Below, piece by piece: positions 1 to 64,000 of a stretch of 64,000 nucleotides of DNA. This stretch comes from Hydractinia symbiolongicarpus. Its lineage: Eukaryota; Cnidaria; Hydrozoa; Anthoathecata; Hydractiniidae. Both the position numbers and the translations under genes were made by a program. The notes beneath the pieces were generated by a model, which searched no databases, was not told the DNA's origin, and saw nothing but the letters and a program-made list of their open reading frames with translations. The stretch's first letter is position 1; each line of letters opens with the position of its first letter. The DNA is taken from the NCBI RefSeq assembly GCF_029227915.1, contig NC_079888.1, positions 18,826,001 to 18,890,000 of the forward strand, in the 5' to 3' direction.

Positions 1-3000
1 AAGCTGTTGTGTGTAGCGCTAGCTTGGTTCATACAAAGCTAAACAGACCTCGCCAGGTCGTTTGCAGGGTTGTGCATCGTAAAGCTGTTGTTTGTGGCAT
101 GTTTTTAGGTAAAACATTAATTTTTAAATCCGAAATACACTAATTATATTGTTAATTGGTCGTTTCTTTTATCTATGCTTTTATACTGGTTTAACTAGCT
201 TGTGCAAAAGCTATGTTTGTACTAGGAGAGCTCCCAAAGCATACTGTCCCTTTGTTTTGTACTGTAGCTAATGTAGCTAACCAATTTAAAAGTGCTAGCT
301 AAACACCTTCCTGCACAGCATAAAACAATGTTTTACTCTGTTAAAGTGACTTCTTTTTAAAATAATTCTAGAAAATAAGTGGGAATTTCAATTTTCTGAT
401 TTGAGTTAAAGACCTTTTGGGAAAATTTAAACAAGTCATGGAAGCAGTAGCTACAGAATAGCAGTAGTATCCTGTATATGCAATACAAGGATGCTATAAG
501 ACAAAATATTGTTTATCTGTTTATCCTTTAAGATTAATTTTTTTATTTTTGAAGATTTAGCTAGGTAGTGAAATATAATGGTCTGAAAAGGCAATGACAC
601 TTAGCTACATAGTGAGTAATCTATATGTCACAACAAACATTTTGTGTATTAGTAAAGTGATAAACATAGAAAAAATGACAATAAATGTCCAGATAGTGTG
701 ACTATAGCGGTCAAATGTCCATAATGAAGCATCCCAGGTCCTTTTCGTGGAATTCAAAAATTCAAATATTTTGCGTAGAAAAAAGCTTATGGACTTGAAA
801 GTTGTTATGGAGTGCATATAGGTCAATGTAATGAAATTAGCATAAAAAATGTTTTTTGCATTGGCTATATATACTTCCTGAGTTTCAGAATTTAGGCATT
901 TCAAAGGACACAGATGAGACTTTTTAAACAAAACAATAGATTTTGACTAAAAATCAAGCAAATAGGTACCAATATTTTTAGCAAAATGATTTGTTTAAAG
1001 TCTCTTGATATGCTAAGAAATTTGATTAAGAAATGTTGATTAAGCTCGATTTGGCACATTTTTATATTCCACGACAAGGTATGAGTAGGTTAATACACAA
1101 AAACTCAGTTCATTTTGATACTGTTAGATACTATTTTTTTTAAGTATATACCAGTAAAATTTAACCTGAACCTCACTGTTTCTGAGCATGAAGCTGTTCT
1201 TATTTCATCAATGACATCAGTGACGTCATGACATCATGACTCACAATTTAAAAGTATGGGTACATATATAGTTTTTAACAGTAACAGCAGCATCTCCAGT
1301 ATGACAGCAAGCCTGTACTTTGATTGGAATCCTGCTTCACAACCCTATTTAAGATAATTGCAATCTGAATGCATCAGCAGCTATGGACCTCTTTTTAAAA
1401 ATTTCTCGTTTTTAATATGCACTGACACATAGTTTTGCATGTTACGCTTCACCAATTTGCAGAGCGGAAATTTCCTATGTTTGTTCTCTCTGCTTGCTTA
1501 AAAAATCTGCTGATGTGAGGCAAAAAAATATCATATTTGGCTATGTTGCATTGATTTTGAATGCTCTTGTGGTAAAATATTGTAATATGGCACAAAGATA
1601 AATTTCAGTTACTAGCAGGTCAGAGAATCCTGACCATCTCTAGTTTATTTAGTTTGGCATGCAAAAACTTATCCACAACACAGTATTTTCAAATTTAATG
1701 ATTCGAACATAGTTTTGATCAATAGCAACGTAACAGATAAACATTATTTAGTGTTTTATTATTGACAACAAATTAAAAGCAGTAAAAACGAGATTATTGT
1801 AGACGTAAGCCTGCACATTAGCTTCCCAACTTCTAAACTGTAACATGACTATTTCTATCCTGAAAGGATGATAGCCAATGTTGTCCCACATATAAATCAC
1901 TATTATAATATTGCACAACTTAACATAATGCTTTGATTACTGATTAGTGTTGTCATGGCCACACAATTTTTTCTGGAAAATATTGATAGATATTACAGAT
2001 CAGCCTAAAAATGTTTCTCATATTTTTCAACACTTTTTCTTCATTGGCATTGAAACAATTTCAAAACATGTATATATATACGGTTATTTTATACTGTGCA
2101 TATCCTTTCATTAATTAGTGATGCACGGAAAAGGTGAAAATGTATATACTTGTACCAAATTCTTGTCTTGTTTGCACATTATTTATCTGAGCTTTTGACA
2201 AAATCATTGCATCATTTTATCTTTAGGTTTAATTAAGAATGTTCAAGAATTTACACTAATCTGCGAGATGTGGCAGAACTAAAGTAGGTTTGTTATATTG
2301 TAAGAATTATTTTGTGGTTTTTATGTTGTTGTGAATTGCTCAAAGATTGATGATTGCATATACACAATTCTCTGTCCTTAAGCAAGATCTATTCATTCTA
2401 TTGTTCAAGAGTAATGAATCATAACATTCCTGACTATGGTACTTCTGAGAAAATTACAATTTTATCGCTGGAAAGTTAATTATATATACTTCCAAAAAAA
2501 ACCCTACCCAACCAATAAGTAATCAGATCACATTGTTTCAAGAAAACCGAATAGCAGGACTTTTAGTTTCAAACTTTTTTTACTGTTGCTTTTTACACAT
2601 AAGTGTATATATATGTAGTAGGTTGTTGTAGAAAAGCACAAATACATTTACTTGTCCTTAACAAATTTCTTTATAAAATGCTGTAATATCATACAAATAC
2701 GTATTTTTTTTACCAAGAAACCTATACGTTTGAGGTGTTGTCTGCATGTTTCTTATACTTTTTAGTTTTCCTCAAATTTGCTAAGCCTGACCCAAGAGCT
2801 CTGTCAATTATCAGTTTTTTCAATATATTTTTTCAATATTTCAGGTGTAACAGTTAAAAGTACCCATAATCTCAGCCAGATCTTGTATGAACGAAATAGT
2901 GAAATAGTGAAACTCACTTTGTTTTCTTTTAGGCCACATACTCGACACCTGCTAACACAATGTAACCGTTTAATTCGAATATTTGATGAAATAGTACCCA

Positions 3001-3080
3001 TATTTTATGGTTTATATATCAGGTTTAATTTATTTCTTGGTGTTAGGTATCTCTAATATCAAACAAAATTATTGTGTAAG
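1..3080. other. AT-rich stretch without a recognisable gene
   Basis: No reading frame here has a recognisable motif, exon-like boundaries or coherent composition. The short frames are chance openings in A+T-rich DNA. Scattered GCTAGC-type motifs and poly-A/T runs are all that stand out. Confidence 0.6.
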
Positions 3081-3102
3081 TTACTGTCTGATTTACCAAT
3101 TT

Positions 3103-3830
3103 ATTTGGCCGCACCGTGCATTTTGTTTCCATGAATCTATTGAGATGCTTATTGTATGATTTTTTGGATGGCCGCACAGGTGCATTTTGTTTCTTGAATC
3201 TATTGAGATGCATCAAGACTGTATTTATCGATCTTGCTCAAAATGGACCATAAATTTTCAATTTGATGCATGGATGGCCGCACCGTGCATTTTGTTTCCA
3301 TGAATCTATTGAGACACATATTGTATGATTTTATTGGATGGCCGCACAGGTGCATTTTGTTTCTTGAATCTATTGAGATGCATCAAGACTGTATTTATCG
3401 ATCTTGCTCAATATGGACCATAAATTTTCAATTTGATGCATGTCTGTAGAATTCAAGTCTTATATTGTACTAGAATGTATGATTTTATTTGGATGGCCGC
3501 ACCGTGCATTTTGTTTCCATGAATCTATTGAGATGCTTATTGTATGATTTTATTGGATGGCCGCACAGGTGCATTTTGTTTCTTGAATCTATTGAGATGC
3601 ATCAAGACTGTATTTATCGATCTTGCTCAAAATGGACCATAAATTTTCAATTTGATGCATGTCTGTAGAATTCAGGTCTTATATTGTACTAGAATGTATG
3701 ATTTTATTTGGACGGCCGCACCGTGCATTTTGTTTCCATGAATCTATTGAGACACATATTGTATGATTTTATTTGGACGGCCGCACCGTGCATTTTGTTT
3801 CTCTTAGTCCAACGAGATATATTAAGACTC
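3103..3830 (+). repeat. tandem satellite, ~220-bp unit with two internal half-units
   Basis: The phrase GGCCGCACCGTGCATTTTG recurs at about 3106, 3275, 3497, 3716 and 3781, and a variant, GGCCGCACAGGTGCATTTTG, at about 3170, 3341 and 3560. Each is followed by a TGAATCTATTGAGA block. Full units step by about 169 (deleted copy), 222 and 219 bp. The copies are nearly identical, so the array has been homogenised recently. It contains no gene. Confidence 0.85.
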
Positions 3831-3861
3831 CATTACTTGATAAAAAAATTTTATAATAATA

Positions 3862-3985
3862 ATACCCGTAATCTGAGCACGAGAAAAAAAGTTGTGCTAC
3901 GCACATATGAGGTAGCACATGCGATATATTTTTATCGACTTTGTTGCAAGAATTTATAGGACGGAAAAATTCGTGGATTTTTCCA
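3862..3985 (-). repeat. dispersed repeat with TGGAAAAATCCA dyad (diverged copy)
   Basis: The segment reads ATACCCGTAATCTG at one side and GTGGATTTTTCCAC at the other. It is the reverse-strand relative of the tandem copies at 19281-19655. Other diverged relatives are at about 5215-5345 and 30298-30385. Confidence 0.55.
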
Positions 3986-3989
3986 CGAA

Positions 3990-5600
3990 ATACCGATGCA
4001 GGAAATTGTACGACAGGCAAAAATTTGAGTGCCGGCGGACGAGCTAGCTAACGGCTAGTCTCAATTAATTGCGCACATTTAATGGACTGTGTTGTGTATG
4101 GATAATTTTTTTTCACTGTCTACTTCGCGGGGCACTTTTACTCTACTATCCAAGTCGGCTCTTATAACACGACCTGTGTGTTTTGTACTAATAAGACAAA
4201 AACTTCAGCAAAATTTTTGTTAAAAATGTAATTGACACGCTTTTGTTATGGTAATAGGAGTTTGTTTGCCTCGTTTAATCTAAAAGCCTGCTTAAATATT
4301 GCTGCAGCCCACGTGAATTTATACTCAAGAAAGTATTTGTTGTTGTTTCAACCACGTTGCTAAACTTTTTAACAGTAAGAAAGTAAAGTAACTACTTATG
4401 TCTTATATGAAATTATACTCAGAACGCATCCTGGCGTCGATCCAAAGGCCTATAGCTGTTTCCACGAAATCACGAATTGGGTGAATATATTTAAGAAACA
4501 AATTAGTTTTGTTTCAATCATGTCATTAGCCATCTTAAGAATAAATAAAATTGCCAAGTGAGCAATTTGAGAATTGAGATCGGGTTTTTTTCATTGGATA
4601 TAAAGGGGTTCTGTGACTCTTAAATTTTCTTTTGTGTTTAACGTTATCTATTATTTTAAATCAATTATTACTATAAGTTGAGAAACATGACTCGTTGAAT
4701 ATAAATGTTTTCAGGTGGCCAGATTTCTCACCAATACGAATGCTATCACAGCCAGAATTAATTATGAATTAATTTAGAGCGAAGGGTAGTATAATAAGAG
4801 AAGTACTGTGGAATTTTAAAAATGATTCTAATGTTGACTTCAGGTTGTACACTAAACAAGGTTTACAATAAATCAAACGGCAAAAAAGGCATTGATTGAT
4901 GCAATTTTATATATTATCATATTTTATGTATTTTCTGTTCCTTTGGGCAAAACGCTTGTCAACAATCCTCCATTAGATACATTTCTGTTCCCGTCATCAT
5001 GCAATCACATAAAACACCACAATTTTTCATTTTACATTTCTATCCCTTTCTGAATTAGTAATTCTTGCTATTAGCATTTTGGGGTGCATTTGTGGTAACT
5101 ATGGCTAGTAATATCCGTATTCTGTCTGTGGGTGAAAACCAGGTCGTGCTAACCACGCCCAAATAAGTGATCCATAAAAACACAGGCGGGAACTTACTTA
5201 CTTACTTACTATACGGAAAAGATTTTTAGAATCCGTATTCTGTCTGCGCGCGTGAGAAAAAGTCATGTTACGGACAAACGAAATAGCAAATGCGATATAT
5301 TTTTATCGACTATACTACGTCGGGTTTTTCCCCGCGAACCTGTGGGATTTTTGGCACACCAAAGACTAGTATGGTCAAAATAATTATTTGCGAATGTGCA
5401 CTTACACCATTTTTTTATCATTTTTATATTTGATTAAATGTTTTCACAGTACTAAGGTCTAAAAATGTATAATGTCATTAATGGTAATTAACTATTGTTT
5501 AATGAACGCAACCATTACTTTTAATATTGTGTTTTTTCATTTAAATTACCTTGTTTTCGGCATATACTTTTGAAAGAGATCTTGTAGACCAGTTCCTTTC
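3990..5600. other. non-coding stretch with one diverged dispersed repeat
   Basis: No gene is visible. Positions 5215-5345 carry a diverged copy of the dyad repeat family (CCGTATTCTGTCTG, then GCGATATATTTTTATCGAC), and ACTT repeats three to four times near 5195. Confidence 0.5.
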
Positions 5601-5615
5601 AATAATGTTTCTATG

Positions 5616-5700
5616 CAACCTTGTTCCCAGCGCCTCTTATTTCTATTTCGGCTCGCCGTCCCAGTATAATAAAAGACAACATGTGCTGGAAACGAGGTTG
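5616..5700. repeat. short inverted repeat, hairpin MITE-like
   Basis: The left arm CAACCTTGTTCCCAGCG pairs imperfectly with the right arm CGCTGGAAACGAGGTTG-like sequence about 50 bp away. This has the form of a small palindromic element. No target duplication was resolved. Confidence 0.4.
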
Positions 5701-5774
5701 TTTTCAATGCCTTTTAAAAACAAATCAAGTATCAATAGCCTTGACTATTTCCTAATAAAGTGTTTCTCCCGCAT

Positions 5775-6023
5775 TTAAAAGGATACATTTAAACGATGTA
5801 TATCGTTGTGTGTGCTGTGTCCAGCCATAAATCTAAACTGTATGTTGTTAATGTAAGCTTGGGAACGAATAAGATTTCGAACAATAGGCTTCAAAACTTT
5901 TATGTTCTGGAGCTTGGTGCCTCTGTAGTTTCCTTGATATGTTGCATTGCCGTTTCTTGCATAACAGTTTTTAATAAACGTGTCCTTCCAACGACTTTTC
6001 TTCATGGACGATTTGTTTGTCAA
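5775..6023 (-). pseudogene. non-LTR retrotransposon reverse transcriptase fragment
   Basis: An 82-residue frame contains GNYRGTKL, then about 30 residues later QFRFMAGHSTHNDIH. These match the fingers/palm entry of LINE reverse transcriptases (family form NYRG-I-L ... QFGFM-GRST-DAI). Nothing of motifs A to C follows, so this is a dead scrap. It could come from the same LINE type as the 28.2-29.1 kb remnant. The identification rests on motif shape only. Confidence 0.55.
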
Positions 6024-6672
6024 GTTGTGTTATTGCATTACTATATCTCTGTCATCTGTCAACTGTATCGTCTTTTCCTTGCCATATCTTCTGGATAGTA
6101 ACGGGAAGTTTTCCATGTAACAAATATAGCAGGGGCATTTAACTGCTACTCAGTTGTTCAGAGAGTTCTTATTCCAAGGAAACTCAACATTTAAAAGTCT
6201 TTGATAATGTTCCTTCTAAGCATGGAATATCGGAAACTAATGTTTTGTAACTAGAAATAAACAAATGATCCGTACTTCTTTGAAAAGCACAAAATCCCTC
6301 TCCGTTGGCAAGAGTTTCCAATTCGAACAAATTGTCCCAACAACATTTGCAAATTGTAATATGTGCGCTCCAATAAAAGCACCTCAGCCTCTCCTAGCGA
6401 AAAGAGAGAAAGAACTCTATTCAGATCTGCTAAGCCACAATAAAGTCCTCGTTTCGACAGCTACAGCTGTCATCGACGGGCAATGATCGTAATCATCTTT
6501 GGCTATTTATTATTTGAGGATAATTAGAGGATCGAAATCAACCAATCAGATCACAGCGATTAAAGTAATTAACTTTTTCACGGACCCAGATGGAAGCAAT
6601 GGATTGATTAAAATCTTTTCTTTTTTTCTAAAAGTTTTTGTTACGTTTGTCCCGAACCATTTTGCACTTTTT
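6024..6672. other. no recognised gene
   Basis: Short frames on both strands show no motif or exon-like boundary. The stretch probably belongs to decayed retroelement sequence between the LINE scrap and the Penelope-like element. Confidence 0.4.
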
Positions 6673-7985
6673 CTAAATATTCGCTTTCCGAAGTGCAGGT
6701 AACCATATTTCTGGAAGTTGATAGGAAATACTATTGATGTGAGTATTTCTGTCTATACTATTTATGGTTTCTTTCACTTTTCTTGCTTTCCAACCAGACT
6801 CTCGGTCTATGATCTTTTTATTGTCCCAGTCAATAACATGATCATTCTTCCAGCTATAGTCCGCAATCTCATTTTTGTCTGTATCTGCGTTGCGTACAGC
6901 TCTTTTGTGCTCTTGCACACGTTGTTTGAACATTCGTTTCGTTTCACCGACATAAACAGCATCACAATCCTTACACGGGATTTCGTAGACAATTACATTG
7001 ACTCTCTAGACATAATTTGTCTTTCGGATGCGACAGTATACTACGTAGCGTGCTTTTAGATTGAATCACTGGCTTTATGTTATAATCTTTCAATACCCGA
7101 CGAAGTATGTTACTTGTCTCTGGTATATACGGCATACACACTGTTCATTTTCTGCATCCTCTCCGTCACTGTTCTTATCAGTTCTGTTCCTGATTTTCCT
7201 CTCAACCCTTTTAATTGTTTGTCTCAAATACCCATTTGCAAGTAAGGCGTTGTTTATATGAGATAACTCTTTCTTTCGGTCATTCTCTCCACTGACTACA
7301 TTGACTGCTCTGTCCAGTAATGAAGACACCGCACTTTCTTTGCAGGACAGTTGGTGATTGGATGTGTGGTTGAGATATTGATCAGTATGAGTTGGTTTGC
7401 GGTATACTGATACTGATAAGTTACCACCGTTTCGAGACACTAGAGTGTCTAAGAAAGGAAGCGTACCGTTCTTCTCGTGTTCAGTTGTAAATTGAATCTT
7501 CGGGTGCAAATTATTGATATGTTCATGAAATGCGTCTAGATGTGCTCTTTTAATTATTAAAAAGACGTCATCCACAAATCTTTTCCAAACTCTTGGAGCG
7601 TGATCTGCAGTTGTTAAGGCGTCTCATGAGCCTGCATATATATTTCAGCTACCACAGGAAGTTGGGCCATCCATAGCCACACCGTCAGTTTGCGTAAAGA
7701 AGTTACCGTCAAATAAATACCATGTTTTTGTAAGCACAACTTGGACCGAGGACATTAGTTTGTCTATAGGGATGCGTGTTTTGTTCTCATACTCATCATC
7801 ATTTAGCAGTAATTCCCTGATGATATATAATGTGTCCTTTATCGGTACATTTGTGTACAGTGAAGTAACGTCAAATGATACCATATACTCGTAGCCTAGA
7901 TTAAACTCGCTTGTTGATGACATGATAATATGTATATTATTCAATGACAATGACTGAACAGATAAGTGGTAATATTTTTAAAATA
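6673..7985 (-). mobile_element. Penelope-like element remnant: RT plus GIY-YIG endonuclease
   Basis: Read on the minus strand, 7950-7645 gives the RT block with VSFDVTSLYTNVP, the signature palm motif of Penelope-like RTs. A short broken stretch follows, then 7575-7090 encodes VDDVFLI (catalytic DD) and FLDTLVSRNGG ... VYRKPTHTDQYLNH, also typical of the family. A frameshift near 7130 leads to a segment with TLRSILSHPKDK, then YEIPCKDCDAVYVGET and a tail to 6673 (EHKRAVRNA ... WDNKKIIDRESGW) that matches a GIY-YIG endonuclease. The order RT then GIY-YIG is that of Penelope elements. At least two frameshifts and a missing N-terminus make it inactive. Confidence 0.85.
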
Positions 7986-7989
7986 AAGT

Positions 7990-8375
7990 CCTCGGTGGTT
8001 TTTTGTAAGAAGAAAACCTTTCCTAAAAATTTAAATACCCTGTCTAAATTTTCTTATCTTTTGATATATCCTCCTAGATAATGCAAAACACTGGAACAGT
8101 AGTCACAGTAAGCACCTACTCACCCAGCACCCCTGATTGTAATGAAAGAAAATGCCAAACCATATAGTTAATGTGTGCGCAAGTATCTGGAAAAAACATT
8201 CTATAAATTCTATTAGGTTATTCTTATGTCAATTGATTTCCGTCGCCGCTACGCTGGGCTGAATCTTTGAAATTGCCTGATGGAAGATAGAGATATACAT
8301 ATGTATATGGTGGGCTCGAACCACCAACGGGGCTCGATCCTGTAGTGAGAGAAAAGGCAATTGCAAACTCGTCTC
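7990..8375. other. no gene seen
   Basis: The sequence is A+T-rich and lacks coding signals. Around 8310-8340 it holds GGGCTCGAACCACC and GGGCTCGATCC, which look like reverse-strand tRNA T-arm fragments. They may belong to the SINE-like unit that follows. Confidence 0.4.
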
Positions 8376-8380
8376 ACTAT

Positions 8381-8453
8381 CGGAACGATAGCTCAGTTGG
8401 CAGAGCAGTGGGGCGCTAACCCAATGTTCGCTGGTTCAAATTCCGCTCGGTCA
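8381..8453 (+). ncRNA. tRNA-like sequence, probably a SINE head
   Basis: TAGCTCAGTTGG fits the Pol III A box exactly, and GGTTCAAATTC fits the B box with small changes. An anticodon-like arm TGGG/CCCA encloses a 7-nt loop reading GCT at the anticodon place, but position 33 is C instead of U. The acceptor arms do not pair well. A tRNA-derived SINE or tRNA pseudogene is more likely than a working tRNA. Confidence 0.5.
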
Positions 8454-8519
8454 GGTTTTCACTTTCGCCGATAGAGATCACCTCCGCTTCTGAATATTGT
8501 ATAATGTATATGTGCCCGG

Positions 8520-8625
8520 TGCTGTGTTCTACTGCTGTTGTTCTACTACTGTTCTATAAATTGTATGATATGTAATACTACTGTTCTACTACTGTTCTAT
8601 AAATTGTATAATGTATAATACTGTA
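8520..8625. repeat. short tandem duplication (~55 bp)
   Basis: The block CTACTGTTCTATAAATTGTA with flanking sequence occurs twice in a row with small differences. No coding meaning is seen. Confidence 0.6.
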
Positions 8626-8892
8626 CCCAGAATACACACACCTTTTAATTTCTGCCAATTTAATGACCAATCTAAAGACCAATTATGTAGCTAGCAAACC
8701 AGCTAGGTACACAAAATAGTGCTTTGATTAGAGTGCCTTCTTTTTCTTAAGGAACCATAAACAAACAAACTTGATCTTGCTTTGCAATTTTTTTCCATCG
8801 TGGCTGGTAACCTAACTCCTTCTTTGGGAAAAACAGGAGGCTAAAAATAAGTTCCAAACGACACTTTGTGTGTCCATTTATAGTTTAAAGTT

Positions 8893-9475
8893 GCGGAAAT
8901 AGTGCCTGTAGGTAAATAAGTGGATGTGTTTGTCATCTTTTAGCAACACGCTTATTCCAATTTAGTGCGGAAGGTCTATCTAGGCTAAATTGTGACGGAA
9001 AACGGTACTATAGCTTGCCCCTCTAACCTATGAGTAAAGTTACACTTGCCCCATGCGCCCCTCATTCCTATAAAAAAGAATAAACACCCCTGCATTCGCA
9101 TAGATGGCTTCAGTGTTGAACGGTGTCTTTTTATGTCAAATGCACCAATCTCCAGTCCAATAAGCGCATTTCTACTATGTATGGTTGTTGAAATAGTGCC
9201 TGCAGATAAATTAGTGCGTGCGGTTGTTATCTTTTAACAACACGTTTATTTAAATCAGGTCCAGAATGCATGTATAGGCTAAAATGTGACGAAAAACTGT
9301 ACTATAACTTGCCCCTTTAACTTATAAGTCTAGTCACACGTGCCCCGTGCGTCCCGTCATTCCCCACAAAGGATAACGATAGGACAAACGACCCTGTATT
9401 CTGATGAACCGTGTCAGTGCTAAACAGTGTTTTTATGTCAAATGTACCAATTTGTAGTCCGATACGCACCTTTGC
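8893..9475 (+). repeat. diverged tandem duplication, ~290-bp unit
   Basis: Two successive blocks (about 8893-9170 and 9187-9475) share the same order of phrases: GAAATAGTGCCTG, ATCTTTTA-CAACACG, CTATA-CTTGCCCCT, CTTGCCCC or GTGCCCCGTGCG, and TTTTTATGTCAAATG. The copies have diverged noticeably. They lie upstream of the large 20-exon gene. No ORF is shared, so the duplication looks non-coding. Confidence 0.7.
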
Positions 9476-9479
9476 CTCC

Positions 9480-10144
9480 CAACCAACCCGTCCAGCAACT
9501 TATCGCGAGCGATTGTAATTATGGAAAAACAATAAAAAGTATAGCGTTTACATAAGTTATGAGTATAGAGTTGTATTTCGCCTCACAAGTTTGTAGCTTA
9601 GAATTCGTGGAGACGCTAAATAGTTTAGTATTTAAGGATGCGCAACCTTGATTGCGTCCAACGAACAAAAGGTTTTCAAATTTGAGCCTCTATATTGGCT
9701 AAAACGCCCGTTAAAAGATAAAAAATGTTTGTCCTATGTAATGTGTGTAATGCCTCTTAAGTCAAAAAAGGATGATATAAACTATTATAGGCGGTACATA
9801 AATATTGGCAGTCATTTCTTCTTTTTACTTATTAATTTTTTCTTTTTATTTATTAATTTCTTCTAATAGTCATTTTTATTTTTTATCTAGTCAGTTGCCC
9901 TTTCTTGAGCGTCAAGCAATAGTTAAAAGAGAATTCAAATCCTTATCCCCTCCCCCTGTTTCCAGCTGTGATCATTCGGAAAATTGTTAGTTAATTTCTG
10001 TCGATTTAGTTCATTTAATTAGTCAAAACAAGACAGTCCCGACAATTATCTTACTTAAAATTCAATTATTCTCATGAAAACGTGCTTTTTTCTGTATATG
10101 TCGTGACCTGTATTTGTAATTACAATTGCAGTTTAAAATAGACA
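9480..10144 (+). promoter_or_regulatory. upstream region and 5' leader of the 20-exon gene
   Basis: An acceptor-like pyrimidine tract ends in TTGCAG at 10130-10131, 13 bases before the ATG at 10145. A stop (TAG) lies in frame just upstream of that ATG. The acceptor may mark a 5'-UTR exon or a spliced-leader addition site. No TATA box or other promoter element can be fixed by eye. Confidence 0.4.
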
Positions 10145-13100
10145 ATGGATCAATCTATTGCAAGCTTACTCTCCGTTAGAAAAGATGGTTCCCCAGGAAG
10201 AACATATTACCTTCATAGTTCGGACAAAGACTTGCTCATTGGAACCTCGTAAGTCAAAAAAGAATTTATTATTATTTAAACAACAGTCCTCATTTAACAT
10301 ACATGAGTAAAAAAACCGCAACCGCATTTTAATTGTAATTGTAATAAGCGTAATCTATCTACAACCCTGGACACGATATTTGTGGCCGTTTTTTGCTATT
10401 TCTCGAAATGGCACAACAGCATGCTTTGGTCAGTCCTTTGCATAAGCTGCAACAGTTTACTTTGCCGGGGTGTAGTAAACAACCTTAGAAATTGCTTGTG
10501 ATTACGATCTTCGAAGTTACGCCCGCGGATTTTGACTGGAGCCCAAAATAAAACAAGCATAATTCTCAAAACGAGGAACAATCCGAGTCTATATTTTGAC
10601 GAATGACGCCATTGTTCATAAGCACAATTACAGAGCTGCATCAGCAACAAAAACAACTAATTTTCACATAAACACATAAATTCCAGAGAACTTTAAGAAA
10701 ACATTTCCATAAATAAGAACAAAATAACGCTAAATTCTGAAGTTGTGCTCTTATACTTCTGGTTAAGAACAAAAGCCAAGATTTCACTGATTCTTATAAA
10801 AAAGCGTCATCTCCGGGGTTGGAAATTTATAATAACTTTTGTAACCTCAATTTTTTATACAGAACTTTCTAAACATTTTTATAAGAATCAGAAATTTGCC
10901 TTTAGCTGTTTTTTCACATGGTTAAGGTGGGTTTATACTTATTTTGTTTTCCTATCTTAAGCATTTTTTATTCATTTTACAGTACATAACAAATCCTCGC
11001 AGTCCGAAAGGTCAATTGATCCCGCAAAAAATAAATTTACCACGGAAGATTTGCCCATGTTTTTTTTTGTTTTTAGGAAGAAAGAAAAATTCAGTAAAAT
11101 TGTGCCTTCAAATTGTTTTTATTTCGCTCTTTTTCTCCAAACAATCTCAGCCTCGTGTATGGTCTTACTAAAACCCTTTTAATTTCACAATGACTAAAAG
11201 CTTTTGTGTTTTTATGTTTTGTTTTGAATAATTGTTGGTACGAGTAAAAAAATTATGATTACCTTTCTTCCATAGTCCTAAAGCGAACATCCAGATAAGC
11301 GAGGCAACATATGAAAATATTGACACATACCATTGTAATTTGTCGTTAGAAGATAACGCGGTAATTTTTTCTCATTTTTATTTTCTAATTTTTATCCGTC
11401 ATTTTACTATCCAATTGATGTAATTCTTCCATTTAGTATATTTTACGTATTACCACGGAAATTTTTCCAACGTTTATCAATGGAGATGAAGTCGCGTGTG
11501 CAACACCATTGAAACATGGCGATGTGATTTCAGTAGGAGATAAGAAGTTTAAATTCTTTTATAGCAGAGGTATACATTGCCGCTAGTATATTCAATTTAA
11601 AATGCGTGGGTTAACAGGGAAGTATCAGTTAGAGAACTGAATTTTAAGAACCAACTGATAATTTCTTTTTTAACTCTAAATGAGCGATTTTTTACCATTT
11701 TCTTTTTCAAGCAGATGTATGCTTTGATACTAAGCCATCTATCATGCATGCTTTTACTATTTATTACTCCCTTATCTATGAAGTATATCTACACAGTTCA
11801 AACATTAATATTTAAATTTAATAAGTAAATATTAAATAAGAACTAAAATTAAGGATAAAAAACCTTTGGAACTAGATCCATTCGTCAGGATTGTTATAAA
11901 AAACCGTTTTCCACTGGGAGTTACTTTCAGCAAAAAAACGAAAATACGTACTTTAATCCCATACACCCCATGTGTACTACAGTATGCATCTTTGCACGAC
12001 TTATGCTTTAAAATTTAATATGTGACTGTGTTCTTTAGATAAAAAATTTGATATACCTCTCGATGAATTGAAATATCTAATGAATACGTTAGAACCGGAG
12101 ATACACATGATCATGTCGGGAAAGGTAAAAGTTGGAGGAACATTTAGAGTAGCATGCTATGTTGTGCATTTGTGTAATTTGTGTCATTATTTGAAATTTT
12201 TAGACTGCGACTGATAGATATACACTGTACATAAATGGTGGCGATGATAGACGTAAGCGTTATATATAAAATTTCATGATGAAAAGTTCATTCTCCAAGA
12301 TCTTGTTGATAAACATTTCTTTAATGTTAGACATTTTCGTGTTTCTGTGTAACTGTTATCTGTTCAGTTTTGCAAACCTCTATAAACCACACATCTATCG
12401 TTATACTGTTTTATGTCATGCTTTACTACATCATATAGTTTTTTATATGTTGATATAAGTCATATGAAGGCTAACTGAATCTTCTAGACTCTCTTGATAC
12501 CAACAATGGTTTGAACTACTTCTCAGATGGGATGGTAGAATATGTTACTGGCAAATTAATCACTTGGTTTTCTAGCCCCAAGGTAGTTGTTTTGTATTCC
12601 TGGTTGCGCAGTTGTTTTTGTCTCGATCGCATTTGACAATCATACTAGTCTGCATTATCTATTTGAGACCGAAAGGTAGTTAAAAAATTCATGTGATGTG
12701 TAAAAAAAATACTTGTTTTAGTTCTTTGACGGTGTTATGAAAGTCTTGTTGCCAGACACCCTGGTTTTAGTGTTAAGCAAGATTCAAAACATCAGTTTTA
12801 AAAAGGTAATCTGTGTTACGGTATTTATAAAGCTTACAATTAATAGTTACCTAGATAATTAATAATTTTGTTCGATGATTTTGTAGGCGTTGACCCTAAC
12901 TTTAGATGGAGAAAGCTTCGCAAGTGCTTTATCTGTAGAAGAAAATGAAGATAATTCATCCCTTGGTAAGCAAACATAAGGCTATAAACATAATTATAAA
13001 CAGGATTTTTTTACCAAATTTAAATTTCACATTATATTTACGTTCTGTTGTTAGTGTCACTTACTACAACTGAAAAACAGTCCATGTCAGAAACAACAAA

Positions 13101-16100
13101 TGCAACACCGGTGGTGAGTACTTTTGTTGATTATGTGATTTTTTATAAGCATGCTCTTAAAAAAAATTGTTCAATAATGGTATTTATTACTACAGCACTG
13201 CCCAAGCTCCCCAGACGTACTAATTGGAAAAGACGGGATTGACTTTGATTCCCCGATCGTTGTTAGTAAGGTACAATTCATTTTAATATGCATCTTATCC
13301 CTACGCAAACTAAAATGCAAGAAAAAGTTTGTTGACGCAGGATTTTGAACACCGCTAACCAATGTTCTTTAGTTCCTTTTTTTTCATGTACCTTGAAATT
13401 GTGAGAAGAATTTTGTCATTTGGCACAGAAAGTAAATTTTTTATATTTTCAGAGTAAGTCAATAAATGAATATACCACACGAAAAGAAAGACAATGATCC
13501 CTTTACTTACATTTTTGGAACAATATCAATACTTTCTATTTTGTTGCAAATTTTGGGTGCACACTCCTGTCCTTTTTAAGTGTCATTGTGGTTATGCGAA
13601 CTAATTTTATCATAGGGAATTGAGCCAAAGACAAATCGCATAAAATCAAAAGACGAAGAGAGAAAAAGGAAAAAAAGAAAAGCTGAGGAGGAGATTGAGG
13701 ATCTAAGAAAACGGTTGCGTAGGGCTGAAAGGGCGGCAGAGAAGGAGTTTATGGACGTAAGCAGCGAAAAAGAAATTTGTCACGAGGAAGCAGAAGGTGA
13801 GGAAAGGGTGAAGAATGACCTTAAGTATAAGGAAAAGAAACTTAAGGAAAAAAGAAAAAGGGAAAGGTTGAGAAAAAAAGTTAGAGCAAATTTAGAATTG
13901 TACTTGCCTTCACACGATACCGTCAAGCCAAGTCATGTTAAGAAGAAGAGAAAGTTTGAAATGAAATGTATTGAGTGCGGTGAGGTCATGAAAAGCGATA
14001 GTTTGGCTGGTCATTTAGTTACTATACATAAGTATAGCAGTGACACAGCTCGCATGAAAGAAAGTGAACTCAGAGTAATGTTTTTATGGGCCTCAAAAGA
14101 AAAGCATGGGAGTGAGAAGCCTTTGCCATGTGTGATCTGCAATAAATGGCATATGCGGCTAAGAAACCATTTAAGGTATAAGCACAAGGATTTGCAGAAT
14201 GAAGACATCAATAAAATTGTGGAAAGTGCAAGGAAAGAGTACTGGTGCACAGCTAAACTTGCTGAAACCGCGAAGAAAGGAGGAGTAAAACATTTAGAAC
14301 CTGAAAATGATGAGATCAGCAAAAGAAGCAAAGACCGATTTCAGGCCAATTTATATAAAGGACCAGCTGCCTCTTATGCTCCGAAAAATTCTTTTATTTT
14401 GACAGAATTCGATAGGCAATTATGGAATTTAAAGGAAAAAGACTTTTTTAATTTTTATTATAAAGACCAAGCATTTCTGATGAAGGCCTTCGAAGAAGAT
14501 TTAGTGGCAAATGGTAGTTCAGAACGGCAAGCAAAACAACATTGCCAATATGTTGAATACATATGGGATATAGTTGACCCCAGTAGAACAATGTTCCCTC
14601 TTCATGCATTTTCTAACCCAATTTGTATTGAGGACAACTACCATCGATTGTCTCTGGAACTTGTTGGAAAAGGAGGGGTTGAGGCAAATACATTGCGCAC
14701 TAGATTTTCTTCCTTGCGGCATTTTCTGAAGTTTCTGAGACGTCGTCATATCTATGCAGGCCTTACAAGAGAGCATTTTCGTCTTCTGGAGGAATCAATC
14801 GAAGACTGGAATATTAGATTACGCCCTCTTATAAAGCAAAGGAAGGTCAATCTGAGACGTTTGAAGACACGGCACTTGTTAACGGTTGAGCACATGATAA
14901 AGTATGGACGCTCACCATTTACGCAAGATATTGTTGCGAAGCTCAACAATTATAGTACACGTGGCAAAAGCAAGTATACCATTGGCTTTTGTTTGAAAGT
15001 ACGTGACTACGTAATGACCAATATTTGTATTATGAATGGTTTAAGAGCCTCGAATCTCATAGAATTGCTAGTGAGTGATGTGAAGGAGGCCAGTCGTCAC
15101 GATGATTATCCTGGACACTGGGTAATCATCAACTCTAATTACAAGACGTCGACGATATATGGGGAGAAGGTTATTGCTATACCAGATGCGATCTTTAATC
15201 ATCTGAAAATATACATGGACCATTTACGTCCTTTGTTTGAAAATGCATCATCAAAATATCTATTTTTGCCGTCATCAAATGAAGATAAAATGTCTCACGG
15301 TGTTGTTGGCAGTGCTTTAACAAGCAGCTTTAAAGATGCCGAAGTTTTTAGCGAGAAAGAATATCAACGAGTTTGTCCAACCAGAATTCGATGTGCATGC
15401 GCAACGTTTGCATGTAACCTTGAAGGCATGGACATTGGATTCTTCGCTAAGAACTTCATGAAAAACAAAGAGGAAACAACACAGAGGCATTACAATCTGC
15501 ATTCAAATGTAAAGCATGCCTTGAGTCTTGCAATGATGGTCGGCGATGGGTTTCAAGTAGGAGGTGAACGTATCACCATTAAACAAAGTGAAAGAGAAGA
15601 TTTGACAAATCTACTCTTAAAAAAATCCCGACCTTCAGAACTGCCTTCAAAAGAAAAAGTGCTAGAGTGGATAAAGTTGAGAAACTCTGACTTGACAGCA
15701 ATGGAAATGAACGCCATTGACCAGATATTGGAAGAGCTGTCCGACCCATCCACAATATCTGCAGAAAAAACAGCGAGTTCGTTCTATGGCGATGTAAGTG
15801 TTTGATCATTATAGGTTTAAGTAAAAAAAATTGGAAAATTTTGGATTATAATTTAAACTTATACTTTAGCAAACGGCTTTTTTTATTTTTGTTTTAGAAT
15901 TGCATTGTTACTTGAAAAACTTACTGCTTTAATTATAGTGTCTTGAAAATGAAAATGATGGCAATGTTGAGGATGGCGGTGGAATTGGTGATGATGAAGT
16001 GAGAAAGGTAAGTGTGATCAACTTTCTTGGTTTGGTTGAGAATGGCAATCTTAAAGAAGTAAACAAACTGTAGCCTTCAAGATCTATTTACGCATACATC

Positions 16101-19100
16101 TTTGTTTATTAGATCGAAAATTTCTGTCCACCTACACCTAGTATAAAAAGCAGTAAATCTATATGTAGAGAAGTAAGTATTATAGCTTTAATAATTCTTT
16201 AGTATTTATGTAAATTACTAGTGCTAAAACTAGTTTTGAAAGAGACAACTATTGCTCACTAGTTACGTTATGTTTAATAATTTTTTACCGAAAAAAAAGG
16301 GAAGAAAAACAAGAAAATCTTTTTGTTTAAATTGCACTAAGACTACGTTTACATGTAGGCGGGATGAAATTTCATCCCGGGATGACTTTCGTCCCGGGAT
16401 GAAACCTTTTTTGTTTACATCTCTATTTCATCCCGGGGCGAGTTTTGAATAATTTCATCCCGGGATGAAATTATTCAAAACCATTGCGCATAAAGTTCAG
16501 AAATAAAGGTAGTTTCATCCCGGGATGAAATATTTTTTCTGTTTACATGGAGATTTGAGAATAGTTTCATCCCGGGTTGAAATTTCATCTCGGTCATTTC
16601 GACCGGGATGAACTCGCCCCGGTATGAGATTTCATCCCGCCTAAAACTTGTAAACAGTATAAAGACTTTGGCCAGAGACAGGGATGACCTCATCCCGGGA
16701 CGAGTTTTATCCCGGGATGAGATTTCCCATGTAAACACCCCCTAATTTAAGTCATTTCTAGTTCTTCCACGAAGATTTATTTTCATGCAAACAAATTTTT
16801 GCAAAAATTAACTAACTTATGTAGCATTAATCCTTATTTACCTGTCCAAACAGCTGCATTATTTACTCAATATTTTACGTATACAAATTTTCTTTACTAT
16901 TTCTGGAAAATATTGACCAAGACGTGTGAAAATTATGTCAAATTATTATCTAAATTTCTGAGTCAGTAGAAATTTCTAGTTAAAATAGTATAAAAACAAG
17001 AAAAATCGGCTTCTACAAAATTTCAAAAGTAATATTTTATATAGCGGACATTGAAAATGTGCTGAATTAGCCGAGTATACCCACTGTATAAAGTATTTAT
17101 TGTGATTTAGCAAGTTAAAGTTACTGAAAGTACAATGAAAACAAGGTCGACGATAAGTATGGAGAATACAGCTTCGGTATGTGCTTTGCTTTGTAGAAAT
17201 GCCATTTTTTTTAAATATAAACATTGGAATTATTATCTGGTTGTAATAAAGGGCGTTTGATGATATATGTCCTAATAACAATTCATACCGACGTAAAATT
17301 TCCATTGTACATTTGATATGAAACATGCTTGCCCCCTTATTGTCCTGTCTTGCTAGCTTGCGAAAAAATGTTAAACTTAATTCAATTTTCCCAGAACAAA
17401 AAGTAACGTGATCACCTCTAATCATTGTCTTGTTTCCTCCCTGAATAGAATAAGCAGGATCATGCCTGTTCCAGGCCTTTATTCAGTCTATTTCGTTTTG
17501 GTATTACATTAAGTAAAAGAAAGGATTTAGCAAATTTTATTCCTTATCTGCTGTTTACAGAATACTTTTGCTTCTAAAAACCTTCATTTTAAGGGGTCGT
17601 GTATTTCAGGATTTTAGAAAGAAAGTTTTGTTTATGACATAAGAACTAATTTTAGTGAGTCTAATCATTAGGTTCTACAACATTAAATTATTCCTTGAAT
17701 ATGGTGGTAGAAAAAAAGTTAGTTAAAATGCATCTTAGAGTTAATAGCTTATGTAAATTTAGTCCGGATTTATAAGTATTGGAGAAGTTGATATGGAAGA
17801 TGAACAGAAGCAAGCGAGAAGATTTGTAGAACTCGGCATTGACCAAGACGGATTTGAAAAAGTTTTTATTAACGACGACATTGGTATGATAGTTTAGCTT
17901 GTGTCAAAGATTAGTTTAATACAGTAGAATATTATTACACGTTACGATTATTATTTTTAGCTTTTTTTTTAACTTCATACCAAGCCACTATGTGATAATT
18001 AATTTTTTTTAGGTTTTGGAATATTTTCAACCAAAAGTTTTAAGAAAGGGGAATTCCTTCTTCAGTACAGAGGGCAGTTACTCTCCAAAGACGAAGCTGA
18101 GAAGAACGAAATGGGATACGAAGAGGATGGTTTCGGCTGTTTTCTCTACTTTTTTGATCATAAAAAGAACGAGAGAAAAGAAACACTATGGTAATCAATG
18201 ATAGATTTAATTCGTTAAAGAAAAAACATTATATGCTGTACTATACAAAATATGCTACGCTTTACTATATATACATTATGTGCTTTACTTAATGCTTCTA
18301 ATCAGATTTCTGTGAGACAAATTGAATTAAATGTTTTAAATTTTCACGGAAAACAAAACAAAAAAACAAACAGTATAAAAATGGCTAAGGTATAAAAACC
18401 TTTTTTTGTCCAAAACAAACAAACTGCCTCGGCATCTCAGGGATTTGAAACCAAATCGTTGCATTTGTCTCTTTGAAATATGTTATGTCTCTTTAATTTA
18501 GTGTTGACGCAACCAACACGGAATCTATTTGCAAATATGTCAATGATTCTGCGTTTCCGAACTGTGTTATGAATAAAGTCATCGTCAGAAGTTCGCCTTT
18601 TTTGTGTCTCTTTGCCGTCAAAGACATACCATCGGGTATAGAATTGCGGTATGACTATAAGGATAGAAAAAATCTCTGGTGGAGAAAAAAGGTAACTTTA
18701 ATTTGATTTATAACATTGGTTAAAACTTCTTTCAAATGAAGGATATTTTTAATAAAGGATAAATACCGGTAATAGTAACGAAACCTCCCGATATAAAGCT
18801 TAATAAGAACGATGTTGATCAAGCATCGAGCCTTGAAGAACACGCTTTGTGAATTAACTGTGGTTCTTCTTTAAAAAAAACACTTAACTTTCGGCATAAA
18901 TACTGTACATATTACAATATCTTCCTTAAAGCTTTGCGTAGCTTAATTATAAATGCCCAAAATAAAAACTTATATAACTAAAATTCAAAAATAATTACAA
19001 CTGGCCAGCTGTTGCACTAAATATGCTTTAAGATACTTATCTTTTAAAATCTAACCTGCTTACTATGTAGATACTTGCAAAACAAAACATATAAGAGATG

Positions 19101-20735
19101 TAGATAATTAATGCTCATTTGATTATGAAAGTCTTTATCTAATTTTCAGTCGTGTCTGCTACAATTTTTTTAAAGAATTTAATTTTTTTTCAGGAGGAAT
19201 GTAAATTTCCATTGAAAAAGACAGAGTTAGCTAATGCTCCATCCACGGTTCGTATTACTGATTTCAACAATTACTTAAATACTAGTCGGTGGCCCGTGGA
19301 AAAATCCACGGGTTCGCCCGTCCTTTTTATACCGCATTGCGTGCGTCTCGCTACTTGCGGTACCATTTTGCGTGACAGACAGACAGACGTATACGGGTAT
19401 TATAATATAGACTAGCCGTTAACCCGTGGAAAAATCCACGGGTTCGCCCGTCCTTTTTATACCGCATTGCGTGCGTCTCGCTACTTGCGGTACCATTTTG
19501 CGTGACAGACAGACAGACGTATACGGGTATTATAATATAGACTAGCCGTTAACCCGTGGAAACATCCACGGGGTCGCCCGTCCTTTATATATCGCATTTC
19601 GTGTTTCCGCCACGGGACTCGCCTACCGCGGACAGACAGACTAAATACGGCTGTTATTAAAGAGATGTTAAATATCTTAATTCACCTACCTTCGTGTTGA
19701 TGTACTATTTTGGAGCCCTCTATTTTACGCGAACTCTAGGCCAAGCCAAAATTTTAACGATAACAGAAATCCCAGGCCATTTTTCCATTGCAACCCAGAC
19801 TTAGTTCAATGCAATCGTGAACTGGTAAACAGCAATAAGCGCTCCTTAAAACTTTTCTATTTTGTACATTTTAAATTTCAGTGCATGCATGTGTGTTTTA
19901 TAATATTTAATTGTTACTTGCTTAATTTTAAGGATGAGTCAAATGATGCGTACAATCCAGAGTCCCAAAATGTGAGCGAAGACCTTGACTCTGAGAACGA
20001 CGAGGAGCTTGTTAAGGTGTTTTTCCCCGCACTTTTTTCTCTTCTTTTTTTTCTTTTGTTTACAAAATTAAAATAGTTCGGTGGTAATTTGTAAACTTGG
20101 AGGCTGTGCATATGGAGGCGAGTTATGGATCGCGCATATGCAGGTTCGGTTGACTTGGCTAACTCGGCATCTTGCTATTGTTCAGAAAACCTTATAAAAA
20201 ACATGTGTTCAAAAGAGAAGCGAGTCAGCCCGTCTTTCCAAGAAATATTTTGAAAAATTTATAACCACCCTAAAATAATAATTAAAAACTAACTTGAAAA
20301 AAGTTTTTGTAGAAATTTATAGATTAAAACTGTCTAACTTTATTATAATATCCATAGCCGTTACGGAAACAAAAGAAGAGAGAACGCCTGGATGACGAAG
20401 ATATGGCCAAACCTGACGATTTTGTTCCGTCCAGAAGATTTGGGAGAAAAACATACTTGGCCCTAACAAATATTTTTCGTGATATCGTCGTTCGTGCTGA
20501 TTACGCAAACGAGTATAATATGAAGTCGTTCGCTATTTCAGAGCTACATGACAAATTGGCAGTATCTGACCATCCGTGGCTTGACAACATAAAGAAAATG
20601 AACGTCAATGATTTGAAGTACTGTGTGCATACGCTGCGCAATAAATTTAGAAGTGCAAACGCTAAAACGTTGAGAAAATGGGGAAAATGGTGCGAGGATG
20701 TTGAATCATTTTATAGGCAACAACAAACCGTTTAA
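10145..20735 (+). CDS. FHA-zinc finger-tyrosine recombinase-SET fusion protein (20 exons)
   Basis: My exon model: 10145-10248, 11276-11360, 11437-11569, 12039-12124, 12204-12252, 12488-12582, 12722-12805, 12887-12965, 13055-13113, 13196-13270, 13616-15793, 15939-16007, 16113-16172, 17111-17176, 17763-17883, 18013-18190, 18502-18691, 19194-19247, 19933-20016, 20358-20735. All junctions are GT-AG and in phase, giving 1408 aa. Residues 1-108 resemble an FHA domain (YHCNL; KHGDVISVGDKKFKF), but the usual phosphopeptide Arg is Thr. Residues 284-380 are very basic and helical. Zinc-finger-like C-x2-C...H units lie at about 401-421 and 455-473. A tyrosine-recombinase-like fold spans about 620-930 (R760, K793, R875, Y909). 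A KMT5A-like SET domain spans about 1110-1230 (GFGIFSTKSFKKGEF, CVDAT, ELRYDY). Residues 1284-1408 are unknown. It is probably a nuclear chromatin protein; that function is inferred. The weakest junction is the donor at 19247 (GTTCGT). Confidence 0.8.
13616..15793 (+). other. large exon 11: basic region, zinc fingers, recombinase-like core
   Basis: This 2178-nt exon keeps one frame of 726 codons and carries the whole recombinase-like region without an intron, while every other exon is under 400 nt. Such an intron-poor block inside an intron-rich gene suggests capture of a mobile-element coding sequence, for example a Crypton-type YR element (inference). Box I reads NGLRASNLIEL and box II reads TRIRCACATFA ... 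TTQRHYNL. The SET domain lies in separate small exons 15-17. Confidence 0.7.
16341..16745. mobile_element. palindrome-rich MITE in intron 13
   Basis: Within about 400 bp, TTTCATCCCGGGATGAAA-type palindromes and half-sites (CATCCCGGGATGA, GGGATGAAA) recur many times. The outer ends read GTTTACATG at about 16347 and CATGTAAAC at about 16729, inverted to each other. This is a non-autonomous element of the foldback/MITE type inserted in the intron between 16172 and 17111. The superfamily and target duplication were not resolved. Confidence 0.65.
19281..19655 (+). repeat. three tandem copies of a 130-bp dyad-bearing repeat
   Basis: Units start at 19281, 19411 and 19541, exactly 130 bp apart. Each begins ACTAG then CCCGTGGAAAAATCCACGGG, a perfect stem, and ends with GACAGACAGACGTATACGGG. 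The first two are nearly identical and the third has diverged. The array fills part of the intron after exon 18. Diverged relatives occur at 3862, 5215 and 30298. Confidence 0.85.
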
Positions 20736-21585
20736 AGGTGTATACCAATGATCTTTCGTGAAGACAATTTTTTTACGGTACCTTCCTGTTATTTTAATAT
20801 TTATTTCTAGTTGTAACTTTAACGTGAGTAATTTTAAAGATAGGTTCTAGTTCTTCCTTTATTTTGCAAAGGATTTGGTGCGCAGAACGATTTGCGAAAG
20901 ATAGATCTTGCAAAGTTTGATGAAATTTGAAACTTGAGTGACTCGATAAAATAGCTAATGTTTGCAAAAAAAATTGACATCATGGAAATGCGTTAGAATC
21001 CATATACACAAAAACCCCGGAATAATCATCATAATCAGTGCTTCTTGTTTATAGATGGGGCGGCTTACGAAAATTTGAGGAATTTACATGGCACATATTC
21101 AAAAGCGTTGGGTGCTAATTCGAATCACTAGAGCCGGCCTCCTCTTACAACCGCAATCACGGCGATCTATTGTTTTTATTTAGCAAAAAGCGAAAGCCAG
21201 CGCGCATATTTTGTACGTCTGGAAGTGGAAGTTGTTTCAACTCTTGCGTCGAGACGCTGTCGTGACACCAATCAAAATAAACAAAAATTCCCTAAATCTT
21301 AATTTAACATTGATCGCTGTGATCGCGCGTGTAAGTGGGGGCCGGCCTTTACTTTATTTGACGGCTGATGTTATTTTAGTGGTGTTGAATTTTCCATTTA
21401 ACAGTTAATGGATAAATCAAAGTATTCTAGAAAAATGCCTTTTCTTTTTCTTCGTTGCGAGGATTATCAGAACACGTTTTAATGTCGACTTATGTCGTTG
21501 ATGGCTTAATGTTTTTTCTGCAGCGGTAAAATTACAAGCGCTCACCAAAAAAGAGAATTACTTTGCAAAAAACGTGCATGTGTGT
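20736..21585. other. 3' flank of the 20-exon gene, no other gene seen
   Basis: No convincing coding frame was found. Candidate AATAAA signals are not close to the stop at 20735, so the polyadenylation site cannot be placed by eye. Confidence 0.45.
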
Positions 21586-21588
21586 GTG

Positions 21589-21662
21589 TGGCCATTTACA
21601 GTAAGATTTGGCCATTTACAGTGAGATTTGGCCATTTGTAGTGAGATTTGGCCATTTGCATG
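21589..21662 (+). repeat. ~23-bp minisatellite, about 3.5 copies
   Basis: GGCCATTTACAGTGAGATTT repeats at 21589, 21611, 21634 and 21657 with few changes, preceded by a short TG run. It lies just upstream of the decayed reverse-transcriptase element. Confidence 0.75.
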
Positions 21663-21954
21663 TTCAGAGTACCAACAGGAAAGGCTGGGGAAATGTTTAT
21701 TGATAATCTTAGCATTTGGTTGCAACAATTCAACGCCAATACAAAACTTAATGCAATAGCGATTAAAGTGTTCATGATACTGCCGACGTTGTTCCAAAGC
21801 AAAAGACCATCTAGCTTGTTTAACCAGGAGATTGGAGCAATGGCAAAGTGGGAACTTTGAGGTTATAATGCGGGAAGTAAGGCAAATACAGCGAAAATTT
21901 GGTACATAAAAAAACCAGAGGACAGCGAATGACATTTCGAGAATTTTTTCGAAA

Positions 21955-24481
21955 TTGGTCATGGAAGGAAAAATATCGGCAGCATTGAAATTTTTAGATA
22001 AAGAGTCTTCCTCTGGAGTTCTAAAATATACGCCTGAAATTTTGCAAGACCTCAAAACTAAGCTTCCGGATGCGGCAGAAGTTCAGGAAGACAGTCTCCT
22101 TCATGGTCCATTGCAAAACATACCGCCCTACTTCTTCGATGCAATTGACGAAACGCACATCTTTAATGTTGCACTACGAACGAAGGGATCTGCAGGTTCG
22201 AGTGGAATGGATTCTGATTCATATCGCCAAATTTTATGTTCCAGGTCCTTCGGAAGTCAGTGCAAAACACTTCATGAAGAAATTGCAAATTTCACCAGAA
22301 ACGAAGCCGCACGCTCTTCCAACCCGGACTTGTTGGATAGTTATGTGTCATGTCGTTTAATAGCTCTTGATAAGAACCCTAGAGTGGGGGAAGTTTTACG
22401 GAGGATTGTTGGAAAGACAATTAATCACCATTGTAGACAGGAGATAAAGGAATCCGCGGGTCCTCTTCAAACATGTGCAGGGCATGGCGCAGAAGCAGAG
22501 GCAGCCATACATGTCATGAGACTTATCTTCCAGTAGGATGAAAGTGACGGTGTACTACTCATCGATGCTCAAAATGCGTTCAATTGTTTAAACGGAGCAG
22601 TTGCTTTACATAACATTCGAATAACTTGCCCAATTTTATCGATGTATTTGATTAACACATACTGCATACATGTCATGAGACTTATCTTCCAGTAGGATGA
22701 AAGTGACGGTGTACTACTCATCGATGCTCAAAATGCGTTCAATTGTTTAAACGGAGCAGTTGCTTTACATAACATTCGAATAACTTGCCCAATTTTATCG
22801 ATGTATTTGATTAACACATACTGTCAACCAGCGACCTTATTTGTTTCGGGCGGAGATATTATTTTCTCAAAAGAGGGGACGAATCAAGGAGACCCCCTTG
22901 CAATGCCGTGGTACTCCTTGAGTACAGTGACAATTATCGATGCATTGAGACAGTGTGAACCATCCATTAAGCAAGTTTGGCTTGCAGATGACGCCAGTGC
23001 AGCTGGTAATTTACGTTCACTGCAGATGTGGTACAAACAACTCGCGAAAATTACGGTTACTATGTTAATCAATCAAAATGCTGGCTCATTGTCAAATCTG
23101 ACGACTTAGCAACAGAAGCAGCTACAATATTCGGTGAATCAGTGAATATTACTACTCGTGGAAAAAGGCACCTTGGTTCCTGTATCGGATCAGAGGACTA
23201 TCGACGAGGAGATTGTGGAGATTTGGTCGAAAGGTGGACTAAAGACCTTTAAACATTGTGTGAAATCGCCGACACCCAACCGCAGGCTGCTTATGCAGCT
23301 TTTACGAAAGGATGCAAATCCAAATTTTCTTATTTCATCCGGACAATCTAAGGATTTGAGCAATTCACTGAACTACTGACTCGTTGCTTAGTGACAAATT
23401 CCTACCCGCCCTGTGCGAAGTATTTAACAATCATAGAGACTTGCTCTCCTTGAATCCATCAGAAGGAGGACTCGGAATTAGCACCATTTCAAAAATAGCA
23501 ACCGAACAACACCAAGCCTCCGTTAAAATTACATCATGTCAATGCAATTTTAAGTCAGAAAAATGTAATATCTGAAACCGATGGTAACCGAAAATCGGTA
23601 AGCGAATTAAAAGCAGAAGTAAATTCAAAACGTACGATGTCGAAAAAGATGAGGTTAATGCCATTCACGAAAAACTACCCGATAACTTAAAATCACTGGT
23701 AGATCAGGCATACGACAAAGGAGCTAGTGGATGGTTGAATGCTTTACCCATTAAGGAGCAGAACCTAGACCTTAACAAAGAGGAATTTCGAGACGCCCTT
23801 CGCTTAAGGTACAATGCGCCACTCAAAAACTTACCAACATATTGTGCGCGCGGCGAAAGATTTAATGAATGTCACGCAATGAATTGCAAGACGGGTGGAT
23901 TTGTAGTAAACAGATACGACAACATTAGAGATTTTTTGGCAGTGTGTTTAAATAAAGTCTGCAATGACGTAGAAACAGAACCGCGTTTAATGCCTATCAC
24001 ATATTAGAAATTTTCCTTGAAAACTGCCAACACCAGCGACGATGATAGGTTGGATGTTAAAGAGAAAGGTTTTTGGAGGAAGGGAGAAACTGCATTTTTC
24101 GATGTTAGAGTCACGCACGTTCATTCAGAATCCTTCAGAAACCTTGATACGCAAAAACAATTTAGAAGACACGAAGAAGCCAATAAATGCGAGTACGTTG
24201 AACGAGTACTGGACGTTGAGCATGCCTGTTTCACGCCACTGGTCTTTGGGACAAATGGTGGTGTTGGTGACGAATGCGGACGTTTTCTAGCTAGCTTTGC
24301 AGCAAAAATCTCTGCTAAAACTGATGACAATTACGCAGCCATAGTGACATGGTTACGTACACGACTCTTTATGGAACTAACACGTGCCTCTTTGCTTTGT
24401 TTAAAAGGGTCAAGGACTCCATTCAGATCGTACAATACTGAGAAGACCCGTTTGGACAATGTTGTTAGTGGCTTAGGCTAG
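21955..24481 (+). pseudogene. retroelement reverse transcriptase with nuclease-like C-terminus, broken
   Basis: The frame from 21955 carries RLIALDKNPRVGEVLRRIVG, then [16 protein letters not shown], motif A ([10 protein letters not shown]), EGTNQGDPLAM (motif B) and QVWLADDASAAG (motif C, ADD). After a shift near 23080 the RT thumb region follows in fragments to about 23580. Another intact stretch, 23735-24481, has LDVKEKGFWRKGETAFFDVRV, whose D...D-V spacing resembles a PD-(D/E)XK nuclease core (inference). An in-frame TAG at 22533 occurs twice because of a tandem duplication. Several frameshifts make it dead. The group resembles RT-domain repeat proteins seen in cnidarian genomes; I cannot name the clade. 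Confidence 0.75.
22506..22823 (+). repeat. exact 159-bp tandem duplication inside the RT
   Basis: 22506-22664 and 22665-22823 appear identical base for base. The unit is 53 codons, so frame is kept. It duplicates both the premature TAG and catalytic motif A. Confidence 0.95.
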
Positions 24482-25980
24482 CTTTTGTACTTAAGGTGGC
24501 TAAAGATTTATTTCCCACAACCTGGTTTGTGGTTTCAAGTTTCTATACGCCACGCGATTTGTTCCCTTTCTGATAATCAAGAGTCGTGTGCTTTCACTGT
24601 TTTCTCGACTGAGTCCTTCCTGTGCTTCCCTCAGAACACCAAGCTTTTATTTTTATCTAGTGTTTAATCCGTGTATAATTGTGTGTGTGTGGAAAAGGAT
24701 GGGGAAAGGGGGGGAGGGGGTAGAAGGGGGTGTAAATGAATAAACATATATTGAGAATACACCTCCACGCTTTTTTATTGTCATGATCAACTTGGGATCG
24801 GACCAGAATCTTGTGTTTGCTTGCTCAATTAGCCTGGTAAATTGACATTGTCGTTGTATGTAACATGAACTTTCACACAAGGAAAATCTTGGAAGCAATT
24901 GCTGTTGTTTAAATTTCTGTAATTTGTCCATTTATTTTTATTTTTTTATTTACTCACTTCGGGATCGGTGTTGGACAAGTTGCTTCGTGTTTTGAAGAAT
25001 TTGACCTTATGTTGCTTACAGCTTGTTACTTACATAAAAATGCGTGTATTTCCAGAACAATAAATATAATACCTCATCGGGGAATAAAAAAGTAGGGGGT
25101 AAAGTTAATCGGTGAAAATTTCACTCACCATTACATAGAATTAATTAGTTTCCCCAGAATAAAATTGGGTCTCAATAAGGAGAAATATATCTACTTCCTT
25201 GCTATATTTTCCCGTCTGTAATCATTAAAATTCATTAGTTAGTATGAAAACTAAGTCGATTAAAACAAAATTTAAACATTTCAATACAAAATTTTTAGTC
25301 GAGGATTAAGGAAATCGGGGAAAAATTAGTCACCAACCCTTAAATTTAGTCACTTTTCCCTGGTTTTTTTTCCTTGATAAGGTATATTTCCAAATGAAAT
25401 ATTTTAAATTTTATCCACTATTTGGTGGTCTAACGAAATTTTCTCAGCCAAAAGATTTTCTAAATATGCATAAATACACATTTTCCGAATTATTTCTTTC
25501 ATATTTCGCAGTTTTTTCCAACTCTTTTAAGGAAAATGAATGTGATTTTAGAAAACCTTACCTGAAGTTTAAAAAGGACAGAAATTTTCAAAATCATGCA
25601 GCAAATAAATAACCTGTTACGACGATTTATTTAATTTTATTACACTTGACCACTGCTTCAAACCAGACGTATTATGAGAAGTCGAAAATTTAGCAGACTT
25701 TGACCGTGACAATTACACCACCGAAACAGTAATTCCCAAAGTCCAAATAGGTTTATTTAGCCATGCTTAGTCCAAAAACAATAACATAAAATCATAAATC
25801 TAAAGTTTCAAACATATAATTTTAAAAACGTGTAATAATTCCAGAATAAATTAAGATTGGAATAATTTAAAATCAGAATAAATTAGTGAATCCATACACA
25901 CAATAAAAAAATAGCGAAAATATGCATTTAAATATCTTAATCACGGAGAAATGACCTAAAATAGACAAAAGAGTAATTAG
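24482..25980. other. AT-rich, no gene recognised
   Basis: The stretch contains a GT/G-rich tract (24678-24735) and otherwise A+T-rich sequence. Frames of up to 92 codons lack any motif. Confidence 0.5.
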
Positions 25981-25984
25981 GAAA

Positions 25985-26110
25985 TTATACTACCATTTAC
26001 GCGTCAATTGCGAAGAGGAATTATACTACCATAATTTCTATACTACCATTTCGGGAATTATACTACCATTTTCGGGAATTATACTACCTTTTCGGGACTT
26101 ATACTACCAC
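25985..26110. repeat. short interspersed phrase ATTATACTACCATTTTCGGGA
   Basis: The phrase TTATACTACCA recurs at about 25985, 26021, 26038, 26060, 26080 and 26100, usually with a CGGGAA spacer. It directly abuts the trinucleotide array. Confidence 0.7.
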
Positions 26111-26111
26111 C

Positions 26112-26387
<276 letters not shown>

Positions 26388-26840
26388 GTTTGACCGTAAA
26401 TAAGAAGCATTGTTAATATGGCAGAAATTAGCCCAAAAGGAAAATTAAAACGTTTGTTAGATGCCTAACAGGCATTCACATCTGTCATAAGTATTGGGTA
26501 ATAGCTTCGTCAATGTCATCATAATTTCTTAACTTTTTTAAATGAAGAGGAGACTTTTTAATGATTTGGTTCGTGATTTCTACATCTTTTATTCGTCAGC
26601 GAGACTTGATTAAACTGTAATTTGTAGTCTGCCTTAAAAGGTTGTGAGCGTTAAACTCGTGACGTAAACGAAATGTCCGCCATTTTAGATTAACTTACGT
26701 CAACATTTGTTTTAACAAATATTTATGTTTTTTCTTAAAACTCTCCTGAAGGAACTTGTGCTTTAAAAAGCTTTTTAAAGTAAAGCTAGCAAAATTATTG
26801 AAAAAAAAGTTAAACAGATAATGAAGAATCGCGGTAAGCA
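26388..26840. other. no gene seen
   Basis: A+T-rich sequence without motifs. A short ATG frame at 26821 ends in a GTAAGC donor-like site after five codons, which could be the first exon of the following small ORF, but no support was found. Confidence 0.35.
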
Positions 26841-26846
26841 AATTAA

Positions 26847-27107
26847 ATGCTTGCTACTGTCATTCCACGGGTTGATGTTGACATCAATGTCAACAAAGAA
26901 GATATTTCTAAACAAGTACAGCACGCATATGGCATGTTAAATAGTTCGTTTAAAAGTGTTTATTCTACACCTGCCTTTTATAACAGCTGCATTTTGGATG
27001 AGGCTGTTCCTCTCTCAACATACTCCAGCCTGGATGCAGAGATTCCCATCACAGTTGGGGGGGACGTTAGGGATATGATGATACTTTCTACGATTGCGAC
27101 ACATTGA
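26847..27107 (+). CDS. hypothetical ORF, 86 aa
   Basis: The first ATG of the frame lies after AAATGCT-type context, and the frame closes at 27105-27107. The composition is balanced and protein-like (VIPRVDVDINVNKEDISKQV near the start, DAEIPITVGGDVRDM near the end), with no signal peptide or membrane segment. I do not recognise it. Frames nearby do not extend it. It may be a gene fragment or chance. Confidence 0.25.
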   Translation: MLATVIPRVDVDINVNKEDISKQVQHAYGMLNSSFKSVYSTPAFYNSCILDEAVPLSTYSSLDAEIPITVGGDVRDMMILSTIATH

Positions 27108-27344
27108 CAATTAGGAGCAGTTTGTGCGCAAATGAATTGACATTGATCAGCAACACGTATTCAACCATGGAAAGCTTGATTTCACTATCTCAGGATGATG
27201 CATGAACTCGTGACATTTTGTACACAAACAGTGAAAAACAGGGTAAAGAAAACTTTATAAAACGGTGAATATTAAACTTTTGATCAAATTATTTAATGTT
27301 CTCGGGGCTGGGATATTAACTTTAAGTACACTTGTATACATAAA

Positions 27345-28075
27345 GTTAACCCTATTCGGTCCGGGGTTTTTCGAACATACTATGACCGGGGGGGGGGGGC
27401 GGGGGGGCGGATTCCGCCCCCCCTCAATAACTTTTCATAGGGTTGTTCAAATTGAATCAAACTTGGCACACTTATAGTACGTCATAAAAGAAACAAAATG
27501 GCGCCAAAAAAAATTTGCTTGCGTCAGCACATTTTCTGTGACGTCATCAAAAGCTTAAAAATTGTTAAAAATGTCACTATCTGCTTAAAATACAATTACT
27601 TTTGTTCTAGAGCGAATTTTTACATTCTGTTTGAAGTTTCTGAAAGCTAAATAAAAGTTATTTAACATATCTTCCGGTTTTTACATGGATCGGATGAAAA
27701 ATTGCCAAAAATTGCCCGAAAATCCGTTTTTTTTTCGATTTTCGGGTAAAATCCGACAAAATCGGGAAATCGGATTAGTCACGTGTTCAAATTATTCCAA
27801 ATGATTCTTCTTGATGAAACAAAGTTGTGTTGCAAGTTTCAAGTTCTAAGGATAATCCTAACAGGAGTTATTATATTTTCCCCATTATAAGGATTTCATA
27901 GAGATTTTTAGGGGTAGTTTCGAGTAATGGCCAATATCAAAGCCTCTGAAAGGTATGGGACCTAAAAAATTAGCATGCAGGTGTCTAATAGATAAATGTT
28001 GAAACTCAGTAAGTATCATAGCCATATAACAAAGCAATCAGGAGTTATTAAAAAAAAACCGTCAGGGGGGCGGAA
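27345..28075. repeat. dispersed repeat with GC-rich hairpin ends
   Basis: The left end has TTCGGTCCGGGG, then a G run and GGCGGATTCCGCC (a perfect short palindrome). The right end has CAGGGGGGCGGAATCG. Between them is non-coding sequence with two CGAAAATC/GATTTTCG-type inverted phrases near 27720-27745. Two G runs at 27390-27412 could form a quadruplex. It looks like a non-autonomous element. The borders are approximate. Confidence 0.5.
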
Positions 28076-28239
28076 TCGTAAGCTTTTAAGAATAAATTAA
28101 GGGAAATTGTTGCTTATGCCACGTTTTAAGGCAATGTCGCTACATGTACGTAAGATTTTTACATTATGAAGAGAATGAATGATTTTGGTTTTAGAACACC
28201 GCAGTTAGTATATATTATAGCTACTTTATTTTACTTTGT

Positions 28240-29093
28240 GGGTATTTTCATTAATCGGGTCAATCCATCGTTTCGCTGATCTTTCTCGTCTTTGCGTACC
28301 TACGAAATCCTCTTTAAAAGCTTTCTTCACTATACTGTTCGAAGGCAGTCTACAGACATGACCGAAACATTTGAGCCTTATCTGTGATATTGCTTGTCCT
28401 ACCCAACATATTTTTAAAAGCCTAAGTCCTAAAATTTAAAGTCTAGAGGTTTTGCTCCTTTAAAGAATATGCTCATATAAAGGAACACATATTAAAGACA
28501 CATTTTTAATTTTCGGCTTACATCCTTTTTTGACCAAATCTTTTTCTTTAGATTTCCAAAAGCAGTTATTGCAAGAGCTGTTCTTTTTTTAACATCTAGA
28601 GATGTAGCTCGAATTATTGATCCAAGGAAAGCGAAGTGTTCAACTTTGTTGACCGCAATATGATCCAACGCGAGTTCATCTAGATCATCAGAAATAACTT
28701 TGCATGTTGATGAATTTATTTTTAATCCAAATTTGCTACAAGCGTCTAGAATATTGCTGAAATCAGGGTTGTGTCATCTGCATATTTTAAGTCTAAGTTT
28801 AAATTGTCTAAAACGAGGTCTTGTTGGAGGCTCTCTACCTCCTTTCAAGACGAAATCGAGAAACAGATTGAAGATAGTCGATCACAGAGGCAACCTTGTC
28901 TTACTCCTACAGCTACATGGAACAATTCTGTTATGTAACCATCAATTACCACAGTACATGTGAATTTGTTGTACAGGTTTTCGATGATGTTCACAATCTT
29001 TTTGCTGATACCAATTGTGCTTATCATCTTCCACAGTAACTCAGGCAGCTTGCTTTTATTAGCGCGAGGGAAGCAAAGTTGACTAATTGTCAT
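28240..29093 (-). pseudogene. LINE reverse transcriptase, 3' half, decayed
   Basis: On the minus strand 29093-28845 encodes LLWKMISTIGISKKIVNIIE and AVGVRQGCLCDRLS, which match RT palm motifs (GVRQGC-LSP). Further on, broken frames give KFGLKINSSTCK with VEHFAFLGSII, then RLKCFGHVCRLPSN and RWIDPI near 28260-28400, the usual C-terminus of RTE/Jockey-like LINE proteins. Frameshifts and stops are frequent. No endonuclease domain is present, so this is a 5'-truncated copy. Confidence 0.75.
28425..28492 (+). repeat. partial copy of the 29.6/35.7 kb repeat
   Basis: CCTAAGTCCTAAAATTTAAA followed by CTAGAGGTTTTGCTCC and GCTCATATAAAGGAACACA matches the outer part of the larger repeat at 29564, in the same orientation. 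Confidence 0.8.
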
Positions 29094-29560
29094 TCATTGT
29101 GTATTCACTTAACAAAGTACACCAACAGGAAGGTAGGTCAATGGGACTTGTACTTCATCAGGGAGGCATAATAATAATGTCAGAGTGGAATAAATATAAA
29201 ATTTCGTGATTCAAACCGCTACGCAAGGAATCACATATATTTTAGACTGCTGAAAAATTCAATTTGACCGGCCAGTTTGGATCTTCGATGGTCAGTATGA
29301 CCAGCAGTAGTCAAATATTTATTTTAAGCTCTGGTATCACATTGTACGCTAAAATCTTTATACACTGTTGCATTATTAACAGTACTTCTTTTCAAAAACC
29401 ACAAAGATATTCTTCCATTTTTCCTTTATTTGCCATTGGATTCTTACTTGCATATGTAATGTTGATGACGCAACATTGGATCAAAACTTGTAAGTAAATG
29501 TATGTATGCTTAAGTGAATGTTTTCTATGTTAAGTAGAGAGTCGGTATGTTAATCCATGT
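29094..29560. other. no gene recognised
   Basis: The 77-codon frame at 29264-29497 has a hydrophobic stretch but no homology that I recognise. No other signal is seen. Confidence 0.4.
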
Positions 29561-29563
29561 GAT

Positions 29564-29977
29564 TGAAGAATAAAAATTACAATATGCACGCACAATGATA
29601 AACCCGACCTAAGTCTTAAAATTTAAATTCTAGAGGTTTTGCTCCTCTAAAGAATATGCTCATATAAAGGAACACAGTTCTTCCTTTTTCCAAGGAGGTA
29701 ATTGGCATAAAAATTAAACAAAAAAACAGACAGAGAGAGTAGGACAGCACTTCTGTAAAGGGTACAAGGGTTTCGAGTCATATTCCTGAACCAAGGTACC
29801 CAAAATGTCTAGCTGAGTCACCTCAAAAGAGGTCTGCGAACAGTCTTCGGCAGGAACTAGACATTTCTTTCATCCATAACTTTTCATCTGTCCTACTCTG
29901 TAAAATCTTGTGTGACTGGGGTAGGAAGTGATGTCGTCACTCTCCAAAGATAAGACCAGTGCAGTCAAACCCCCTTG
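29564..29977 (+). repeat. left copy of a ~415-bp inverted repeat pair
   Basis: The sequence runs from GAAGAATAAAAATTACAATA to GCAGTCAAACCCCCTTGG. It matches the reverse complement of 35735-36152 along its whole length with scattered differences. Shared landmarks are CTAGAGGTTTTGCTCCTCTA, GAGTAGGACAG, AGGGTACAAGGGTTTCGA and GTCGTCACTCTCCAAAGATA. No coding frame runs through it. Confidence 0.85.
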
Positions 29978-31125
29978 GTGTCTGCAATGTGGAACTGTAA
30001 ATTTTTTTAAAGCAACGGTGCCAAGTATTTTAGCCAAAAAGAACGGCTTCCCAACATTTCTTTCTATTTAGAAAAAGGTTTATAGGGATGATCAGAAAGC
30101 TAATGCAATTTGGATGTACTGAAGCTAATTGAATTTGGCTGTACTGAAACAAACACCGATGAATGCGGAAACTTGACGATTTAATATAGCAACGTAAGTT
30201 TGCGCAAGTTTAAACTACACTGAAGAGGTGTATTACTGCTAAAATGGGGAGACGAATATAAAAATGCTGTATTTAACTGACTCTGCAACCCTTCTCTATA
30301 ATAATAGCCGTCGTCTGTCTGTCTGTTCAAAAGGGTTACCGATATTCCTTTGATCTTTCCGCGAATTTTTAGAAACCAGGGGGTTGTTTAATTGGAAATC
30401 TTATGATTTATCAAAATATATTACAAAAATTAATATATTTCCTTACATAACTTAATTAATTTAATTGATAAACTTATTATTTAAAAAAAAATTAAGTGAT
30501 TAAAATAAATTCATTATTTAAATGCGCCATTTTTAGTAATAATTTACCCCCGTCACCTTAATCGTTGATTTCGCTCAGGAGCCACAGAAAACAAATAGGA
30601 TGCTTTTACTGACAATTTAACTGACTTTTTTTGACCGCTCTCACGTGTATACCAATCAAAACGCCTGATTCTTTGGAAAACCAATCAAGACTTTCGCGGC
30701 TGGGACATGCCAACGAAGAAACATGATGGCCATTTTAGTTTTTAAAAGTAATGGTGGTCAGTGTTGTTTCTAAGTCTGTTTCACCTTTTTGTCTTCTATA
30801 AGCTTTTTATATTTGTAATATTTGTTTTTTTTATGTTCTAAAATGTAAAGATAAATTCACGTTTTTTAGTTACGTACAGATCTTAAACCCCCTAGTTAGG
30901 ATTAGGATTTTTGGCTTGGAATAAATATTTTGAAGGCTAGCTAGCTAGCTAATAGCCTTACTTTTTACTAATTTTGTTTGGTATAAGAGGTTTTTCTCTA
31001 ACCCAACATTTATTTTTATGTTGAGGATATAGACATTTAGCTATCTCATAAATTTAACTAAAAAGTGAGAGTATAAAAATTCAGTCTTTCTTGGGAATCA
31101 CGCCTATACGAATGTCCAACAATGT
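29978..31125. other. AT-rich interior with one dyad-repeat scrap
   Basis: There is no gene. Positions 30298-30385 (ATAATAGCCGTCGTCTGTCTG) are a diverged copy of the repeat found in tandem at 19281. AGCTAGCTAGCTAGCTA occurs near 30938. Confidence 0.45.
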
Positions 31126-31129
31126 TTAC

Positions 31130-31560
31130 CTGGACTAACCGCTTAGCCCTGTGCAAGAAGCGAATGAATGTTTCTTGTGTTTTCATTTAAATAGAGTCTG
31201 CAAGAAAGTTTTTTTCAATTATTATCCCTATACACCTGTGTAACACCATTTAACTGTACTAAGCGTTCAGTCCTGTGTGACGAATAATTTTTTAACTTTT
31301 ACAAAACCTTGACCGATTGTTTTTGCTATGACGGAGTCACAACGGTTGTAAATTGTGTTTTTATTTCAGCCTTTGTTGCGGGAAAGTTATTTTTTGAAAA
31401 TTATGTTACAGTCGCAACACTATAATGGTGTGTGCGCTTCACTTGATTTAGGACATACTGCATACCTGTACTAAAGCGCTCCACCTGACTGTGTCACACA
31501 GTTTGCAGTTCTTTTTAGGCGCTCCTTAGGGCGTTCAACAACAGTTACTTGTGGCTCATG
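31130..31560 (+). repeat. dispersed repeat, shared with 47270-47780
   Basis: Both places share TGTACTAAGCG-type phrases and, in order, GTGTGTGCGCTTCAC or GTGTGTGCTTCACA, then ATACTGCATACCTGTACTAA followed by AGCGC. The copies have diverged. Neither encodes a recognisable protein. Confidence 0.6.
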
Positions 31561-31976
31561 CGACTAGTTCATACTTATTAATACAGTTTTTAATGTGCGA
31601 TATATGCGCAAGCTACATTTTGCTACACGATTGTTTCTATTCCAGATTTTTTCTTGCAGCTAAAGGATAGACTCTACTTAAATTGCAAAGTAAGTAAGTA
31701 TATATTCCTGTATCAGGAGCAGATAAATACAGTCTATGGATATTCAGCTCATAGATACTACGATATAAATAGGTATACGATATAAATATACTATACATCC
31801 TAAATATTACGTGTACACGTTTTGCGTAAAGTATAAACTATGAGATATAACCTTCTATTTTTCCATAGAAAATATCATAATGGTAGGAAGTAATCACGCT
31901 CATACAGAGGGAAGCCATAGAAATAGCAAAGATAGAAGGACTATGGAACCTTTGGATTGGGATTGAAAACACTTAC

Positions 31977-32075
31977 AGCTAATATGACCCACTGGTTACA
32001 GTTATCACATTTGACAGCTCTGTGGTTTTTGGCTACACCTTTTCTGCAAATTCTGCAGGGGTATTTAATAACCAT
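31977..32075 (-). pseudogene. PHD-finger-like exon fragment
   Basis: The minus-strand frame MVIKYPCRICRKGVA ... AVKCDNCNQWV has the C-x2-C ... C-x2-C-x2-W spacing of PHD fingers carried by retroelement and transposon proteins of marine invertebrates. It ends in a good donor (GTAAGT at 31976-31971). No following exon is found toward lower coordinates, so it is a fragment. Confidence 0.5.
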
Positions 32076-32315
32076 GATCCCTGCAAGGTTACATGTTGCT
32101 ACAGGAAGCTAGCTATATAAGGATATATATAACTAGGGAAATGTGGTCTAACACCAAGCCGAAATGTATTATTCTTGGATCCGGGCTGACGTCACACCAC
32201 TGAAGATTGGCCAATCTTCGTGCATGCGCGGGTAACTGCAGTGAAAACAAACGTTTTGTGCTAGCTGTGGAAAGCTTTTTTCACTGCGGCTTACTGTAAG
32301 AGAAGGTCACACTAT

Positions 32316-32388
32316 GAGGAGTCGAACCTGGGTTTCCTACTGTTTAAAACAGTGAGGTGTCCTATCACTGGACGATCAACACAGATGT
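32316..32388 (-). ncRNA. tRNA-like sequence (tRNA pseudogene or SINE head)
   Basis: On the minus strand a D-arm GTCC-AGTGATA-GGAC and a perfect B box GGTTCGACTCC are present. An ACTG/CAGT stem encloses TTTTAAA, which places UUA at the anticodon position, a UAA-reading anticodon. The acceptor strands pair poorly and the T stem is incomplete. It is therefore probably a tRNA-derived relic, not a suppressor tRNA. Confidence 0.5.
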
Positions 32389-32425
32389 GGCTATAAAAAT
32401 AGACGGTTTGACGTTTAAAGTCATG

Positions 32426-33351
32426 TCACTGACTTTTTGGTTCACTGTACACTATACCATCACCAAGATTCATAAGTGCAGCACAAACAGTAACAAGCTT
32501 AAATTCTGATTCAATTGCTTCATCAGAGAGAGACTTTGTCATTGTAATGGGTATTATTGGTCCAGTAAGAATGTTATATCTGTTTTTTATTAACCCAATC
32601 ACACGTTCAATGTGAATACGTATTGAAGCTATTTGATGAGTAGTCTGTACCTCCTGTGCAGACAATTGCTTTTTTCCCTTTGTGAAACTAGGCATAATAA
32701 GTTTAACGCTACAACCTGCTGCAAACTCATTGGTAAGGTAAATCCACGATTTGCAAGTATTTGATCTTCAGGGTGATGATATTTGCTACTGATAAAGCCA
32801 CTTTGCTTGACCAACTCAACATCTGACACTCTACCATCCCAAGCCTTTGAAAGAAAAGAAATGGATCTTTGAGGCAAGCAAGCAATTAAGAATTTAACAT
32901 TTGAGTGTTTTTTGTAATTTGAATAAACCTCATTACGTGCATTGAACTTTTTTGGCCTGTCAATAAAAATTTCAGTGCAATCAATAATACTAGTCAACCT
33001 TGGAAAATATTGTTGGAAAACATTTGGAAGAGAGTGAATGCTTGCATCATGATCAGGCCAATGTATTAGCCATGATAATTTTGTAGAGAGTAAGTCGATC
33101 CACCTTTGGAATACTTAATGGGCAGTACTTCGTGGACAGTTGAATTGGTCTGCCATATTTTCAAATTGTAGGTTCAAACGCAGCTTTGCAAGAGTCATCA
33201 GCAACTGATCTTTGAAAGGCATCTTCGATCGAAATTTTTTTGGCAACGAATTTTTCACCATGTCAAAAACAGTGTCAAATTGATCTTTGTTTACTCCAGT
33301 GTAATATTTAAATTTTGCTGGCTTTTTTTTCAGATGTTCATAGCATATCAA
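32426..33351 (-). pseudogene. DDE_4-type transposase (PIF/Harbinger or ISL2EU group), broken
   Basis: From 33351 down: a start region (KKPAKFKYYTGVNKDQF), then PFKDQLLMTLAKLRLNLQFE, an in-frame TAA at about 33118, then LTSIIDCTEIFIDRP (first Asp), AWDGRVSDVELV (second Asp), ILANRGF, a one-base frameshift near 32745, and QIASIRIHIERVIGLIKNRY (catalytic Glu). This is the order of DDE_Tnp_4 transposases. The lesions (one stop, one shift) are few, so inactivation is fairly recent. No THAP domain was found upstream in frame. Terminal repeats of this element are not identified. Confidence 0.85.
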
Positions 33352-33589
33352 TTTACTCTCAAGATCATTAACTCTAATTTTTGCTTTTTGAAGAGCTTCT
33401 GTCAGATTATTATTTCAATTGAATGTTTATTATCCAAAATTGAGCTTGTGATCTGGGTACTTACATTTGTTAGAGTTGCACCATCCGATTTAAATAACTC
33501 TTCTGTGTATGTGTTGTTTTTTGTGAAAATGTAAAAAATGTCTGATTAACATACACATAAAAGGGGGAGGGTTATCTTTCCCTAGCGGT

Positions 33590-34260
33590 TTTGTATTACC
33601 GCGGCTGTTTCTGTCACAAGCAGTCTACCGTGAACCTAGAGTTTGCTCACTCTTCACTCTCTTATAGAGGAATCATAAGAAGCATACCAAGGGGGTAAGG
33701 GGGTTCGACTATGTCTCGTCTTTGGGTGCGACGACCCCACTTTTTACACCAGTCCAGTAGGGAGGCCAAGTTCACTTGGTCTACAGGGTTAACGATCCTG
33801 CTTACCCATAGTTATTCTTTTAAGAAACTCTGCAAGGGGGTGTGAAATTTCTCTTTCATGTCTTCGTCGTTTTACGCCCACGCATATCACCCCAGTAACT
33901 TCAGGCTGGTCTTGACCAAGGCTGGTCCTAAGCATCAATCACCTGTTTAAGGCTGAGTGTTGGTATCCCGTAACACGTGTAAAGCTACAGCCAGGTTCAC
34001 AAGTCCTGACGCATAGGTAGTTGTTTGCCATCTTTTTCAATATATTTTGTTGTTGTTTTTTTGTTTTTTTGTTGCAATATTTGTATTGTCCAGAGTTGCT
34101 TTTTCAATTAACTTGGTTGTACAGACCATCCTTGTAAAAGGGAGATCTTGCTTTGCATAGAGATCTTTAGGGGGTTTAACCTCTACCACTTAAAATACGA
34201 GTCATTAAACTATTCGAATCACTACAGCTTGCTGTTTTGTTATCTCATAATCATTAAAAT
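33590..34260 (-). repeat. dispersed repeat, second copy at 41130-41700
   Basis: Both copies begin TACCGCGGCTGTTTCTGTCA, share CTAGAGTTTGCTCACTCTTC, TCATGTCTTCGT and CAGCTTGCTGTTTTGTTAT, and stop matching at about 34255 and 41698. The 41-kb copy lacks an internal ~90 bp. It appears to be the 3' part of a minus-strand retroelement. Confidence 0.85.
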
Positions 34261-34660
34261 TAAATTCCTCAAGAATCTTAATAGCCTGATTTTCTACTTC
34301 TTTGTTTGATATATCATTTGAAATTCCCATAATCTCCAGGCATTCCCTCCTGGAGTATTGTTGCTGTTCGAACGTATCCCTTTCAAGGTCAATGGTTCGG
34401 CTATTGAAGTCACCCGGCTGAAGCTCATTGTTATTGTTGTTATTGTTCATCAATATATCTATATCTTGCTTAATTTCCTGGACTTCAGCAGAGAGACTAT
34501 CAAGCCGGTCCTGTTGAAGTAGGGCTAGTTCCAGTATTGTTCTTTGCTGTGTAGTTCGTCTCTTGATAAATTCTTGTCTCCGAATTTCACAGGTTTTTGT
34601 AGCGACTTTGTGGTTTGCTTGTTGCTATTCCTTATACTGCCAGAGGCAGGCGTGACGTCT
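34205..34660 (-). pseudogene. retroelement ORF1-like coiled-coil protein, partial
   Basis: The minus strand from about 34660 has a continuous frame rich in Q/L/E (LELALLQQDRLDSLSAEVQE), then an asparagine run, then LERDTFEQQQYSRRECLEIM and GISNDISNKEVENQAIKILE. The coiled coil followed by a YSRR-LEI-GI motif is common to ORF1 proteins of LINE-type and related invertebrate elements. The frame closes at 34205, and the rest of that element (RT) is missing. Confidence 0.55.
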
Positions 34661-34664
34661 TGTC

Positions 34665-35305
34665 GGTTCAATGAGTTAGATCAGTAGCTTTAACAGTATA
34701 ATTCAGTTAAAAAAACTTGATGTTTGAGCTTTATGACCACGGCGACACACGTGTTCACAGTACGGCTGCCATGTTAAAAAAGTAAAGAAAGTAAAGTAAA
34801 GCGTTAATTCAAAATACATTATATCGAGAGTCCTGAAGTATTTAATGCTCGTTTTAGCCCATTCCCATAAACAGGCGAAGTCGCTATGCGTTATGGTAGT
34901 TGCAGTAAAAACAAAATAAGCATGGCTAGCACAACAGCATAAAAACAGAAAACAATGATTTTGCTATTCTTAATGAACCTGAAAACAGTTTTTCTCAAAA
35001 CTTTCTACTAGTATATAGTTGCAACTACTTGCCGCCCTTGTTTACCGTGATACGACAATTGTTCTTTCAAAGCTGATACATAAGCACCCCTTATTTTCCT
35101 AAGCGATGATTAGCCACAATACCAACCATGACCTCAGGGATGGTGTTCTTTTTATAAACCCTAGGATCGAGGTTGCACCAACACGCGAAGTGCACAATGA
35201 AAGGGTACTCAGTGCGTTTTATCTGATCACTGTGTGCACATTCTACCTCTGCAAGCTTATATGCTAGTTTAAATCTGAAAGTTACATGCACATTTGATTT
35301 TGTTT
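34665..35305. other. no clear gene
   Basis: The minus-strand frame 35291-35091 (66 codons; contains PFIVHFACWCNLDPRVY) looks protein-like but I do not recognise it. It may be another transposon gene fragment. The rest is non-coding. Confidence 0.35.
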
Positions 35306-35309
35306 CTAG

Positions 35310-35539
35310 TGGATTATTTCAAGAGCAGCACACAGTCTGTCTCTTGTCGCAAGCACTACAACTTAAGGGCTGTTATTAACCACTCCGGAAATTTGAACAA
35401 TGGGCATTACACTACTGTTGCTTATAACCAAGTGCATGGTAAGTGGTTTCATTGCAACGACAGAGCAGTGGTCCCTTGCAAACAAAGCTTGCTTAATGGT
35501 GTACAACCTTACATCCTTTTCCTTGAAGAGGTTAGGTAA
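35310..35539 (+). pseudogene. terminal exon of a ubiquitin-specific protease (USP)
   Basis: An acceptor (TTTCTAG at 35303-35309) opens a frame with YNLRAVINHSGNLNNGHYTT, then GKWFHCNDRAV and PYILFLEE before the stop at 35539. This is the His box of C19 (USP) deubiquitinases, where the His of GHYT is catalytic, and the residues after it match the family C-terminus. The Cys box and all earlier exons are missing within the window. It is probably an exon carried or stranded between transposable elements. A still-used exon of a distant gene is less likely. Confidence 0.65.
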
Positions 35540-35561
35540 ATTGCAGTCAGCACCACAACTT

Positions 35562-35734
35562 CCGGCTTACATCAGCAAGGGGGTTTCACTATTCTTATAT
35601 TTTTTAATTTTTTATTTTTTTATTATTTTTATTTATTTATTTATTTATTTTTTGTAGTCTTGTCATTGCAGAGTGACGACTCCACTTATTACCCCAGTCA
35701 AAATAAAAGCAAAAAACAAAAAAAAAATACGTCA
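35562..35734 (+). repeat. tail repeat with GCAAGGGGGTTT...GACGACTCCACTT core
   Basis: ATCAGCAAGGGGGTTTCACT and AGTGACGACTCCACTTATTA are split here by a T-rich run. The same two phrases adjoin each other at 35732-35805 and, in relatives, at 33690-33775. Confidence 0.6.
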
Positions 35735-36152
35735 GCAAGGGGGTTTGACTGTACCAGGTCCTATCTTTGGAGAGTGACGACTCCACTTCTTACCCAAGTC
35801 ACACAAGATTGTACAGAGTAGGACAGATGAAAAGTTATGGATGAAAGAAATGTCTATTTCCTGCTGAAGACTGTTCGCAGACCTCTTATGAGGTGACTCA
35901 GCTAGACATTTTGGCTACCTTGGTTCAGGAATATGAGTCGAAACCCTTGTACCCTTTACAGAAGTCCTGTCCTACTCTCTCTTTCTGTGTTTTTGTTTAA
36001 TTTCTGTGCCAATTACCTCCTTGGAAAAAGGAAGAATTGTGTTCCTTTATATGAGCATATATTTTAGAGGAGCAAAACCTCTAGAATTTGAATTTTAAGA
36101 CTTAACTGGTCGAGTTTATCATTGTGCGTGCACTTTGTAATTTTCATTCTTA
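35735..36152 (-). repeat. right copy of the ~415-bp inverted repeat pair
   Basis: This is the reverse complement of 29564-29977 with scattered substitutions and small indels. The two copies bound about 6.6 kb that contains a transposase pseudogene and the USP exon. Confidence 0.85.
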
Positions 36153-36680
36153 TTAGGATCGGGAAAGAATAACAAAATATTTCCAGTTAAGTTTTTTAAA
36201 AAATTATTTGCACAGTATTATATACAGTGACATAAGGCTGAATTTCTTGCTACATTCTACCTCACTATAAATTGGATTATATTTATACTTTTTTGCATGC
36301 ACAATTGATACTTTCAAAATGTTTAAATTGCAGTCTGTGAAGCATTTAAAATAAAACTTTATAAATATTTATTTAAAAAAAGGATGAGACAAAATAACAC
36401 TCTTTTCAGACACAGGCATAAAAATGTAAAAGTATATATCATACAACATAAAAATATAAAAAAAATCAGGCCAATGATTACTTTAAAAATATAAAGCTGC
36501 AGGTCTACTGTAGACATGCAACTTTAATATTTTTTAATGAACTTTATAGGTTAAAAAATTTAAAGGTATAATCTATAAAATCTGCAAAAACAAAATCTAT
36601 AGATATATGCGTCAGTTCATGTTAATGGTGGCAAGTTTTTCCGCAACTTTAAGTCAAAAAACCTTGTGGTTTACTGGTTG
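36153..36680. other. AT-rich, no gene; 5' flank of the LINE
   Basis: No motif is seen. The LINE 5' end may lie near 36600, but there is no clear boundary. Confidence 0.4.
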
Positions 36681-36682
36681 TA

Positions 36683-37708
36683 ATGTATCAGAAAGACTTT
36701 TCCTTTAATCATTTCACAATCAAAATGGCAGCACAGAAAGCAGCAGCGTTTGTGGCTGCTCTATTATTTGTTGTATTATTGCTGCAAAAACGTTTTTACT
36801 TATGCTCAAATGAAAACTATTCGCTTTATTTTAAAAGTGGTATGGATATTGTCGAGAGTAGTGGTATTTGTAACATTGAATCGTGCTTTTTTACAAGTCT
36901 TAACAAAACGCGAGTATATTTCTCTAGACGAAGCAGATGGTTGTTTGTGTTGTTGCTTTTAAGCGGTGATGTTGAAAAGTGTCCTGGACCTAATGCCACA
37001 GATGAAATCCGTGAATTTACTAATGCAAAGGGCATGAATATGTTTCACCTGAACGTTAGAGGTCTATGGGCAAATTTTGCTGAGATTTCGAACATTGTTA
37101 TAAACAACAGAAAAATCGACATTTTTTCTCTTACGGAAATACATACGGGAGATGAACCGGAGGACATGTTTGCAATTAATGGATACACATTTATACACAA
37201 ATCTCGTAAATTTGGAAAAGGAGGCGGAGTAGCATTTTATGTTGCTGATCATGTTATTTATAAAAGGCGACACGATCTAGAAATAAATGAAATTGAAGGT
37301 ATTTGGTTAGAAATATGTCCAAAAAATGCGAAATCGTATTTACTTTCCGTAATTTATAGACCCCCGGATAATTCAAAGTATCTTAATAAAGATTTTTCAT
37401 CTCTTCTATCTGATGTACTGTCATTAACATTAGACGGTATCAAAGAAGTTATAATCTTAGGGGACCTTAATGTCGAATTTCTGAAAAAAAAAGATCATGT
37501 TGGGATTAAAACAGCTTTAACGTTACACGGTTTTAAACAAGTCATTAAATCACCAACCCGAATAGCGGAAACGTCACAAACTCTTATCGACATTATCGCT
37601 ACAACTATTTGCACAGTTATAGCAGATACCAAAGTCATCCCCATTTCTTTTAGTGACCATGACCTTATATGTTGTATTAGAAAACAACATCACACCCGTT
37701 TTCGTTAG
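36683..37708 (+). pseudogene. LINE apurinic-like endonuclease ORF with 2A-like leader
   Basis: The first 95 residues hold two hydrophobic stretches (AAAFVAALLFVVLLL and WLFVLLLLSG) that could act as signal or membrane anchors. DVEKCPGP follows at residues 96-103. The exonuclease-endonuclease-phosphatase fold begins at about residue 117: HLNVRG (Asn), SLTEIHT (catalytic Glu), GGVAFYV, VIYRPPDN, ILGDLN (Asp/Asn) and FSDHDL (catalytic Asp-His). These are the standard active-site residues of LINE endonucleases, which nick target DNA for reverse transcription. The frame ends early because of one extra T near 37705; the next segment continues in another frame. Confidence 0.8.
36968..36991 (+). other. 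2A-like ribosome-skipping motif variant (DVEKCPGP)
   Basis: The motif follows a leucine-rich run, as in many CR1/L2-type LINE leaders. The consensus is D-V/I-E-x-N-P-G-P; here Cys replaces Asn. Skipping would separate the hydrophobic leader from the endonuclease. Activity of the Cys form is uncertain. Confidence 0.55.
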
Positions 37709-39498
37709 CAAAACAATAAATTGTCGAAACTATCGAAATTATGACAAAGATAAATTTTGTCAAACACTTTCATCACAGAATTTTCAAGATATTTATAATT
37801 TAACGAACGTCAATAGAGCATGGTCTTTGTTAAAGGGAATTATATATCGCACCTACGATTCCATGGCTCCATTAATTCGTAAAAAAGTTCGCGGTAAGCC
37901 ATGTGATTGGATGACTGTTGATCTCAAGAAGGAGATGAACTCACGCGACAATTTGTTACGAAAATCGCGTAAAACCAAATCAGAAGCAGATATCACCGCT
38001 TATAAAAAAAATAAGAAACAAGGTTAATAATAAAGTTTGTAAAGCAAAGAATACGTATCAGCGACAGTTATTTGAGGAGAACACCGGAAATCCAGAATCC
38101 TTCTGGCGGTCGATAAAAAAAGTATTTCCACTTAGATCGAACTCTCAAGTGAATACTACTATACAAATCGACGAGAAACTGGTAACCGATCAACATTCTA
38201 TTGCTAATGCGTTTTGTAGATTTTTTTCTAATGTTGTAAATTCACTTAAAGATCTGCTTTTGTGTTGACAAACTCCGTCTGGAAATATCATAAAGAAATA
38301 CCGAGTAAATCTAACCCAAAATTTCGACTTAAACCAATCACTGTTAATGAAACCATAAAACATCTACAATCATTAAAACGTAAAAGGTCTGTTGGGCTAG
38401 ATGATGTACCATCCTGGTTACTCAAAGACTGCATGGAGGTAATCGCTTCACCACTGACATATATTATTAACATGTCTTTTGAAACTTCAACTTTTCCAAG
38501 TGACTGGAAACGCACCAAAGTGTTACCACTTTTCAAATCTGGAGCAAAGTCATCTGTTAATAACTATAGACCAATATCTGTTATTCCAGCTATATCCAAG
38601 GTGATTGAAAAAGTTGTGCGTGAACAATTGACTGCATATCTGGAAAGTAACAATTTAATAAACAACAACCAGTTCGGTTTCAGGCCTCGTCGCTCAACTG
38701 AACTGGCTGCAACAATCTTTATCGACACTGTGAAATTGAAGGTTAACGATGGCAAAATGGTCGGTGCCGTATTTTTAGACCTCACAAAAGCATTTGACAT
38801 GTTAAGTCATGGTAAACTACTGTCAAAATTAAGCAGTTTTGGAATTGTTGGAGACGAACACGAGTGGTTCACAGACTATTTGTTTGGTAGATTTCAGCAA
38901 GTTCAATACAAAAATTCTTTGTCTGATGAACATCCAGTCAATAGTGGAGTACCACAAGGGTCAATTTTGGGCCCACTACTATTTATTATGTTTTTCAATG
39001 ATCTTTGTACCGTAGTGAAACACTCTGAAGTAGTCAAATATGCAGACGATACTTTTTTTTTTTGTTGCTGGTAAGGACTTAGAGATCATAGAAACCCGTC
39101 TTTCATCCGACATGAATTGTGTACTTGCATGGTGTTTGGAAAATGAATTAATTTTAAATCTCGGAGCAGGAAAAACTGAAGCAATGTTATTTGGTTCGAA
39201 AAATAACCTCTCTAAACAAAACAGCTCATTAAACGTAACTTACGGCTACCAAACTGTGAGGGTAACATCCACGTATAAATATCTTGGTGTACTTATCGAA
39301 CCATCATTGAATTTGAGCAGCAACTTTGATTTAACGTATCAAAAAGCTTCCGGTAGATTACGTTTACTATATCGCATTCGACCGCTGATTACAGGTAAAG
39401 CTGCATTGGCAATTTTTCAAACAATGATTCAACCAGTATTAACATATTGCGGATTTGTTCACCTTAAGAATTCTCAGACACAACTACTCAAACTCTAA
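37653..39498 (+). pseudogene. LINE reverse transcriptase segment
   Basis: Frame pieces 37653-38027, about 38020-38260, 38262-39074 and 39040-39498 together cover the linker and RT. Visible motifs: PLTYIINMSFETSTFPSDWK and PLFKSGAKSSVNNYRPISV (RT entry), QFGFRPRRST, VFLDLTKAFDML (motif A), SGVPQGSILGPLLF (motif B) and KYADDT (motif C), then NLGAGKTEAMLFGS. The run of T at 39050-39061 right after YADD shifts the frame. Catalytic aspartates are intact. Confidence 0.8.
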
Positions 39499-39540
39499 TC
39501 TTTACATAGACGAGCAACTTCAATTATTGGAAATCAATTC

Positions 39541-39840
39541 TTGACACCACCTGATACTGTCAATATGATAGAAATGCGAGCTTGTAATTTCATTCGCCGT
39601 TGCTTGGACAACGATGTGTGTGAAAATTTTAAAAATTACTTCACAAAAACAAACCACACAAGAAACACACGTAACAACAGAAATAGCTTGAAATTACCTA
39701 ATCTTCGTTTGGAATATGCTCGTGGATCTTTCTGTTACACTGGAGCACATATTTACAATACACTCCCGTTGGACATTAGAAAATGTGAATCATACAATAT
39801 TTTTAAGTCGCAACTGAGAGAATATTATCTGCGTATTTAG
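39541..39840 (+). pseudogene. LINE C-terminal domain
   Basis: This 99-codon frame (RACNFIRRCL ... NRNSLKLPNLRLEYARGSFC ... IYNTLPLDIR) matches the conserved C-terminal region after the RT of CR1/L2-type elements. It is separated from the RT by a stop near 39498. It ends at TAG 39840 and the 3' UTR follows. Confidence 0.7.
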
Positions 39841-40117
39841 TCCTTTTTATGGCTTTTTGTTTGTTTTTTGTTTTTCGTCTTGATCAACTCATTTTCTAGT
39901 GTGGTATTTTGATTTTTAGCCTTTTGTCTGTGTGTTTTTTGCGGTTTATATATTTTATACTCACCGTTTTTATTGTACATTTACATTTTCTTGTTTTATT
40001 GTTACTAATATTTTTTTTATCCTATTTATTCCAAGGACCCATGTTGATAACAGACTTTATAATGTCTGAAATGGCCATCCTTGTAAAACATTCGTGAAAT
40101 AAATAAAAAAAAAATAT

Positions 40118-41125
40118 ATATACAAGTTCGTCTTTTATATTTCCAGTTAGGATCTCCATTAAATTTGTCCTTTTTTTGACTCTAAAAAAATATATAATTG
40201 ATCAAATAAGCAATCCAAAAATGAAGTTATAGTTTAATGTTTAACCAGTCACATGCGGGTAAAACAGACAAAAATCATTTGTCAACAACTATAGAATGGG
40301 TCTATTCATAAATGCGTACACTATAAATTGTCAATCTTATACTCAATTGTATGCTTTGCTTTGGACTTACCCCTTTCCCGAGTTACAGATCATCCCTCCT
40401 CGAAAAATCAACTTAAAGTTATAACACGTTACTTGAAAAAAGGACAATTGGTAACTGTGTCAGGTCTTAAGGTGTTAAAGTTGAAAAAACCACGCACTTT
40501 TTGCAGAAAAGATACCTAAAAAAAAAACAGCAATATTTTTTTAAAGCGTATGTAGATAAGTAAGCCCTTCGAAGACCCCCTTCCCCTTGTACACTTTAAT
40601 ACGCTTTTAGGCTACTTCTCCGCCTCCTTTTTTGAGCATGCTAGCTACATTACTTTCTGTGAACGAACCCATAAACCTTTGTTGCTGCAAAGCTAAATGG
40701 ACGTTTGTCATGGTGGGTGGGTGGTTTCGTGAAGAACTTCAGGAGCAACTGTAGAATTTGTGATGAAAAAACTTGGTTATCATATAAAAGCTGCAAACGC
40801 AAATACGTACTTCTAGTTACACACAAAGAATGAGAATTCCCAAGTGGACTCAGTGAGTAAGTGTGTAACTGTGTTGCACTTTATATTTTATTAAATTTTG
40901 TTGTGTACGTTTTCTGAAGTTTAGCCGAACGTCAATTGGACGTTTGGAAAAATGCGAGTGCTCTCTCTTTCCCAAATCCAAACTTTGCACATCTAAATTT
41001 CAGGGGTGACTACTTTACAGGACTTTACAGAACTTTACATCAAGAAAAACAATTAAAATACTCCAGCTACTTACATTACATAGAAATATAGCTAGTTACT
41101 TCCAGGGTGCAGGCTTTTTAAGCAG
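40118..41125. other. no gene recognised
   Basis: A+T-rich sequence without recognisable motifs. The short frame at 40328-40519 lacks any family signature. Confidence 0.45.
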
Positions 41126-41129
41126 AGCG

Positions 41130-41700
41130 GTTTTGTTCTACCGCGGCTGTTTCTGTCACAAGCAGTCTACCGTGAACCTAGAGTTTGCTCACTCTTCACT
41201 CTCTTATAGAGTAATCATAAGAGGCATAACAAGGGGGTTCGACTATCCTGCTGTGCCCATAGTTATTCTTGTAAGAAGCTCTGCAAGCAGGTGTGAAATT
41301 TCTCTTTCATGTCTTCGTGGTTTTACGCCCACGCATATCACCCCAGTAACTTCAGGCTGGTCCTAAGCATCAATCACCTGTGTAAGGCTGAGTGTTGGGA
41401 TCCCGTAACACGTGTAAAGCTACAGCCAGGTTCACAAGTCCAGCCTTTTTATATTTTTTATTTATTTATTTATTTGTATATATATACGTTTTATGTGTTT
41501 TTTTTGTTTTGTTGTTGCAATATTTGTATTGTCCAGAGGGTTGCTTTTTCAGTTAACTTGGTTGTACAGATCATCCTTGTAAAAGGGAGATCTTGCTTTT
41601 CATAAAGATCTTTAGAGGGTTTAACCTCTACCACTTAAAATAAGAGTCATTAGACTAGTCGAATCGCTACAGCTTGCTGTTTTGTTATGTCATAATCAAA
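41130..41700 (-). repeat. second copy of the 33590-34260 repeat
   Basis: It matches the 33.6-kb copy from TACCGCGGCTGTTTCTGTCA to GCTTGCTGTTTTGTTAT, with an internal deletion and a TATTTATTTATTTATT run in the right half. Immediately after it stops, Polinton polymerase sequence begins. Confidence 0.85.
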
Positions 41701-41701
41701 A

Positions 41702-42004
41702 ACAGGTATCAGCGACAGGGACAGGGAATACGCAAGAAAGGTATGGAATGTCATTACGCCAGAGGGTGAAAACGTCACCATGGGGAACTACCATGACATC
41801 TACCTGACCATAGACGTCCTGCTATTAGCCGACGTCTTCGAGACATTTCGAGGCGTGTGCTTGACGAACTACAAGCTTGATCCTGCACACTTCTACAGCG
41901 CACCTGGCTTGGCATGGAAGGCACCACTCAAGTATACCGGAATCAAGCTAAGGTTCCTTACAGACCCCGACATCCTATTGATGTACGAGAAGGGCATAAG
42001 ATGA
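41702..42004 (+). pseudogene. Polinton/Maverick protein-primed DNA polymerase B fragment
   Basis: The frame reads ISDRDREYARKVWNVI, then GNYHDIYLTIDVLLLADVFE, then KLDPAHFYSAPGLAWKAPLK and DPDILLMYEKGIR. These are the hallmark YHDLYL-DVLLLADVFE and PGLAW motifs of Polinton pPolB, which replicates the element's linear DNA. About 100 residues remain; the N-terminus is cut by the repeat junction at 41700 and the frame ends at TGA 42004. Confidence 0.85.
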
Positions 42005-42074
42005 GGTATTACGCATCAGTAAGCGAGAGCAAACAATAGATTCAAAATGCATAACACGTGGGTACGATTCTGCG

Positions 42075-42303
42075 AGCATGGTTTGCTTGGCATAAGCGTT
42101 ATCACGACTGGGCTTGGAATCGGGCCCATTGCCTTAGGTATGGGAGTTCCTTTGGCCATTGCCATGGAGGGACTCCCGATTGCAGCCGGATAAGCCAAGC
42201 CGGTCAAGAAACATGGATGTATAAGGCTACTTGCGGAAAGTAAATTAAACTCTATCGTTGACCTGATGAGCAAGGCAATGGAGAATGGTGTAATCAGTGA
42301 CTA
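42075..42303 (+). pseudogene. Polinton-associated hydrophobic protein, broken
   Basis: The frame HGLLGISVITTGLGIG, then a Gly/Ala/Pro-rich hydrophobic stretch, reaches TAA at about 42190. The same frame continues with KKHGCIRLLAESKLNSIVDL and KAMENGVISDYE before a second stop. A membrane-like N-half followed by a LAESKLN helix is a recurring small protein in cnidarian Polinton-type elements (from memory of the pattern). The role is unknown, perhaps virion or membrane related. Two stops make it defective. Confidence 0.45.
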
Positions 42304-42324
42304 TGAGTAAGCCTGATCTCTCGA

Positions 42325-42507
42325 GTGAAGGAAAAGTATATGCTATTGAAGGAACAGATGCGGCAGCGGTTTAATAGGATCGTGAATAGCATCAACGAAC
42401 AAGAGCGTGCCCAGCTAGTTGCGAAAGGCCGAGAGGAGGGAAGGCAAGAGGGAAAAGATGAAAATTTAAAAACACTACAATCTGTACAGTATGCAAGCAC
42501 TATGTAG
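42325..42507 (+). CDS. charged helical ORF, 60 aa, Polinton-associated
   Basis: MKEKYMLLKEQMRQRFN followed by EQERAQLVAKGREEGRQEG is strongly helical and charged. It looks like the C-terminal continuation of the preceding hydrophobic protein after a frameshift, since helical KGREEG tails follow LAESKLN segments in such proteins. An independent function is doubtful. Confidence 0.4.
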   Translation: MKEKYMLLKEQMRQRFNRIVNSINEQERAQLVAKGREEGRQEGKDENLKTLQSVQYASTM

Positions 42508-42539
42508 ACACACCTCCTGTTTACAGCCCTTAATTTAGT

Positions 42540-43127
42540 ATATTTTATAGGCCATACAAGACCTATAAAATATGTGGGTTTTTTTAATACTTACCCAACA
42601 ACCATTCCTTTTTAAAGTCTTTATACCGGCATTCTGTGATGTGTACCTGGGGGAAGTGGCTTTTGCCTTGCACATACACCGATGAAATAGCCATGATGGC
42701 ACTGGCTTGGCAGGGCTCATCATGGGGTACCGGTATACTATAGAATTTAGTCGTCGTTGCATCCTTGTAGTATTTAAGCTTGGTGTTCTTATAACGTCCT
42801 TTTTCACGGGCCCCGTCGTCAATTGCTCGGAAATCAACTCCTCAATCTTGGACCAGATTTCGTGATACTAATTGCCGGTACTGCATTGACGTTGTACCGG
42901 ATGACCCCATGTGGGGAGTAGATTTTTGGTGTTTTTATCCTGAGGGCTACCACAAGGTCCCGTGTATGGTACCCTACTATATACCGTTGATCCTTACCCC
43001 CATTAGCAGGAGTAGGATTCGACACTGTCAGGTAGTCCGCGTTGATATCGTTCACATCTGTTAATGTAGCAGGAAATGAGTAGAATAATTTAGGTGCACC
43101 TGTCGTGCGCATCGAGTACCCCTTCAC
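42540..43127 (-). pseudogene. Polinton-segment structural-type ORF, frameshifted
   Basis: From 43127 down the frame has GAPKLFYSFPATLTDVNDIN, TVSNPTPANGG and RYIVGYHTRDLVVALRIKTP. After a break near 42850 another frame resumes with KDATTTKFYSIPVPHDEP and HITECRYKDFKKEWLLG. The beta-rich composition and position among Polinton genes suggest a minor structural protein, but I cannot assign it. The frame change makes this copy defective. Confidence 0.4.
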
Positions 43128-43151
43128 AGTCGTTACAATGCTCCATTTTTA

Positions 43152-43286
43152 TTATGATTCTAAGGCATTAAGGCGATCCCATAGGTCTTGAATCCTCTGC
43201 TTATTATACTTCTCCCTCTCTGATTCTTCTACCATGGCCAACGCCATTAGCGGCAGGGAAATACCAATACCGGCTATAAATGTCAT
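43152..43286 (-). CDS. 44-aa single-pass membrane microprotein, Polinton segment
   Basis: Starting ATG 43286, the peptide has a hydrophobic N-half (FIAGIGISLPLMALAM) followed by a charged helix (ESEREKYNKQRIQDLWDRLN). It ends at TAA 43152. Small membrane proteins of this plan are common in Polinton-type and adenovirus-like elements. It lies between the repeat protein and the structural-type ORF on the same strand, with about 55 and 25 bp spacing, which supports reality. The function is unknown. Confidence 0.45.
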   Translation of the reverse strand: MTFIAGIGISLPLMALAMVEESEREKYNKQRIQDLWDRLNALES

Positions 43287-43341
43287 GAATACCACAGTAC
43301 CAAAGCTATTGAATTTTTATTGACAGTTAATACACATTTTA

Positions 43342-43589
43342 TTAGTAATTGTCTTGCGTCCCGAGCTGGCCTGGTATATCCCTTAGTGTGTAGGGATCTC
43401 TTTCAACAGCTTTATTGCACATGTCATGTGTCATGAATTGATCCGGCACATGCTTAGCAGCCAGGTAATTTTTTTCAAAGGCCTTGTTACACATGCCCTG
43501 CGTCTTGAACTTGTCAGGGCATACTCGAGCACCCAGGGCTGCTTTTCAACAGCATTGTTGCACATGTCTTGCGTTTTGAAACAACTCAT
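43342..43589 (-). pseudogene. MCNKAVE-repeat protein (DUF4116-like)
   Basis: Reading down from ATG 43589, units of about 25 residues recur: FKTQDMCNNAVEKQPW, FKTQGMCNKAFEKNYL and FMTHDMCNKAVERDPY, each followed by a V-P-D/G-Q/K-F-like phrase. One missing base near 43525 breaks the frame. Such short helical repeats occur in proteins linked to Polintons and giant-virus-like elements (DUF4116 by resemblance). It is a relic with three units. Confidence 0.5.
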
Positions 43590-43599
43590 TTATTATAGT

Positions 43600-44485
43600 A
43601 TTTCAACAAGGTCCGAGGATTGCCGAGGTTTACTGCGCATGCGTTGATTTTTGATGAATATCAGGGAATTCCCTCTGCGATAAAAATTTTGGACTCATTT
43701 GCTGCATTTTATGATTATTAGGGACTTAACCCTACTCATTAGGGACTTTACCCCTTAAATTATATAGGTAGGCACTACATGGTACTGGATGGTACATGAT
43801 ATTCATGGGCTTGCTGTGACGTCACTGCGTTTGCGCACGCAACTGCGCCAGAATGAAAATTTACCTATCTCGTTGCTTTGGCTTTGCACGCTCGTTATTA
43901 ATCCTATTACGTGCCACAGAAAAGTTGGCAGTTTGGTTATTTTTGTTCAAAAACAATGCCATTCCTTGACGAGCTATAAGAAAATAATTTCGCATAGAGG
44001 AGAATGTCTTTGACCTTCTCTGAACATGTAAGGCATGGGCTTATTAACGGATTTATCCACATAGCAGAAAGCAATTTTAAGATCAAAAATAACTAATATT
44101 TAAACTGACTTTACTAATCAAATATTATCTCTGCATAGGAGAATCAAGTCATAACTTATCGTTCTTTATAAATTTACAAACGGAATCTTATGGTCAAATA
44201 ACTGGAGCGATTGTTTCAAAGCTGACACAACGTGATGACGATCTCGCTCACTTTTAATAGATGCGTGAATGTTTTAACTTTTTTAATGGCTTGCTTTGTC
44301 CACTCGGGGAAAATGCTGCTATTGGCATTCGGGCCTTACCTGTCGGAGTCAAGACCCTATCATTCTCTGACTGTTCTCTGCGAGGTTAAAACATAATTTT
44401 CTTGTTAGTTGGTTTTAATAATTCAGCGAAAAAAGCAAAAAAAAATCATTATTTGATTGAATTAAGATTAATTAAAAAATAAACT
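43600..44485. other. no gene; short direct repeat near 43715
   Basis: ATTAGGGACTTAACCCTACTC is followed by a second ATTAGGGACTTTACCCCT. This could mark an old end of the Polinton-like block. Nothing else is recognised. Confidence 0.4.
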
Positions 44486-44489
44486 GACC

Positions 44490-44910
44490 ATTCCGACTGC
44501 AAGTTTTTTTTCGACAAGACATCCTCTGACTCTTTTGCTTCACTCTCTACTCTACTATTTAATGCTGAAACACAATAAATTTTTTTGTAATAGTTTAGTT
44601 TGACAAGTACGCAAAAAGTACAGGGAAAAAATGAGATGTTTAACTTGCCAAAAATAAATAAATTGACTAACTCAAATTATCTTTCTGAATTTTTACAATC
44701 CAAAAACAGAGAAAAACCTTTTCGAGTCAAACTTTTTTTCGGCAAGACTTTCTTTGATTCCTCGGATTCACTCTCTCCTTTATTATTCAATGCTAAAACA
44801 TAATAAACTCTTTGTAACGGCTCTTTTCAAAAACGTTATCTAAAGTAATCTGGAGCAATATTGAAAACTGAGAAGTGAGTCTGACCAGTTCGAATCAATA
44901 CTTTTTTTCC
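44490..44910 (+). repeat. decayed tandem exon-like copies (~180-bp step)
   Basis: Three blocks at about 44507, 44735 and 44900 share a T7-8 tract ending in AAG or CAG, then sequence encoding S-D-S-x-S-x-S-x-LL-x-N-x-E-T. The first two run into stops; only the third keeps an exon-like structure with a donor. Confidence 0.45.
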
Positions 44911-44912
44911 AG

Positions 44913-45959
44913 CCTATTTTCTGACTCTTCTGAATCACCCTCTTCTCTGCTACCTAATACTGAAACAGATACATTACTTGTGGCGGTTCTCTTTAACAAT
45001 CACGCAGAAAGTGAAAGAAAAGAAAACAAACGAGGTAAGAATTTATTATTCTCAATAAAATTTTGATTTCCGCATTAAACCAAGCGAAATATAACTTATT
45101 TTTGCACTTTTTATATTACTTATTTCTACAAAAGCTTTTTATATTTAAAAGATAGAATTAGATTTAAGGCTCAGTTGTCTAAAGTTTCAAATTTTAAATA
45201 TAGCCAGTTGCTTAACAGCAGCCTATTTTTCGACATAAATTCCAGCCGCATTTTTTATTAACTCAGTTGCTTGTATTTATATAAAAATAATTTTCTACAT
45301 TTTGTGCATATAAAAAAGACCCACCTTCTGATTTCAACATTCTCTTTCTGACCTTTGAACAGGACTGGATTGGACTCAACGTTTTTGGAAGATTTTCATT
45401 TATTATTTTGTCCTGTTATCAAGTCCGCTATCAATCAACTGAAGGTACTTGCCAGTACTAGCCAACTGCCGTTTAGCATGTGGCACTTGGTAGATATTTT
45501 TGTTAACATCTCCGTTGTGGCCAAAGTGTTCCTGAAGACCCAGAGCGCCAATGAGTGAGGAAACTCTATGACGATTTAACCTTCCATTGATATGTACAGG
45601 AAGATTTGCTTTCTTGCAACAAACCATTAAAGCATGCCACCTAGAAACATGATTATCACTGCCATGTGTGGATGGAAAAACGTACTCGTTGCCTGGATCA
45701 ACATCACATTGCTCTCTGATATTTTTCTTACAGAAAGACAGGGACTTGACGGTCACCTTTTCCTTCTTGAAAAGTAATTTGATTCCCAATATTAATTTCT
45801 TCTCGATATTGCGTTCTCGTTACAGGTCCTATTCAAACACCATCGATTGCTTCTTTCTATCGATATAGAAATAGACGTGCAGGCTCGCCACCTCTGCGAC
45901 CGTTGCATAACGTGAGACGAGCACACACGGCATCTCGTAGAGTTACAAAAATTGACTAG
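44913..45959 (+). CDS. candidate two-exon gene 3' part, Ser/Arg-rich
   Basis: Exon 44913-45034 opens after TTTTTTTCCAG and ends at CGAG|GTAAGA. Exon 45826-45959 opens after CGTTACAG and ends at TAG. The phases join (G + GT). The protein reads LFSDSSESPSSLLPNTETDT ... NNHAESERKENKRG and then FYRYRNRRAGSPPLRPLHN ... RVTKID. I do not recognise the family; a low-complexity basic tail suggests nucleic-acid or chromatin association (weak). The 5' exons are not found, and the intron contains the antisense recombinase fragment. Confidence 0.35.
45403..45789 (-). pseudogene. tyrosine-recombinase-like protein, C-terminal fragment
   Basis: A 128-codon minus-strand frame contains GNEYVFPSTHGSDNHVSRWH, GRLNRHRVSSLIGALGL and EHFGHNGDVNKNIYQ. 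This gives R-H-x-R-like box II (RHR), a GH pair and the Tyr of IYQ, the C-terminal active-site layout of tyrosine recombinases as found in Crypton-like and related invertebrate families. Box I and the N-terminal half are missing. Unlike the large gene at 10-21 kb, the GH histidine is kept here, so the two belong to different lineages. Confidence 0.7.
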
Positions 45960-46198
45960 GACAGTTCAAAGGATATATTTTTCTTATCCGTAGCCTTCTT
46001 TGAATACGACGTGTGCAACTGCACAGCTTCGGCGGCTGGAAGATTCGCCGGTTTCCTCATACTCTTGTTCCGCTTGTGCTTTTTTTGGTAGAGGACACCA
46101 TTGAACAACTCATCTTTTACTAACACATATCCTTTCATTAAATTGGTCGCAATTTCTGCATCAGTATTTTTTCCTTCGACAAGATAGTGCGCTTCCAC
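45956..46198 (-). pseudogene. unidentified ORF upstream of the recombinase fragment
   Basis: The frame (TNLMKGYVLVKDELFNGVLY, later RKPANLPAAEAVQLHTSYSK) has balanced composition and ends at TAG 45956. It has no ATG at its 5' end, so it is part of an exon or a truncated gene. It lies 170 bp upstream of the recombinase fragment on the same strand and could belong to the same element. Confidence 0.3.
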
Positions 46199-46199
46199 G

Positions 46200-47265
46200 T
46201 TTTAAACCATCTTGTCCATGACAAAGTTTGGCGATTGAGTATCTTAAATGACTCAAATTCGTTTGTCAAACATATCAGAACAATTTTTTACTCCTTAAAC
46301 TTTAGATACAATCTACTGAGCAAACGCATGGATAATCGAACGCGTTTTTCAGTCTCTTGTTTTTTCTCTGTTTTGCAGTTCTGTCCGTTGAAAATCTGGT
46401 TTTGCCACATTGAATCTGATGCCTGGCTTTGCAGGCTTTACAGTAGCCACCCTTACATTTTGTTCAAAACACCAACTCAACATCTCCCTTCCTTTCTCTC
46501 ATATATGTCGGTTTTTCGTTTTTCATTTGTTCTCTGTTATACTAAAAAATCCCCTCTTTGCGCATATTAGCAAAGGCTTTTTGCCTTTCTCTTCGGGGAA
46601 GCAAATTTGCTTTTTTTACAGTCTACACAAAAAATTTTTAAATATACATCGGTAGCTACTAACTAGATAGCTAGCTGACAGGTAAAACTTCTAAAGGATA
46701 GCAAGTAAAAACAAACCTAGAACACCAACAATGCTGGTATTTTTACATTATAGAATTACAAAAAAGGTGCTTTATTCCCTGGTTGAAATTAAAAGGCAGG
46801 TGTTGAGGCATACTGATCGTGTAGCAACAACTCCAGAGTTTGACAAATCGACGACGATGAAGTCGAGGAAGAAGTCTTTATTGATAGCGATTTTCAAAGT
46901 GCAATTTAAGAAATAATGATAAGAATAGACCAGTGGCTGCACAGACATGAAAAAAGGAACACACCGTATCGTTTAGGTCAGTAGAAACAGCTTTTAATTT
47001 CGCTAAATTGCGATGAATCGAGTTGAGACAGTTTTGGCAGTGCAATTCACAAAAACACCAAATTATTATGGACAAAAGTGCAGCTAACGCTTTAAAAAAT
47101 TTAAGATTATCATCAGAAAATCACCAAAACGCAATAAAAATTGTGAAAGATCGATTTGCTGACCCATAAATAATAATAACCTCTAATATGGATGCACTGC
47201 TAGCTCTCACTTCCGTGCCATCCTCTCATAACATCCTAGAGTTGAGAAATGTTTACGACACGATC
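46200..47265. other. no gene recognised
   Basis: Frames up to 127 codons on the plus strand are Phe/Ser/Leu-rich and have no family signature. They look like chance openings. Confidence 0.4.
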
Positions 47266-47269
47266 GAAA

Positions 47270-47780
47270 TCTATATAGGTTATAAGTGTGCTTTTATTTT
47301 TCACAAAGTAATATTGTTTTAGGTGCATAGGATAACAACAGGTTGTTAACTGTCTGTTTGTTTGAACCGAAGTTAGGATAGTTTTTTAGAAATAGGTATT
47401 ATGCCGAAACGTATGTGCGAAACAGTATAATACCTATACAAATCTCTCAGCCCAGTTTTAACAACAAGCTGTTACCTGTGTTTCTATTTAACAGAAGTTG
47501 CGCTAATTTTTTGTTTGAAATGGTATTAAACCTATATGGATGTGCGACATTGTTTACCTATACTAAGCGCTTACCCTGGATTGAAATTCACTTTTTAAGT
47601 TTTGAGAAACATGTTGCGAAATTCGCTAAGATGGGCACAACAAACTGTATTTTTGAAGAAAATTATTATTTGAAAAATATATTACACCTGAAACATTTTA
47701 CTGTTGTGTGTGCTTCACATAATTTATGATATACTGCATACTTGTACTAAAGCGCACAGTTTACAAAACGTATAAATCGC
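47270..47780 (+). repeat. dispersed repeat, copy of 31130-31560
   Basis: It shares ordered phrases with the 31-kb copy (GTGTGTGCTTCACA, ATACTGCATACTTGTACTAA followed by AGCGC). Non-coding. Confidence 0.6.
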
Positions 47781-47928
47781 TCTACACAAGACGTTTAATG
47801 CCAGGTGTTATAGTTACTTGTGACTAAACCAGACATTTCAACGCCAGGTCGCCCTGCCTAGTTAGTAAAAAGACTATGTGAGCATATATAAGATACACAT
47901 GTAAAGTTTTTCATATATATATATTCAT

Positions 47929-47997
47929 GCCCTGTTGGTATAATGGCTATGACACTCATGCAAATGAGCGATCCAGGTTCAAATCCTGGACAGGGCT
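47929..47997 (+). tRNA. tRNA-like gene with shortened anticodon arm
   Basis: The acceptor arms GCCCTGT and ACAGGGC pair over all seven positions, and the T arm CCAGG-TTCAAAT-CCTGG is perfect. The B box GGTTCAAATCC is good. The anticodon arm reads CTCAT-GCAA-ATGAG, a 5-bp stem with a loop of only 4 nt, or 3 bp with an 8-nt loop. The total of 69 nt is about 3 nt short. It is probably a tRNA pseudogene or SINE head; a true tRNA of unusual form cannot be excluded. Confidence 0.5.
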
Positions 47998-47999
47998 AG

Positions 48000-48350
48000 G
48001 AAAAACATAATTATCTTGCACTTACAACAACCAGGTAAAAGTTTTGCCTTTTTGCGGACTTCTTTTTAATGTTGTTGTCATTGGAACCAAGTTAACTTTT
48101 AATGTCAGATTTATTAAAAATTGATAGTTTTTTTGGCGTTATGACCGATTGCTTAAATATTTGTTTTGACACATAATTCTGCTAACTGTATATATATTGA
48201 CCGGGTATAAATTTGAGAGCTTTGTTTGAGCTACTGAATTTGAAATATTTGCATCTCAATATTTTCTATACTCCTGGATTAATATGATACATATCTTAGA
48301 TATATTGAGTATACAAATCTTTGAGTTGTAGGGGGGCGGGGATTTTCTAT
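48000..48350. other. no gene seen
   Basis: A+T-rich sequence following the tRNA-like unit. It may be the body of a SINE, but there is no second copy in the window to prove it. Confidence 0.35.
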
Positions 48351-48354
48351 TAAG

Positions 48355-48550
48355 GTGCCTGCCCCTGCCTTGCCGTTCCCTTGCCTTGCCTAACCCTGCC
48401 TTGCTGATTCCTCTTCCTGTTTCCTTCCCTGACTTTGCCTACCCTTGCCGGTGCCTGTATGCCTTGCCTACCCCTGCCTTGCTGATTCCTCTTCCTGTTT
48501 CCTTGCCTGCCTTTGCCGTGCCCTTTCCTTGCCGTGCTTAATGCCTTTGC
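48355..48550 (+). repeat. (TGCCT)-rich low-complexity tract
   Basis: CCTTGCC/CCTGCC phrases repeat throughout, and a longer block (CTTGCTGATTCCTCTTCCTG) occurs twice at about 48401 and 48479. The Arg/Gly-rich minus-strand frame is a by-product of this repeat. Confidence 0.8.
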
Positions 48551-48559
48551 CTTGGCAAC

Positions 48560-49180
48560 TTCTCTGTAACACTTCCTATATTGATACAGCACATCGGTCA
48601 AACCACAACTTTCAGCAAAAAATATTGCGGAGAAAAGGTTCCGACCACCCATATATGTTATGAATCGTTCAATAATTTTGTTAATTGAGCCAAAATGGAA
48701 GCTTCCTTACGGTTGAATTTGGATACATCTGCTGCTGATGCAGTAAATATTTGGGCATTTGACAATATTCATTTTATTCCTAGGTTGGAAATATATGTCG
48801 ATGATTCATATCATTCACTAACCGTGGATACACTTGGAGTCTCCCTGACCATCTATAAATTTTATAAACAATCAGTGCGAATTATCACTTAATCAAACTT
48901 AATCAGAGATGTTCCAAATATCAAATTTGTCCTGGGGTTACTGATTTATCCATTTCCCTATTGATGATCTGGTTAGACATTATAGAGGTTGTAACACTCC
49001 GAAGATTCTGCATAACAGCAAAACCCTCCCTTTTAGCAAGGATTCTCTCAGAAAAAATACATTGACCATTAAACAGAACGCGTAAAACAGTGGCAAAGCA
49101 CAAAACACTAATAAAAAATCATTAAAAGACAACAAACAAAACAATTAGGCAATTCAAACTGAATTAATAGGCACACGCAC
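48560..49180. other. no firm gene; one 65-codon frame
   Basis: The frame 48695-48892 begins in a fair start context (AAAATGG) and reads MEASLRLNLDTSAADAVNIW, then ordinary composition to TAA. It has no recognisable motif. I leave it unassigned. Confidence 0.3.
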
Positions 49181-49187
49181 TGAAAGT

Positions 49188-49420
49188 TTAGAGGTGCTCT
49201 ATGACACCCTAGAGGGTGCTAAATTGAATAGCACCCATAAGGTGTATCAAAGCACCTTTAAGGGTGCTAGCAAAAACCCTAACGGGTGCTAAAAAAAGAA
49301 CAGGATAAAGGAGTTTTGTAGCACCCTAAAGGGTGCCAGGATAGTTCACAGCACCCCCAGGGGTGTATTTCAGCTCCTTATAGGGAGTGCAAAATTAAAA
49401 GAACCTCGTAGCACCCCAAA
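49188..49420. repeat. cluster of small GCACCC/GGGTGC hairpins
   Basis: At least six imperfect inverted pairs of AGCACCC...GGGTGCT occur in about 230 bp with 3-8 bp loops (for example GACACCCTAGAGGGTGCT, GCACCTTTAAGGGTGCTA, TAGCACCCTAAAGGGTGCCA). They are spaced 30-50 bp apart. No ORF runs through. Confidence 0.75.
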
Positions 49421-49456
49421 AAAAAGTTAATATGGAAACTACATCCATTCATACCC

Positions 49457-49627
49457 GTTCAAAGATCGTAGCGTGCGTTCAAAGATCGTAGCGTGCGTTC
49501 AAAGATCGTAGCGTGCGTTCAAAGATCGTAGCGTGCGTTCAAAGATTGTAGTGTGCGTTCAAAGATCGTAGTGTGCGTTCATTAATTGTAGTGTGCGTTC
49601 AAATATTGTAGCATGCATTCAAAGATG
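49457..49627 (+). repeat. 20-bp minisatellite, about 8.5 copies
   Basis: GTTCAAAGATCGTAGCGTGC repeats head to tail from 49457. The first four copies are identical, and later copies carry C-to-T type changes (ATTGTAGTGTGC). There are no spacers, so this is not a CRISPR array. Confidence 0.95.
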
Positions 49628-50394
49628 ATTTATACTAGAACCTTGTGCTTAAGAATTGAACATGCTCCAGATCTGAATCTTTTATTTCCTATAAACCTCT
49701 ATAAACAAAGATAATTTTCTCAATTGCATCCTAAAAATTATAATGAACAATTCCAACAATATGATTTCGCGAGTCAAAGCCTCCATACAGCACAAAAAGC
49801 TCGTTCAATTTCTCAACTTTCACGGATGATTATTTGTAATGAGTTCTCAAATAAAAATTTCACGAATGATTGGACACCGGCCTGCCAAATGTTTGGGTTC
49901 CATTCCTCCTATATAGCCTTAGATAATGGTTACCTGATACACCCCAAATTTTCTTTGAATTCCTTATAATTTAAGATTAAATTTAAAGCTCGCAACATAA
50001 CTTTATTCTATTGAGAGGAATTATTGTACATAGTTTTGGCACATGACTATCCAGATTTATTGACCGTTTTTGATTTTACCTGAAAATCAGGAAAAATTGA
50101 ACTGTCAGGTTATTTTCATTATATGAAATATGTAATAAACAGAAGATATGGTAAATAACTTTTATTTAGCTATGAATGCGGTCTGTTATTGATTTCCGCC
50201 GGCAAAGGCGGAATCTTAAAAATCGCCTGGGAAGATAAAGAGATAGATAGAGACAGCCCAGAGCCTGGACGCCTAAAATTTATCCAGGCTAAAGCCTAAA
50301 TCCTCGTTTTGATAGATTTTTTTCTGAGAAGAGGCTTGAGTTTTAAGCCAATAAGAATTCTAACAGTCCAACAAATTATTTTATTATCCAATTA
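49628..50394. other. no gene recognised; left flank of nested transposon
   Basis: A frame at 49724-49969 has no motif. The rest is A+T-rich up to the terminal inverted repeat at 50397. Confidence 0.4.
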
Positions 50395-50396
50395 TA

Positions 50397-50420
50397 TCCC
50401 CGCCAAAGTGGACAAAAGTC
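50397..50420 (+). repeat. left terminal inverted repeat
   Basis: The CCCCGCCAAAG...GGACAAAAGTC sequence is the inverse of 61100-61125, with one substitution and one C-run length change. Confidence 0.75.
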
Positions 50421-50439
50421 TACATATGTATATATATGT

Positions 50440-50700
50440 TAGCTTTCATTTATATAAGTTAACATTTTTATTTATATGGTGAAGCTTCGTGTATACAAAG
50501 TCAACTTTCTTCTAAATAGGTCGACTTTTGAGTTTATATGATCAAGCATTATGTATAAAGGTCAACTTTTATTTTTTAAATCAATTTTCATTTATATATT
50601 GCTAACTTTTTGTATATAATTCAACAACACATAATATGTATGTTTAGATTTATTATATATTTCAAACTTTTTTATTTATATATCAAACTTTTTGCATGTG
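50440..50700 (+). repeat. left subterminal degenerate minisatellite
   Basis: Phrases like TCAACTTT, TATATAAGTTAAC, GTATACAAAGTCAACTTT and TATATCAAACTTTTT recur about every 20-35 bp. This is the decayed counterpart of the array at the right end, in inverted orientation. Confidence 0.5.
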
Positions 50701-50779
50701 TGTTAAATGCGCAAAGTAAATGCGCGTGCAAGTGCGCGCGCATCACTTTTCGTGAAAAGGCGGGAAATCATCCTAAAAG

Positions 50780-52339
50780 ATGGCTGACAATGTAAACATT
50801 GAGAATTTCTTGAACGAGTTGCCTTCTTTAATTTCACAAGCAAGAAGACAAGTATTTGCAACGAACATCAATGTTTGTGAATATGGGTGTAGGAGATTAG
50901 AGGATTGTTTGCAATTTCTGATAATATTTGATGGAAGAATAATAGACGTAGGATGGGAAAACTTCGATGGAATTGTCAGTCTATTGGATATATAATAGTG
51001 GAAGAAATCCAGTCTTTAAAACAAAGATTTGAAAGGATTCTCGAAGAAAACGTTACTTCAGAACTCCAGCAAAATATTTGCCCAACTAATTCAACTGAAA
51101 GTTGTTGGGGAGAACGTTGTACAATCTGATGTGGAAGATTTATTTGATATTTATTGAAATTGGAACGATGTGGCAAAATGTATTGGTGTATCAACCAAAA
51201 CGTTAAGAAGAAGGAGAATTCAGTTCGGTGTGCATATACCCGAGAAGAGTGGTCCACGAGGGTATTACTCAAAAATAAGCCACGCAGATCTATGCGAAGT
51301 TGTGCAAGAGGTATTAAATGTTCTTCCCAACGCTGGCGAAACCTACATTACTGGAGCATGTCGATCAAGAGGTATATATGTACAACGGCAAAGGATCAGA
51401 GAAGCAATAAACGAAGTCGACCCGTTCAGCCGTGCGTTACGAAAAACACTCAGTATTGTAAGAAGAGCGTATCACGTGAAAGCACCGAATTCTCTTTGGT
51501 AAGTAAAAGTTTTGGCGATAACCATAAAATGAAATACTGCTGCTTTACGGTTGATGTATTCATTTCTCTTAGGCACAATACGATGGCGTTTCGTAATACA
51601 TGGCGCTATCGATGGGTACAGTCGCTTAATCACGTACTTGAAGTGTAGCAACAACTGTGTTTGAATTATTTGGAATTGCTGTTGGCAGGCACGACATCCC
51701 GTCGCGTGTGAGAGCTGATTTTGGAACGGAAAATGTGGAAGTAGCCAGATTTATGCTTAACGAAGGAGGCATTAATCGACGCAGTATGTATGCGGTAAAT
51801 CAGTGCACAACCAACGTATTGAACGCTTTTAGGGTGAAGTGAGAAGAAATGTCGTTCAACGGTATCAAAATATTTTTTACTTTCTTGAAAATGAGCAATT
51901 CTTGGATCCGTTAGATGAAAGTGATTTGTATGCGCTTCATTTTGTTTATTTACCGCGAATCAATTGGGCCTTGCAAGAGCTTGAAAGGGACTGGCCTTTC
52001 CACCCGCTTTCAACAACTGATAACAAATCACCACGTCAATTGTGGCATTTAGGTATGACAAATCTGTTGAATACAGATCCAGAGTCGCTGGAGGCAGCTG
52101 AAATATCAAATTGGGACAATTATGGTATAGACGACGATGGTCCGTTACCGCACGTTCAATCAGATAATGATGTGCAAGTCCCTACAACTGAATCTTCGTT
52201 GTGTGAAGAATGCTTATCTTTACTTCATCGTACTATTGAACCACTATATGAAGATAGAAATGAGGGAATCAATGTTTACTCTGGCTGCCGAGATTTTCCG
52301 GAATTGTCAGTGTGCACATACATGTATGCGCGAATATAG
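50780..52339 (+). pseudogene. integrase-core (rve-fold) transposase, decayed
   Basis: The start is MADNVNIENFLNELPSLISQ. After shifts, 51170 onward gives WNDVAKCIGVSTKTLRRRR (helix-turn-helix), YITGACRSRGIYVQRQRIRE and REAINEVDPFSRALR, then YHVKAPNSLW just before the expected first catalytic Asp (disrupted here; GDNHKMKY survives). Then [31 protein letters not shown] (second Asp) and, in another frame, SVHNQRIERF with the catalytic Glu. FVYLPRINWALQELERDWPF and PRQLWHLGM complete the typical C-terminus. Lesions: a shift near 51648, a missing base near 51789, an in-frame TAG after RIERF, and several breaks before 51150. It is the presumed transposase of the surrounding element. Confidence 0.75.
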
Positions 52340-55300
52340 CATCAGCAGCTTGAATTTTAACTTTAATTTTTGTATTGCGTGGAACGAACTTGCTCCCAGT
52401 GCAAAATATTAGAAATGCCTTGAGAATATCTAACAATGCATTCTCAATATAATTTCGTAAATAAGTTGAAACATTTGATTCCGGTTTCACGATGTCTAGA
52501 CAATCAATAACATCGATGGCATTAAAAATGCTTGATGGAACAAAGCAATCTTGAAATAAATGCGGACAGCCTTCCAATGTTGTAACTACGTCAAAAATGA
52601 ACTTGTTGCTATTGCTAATTTAAAAACCAGAAAAAAGAGAAATAACTCTGTCTGTTTTTATTAAATTCTTCGCGGGTCTAACCACGCTGTTTCAGAGTTT
52701 ACAACGTTTTTACATTAACGCATGCGCCGTAAAATAAACCAATCAAAATACAACGTATTGTCTAACATAATAAAAGAAACTATACAGAAAAGCTATTATA
52801 CAGAAAAGCTATTTTCTTCATCCTCCCCCCGTAATTGACAGAAATCAATTACTATACTTGTCCTTAAAACGACGAAAGTTCTGCCCCTCTATCGCAGCCC
52901 GCCGGCGTACTCTACTTTCTACGCGGTGTTCATCGCACGCACCACCTGAACTACCTGAACTCTGTTCGTCGATGACCATAGGATAAAGTTGATTATCTTC
53001 CGCCTCAGTTGCCTTCACCTCTTCTTCTATCACTTCGAACGGTATTAACTTTTGAACAGGTCGATGCACATAAGTTGACCGGCCTGATGTCGAATTCACT
53101 TTTAATTTTGCACCTCGAGTTCGACCGTCCTTTCTAACAATTAATTTTTCTATCTTTCCGATTTTCCATTGCGAGCGTGGTGTGGGTGTGTCGTCCTTGA
53201 TGAGTACAATATCATTCAGCCTCAACTCTGCGTCTGCTGTCTTCTTCCTTTCGTAAAGGTGTCGTTGCCTCAGTTCGTTCAAATAAGTTATACTAAAGCG
53301 TTTCCAAAAATGTTCTAAGACTGTTCTTAAACGAAGGACTCTTCGAGTGCATTCGGTCACATCTAATACAGTAATCGGTTGATTATTAGTTGTAGCATGG
53401 TTCAATGATCTCCCAAAGATAAGATGATTAGGGGTGATCACAGCTCCAACGTCTTCATCACTCGCATAACAGAGTGGTCTTGAATTGATTACACTCTCGA
53501 CTTCACATAAAACAGTTTGTAACTCTTCAAACGTTAGAAACGACTTTCTTAGTATTTTCTTAAGAGATGTTTTTACGGAACGAACAAGACGTTCATAAAA
53601 TCCACCCCACCATGGGGAGGCTGGTAGAATGAAGCGTTGACCAATTCTCATTTTTAACATATAAGCTTTAACCTCGGACGACTTAAATGTTTTGAAATTG
53701 TCACTTACAATTTCATTTGGTTTTCCTCTTCTTGAAACGAATCGCTTAAAGCCTCGGATGAACGCAGGTGATTTCATGTCAGGCGTGAGTTCAAGGTGGA
53801 TTGCGCGACTACTAGCACAAGTAAAAAGTAAAATGTATACCTTTGAGCAGGAATGTCCGTGAATCCTTACAAATAGAGGACCGGCGTAATCAAGCCCTGT
53901 CGTAGCAAAAGCTTGCGTCAGATGATCCACTCGGAAAACAGGAAGATCCGGACTTTCTGGTGAGGTCATCGTTCGTCCTTGAAATCGCCGACATATTACG
54001 CATCGTCGTAAAACATTTCTCACTGTCTTCCTGCCACGCAAAATCCAAAATCTTTCTCTAATCTTCGCCAACGTTGATTCCACTCCAAAATGCAATACCT
54101 CTTCGTGGGCATTTCGAACGATTAACATTGTCACATGACTTCCTTCTCGAAGTAAAAGCGGGTGCTTTTGATCGTCTGTTAACTTTGATTCACCAAAACG
54201 ACTTTTCAGTCTAAAAAATCCTTCAGTATCCTGGTAAACATTTAAATTCGACTTTGTTTTATTAAAATTCGAATTTTTGGTCATAGCTTGCTGTTCGGCA
54301 CGTACAATATGGTCCAAAGATTTGGTTACTTCATCGACATTCAGGTTTTCATCGTTGTTTGATTCTTCATTTTTACGTATCTTTGCTATCAAATTGTTCT
54401 TAAAGCGAATAACGTAGGCTACGACGTGAATTAATTTGTTTAATGATCCATATCGAGAGAAATCAACGATTTCGTTCAAGTCAACCGCATTCTGTTCAGT
54501 AACAGTCAGTACGTTTTGTATGTCAGTCGAAGCTTTTAGCTCCTTTTCCACTTCAGTTTTTGAAAAGTCAGTTGTTACGTCATAATGAATGTTGTCGTTT
54601 AAAAGAAAAGAAGGACCGTTAAACCAAATACCATTAAAAAGACTCACAAAATCATCGATAGATCTTGTTGGTGGATCAGCAGGATTCTCTACGCCAGCTA
54701 CGTGAAACCACATGTCAGGTGAAACAATTTTCCTTATTTTCACCACCCTATTCTCAATCCAGGACTTCCAAGTTCTCTCTTTACCCCTGATCCAACAAAG
54801 AGCTACTTGTGAGTCTGTCCAGCCAACAATGCGATCTATTTTTATCCTTCCAGCAATAGCCCTCGTGACATCCTCAATCAAAGTAGAAAGCAATAAACAT
54901 CCTAATAGTTCAAGCCTAGGGATAGAAAGAGTTTTCAGTGGTGAAACCCTGGTCTTCGACGTCCAAAAAAATACTTTGATCCCAACCTTGGTAACAATCC
55001 TCACATAGACAAGAGCACAGTATAAACTAAGAGAACTATCACAAAACCCATGCAACTCTGCAGATACAACTTCGGTCCAATCAACGAAGGAAAACCTTGG
55101 TACGCGGACTACGCTCAAAAACTCAATTTTTTCTAACAGATCGATCCATCTAGCCTCAATACCACCTGAAATAACTTCATCCCAATCCGATTTATCCACG
55201 CACAAGGACTGAAAAAAAGTTTTAATTTGAGCTGTAATAGGAGAAATAATTCCAAGTGGATCGTACATAGAAGCAGATAAACTTAAAACATTCCTCTTTG

Positions 55301-58300
55301 TGAAAGAACATGCCTTAGATTTTCTGATAAATTCGTTAAAATCAAACAGAAAACAATCAGTGTGTTTATCCCATGTTAATCCTAAAACCTTATGACTATA
55401 GTCTTTATTTATTCCATTAACTTGGCTTTTAGCAAAAGTCATGTCATCTCCAATAGTCTTATCACACCCCTTTCGCCTATCAAAAAAAACTTGTAGTTCA
55501 TTATTATTAGTAAACCATTTCCTTAATTCAAATCCAGCCTTACTCATCACATCCACGGCAACTTCTTGAAATTTTTTCCCTTCTTCAACAGAATTACAAC
55601 CGGTTGTCGTGTCATCTACATACAAATCTTCACCCAATTTTTTCACAATCTCGGAATACATATCTAAGAATTTATTTAAATGCTGACGAATTGTTCCATT
55701 TAAAAGAAAAGGGCTGCTTGTTAAACCAAAAACAACTCTGAGGAAACGATAAATTACCACTTTGTTCTCCTCAAACCATAAGAATCGCAAAAAATCACAG
55801 TGAGGTTGATCAATACTAATATTTAAAAAGGCTTGCCTGATATCGGCAATAATTGCAATCTTGTTCAACCGAAACCTAAAAAGTACATCAAAGATCTTAC
55901 ATAATAAGTTTGGACCTGAGTATAAACAATCGTTAAGAGAAGGACCGTTTGCCTTACTGGATGCATCAAATACAACCCTAATCTTAGTGGTTTGCTTATC
56001 TTCCCTCACAACTGCCCTGTGTGGGAGATAATGGACATTACCACTTTCTCTGATTAATTCATTGCGACCTACTTTTTCAATTATACCTTCCTGGACGTAT
56101 TGCTTAAAAATGTTATCATAGTCATCATAAATTCCTAGAGCATGCAGTTTCTTGGCCGTGGATCTAAGTCTTCTTTCGCTTACAAAATAATTATCAGGTA
56201 ATGGATCGTGATCAGGCTTGAAAGGTAACCTTGTCACATAGCGTGATCCATCATGATAAATATGATTTTCAAAATCATTAATTACAGAAATTTCTTGACC
56301 CCCTACAGATTCAACCTGCCAAAATTTCTTTAACTCATTTCTTAGTAACTCATTTTTCTTCTCAACTTCCACTTTCATAACATGCTGTGTTTGCAAACAG
56401 TGCTGTTTCTGCTCCTCGGACTCGTATTTTCCACTTAAGACCCAACCCAACGTAGTTTCCAATGCTACAGGTCCCCCCGAACCCTTTTTCATTTTCCCAG
56501 TAAAAAAACTATAATAGAAATCTAGCCCAATCAATAAGTTTACATTCAAATCCCGACAATTCACGTTTCTATCAGCCAACTCTAAACCTTCCACATGAGG
56601 GTAACTTGCTTTTACAAACTCAAGGTATTGGTGGGTCAACGGACTACAAACATTTGGAACACAGTATGCTTCAACAAAACAAAATCCATGACAGTTCTTA
56701 TGTTTAATCTTAACCTGGTAAACTTGGAGATCCTGAACCCTGGAATCGTCACTTCCGAAAGTCTTAACAATAACCTTTTCCTTTCTTAACGGTTTTAATT
56801 TTAAAGTCTTACATAAGTCCTGAGATAGATAGCTTCTCTGACTGCCACTATCGAATAGAATCCGCGTGTGCTTTTTTGCATTGCCTGATGTATCAGATAC
56901 ATCAGCAGAAGCAGTTTGCATTAAAACACCACTGTATGATGATACAAAATTGTTGTGATGAGCACCTGCTTGCGAACCATCAGAAGAACAAATGGAAATG
57001 TGATGTCTGTGTTTGCATTTTCGACAAGAATAGTTGCTAGGACAGTTTTTTCCTAAGTGTCCAGTTGCTAGGCATACAAAGCAACGACCTTGCTTACGTA
57101 ACAATTCCTTTCTTGTAACAACCTCTGTCACAGACCTACATCGACTTGCCAAATGATCATTTCCATTACAGTATAAACAACTTTTGGACTTATTTAACAA
57201 GAAGTTTTGCCTATGCAAGCAACTTGATGTAAAAAACTCATCATTTCTTTTCATTTTTCCCTCTGCACTTGGCTTTACGACAGGTTTACAATTTTCGTAA
57301 GCAGTCAGTTCATCGTTAAAAAAGATCATAAGGCGTTCAAGCGTCCAAATATCGCTTCCAAATTTCCTAGCAATTATCATATTTAGATCATCCGGTAACT
57401 TTTCTTTTAATAGAGGAATCAACAAACTTCCATATGCAGAAATGTCCAACTTTAATGCACTCAAATTCCTAGTACAGTTTTCAATTCCGTTATAAAGTTT
57501 CCGTAAAGACACAATGTCAGATTTATTAGTTACCTTGTTCAGACGAATTAGACAATCCATGTGTGCTGATATCAGCACCTGTGGATTGCCATAACGTTCG
57601 GTTAAAATTTTAATGGCCTCTTTATAGTTTGTTGAACTTAAACTTAATCCAGATATTGTCTCAGAAGCTTGACCTTCGACATATCTCTTCAGATAATTAA
57701 ATCGATCAATATCAGAAATCTCTTCGTTGTCATGAATCGACGCGCTAAACTGATCCCAAAATCCTTGCCAGCATAGGGGGTCTCCTTTAAAAATTGGCAG
57801 TTCAAATTTTGGTAAACGACAACGAGAGGACACACTTCTTACAGAATCTGGGCCGTGATGGTCAACCTCAGATGGAGGGGACAACGATAAAGATTGTAAC
57901 TTTAACGTGACCGCTGCAAGAAGTTCATGTGTGGGATCAGTATATTCCATACTTTCTAGAACGTCCTGTTCAACTTCCTCTGGTTTCAACAGAGCTAAAA
58001 CTTCATCATTCAACATGTTTAGCTGCTCAATCTTGTTAACAAGGTTATTCTGTAAACCTAGTAACTTTACATGAGTAGCATTTTCATCACTAAGCTGCTT
58101 TTCTATTCTTTTAATAACCGAGGAAGTTTGGATGCGGATAGCCTTTCTTTGATTAATTTTCTTTTGTAGATCAGACATCTTCAGAAGCTTTAAAATAGAA
58201 GTATACCCAAACACTTACAAAGTATCCTGTGCCTAACAGGAGCCAAAATCTATCTCGATCTAATTCTTATCCACAAAGAGGGTAAACAGCAGTCTGTACC

Positions 58301-60605
58301 CAACAGGAGTAAACTTTTTCTTATGCACAAAACAGAAAAATGGCATGTAAAGAAACACGCGTTTAGAAACTAAAATAAAACAACCTTCAAAATAAATAAG
58401 TCTAAACAACAACTCCACGTATCAAAACAAACCAAGAAAAAACATGAATTCGTACTCTTCTATAGCCCCAAACCATAAGCTGTAAAACCAAAAACTATAC
58501 TTATGTCTAAACCACGTGCTGGCACACAAGAAACAAAAAAAAAGAAACTTCAATCAAATCCGTAAATATCTTTGCAATCAAGCAAAAATATCGATTTCGT
58601 AACGTCAAAGATGGCTGTCTAAAAACGTTCTTAAATGTCAATTAAATTATTAAGCAGTTCAAAAAAAAAGGTCAGTCAAGTCAAGTAGCGAATGAGCTTA
58701 CTGAACTATTTTCGTTTCATACGTGTCTTTCGTTCAAATTTCGTTGATCCAATCTTGATCAATGTCTTTGCTCAACAGCAATAGCATCCAATTTTCTTTA
58801 ATTATATAAATCAATCTTTGTGTCCCTCATCGGGCGCCATTTAAAAACCAGAAAAAAGAGAAATAACTCTGTCTGTTTTTATTAAATTCTTCGCGGGTCT
58901 AACCACGCTGTTTCAGAGTTTACAACGTTTTTACATTAACGCATGCGCCGTAAAATAAACCAATCAAAATACAACGTATTGTCTAACATAATAAAAGAAA
59001 CTATACAGAAAAGCTATTATACAGAAAAGCTATTTTCTTCAGCTAAAATGAAAATTTGGCAGGTAAACTTTTCAATTTTGGTAGGAAAAAATTTTCGTGA
59101 ATTTAGGCGAATTTTCACTCAATCACACAAATATGCAAAAATTTCTTTCTGCCAAAATTTTTTCTTTTAAGGTAGCGGTATGGTGAATAATTACTTTTTT
59201 TACATTTTTTTTAAGGAACATTTTACTATTAAATCTGCTCTTTCCAATGAACTAATCTTTATTCCAAAATGTTTCCTGAAAATTGAAGGACTTAGCGTTA
59301 CAAAATGTTCCACTCCATATGTCTTTGTTCTGGCGATCAAATATTTCTGTGCACGAAGTGCGTTATGACTCACGTTTACTAAAAAAATCTGACCTTCAGC
59401 ATTGAGAACTTTCTGTTTACGCAATATTTATGCATGAGGTGTAAGATATAAGCAAGACAAATAGCACTGGAAAAATTTAAATAAAAGTTGAATAGAATCA
59501 TTTTCTCGATTATTACATTTCCTGTTTTTGAACATTTTTATCCATATTTCACCTTTAAACCCCCTGACGTGAGAAAAAACATCATCATATCAGAAACAAA
59601 TGCTTTGAGAATTATTAATTTTGTTTTATTATGACGGGGGCATTCTTATGCACAAAAAATGTTGAATAAGTTCACTTTAAATAACTAATGAATAATTAAA
59701 TATTCTCCTTTCAATTTCTTGTAAACAATCACAGGTCGAAAGAAAAAACTTTGTTAACGAATATCTCAGAATAATTTTTTCGTAAAATTTTCGGTTGCCT
59801 ACTCTTCTTAAAAGGGATCTGTCTCAAAAATACATTAGATGACGTCATGAAACTTCCGTTTTCGGCTTCACGAGTGTTTGATCTCTAATCTCATTTTAAT
59901 TTTTGGTCAGCGGATTTGGATGCAAAAGTGATTGAAAGAAAAAGGAAAAAAAGGCTTTATACAGAAGAGGTGTAATTTACCATACCGCTACCTTAAGGTA
60001 ACTTACTGAATTTCTCTTTTTATCCCTTTGACAAGGTCAAGTTTATCTTTGAATACTTCTCGAAAGTATTTCATCACTTCTTCTTCACTCCAACTTTTAT
60101 CAATTTCCATCTCACTCCTAACAAAACCATTTTTCATCAACATGGCCTTCCTTTGGTGATTCACAATATTTTCCTCTCTGGAGGAAGGTAAGAGGACAAC
60201 ATCCTTAGTTCGATACACCGAAACTAATTTTTTTGCTTTTTTCGAAGAGGATGTTGCTGCTGCTGCACCCCTTTGACTTCTTTTATTGTGGTTTCTGTGG
60301 TGAGATTTTCCTTTCTGGAAAATTGGTCTTCTGCTTTGTCGTAGAGGATCAAAAGAAATACCACTGTCAGAAGAATTACCAATACCACCTGGGGGTGCTA
60401 TGATATTGCTATTGGTGGTAGTTGTTGTGGTGGTGCTGCTGAAGGAAGAAGTGGAAGATATTCTCCTCCTGTTGTATATAGCACTGAATTCTTCATTGGG
60501 AGTCGAAAAAGATCTTTTATTTGTTCTTGAAGGAAGTCTTGGTGACGCATTCGGTGAAAGAATTGGAGCAATCGCTCTTTGTTGTTTATCGTTTAGGTCA
60601 GCCAT
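52269..60605 (-). CDS. two-exon gene ending in a HECT E3 ligase C-lobe
   Basis: Exon 1 is 60605-60007 (MADLNDKQQRAI ... ; Ser/Thr-rich disordered N-half, then DVVLLPSSREENIVNHQRKA and SWSEEEVMKYFREVF), ending at GTAAGT. Exon 2 is 52614-52269, and the phases join (CA + C), giving 314 aa. Exon 2 contains FVPSSIFNAIDVIDCLDIV, LKAFLIFCTGSKFVPRN and AHTCMCTLTIP, where the Cys of HTC matches the thioester Cys of HECT ligases. The bilobal HECT N-lobe that binds E2 is not evident, so catalysis by itself is doubtful. The intron holds an 822-bp MITE and a complete BEL retrotransposon that abuts exon 2. The gene converges with the integrase pseudogene and overlaps its 3' end by 71 bp. Confidence 0.65.
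52614..52618. other. target-site duplication of BEL element, left copy (GCTAA)
   Basis: GCTAA here and at 59042-59046 flank the LTRs; five bases is usual for BEL/Pao. On the minus strand it reads TTAGC and includes the AG acceptor of the HECT exon. Confidence 0.85.
52619..52820 (-). repeat. BEL 3' LTR
   Basis: Reads TGAAGAAAATAGC...GGTTTTTAAA on the minus strand. It contains a duplicated AACAGAAAAGC-like block (TATACAGAAAAGCTATT twice) and appears identical to 58840-59041. Confidence 0.95.
52821..52832 (-). other. polypurine tract (GGGGGGAGGA)
   Basis: Read on the minus strand, this purine run directly precedes the 3' LTR and would prime plus-strand DNA synthesis. Confidence 0.85.
52845..58214 (-). 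CDS. BEL/Pao gag-pol polyprotein, 1789 aa
   Basis: One open frame. The first ATG gives 1789 aa; Met13 (MSDLQKK) is an alternative start. Order: coiled-coil gag N-terminus; DUF1759-type gag (about 130-290; LPKFELPIFKGDPLCWQGFW); zinc knuckles (CLYCNGNDHLASRC, CFVCLATGHLGKNC, CRKCKHRHHISIC); aspartic protease (LFDSGSQRSYLSQDL); RT with VVFDASSKANGPSLN and the catalytic LYVDDTTTG; RNase H-like segment (GWTDSQVALCWIRG); integrase zinc region (LRRCVICRRFQG) and core with Asp (GLDYAGPL), Asp (IVSDNFKTF) and Glu (GGFYERLVRSVK); then a C-terminal DUF5641-like segment (LNDIVLIKDD). No stop or shift is seen, so the product is probably functional. The single-ORF form is normal for this family. Confidence 0.95.
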   Translation of the reverse strand: MFGYTSILKLLKMSDLQKKINQRKAIRIQTSSVIKRIEKQLSDENATHVKLLGLQNNLVNKIEQLNMLNDEVLALLKPEEVEQDVLESMEYTDPTHELLAAVTLKLQSLSLSPPSEVDHHGPDSVRSVSSRCRLPKFELPIFKGDPLCWQGFWDQFSASIHDNEEISDIDRFNYLKRYVEGQASETISGLSLSSTNYKEAIKILTERYGNPQVLISAHMDCLIRLNKVTNKSDIVSLRKLYNGIENCTRNLSALKLDISAYGSLLIPLLKEKLPDDLNMIIARKFGSDIWTLERLMIFFNDELTAYENCKPVVKPSAEGKMKRNDEFFTSSCLHRQNFLLNKSKSCLYCNGNDHLASRCRSVTEVVTRKELLRKQGRCFVCLATGHLGKNCPSNYSCRKCKHRHHISICSSDGSQAGAHHNNFVSSYSGVLMQTASADVSDTSGNAKKHTRILFDSGSQRSYLSQDLCKTLKLKPLRKEKVIVKTFGSDDSRVQDLQVYQVKIKHKNCHGFCFVEAYCVPNVCSPLTHQYLEFVKASYPHVEGLELADRNVNCRDLNVNLLIGLDFYYSFFTGKMKKGSGGPVALETTLGWVLSGKYESEEQKQHCLQTQHVMKVEVEKKNELLRNELKKFWQVESVGGQEISVINDFENHIYHDGSRYVTRLPFKPDHDPLPDNYFVSERRLRSTAKKLHALGIYDDYDNIFKQYVQEGIIEKVGRNELIRESGNVHYLPHRAVVREDKQTTKIRVVFDASSKANGPSLNDCLYSGPNLLCKIFDVLFRFRLNKIAIIADIRQAFLNISIDQPHCDFLRFLWFEENKVVIYRFLRVVFGLTSSPFLLNGTIRQHLNKFLDMYSEIVKKLGEDLYVDDTTTGCNSVEEGKKFQEVAVDVMSKAGFELRKWFTNNNELQVFFDRRKGCDKTIGDDMTFAKSQVNGINKDYSHKVLGLTWDKHTDCFLFDFNEFIRKSKACSFTKRNVLSLSASMYDPLGIISPITAQIKTFFQSLCVDKSDWDEVISGGIEARWIDLLEKIEFLSVVRVPRFSFVDWTEVVSAELHGFCDSSLSLYCALVYVRIVTKVGIKVFFWTSKTRVSPLKTLSIPRLELLGCLLLSTLIEDVTRAIAGRIKIDRIVGWTDSQVALCWIRGKERTWKSWIENRVVKIRKIVSPDMWFHVAGVENPADPPTRSIDDFVSLFNGIWFNGPSFLLNDNIHYDVTTDFSKTEVEKELKASTDIQNVLTVTEQNAVDLNEIVDFSRYGSLNKLIHVVAYVIRFKNNLIAKIRKNEESNNDENLNVDEVTKSLDHIVRAEQQAMTKNSNFNKTKSNLNVYQDTEGFFRLKSRFGESKLTDDQKHPLLLREGSHVTMLIVRNAHEEVLHFGVESTLAKIRERFWILRGRKTVRNVLRRCVICRRFQGRTMTSPESPDLPVFRVDHLTQAFATTGLDYAGPLFVRIHGHSCSKVYILLFTCASSRAIHLELTPDMKSPAFIRGFKRFVSRRGKPNEIVSDNFKTFKSSEVKAYMLKMRIGQRFILPASPWWGGFYERLVRSVKTSLKKILRKSFLTFEELQTVLCEVESVINSRPLCYASDEDVGAVITPNHLIFGRSLNHATTNNQPITVLDVTECTRRVLRLRTVLEHFWKRFSITYLNELRQRHLYERKKTADAELRLNDIVLIKDDTPTPRSQWKIGKIEKLIVRKDGRTRGAKLKVNSTSGRSTYVHRPVQKLIPFEVIEEEVKATEAEDNQLYPMVIDEQSSGSSGGACDEHRVESRVRRRAAIEGQNFRRFKDKYSN
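58822..58839 (-). promoter_or_regulatory. primer-binding site, tRNA-Lys type
   Basis: On the minus strand, immediately after the 5' LTR: TGGCGCCCGATGAGGGAC. This complements the 3' end of tRNA-Lys at about 16 of 18 positions (recalled consensus). Confidence 0.8.
58840..59041 (-). repeat. BEL 5' LTR
   Basis: It matches the 3' LTR with no difference seen over 202 bp. The LTR should hold the promoter; no TATA box is obvious. Confidence 0.95.
59171..59992. mobile_element. MITE, 822 bp, TTAA target, GGTAGCGGTATGGT termini
   Basis: Ends are GGTAGCGGTATGGTGAAT and its inverse ATTTACCATACCGCTACC, each bordered by TTAA (59167-59170 and 59993-59996). TTAA duplication is the mark of piggyBac and some Kolobok elements. 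No transposase frame remains inside. It lies in the HECT gene intron, starting 14 bp beyond the exon 1 donor side. Confidence 0.85.
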
Positions 60606-60779
60606 TTTTGTTTACCATGCGAGCGCTTCACCATTGAGTTACTCATTATCAGGACCCAGGTCCCCGCGACCGATTTGGAAAAATTGAACTAGTTTTCGCG
60701 CACTATACGACGGACAACAACATATTGATACCGTGCAAGAATTTAAACCCATTATATGAAATGCATATACTTAACTTCA

Positions 60780-61085
60780 TCACATGAAAGTTGGTCGTTT
60801 ACGTAAAAAGCTTTTATTGATAAAATGTTGATAAATGTTGGTCGTATATAAACAAATGCTGAACATGTGTAAGAAAATGTTGTATACGAAAAAAGTTGAA
60901 CATGTATACAAAATGTTGAACATACATACGAAAAAGTTGAACATGTATACAAAATGTTGAACATATATACGAAAAAGTTGAACATGTATACAAAATGTTG
61001 AACATATATAAGAAAAAGTTGAACATGTATACAAAATGTTGAACATAAACACGGAAATGTTGAACATATATTTGAAAATGTTGAC
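60780..61085 (-). repeat. right subterminal minisatellite, 41-bp unit
   Basis: GTTGAACATGTATACAAAAT (20 bp) alternates with GTTGAACATATATACGAAAAA-like 21-bp units, about four full 41-bp units with frayed ends. Because 41 is not a multiple of three, all three minus-strand frames stay open by repetition. Confidence 0.9.
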
Positions 61086-61099
61086 CTATACATAATATT

Positions 61100-61125
61100 G
61101 GACTTTTGTCCGCTTTGGCGGGGGA
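61100..61125 (-). repeat. right terminal inverted repeat
   Basis: GGACTTTTGTCCGCTTTGGC then GGGGGA is the inverse of the left end at 50397. GGACTTTTGTCC within it is itself a small palindrome. Confidence 0.75.
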
Positions 61126-62175
61126 TACAATGAACAATACTTTATTTTAAAGTTTATATGCTATTGAAAGTTAAAGCTCGTGCAGTGTAGCATAGCATTC
61201 CCTTTAATAATTACGTCATTTTCTTCTGTACAATTTTGTAAGCACGTAGACTAAAGCTATATTCAGCAGAACTAATTCATGAATTTTAATTTAAAGAGGA
61301 ATTGCCGAAGCTGAATATTTTTGGTGAAAGATAATGTATTATATAGCTATAAAATCGTGTGAAAGTGTGTTATAAAAGAAAAAATATGAATATGTAGTCT
61401 GAAAATAACCTTTCGTAACTGATTATGTATAAAAAAAAATTGCTACCACCTTAAAAGATATTTTCAAAGTTGTTTTGCATAAAAAAGAGAAAATAGATAA
61501 ATTTTCAGCCTTGGCTGTTGTTTCTATTTTGTTTTTATTGCTCATCAATTTTCAGGTTTATTATTTTTCTTTTAAAATTGTTCCTATGGAGAAATGAAGT
61601 TTATGTAAGTGTAGTTAGCTATGATTTACGGTTACAATAATAATCAAAAATTGAATTTTAAAATTTCAGAATATTCAATGATTTTGTTCCCCCATATTAC
61701 TCAGTCCTCTTTAAAGTTCAGCACTTTTTCAGATTATTGCTAATGGCAGAAATTTTTTAAACCGAGGGGCTTCTTGTTGATATTTATTTCTTTTTTAATT
61801 TTACGTGTGCCTACTGTTCTTGGCGAAAAGGTAAATATTACGTCACACTGCAACTTATCTATAAGGAGTCATACAAATAGACATTTTTATATGCAAAATG
61901 TTTCATGTGAAAATACACTTAAAATATATACGTAAGAAAATACCAAATCTCGGTCATAATATATACCTTAAGGAAAAAAATTATTTGCGGAACTTTCCCC
62001 ACAAAAATAGCAGCGTACAACAATAAATAATAACAACAATAAAAAAATGAAAAACTCTGTGATATGTAGCTAGCTAGCTATATTTTCGCCAAACGCACGT
62101 TCGCAAATAAGTTCCCTTAATAAAGATATACATATACAAATGTTTCTGTCATTCTGAAGAATTAGCTGTTGTTTT
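61126..62175. other. AT-rich, no gene recognised
   Basis: Only short frames and poly-A/T runs are seen, with TAGCTAGCTAGCTA near 62071. Confidence 0.5.
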
Positions 62176-62179
62176 TTAT

Positions 62180-63264
62180 GGTACTTCTGTCTGTGGTAGT
62201 AACACTAATGTTTCTTCACAATAATCACAGTAATATCTTTCTAAAGGTGTTGACGAGTGAAAAGAACTCTTATGCTTCTAGAGATATCGAACTTGTTTGA
62301 ATCGTATCTGAACACCATTGACAAAACACAGTTCGCAAAAATGTATTTTTCCTGTGTACTTTATACATGAATTGTTCTTTATATGGCGTATTAAGTTGGA
62401 TCGGAGTGTAAAAGTTGTGCTACATTTCTCACACTGGTAGGATGATTTCCGAAAAAAATCCACAACAATTTCCTCTCCTGTTTCCTCTCGACTAAGCTTG
62501 CGGCATGTATCTTCTTTTTGTGTTTTGTTAAAGCATATCGAGTGCTGTATTGCTTGCTACAAATTGCACATTCTCGTGAGAAGAGGGTGCCGATAAGCCA
62601 CAAACTTCTAAATATATAAGGGCGAGTTCGGGCGACTTTTCGAATTAAATTGACGGTTGTCCGCCGAAACCGCCCGCACTTTCCCGAACTCGCCCGGAAC
62701 ATTCCCGAAATGCAAACCCTTGTAACATAAACATGACGGACGACAGTTGAAAGAACGCGCTTGAATAGAAAGGAGGTAATAAAGTTTATATATAAGTTAT
62801 TTATCAAGTAAATCTTATCAAAAACCATAAAAAACAGTTCTTCTAAGAACTCAGCTACCATATAGTTAGTTCATTTTAATTTTTATACTTTTTTAAATAA
62901 TTCTTTGAGGGTCATTTATGGTGAATCTTTTTTTTTGGGGGGGGGCATTGTTCGGGACTATGCGGGTTTTTTCGGGCAAATACCTGATTTTTTTTTTAAA
63001 ACGCCGAACTCGCCCGAAAACGCCCGCACTTTTTACGGCGTATGCGGCTTATCGGCACCCTCGTCTCGTGAGAGAACTTAACATGTTCATAAAGCTCATA
63101 TTGTCCTCTGTAACATTTTTTGCAAGTCTGGCAAACAGCAGATTTGTTTTTCGTTCTGTTATATTCTTCACGGTGATTTTGAACGTGAAGACGCATTCCC
63201 TTTGAAAAAACTTCTATTTTACAAACGTGACACAAACTCGTGTTTTCAAATGGGTTATCTGCCA
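62180..63264 (-). pseudogene. C2H2 zinc-finger gene interrupted by a hAT MITE
   Basis: The ATG at 63264 starts MADNPFENTSLCHVCKIEVF, a C-x2-C ... H-x4-H finger (HVQNH), then a second (VCQTCKKCYRGQYELYEHVK ending FSH). The MITE cuts in right after this. Beyond it (minus strand) come RECAICSKQYSTRYALTKHK, then in another frame YQCEKCSTTFTLRSNLIRHI, HFCELC and, after a stop, YYCDYCEETL. So at least four to six fingers existed, probably a DNA- or RNA-binding protein. Removing the MITE and one target copy leaves the flanks out of frame by one base, so other damage or an intron exists. Confidence 0.6.
62581..63064. mobile_element. hAT-type MITE, 484 bp, 8-bp target duplication
   Basis: Termini AAGAGGGTGCCGATAAGCC and, inverted, ACGAGGGTGCCGATAAGCC. 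CTCGTGAG is duplicated at 62573-62580 and 63065-63072, the 8-bp size of hAT elements. The interior is rich in CGCCCG/CGGGCG inverted phrases and codes for nothing. Confidence 0.85.
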
Positions 63265-63678
63265 TATTGGTTAGAACCTTTTTTGGCAGAGTAATAAAGT
63301 ACGGGGAAGAGTCATCATTTCTTATCAATTAAATAAATAAGAAAATAAGTGCAGGCGGGCCAATCAAATTGTTTAATTTTGCGCAGCATAAAGGCTTTGA
63401 GCCAATCATAGTTGAGAAAGAAATGCACAGCTTGTCAAAAGAAAGTTTTGTTTTTATTTGGAGGTTACTTTGCATAGTTTCTTTTTTATATAATTATCAA
63501 GCTAGCTAGCTACCTTAAATGAAGTTTTTATGTCAGTTCGAACCTTGTCAATAGGAATCGCCCTCGTATACGAGACTGCTTCGCCATACATGGGATAAAC
63601 ATGCTTATTACCAAACTTCAAGTATCGATGCAAAATATCTGATTGTCTACGAACATAAACAAATTATTAATCTTTCAG
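63265..63678. other. no gene seen between two divergent units
   Basis: This is the shared upstream space of the minus zinc-finger pseudogene and the plus exon at 63679. It ends in the acceptor TCTTTCAG. A bidirectional promoter is possible but unsupported. Confidence 0.35.
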
Positions 63679-63988
63679 ACGACATTTAAAATCCCACCAT
63701 AGGTGGTTTTTTGACGTTCATCTTAGGGAAAGAAAAGAAGCAGATCAATCCAGTATCGATATTGACGAAAATGACGAGAATTTAACCACTCCTGCAGAAA
63801 TTGAAGAGGGTAATTATTCTCAAGACTATATTAACCACACAGATATCATTTCCAATTTATTAATGGAACTAAAAGTAAGTTATAATGGTTCTAACGATTG
63901 CACTAGCTTTATTTCAGAAAAATTGAAAAGATTGTTAAATTTGGAGAGAAAAAAACTTAGCAGTCCTTGTAAAATCTTACCTGAGTAA
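63679..63988 (+). CDS. candidate terminal exon, zinc-finger-like start, acidic
   Basis: After acceptor TTTCAG (63678) the frame reads RHLKSHHRWFFDVHLRERKE, where HLKSHH could be the His end of a C2H2 finger. An acidic stretch (SSIDIDENDENLTTPAEIEE) follows, then a helix, and TAA at 63986-63988. A possible 43-nt intron (GTAAGT at 63874 to TTTCAG at about 63916) lies inside, but reading through is also open. The preceding exon is not identified. Family unknown. Confidence 0.4.
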
Positions 63989-64000
63989 TATTGATATTAA

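What the first reader, a model, noticed from the sequence alone, without database searches (positions are those of the whole stretch)
10145..20735. One gene fusing FHA, zinc-finger, tyrosine-recombinase and KMT5A-like SET domains
Seen: 20 exons with consistent phases predict ~1408 aa containing an FHA-like N-terminus, two C-x2-C/H units, a YR-like core (R760, K793, R875, Y909) and a SET domain with CVDAT and ELRYDY. Established: YR folds bind and rearrange DNA; KMT5A-type SET domains monomethylate lysine, for example H4K20. Inference: a captured transposon recombinase may guide a histone methyltransferase to DNA targets, with FHA-mediated partner binding. I know of no named family with this order.
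Basis: partly seen in the sequence, partly recalled or inferred. Interest (0 to 1): 0.88.

Follow-up and report, generated by a model that had tools for sequence, protein, structure and literature searches.

The report
Recombinase–methyltransferase gene on jumping element
The odd gene with FHA, zinc-finger, recombinase and histone-methyltransferase domains appears to be real, but it sits on a roughly 27-kilobase jumping element found at AAT repeats, and many related recombinase genes in the same animal genome lie beside the same type of methyltransferase.

Summary
Exons at 10145-20735 give exactly 1408 aa with FHA, two C2H2-like fingers, a tyrosine-recombinase (YR) core and a KMT5A-type SET. 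'A host gene that captured a recombinase' does not hold. The gene lies in a 26.7-kb unit (C14:18825361 to window 26113) with two further copies, ~99.8% identical at aligned bases. All three end in (AAT)n microsatellites and carry a 15-bp motif only near their ends. Coding parts diverge no less than non-coding; one copy is frameshifted. Two related families show the same ends with motifs of their own, and a third shows its right end. In this genome (by assembly statistics Hydractinia symbiolongicarpus), 18 of 28 related YR loci have a same-strand KMT5A-like SET within 10 kb (0.07 expected); 0 of 29 other integrase matches do. So this is an AAT-inserted YR transposon lineage that has taken up a KMT5A-type methyltransferase. 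It may explain part of the published KMT5A-like expansion in Hydractinia, though 106 of 124 SET loci have no such YR nearby. Not shown: a fused transcript, activity, the YR fold by structure prediction, elements elsewhere.

The parts
1..26113 (+). Mobile element, family F1, copy A. The left end lies about 640 bp outside the window (C14:18825361); total 26,753 bp. Other copies: C14 about 4137558-4163422 (25,865 bp) and C3 about 14161705-14185916 (24,212 bp).
10145..20735 (+). 20-exon gene model, 1408 aa, FHA - C2H2 - C2H2 - YR - SET - C-terminal part
10145..11569 (+). Exons 1-3: FHA domain (residues 31-97), nearest solved relative Ki-67
12722..12805 (+). Exon 7; a similar segment lies upstream of the YR in family F2 (50% identity, E 3e-4)
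13616..15793 (+). Exon 11: coiled/basic stretch, two C2H2-like fingers (model residues 401, 455), weak SAM-like match and catalytic YR domain (R760, K793, R875, Y909)
17763..18691 (+). Exons 15-17: KMT5A-type SET domain; NHS motif reads NDS
20358..20735 (+). Exon 20: C-terminal part without Pfam match; a similar segment lies downstream of the YR at C7:18978220 (31% identity, E 1e-9)
25980..26108 (+). Right-end array of the 15-bp motif GGGAATTATACTACC (up to 2 mismatches), copies at 25980, 26016, 26053, 26074, 26094; the left end (outside the window) has one inverted and two direct copies
26114..26386 (+). (AAT)n tract at the right junction; the matching left tract ends one base before the element's left end
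5449..7937 (-). Stretch of about 2.5 kb inside the element with Penelope-like ORFs (identity by eye), absent from copy C

Best explanation
The gene is the recombinase gene of a tyrosine-recombinase DNA transposon that inserts into (AAT)n microsatellites. Inferred mechanism: the two C2H2 fingers and the SAM-like part bind a family-specific ~15-bp motif, present as an inverted copy beside the left junction and as an array of direct copies at the right end. The YR (R, K, R, Y, with K in place of the H/W residue) cuts and joins at the AAT junctions, probably through a circular intermediate, and recombines it with an AAT tract elsewhere. The KMT5A-type SET travels as part of the element's product and most likely methylates histone lysine (H4K20 by homology) on chromatin where the recombinase sits, to keep the element expressed or to couple it to replication. 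Shown: a dispersed unit with defined ends, AAT context, end motifs, YR family, recurrent YR-SET linkage. Inferred: one fused protein, circle, activity, role of SET and FHA.
For: Three copies whose aligned bases differ by 0.18-0.28% and whose alignment ends in AAT tracts; no flank alignment over 400 bp at E 1e-10 beyond them. The left 631 bp and right 406 bp each occur in 3 full copies plus one degraded place. All 14 AAT tracts of 24 bp or more in the 250 kb examined lie at element ends, each on the gene's strand. Elements of two other families with both ends seen (F5, 10.0 kb; F2, 13.0 and 15.4 kb) repeat the plan with their own motifs, and F4 shows the right end. R, K, R, Y are invariant in 5 of 5 aligned families (5 of 28 loci), and 5 of 5 match Phage_integrase at E 0.1 or better, best 1.6e-7. 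18 of 28 YR loci have a same-strand KMT5A-like SET within 10 kb, none on the opposite strand (15 of 25 without the three F1 copies), while 0 of 29 other PF00589 matches have one. Copies A and B keep the open 729-aa frame. 10 of 15 coding sites that vary among the copies change the residue.
Against: No transcript evidence that FHA, YR and SET are one protein. Structure prediction without an alignment failed (pLDDT 38.5), and the best solved-structure match, XerD, is weak (E 0.08). 10 of 28 YR loci, F5 among them, have no listed SET within 10 kb (150 of 154 SET matches were listed). 106 of 124 SET loci are not near such a YR. F4's left end was not found in 30 kb, and F4 is not among the 41 genome-wide PF00589 matches. 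No FHA match better than E 0.11 in the F2, F4 and F5 stretches. F1 itself has only three full copies. Left flanks of A, F5 and F2 share a repeat part just before the AAT tract, so flanks are not wholly unrelated there.
Confidence: 0.77

Rival explanations
1. A domesticated host gene: a host KMT5A-type methyltransferase captured a transposon recombinase and uses it to find DNA targets.
For: Many-exon gene with an intact frame in two copies; R, K, R, Y retained.
Against: Three nearly identical dispersed copies inside a unit with recombinase-type ends; coding divergence not below non-coding and one copy frameshifted; the same plan in other families.
Confidence: 0.07
2. The element is real but the 1408-aa fusion is not: a YR gene, an FHA gene and a SET gene lie side by side as separate genes of the element.
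For: No transcripts seen; no homology found for exons 12-14, exons 18-19 not tested apart; SET lies upstream of the YR at 10 and downstream at 8 of the 18 linked loci, as loose modules might; exons 6 and 9 have negative codon scores.
Against: Exons 10-15 share phase 0 and splice sites; untrained exons together have strong codon signal; the exon-11 frame has no ATG in its first 45 residues; PMC10368294 (section 9 read) reports long Hydractinia genes with a SET plus other domains.
Confidence: 0.2
3. A segmental duplication: 26 kb of host DNA copied three times by ectopic recombination between AAT microsatellites.
For: AAT tracts at both ends could serve as recombination sites.
Against: End motifs next to the junctions, an inverted copy at the left end, the same design with different motifs in other families, one orientation relative to AAT.
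Confidence: 0.04
4. An endogenous large DNA virus or viral derivative, as for telomere-dwelling nimaviruses with C2H2-bearing YRs.
For: The nimaviral YRs also have a C2H2 part and home to microsatellites (PMC10871703, passages).
Against: The related elements with both ends seen are 10-15 kb and show by eye one main gene. I did not scan all F1 open frames for viral hallmark genes.
Confidence: 0.03

Closest known systems
Cryptons (YR DNA transposons; Kojima and Jurka 2011, PMC3212892, passages seen)
   Same: YR as the recombinase, a proposed circular intermediate, no terminal inverted or long direct repeats; present in cnidarians.
   Different: Cryptons are described with 4-6 bp terminal direct repeats and R-H-R-Y; here AAT microsatellite junctions, arrays of a 15-bp motif and R-K-R-K-Y. 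No DUF3504 match, which CryptonA YRs give.
KMT5A-like gene expansion in Hydractinia, Hydra and sea urchin (PMC10368294, section 9 and passages seen)
   Same: Probably the same species; as many as 65 KMT5A-like genes, most with an N-terminal SET and extra domains in the longer ones.
   Different: The main text holds none of the words integrase, recombinase or FHA and treats them as genes; figures and supplementary tables were not seen and may show such domains.
Nimaviral telomere-repeat YRs (PMC10871703, passages seen)
   Same: YR with C2H2 and SAM-like parts; homing to a short tandem repeat.
   Different: Virus genomes (300-360 kb in one group) and (TAACC)n targets; no SET mentioned in the passages seen. 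No sequence comparison was made here.
SETMAR/Metnase (search listing and starts of abstracts; rest recalled)
   Same: SET methyltransferase fused to a transposon enzyme.
   Different: Mariner transposase, a single domesticated primate gene; here YR, KMT5A-type SET, and still a multi-copy element.
Starships (fungal giant YR elements; search listing only, rest recalled)
   Same: Large YR-mobilised elements.
   Different: Fungal, different YR family by recall; here animal, 10-27 kb, with the methyltransferase next to or in the YR gene.

Membership tests
Tyrosine recombinase superfamily | Significant match to YR profiles over the catalytic domain | tested here: met
   PF00589 29.1 bits over a 27.1 cut-off for exon 11, 26.8 on the whole model; XerA 4.8e-7, below its curated cut-off; 5 of 5 families match PF00589 at E 0.1 or better
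Tyrosine recombinase superfamily | Catalytic R, K, R, Y | tested here: met
   Invariant in 5 of 5 aligned families
Tyrosine recombinase superfamily | Histidine of HxxR and H/W before Tyr | tested here: not met
   T (aligned to XerD) and K (my alignment by eye) instead, conserved in all 5
Tyrosine recombinase superfamily | YR fold by structure | tested here: inconclusive
   Single-sequence model unusable, pLDDT 38.5
Crypton | 4-6 bp terminal direct repeats | tested here: inconclusive
   Both junctions lie in (AAT)n, so a short repeat such as AAT cannot be told from the target
CryptonA | YR matches DUF3504 | tested here: not met
   No DUF3504 match listed at E 1 or 0.1; the criterion is from PMC3212892
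KMT5A-type SET methyltransferase | SET closest to KMT5A among solved SETs | tested here: met
   1e-21 against 1e-13 for the next family
KMT5A-type SET methyltransferase | NHS motif of the cofactor site | tested here: not met
   NDS in F1, F2 and F4
KMT5A-type SET methyltransferase | H4K20 monomethylation | not testable with these tools
   Needs an enzyme assay
FHA domain, phosphopeptide-binding type | FHA profile match | tested here: met
   32.3 bits, cut-off 20.7
FHA domain, phosphopeptide-binding type | Conserved Arg and Ser of the binding face (recalled) | tested here: not met
   Thr and Asp at the aligned Ki-67 positions
DIRS/Ngaro YR retrotransposon | Reverse transcriptase as a core gene | tested here: inconclusive
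   The RT-like pieces of F1 have no match at E 1e-3 in the F2, F3, F4 and F5 stretches; other RT types were not sought by profile

The most novel reading that the evidence does not exclude
A separate superfamily of animal DNA transposons: microsatellite-homing tyrosine recombinases with family-specific end-motif arrays that have fused to, or paired with, a KMT5A-type histone methyltransferase in two different orders. Part of the KMT5A 'gene expansion' reported in hydrozoans, and perhaps sea urchins, is these elements and their derivatives. The methyltransferase may write H4K20me1 on element chromatin to escape silencing or to gain extra rounds of replication, which would solve how a cut-and-paste YR element raises its copy number. 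(Odds lowered from 0.4: 18 of 124 SET loci are linked.)
Probability: 0.36. Interest if true: 0.9.

Novelty: new variant of a known kind. Interest (0 to 1): 0.75.

Why it matters
It offers a concrete cause for part of an unexplained expansion of H4K20-methyltransferase-like genes, some of which switch on at genome activation in a hydrozoan embryo: some may be transposon genes. It joins a site-specific recombinase and a chromatin writer in one mobile unit with a simple, testable target (AAT repeats) and testable end motifs. If the SET is active, it would be a transposon that writes its own chromatin state in an animal; if the YR is active with its R-K-R-K-Y site and compact motif, it is also a possible animal-derived recombination tool.

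Tried and rejected
Single-sequence AlphaFold of exon 11 gave no usable model. Searches of phages and viral contigs (2 pattern matches, none confirmed) found no relative. The protein database was switched off, so elements outside this genome could not be sought. The idea that the RT-like ORFs at 21910-24481 make this a DIRS-type retrotransposon was set aside: no match to them in the F2-F5 stretches. PF00589 over the whole genome listed 41 matches: the three F1 copies, eight F2-type loci, F5, and 29 outside the 28 loci, none of which has a listed SET within 10 kb; F4 is not among them. Copy counts of the F4 and F2 right ends, of F1's left-flank repeat and of the FHA part were asked for and never answered.
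Full report
WHAT IS THERE. The gene model is reproducible. Twenty exons with GT/AG borders and consistent phases run from an ATG at 10145 to a stop at 20735 and give 1408 aa. On the spliced protein Pfam finds SET (8e-16), FHA (1.3e-7) and Phage_integrase (5e-6, 26.8 bits, slightly under the curated 27.1). Exon 11 alone reaches 29.1 bits, and two other libraries agree: NCBIfam XerA 4.8e-7 and XerD 9e-6, both below those models' curated cut-offs, and a PHROG integrase at 0.0026. The SET is nearest KMT5A/SETD8 (1e-21; next family 1e-13), the FHA nearest Ki-67 (1.2e-5). A codon-use score trained on 7 domain-bearing exons sums to 75.5 for the other 13, against a null of random open intron pieces with mean -34 and maximum -8.5; single exons are less clear (6 and 9 negative; 5, 6, 9 and 14 better in another frame).

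IT IS A MOBILE ELEMENT. The whole genome (480.9 Mb, 76 contigs) has the exon-11 protein at 100% on C14:4151177 and, in two pieces, on C3:14173688. Comparing the surrounding DNA gives one unit of 26,753, 25,865 and 24,212 bp in the three places, differing at 0.18-0.28% of aligned bases. The alignments end in (AAT)n tracts on both sides in all three, with no flank alignment over 400 bp at E 1e-10 beyond them; a short shared repeat part before some left tracts is described below. A 15-bp motif, GGGAATTATACTACC, occurs at the left end (one inverted copy 11 bp inside the junction, two direct copies within about 580 bp) and as 5 or 6 direct copies at the right end; with up to 2 mismatches it occurs nowhere else in the 50, 40 and 40 kb examined. 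The first 631 bp and last 406 bp each have three full copies plus one degraded place. Coding differences (0.19-0.28%) are not below non-coding ones (0.18-0.23%), 10 of 15 variable coding sites change the residue, and copy C has a frameshift in exon 11. A 2.5-kb stretch with Penelope-like ORFs (identity by eye) is in A and B but not C, so either the unit moved after gaining it or C lost it.

RELATED FAMILIES SHARE THE PLAN. One search listed 53 YR matches, which I group into 28 loci. I fetched long stretches for four loci besides the three F1 copies. F5 (C6) is a 10.0-kb element between two AAT tracts, with motif TTAGAATAGTACTAC. F2 (C1, 13.0 kb) and F3 (C13, 15.4 kb) are two copies of one family, 98-99% identical in the long blocks from tract to tract, with motif GCAGAATAGTACAACC. 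F4 (C6) shows a right end with six copies of GTCTGAATTATCCCACC and an AAT tract; its left end was not found in the 30 kb. In 250 kb, 14 AAT tracts of 24 bp or more were found, all at element ends, always AAT on the gene's strand; the last 24 kb of the window has none. Shuffled sequence gives 0-2.4 motif matches per stretch at up to 3 mismatches, and single real matches also occur outside the ends in A, F5 and F3, so it is the clustering at the ends that carries weight. Five YR families aligned (5 of the 28 loci) keep R760, K793, R875 and Y909, a threonine at the HxxR histidine and a lysine at what I align by eye to the H/W position. Both C2H2-like fingers are kept in F1, F5 and F2; in F4 the first was found in the frame searched.

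THE METHYLTRANSFERASE TRAVELS WITH THE RECOMBINASE. KMT5A-like SET pieces were found at 154 places, of which 150 were listed, grouped into 124 loci. 18 of 28 YR loci have one on the same strand within 10 kb, none on the opposite strand; 0.07 would be expected by chance (copies of one family are not independent, so the p-value printed there is too small). As a control, 0 of the 29 PF00589 matches outside these loci have a listed SET within 10 kb. The SET lies upstream of the YR at 10 loci (F2/F3 and their copies, and two on C7, one of which has SETs on both sides) and downstream at 8 (F1, F4 copies, C14:6061262). F5 and nine other YR loci show none. Seen from the other side, 18 of 124 SET loci are linked and 106 are not. 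The SETs of F1, F2 and F4 read NDS where KMT5A reads NHS. No FHA match better than E 0.11 was found in the F2, F4 or F5 stretches (three-exon domain, so sensitivity is limited), so the FHA looks like a feature of F1 or has diverged.

WHICH ANIMAL, AND WHY IT MATTERS. The assembly resembles Hydractinia symbiolongicarpus HSymV2.0: 483 Mb, 15 chromosomes plus 69 unplaced sequences, largest 42.6 Mb, GC 35.85% (PMC10411563, passages), against 480.9 Mb in 76 contigs, C1 of 42,572,105 bases and window GC 35.7%. That is inference from statistics. For this species PMC10368294 (section 9 and passages) reports as many as 65 KMT5A-like genes, 22 activated early in the embryo, most with an N-terminal SET and further domains in the longer genes, with 24 in Hydra, 61 in a sea urchin and one in Nematostella, and similarity of C-terminal ends between Hydractinia and urchin. 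Its main text has no occurrence of integrase, recombinase or FHA; I have not seen its figures or tables, which may show such domains. The main text of the Hydractinia genome paper PMC11067881 has no occurrence of Crypton, KMT5A or SETD8. My reading is that part of that expansion is transposon-borne; how large a part is open.

HOW IT PROBABLY WORKS. If a circle formed, the right-end motif and the inverted left-end motif would face each other across about 19 bp that include AAT (from the junctions): an inverted-repeat core of the sort YRs use, though longer than the 6-8 bp spacer quoted in PMC3212892 (passage). The extra direct copies may serve as arm sites. Recombination with AAT in the genome would give AAT on both sides in one orientation, as seen. 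In A, C, F2 and F5 the left tract follows a sequence close to TATCCTGTATAAATATTC (up to 4 mismatches), and the left flanks of A, F5 and F2 align over 144-256 bp including the tract, so the usual target may be the AAT tail of a dispersed repeat; B and F3 gave no match there. The SET role is open: protection from silencing, or replication coupling as for KMT5A (recalled).

KNOWN KINDS. It works like a Crypton in class, like nimaviral YRs in target choice (PMC10871703, passages) and like SETMAR in joining a SET to a transposon enzyme. It is not filed as CryptonA, since no DUF3504 match was listed. In the listings of my paper searches (titles and starts of abstracts) no paper is recognisable as describing a YR-SET element; this covers only the held open-access library. 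Verdict: a real and unusual fusion model, on a mobile element; new variant of a known kind, with a case for a superfamily of its own.

Noticed in passing
window 6673-7977 (-): Penelope-like ORFs with a GIY-YIG-like end (by eye), inside the element; present in copies A and B, absent from C.
   Followed up: partly
window 21910-24481 (+): Broken RT-like and nuclease-like ORFs (by eye) in the element's right part, in DNA shared by all three copies, no Pfam match; no relatives in the F2-F5 stretches.
   Followed up: partly
window 45403-45819 (-): Fragment that looks by eye like the C-terminal part of another tyrosine recombinase family (RHR...GH...Y pattern); Pfam found nothing above a cut-off.
   Followed up: no
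window 62394-63328 (-): C2H2-like zinc-finger fragments (zf-C2H2_6 at its cut-off in 62394-62870) that may belong to another mobile or host gene.
   Followed up: no
window 52845-58214 (-): Open frame of 1789 aa that looks by eye like a BEL/Pao-type polyprotein; not scanned.
   Followed up: no
window 36653-39840 (+): ORFs that look by eye like a non-LTR retrotransposon (endonuclease and RT), interrupted; not scanned.
   Followed up: no
window 32632-33114 (-): DDE_Tnp_4 fragment (6e-24), a Harbinger-type transposase piece (type recalled).
   Followed up: no
window 16340-16730: Repeated palindromic TTTCATCCCGGGATGAAA-type units in intron 13, with a perfect 40-bp self-complementary stretch at 16442-16481.
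   Followed up: no
G000:C11:17106104-17114433 (-): Probable degraded older relative of the F1 element: partial right end (94%) and SET exons at 73-81% identity, no YR match listed.
   Followed up: no
G000:C4:6127852-6128256 (+): KMT5A-like SET inside a single open frame of 1272 aa without stops, not near a listed YR; other multi-copy SET families also lack one nearby.
   Followed up: partly
left flanks of copies A, C, F2, F5 (e.g. L041:9220): AAT tract preceded by a shared sequence close to TATCCTGTATAAATATTC; looks like the tail of a dispersed repeat that serves as target.
   Followed up: partly
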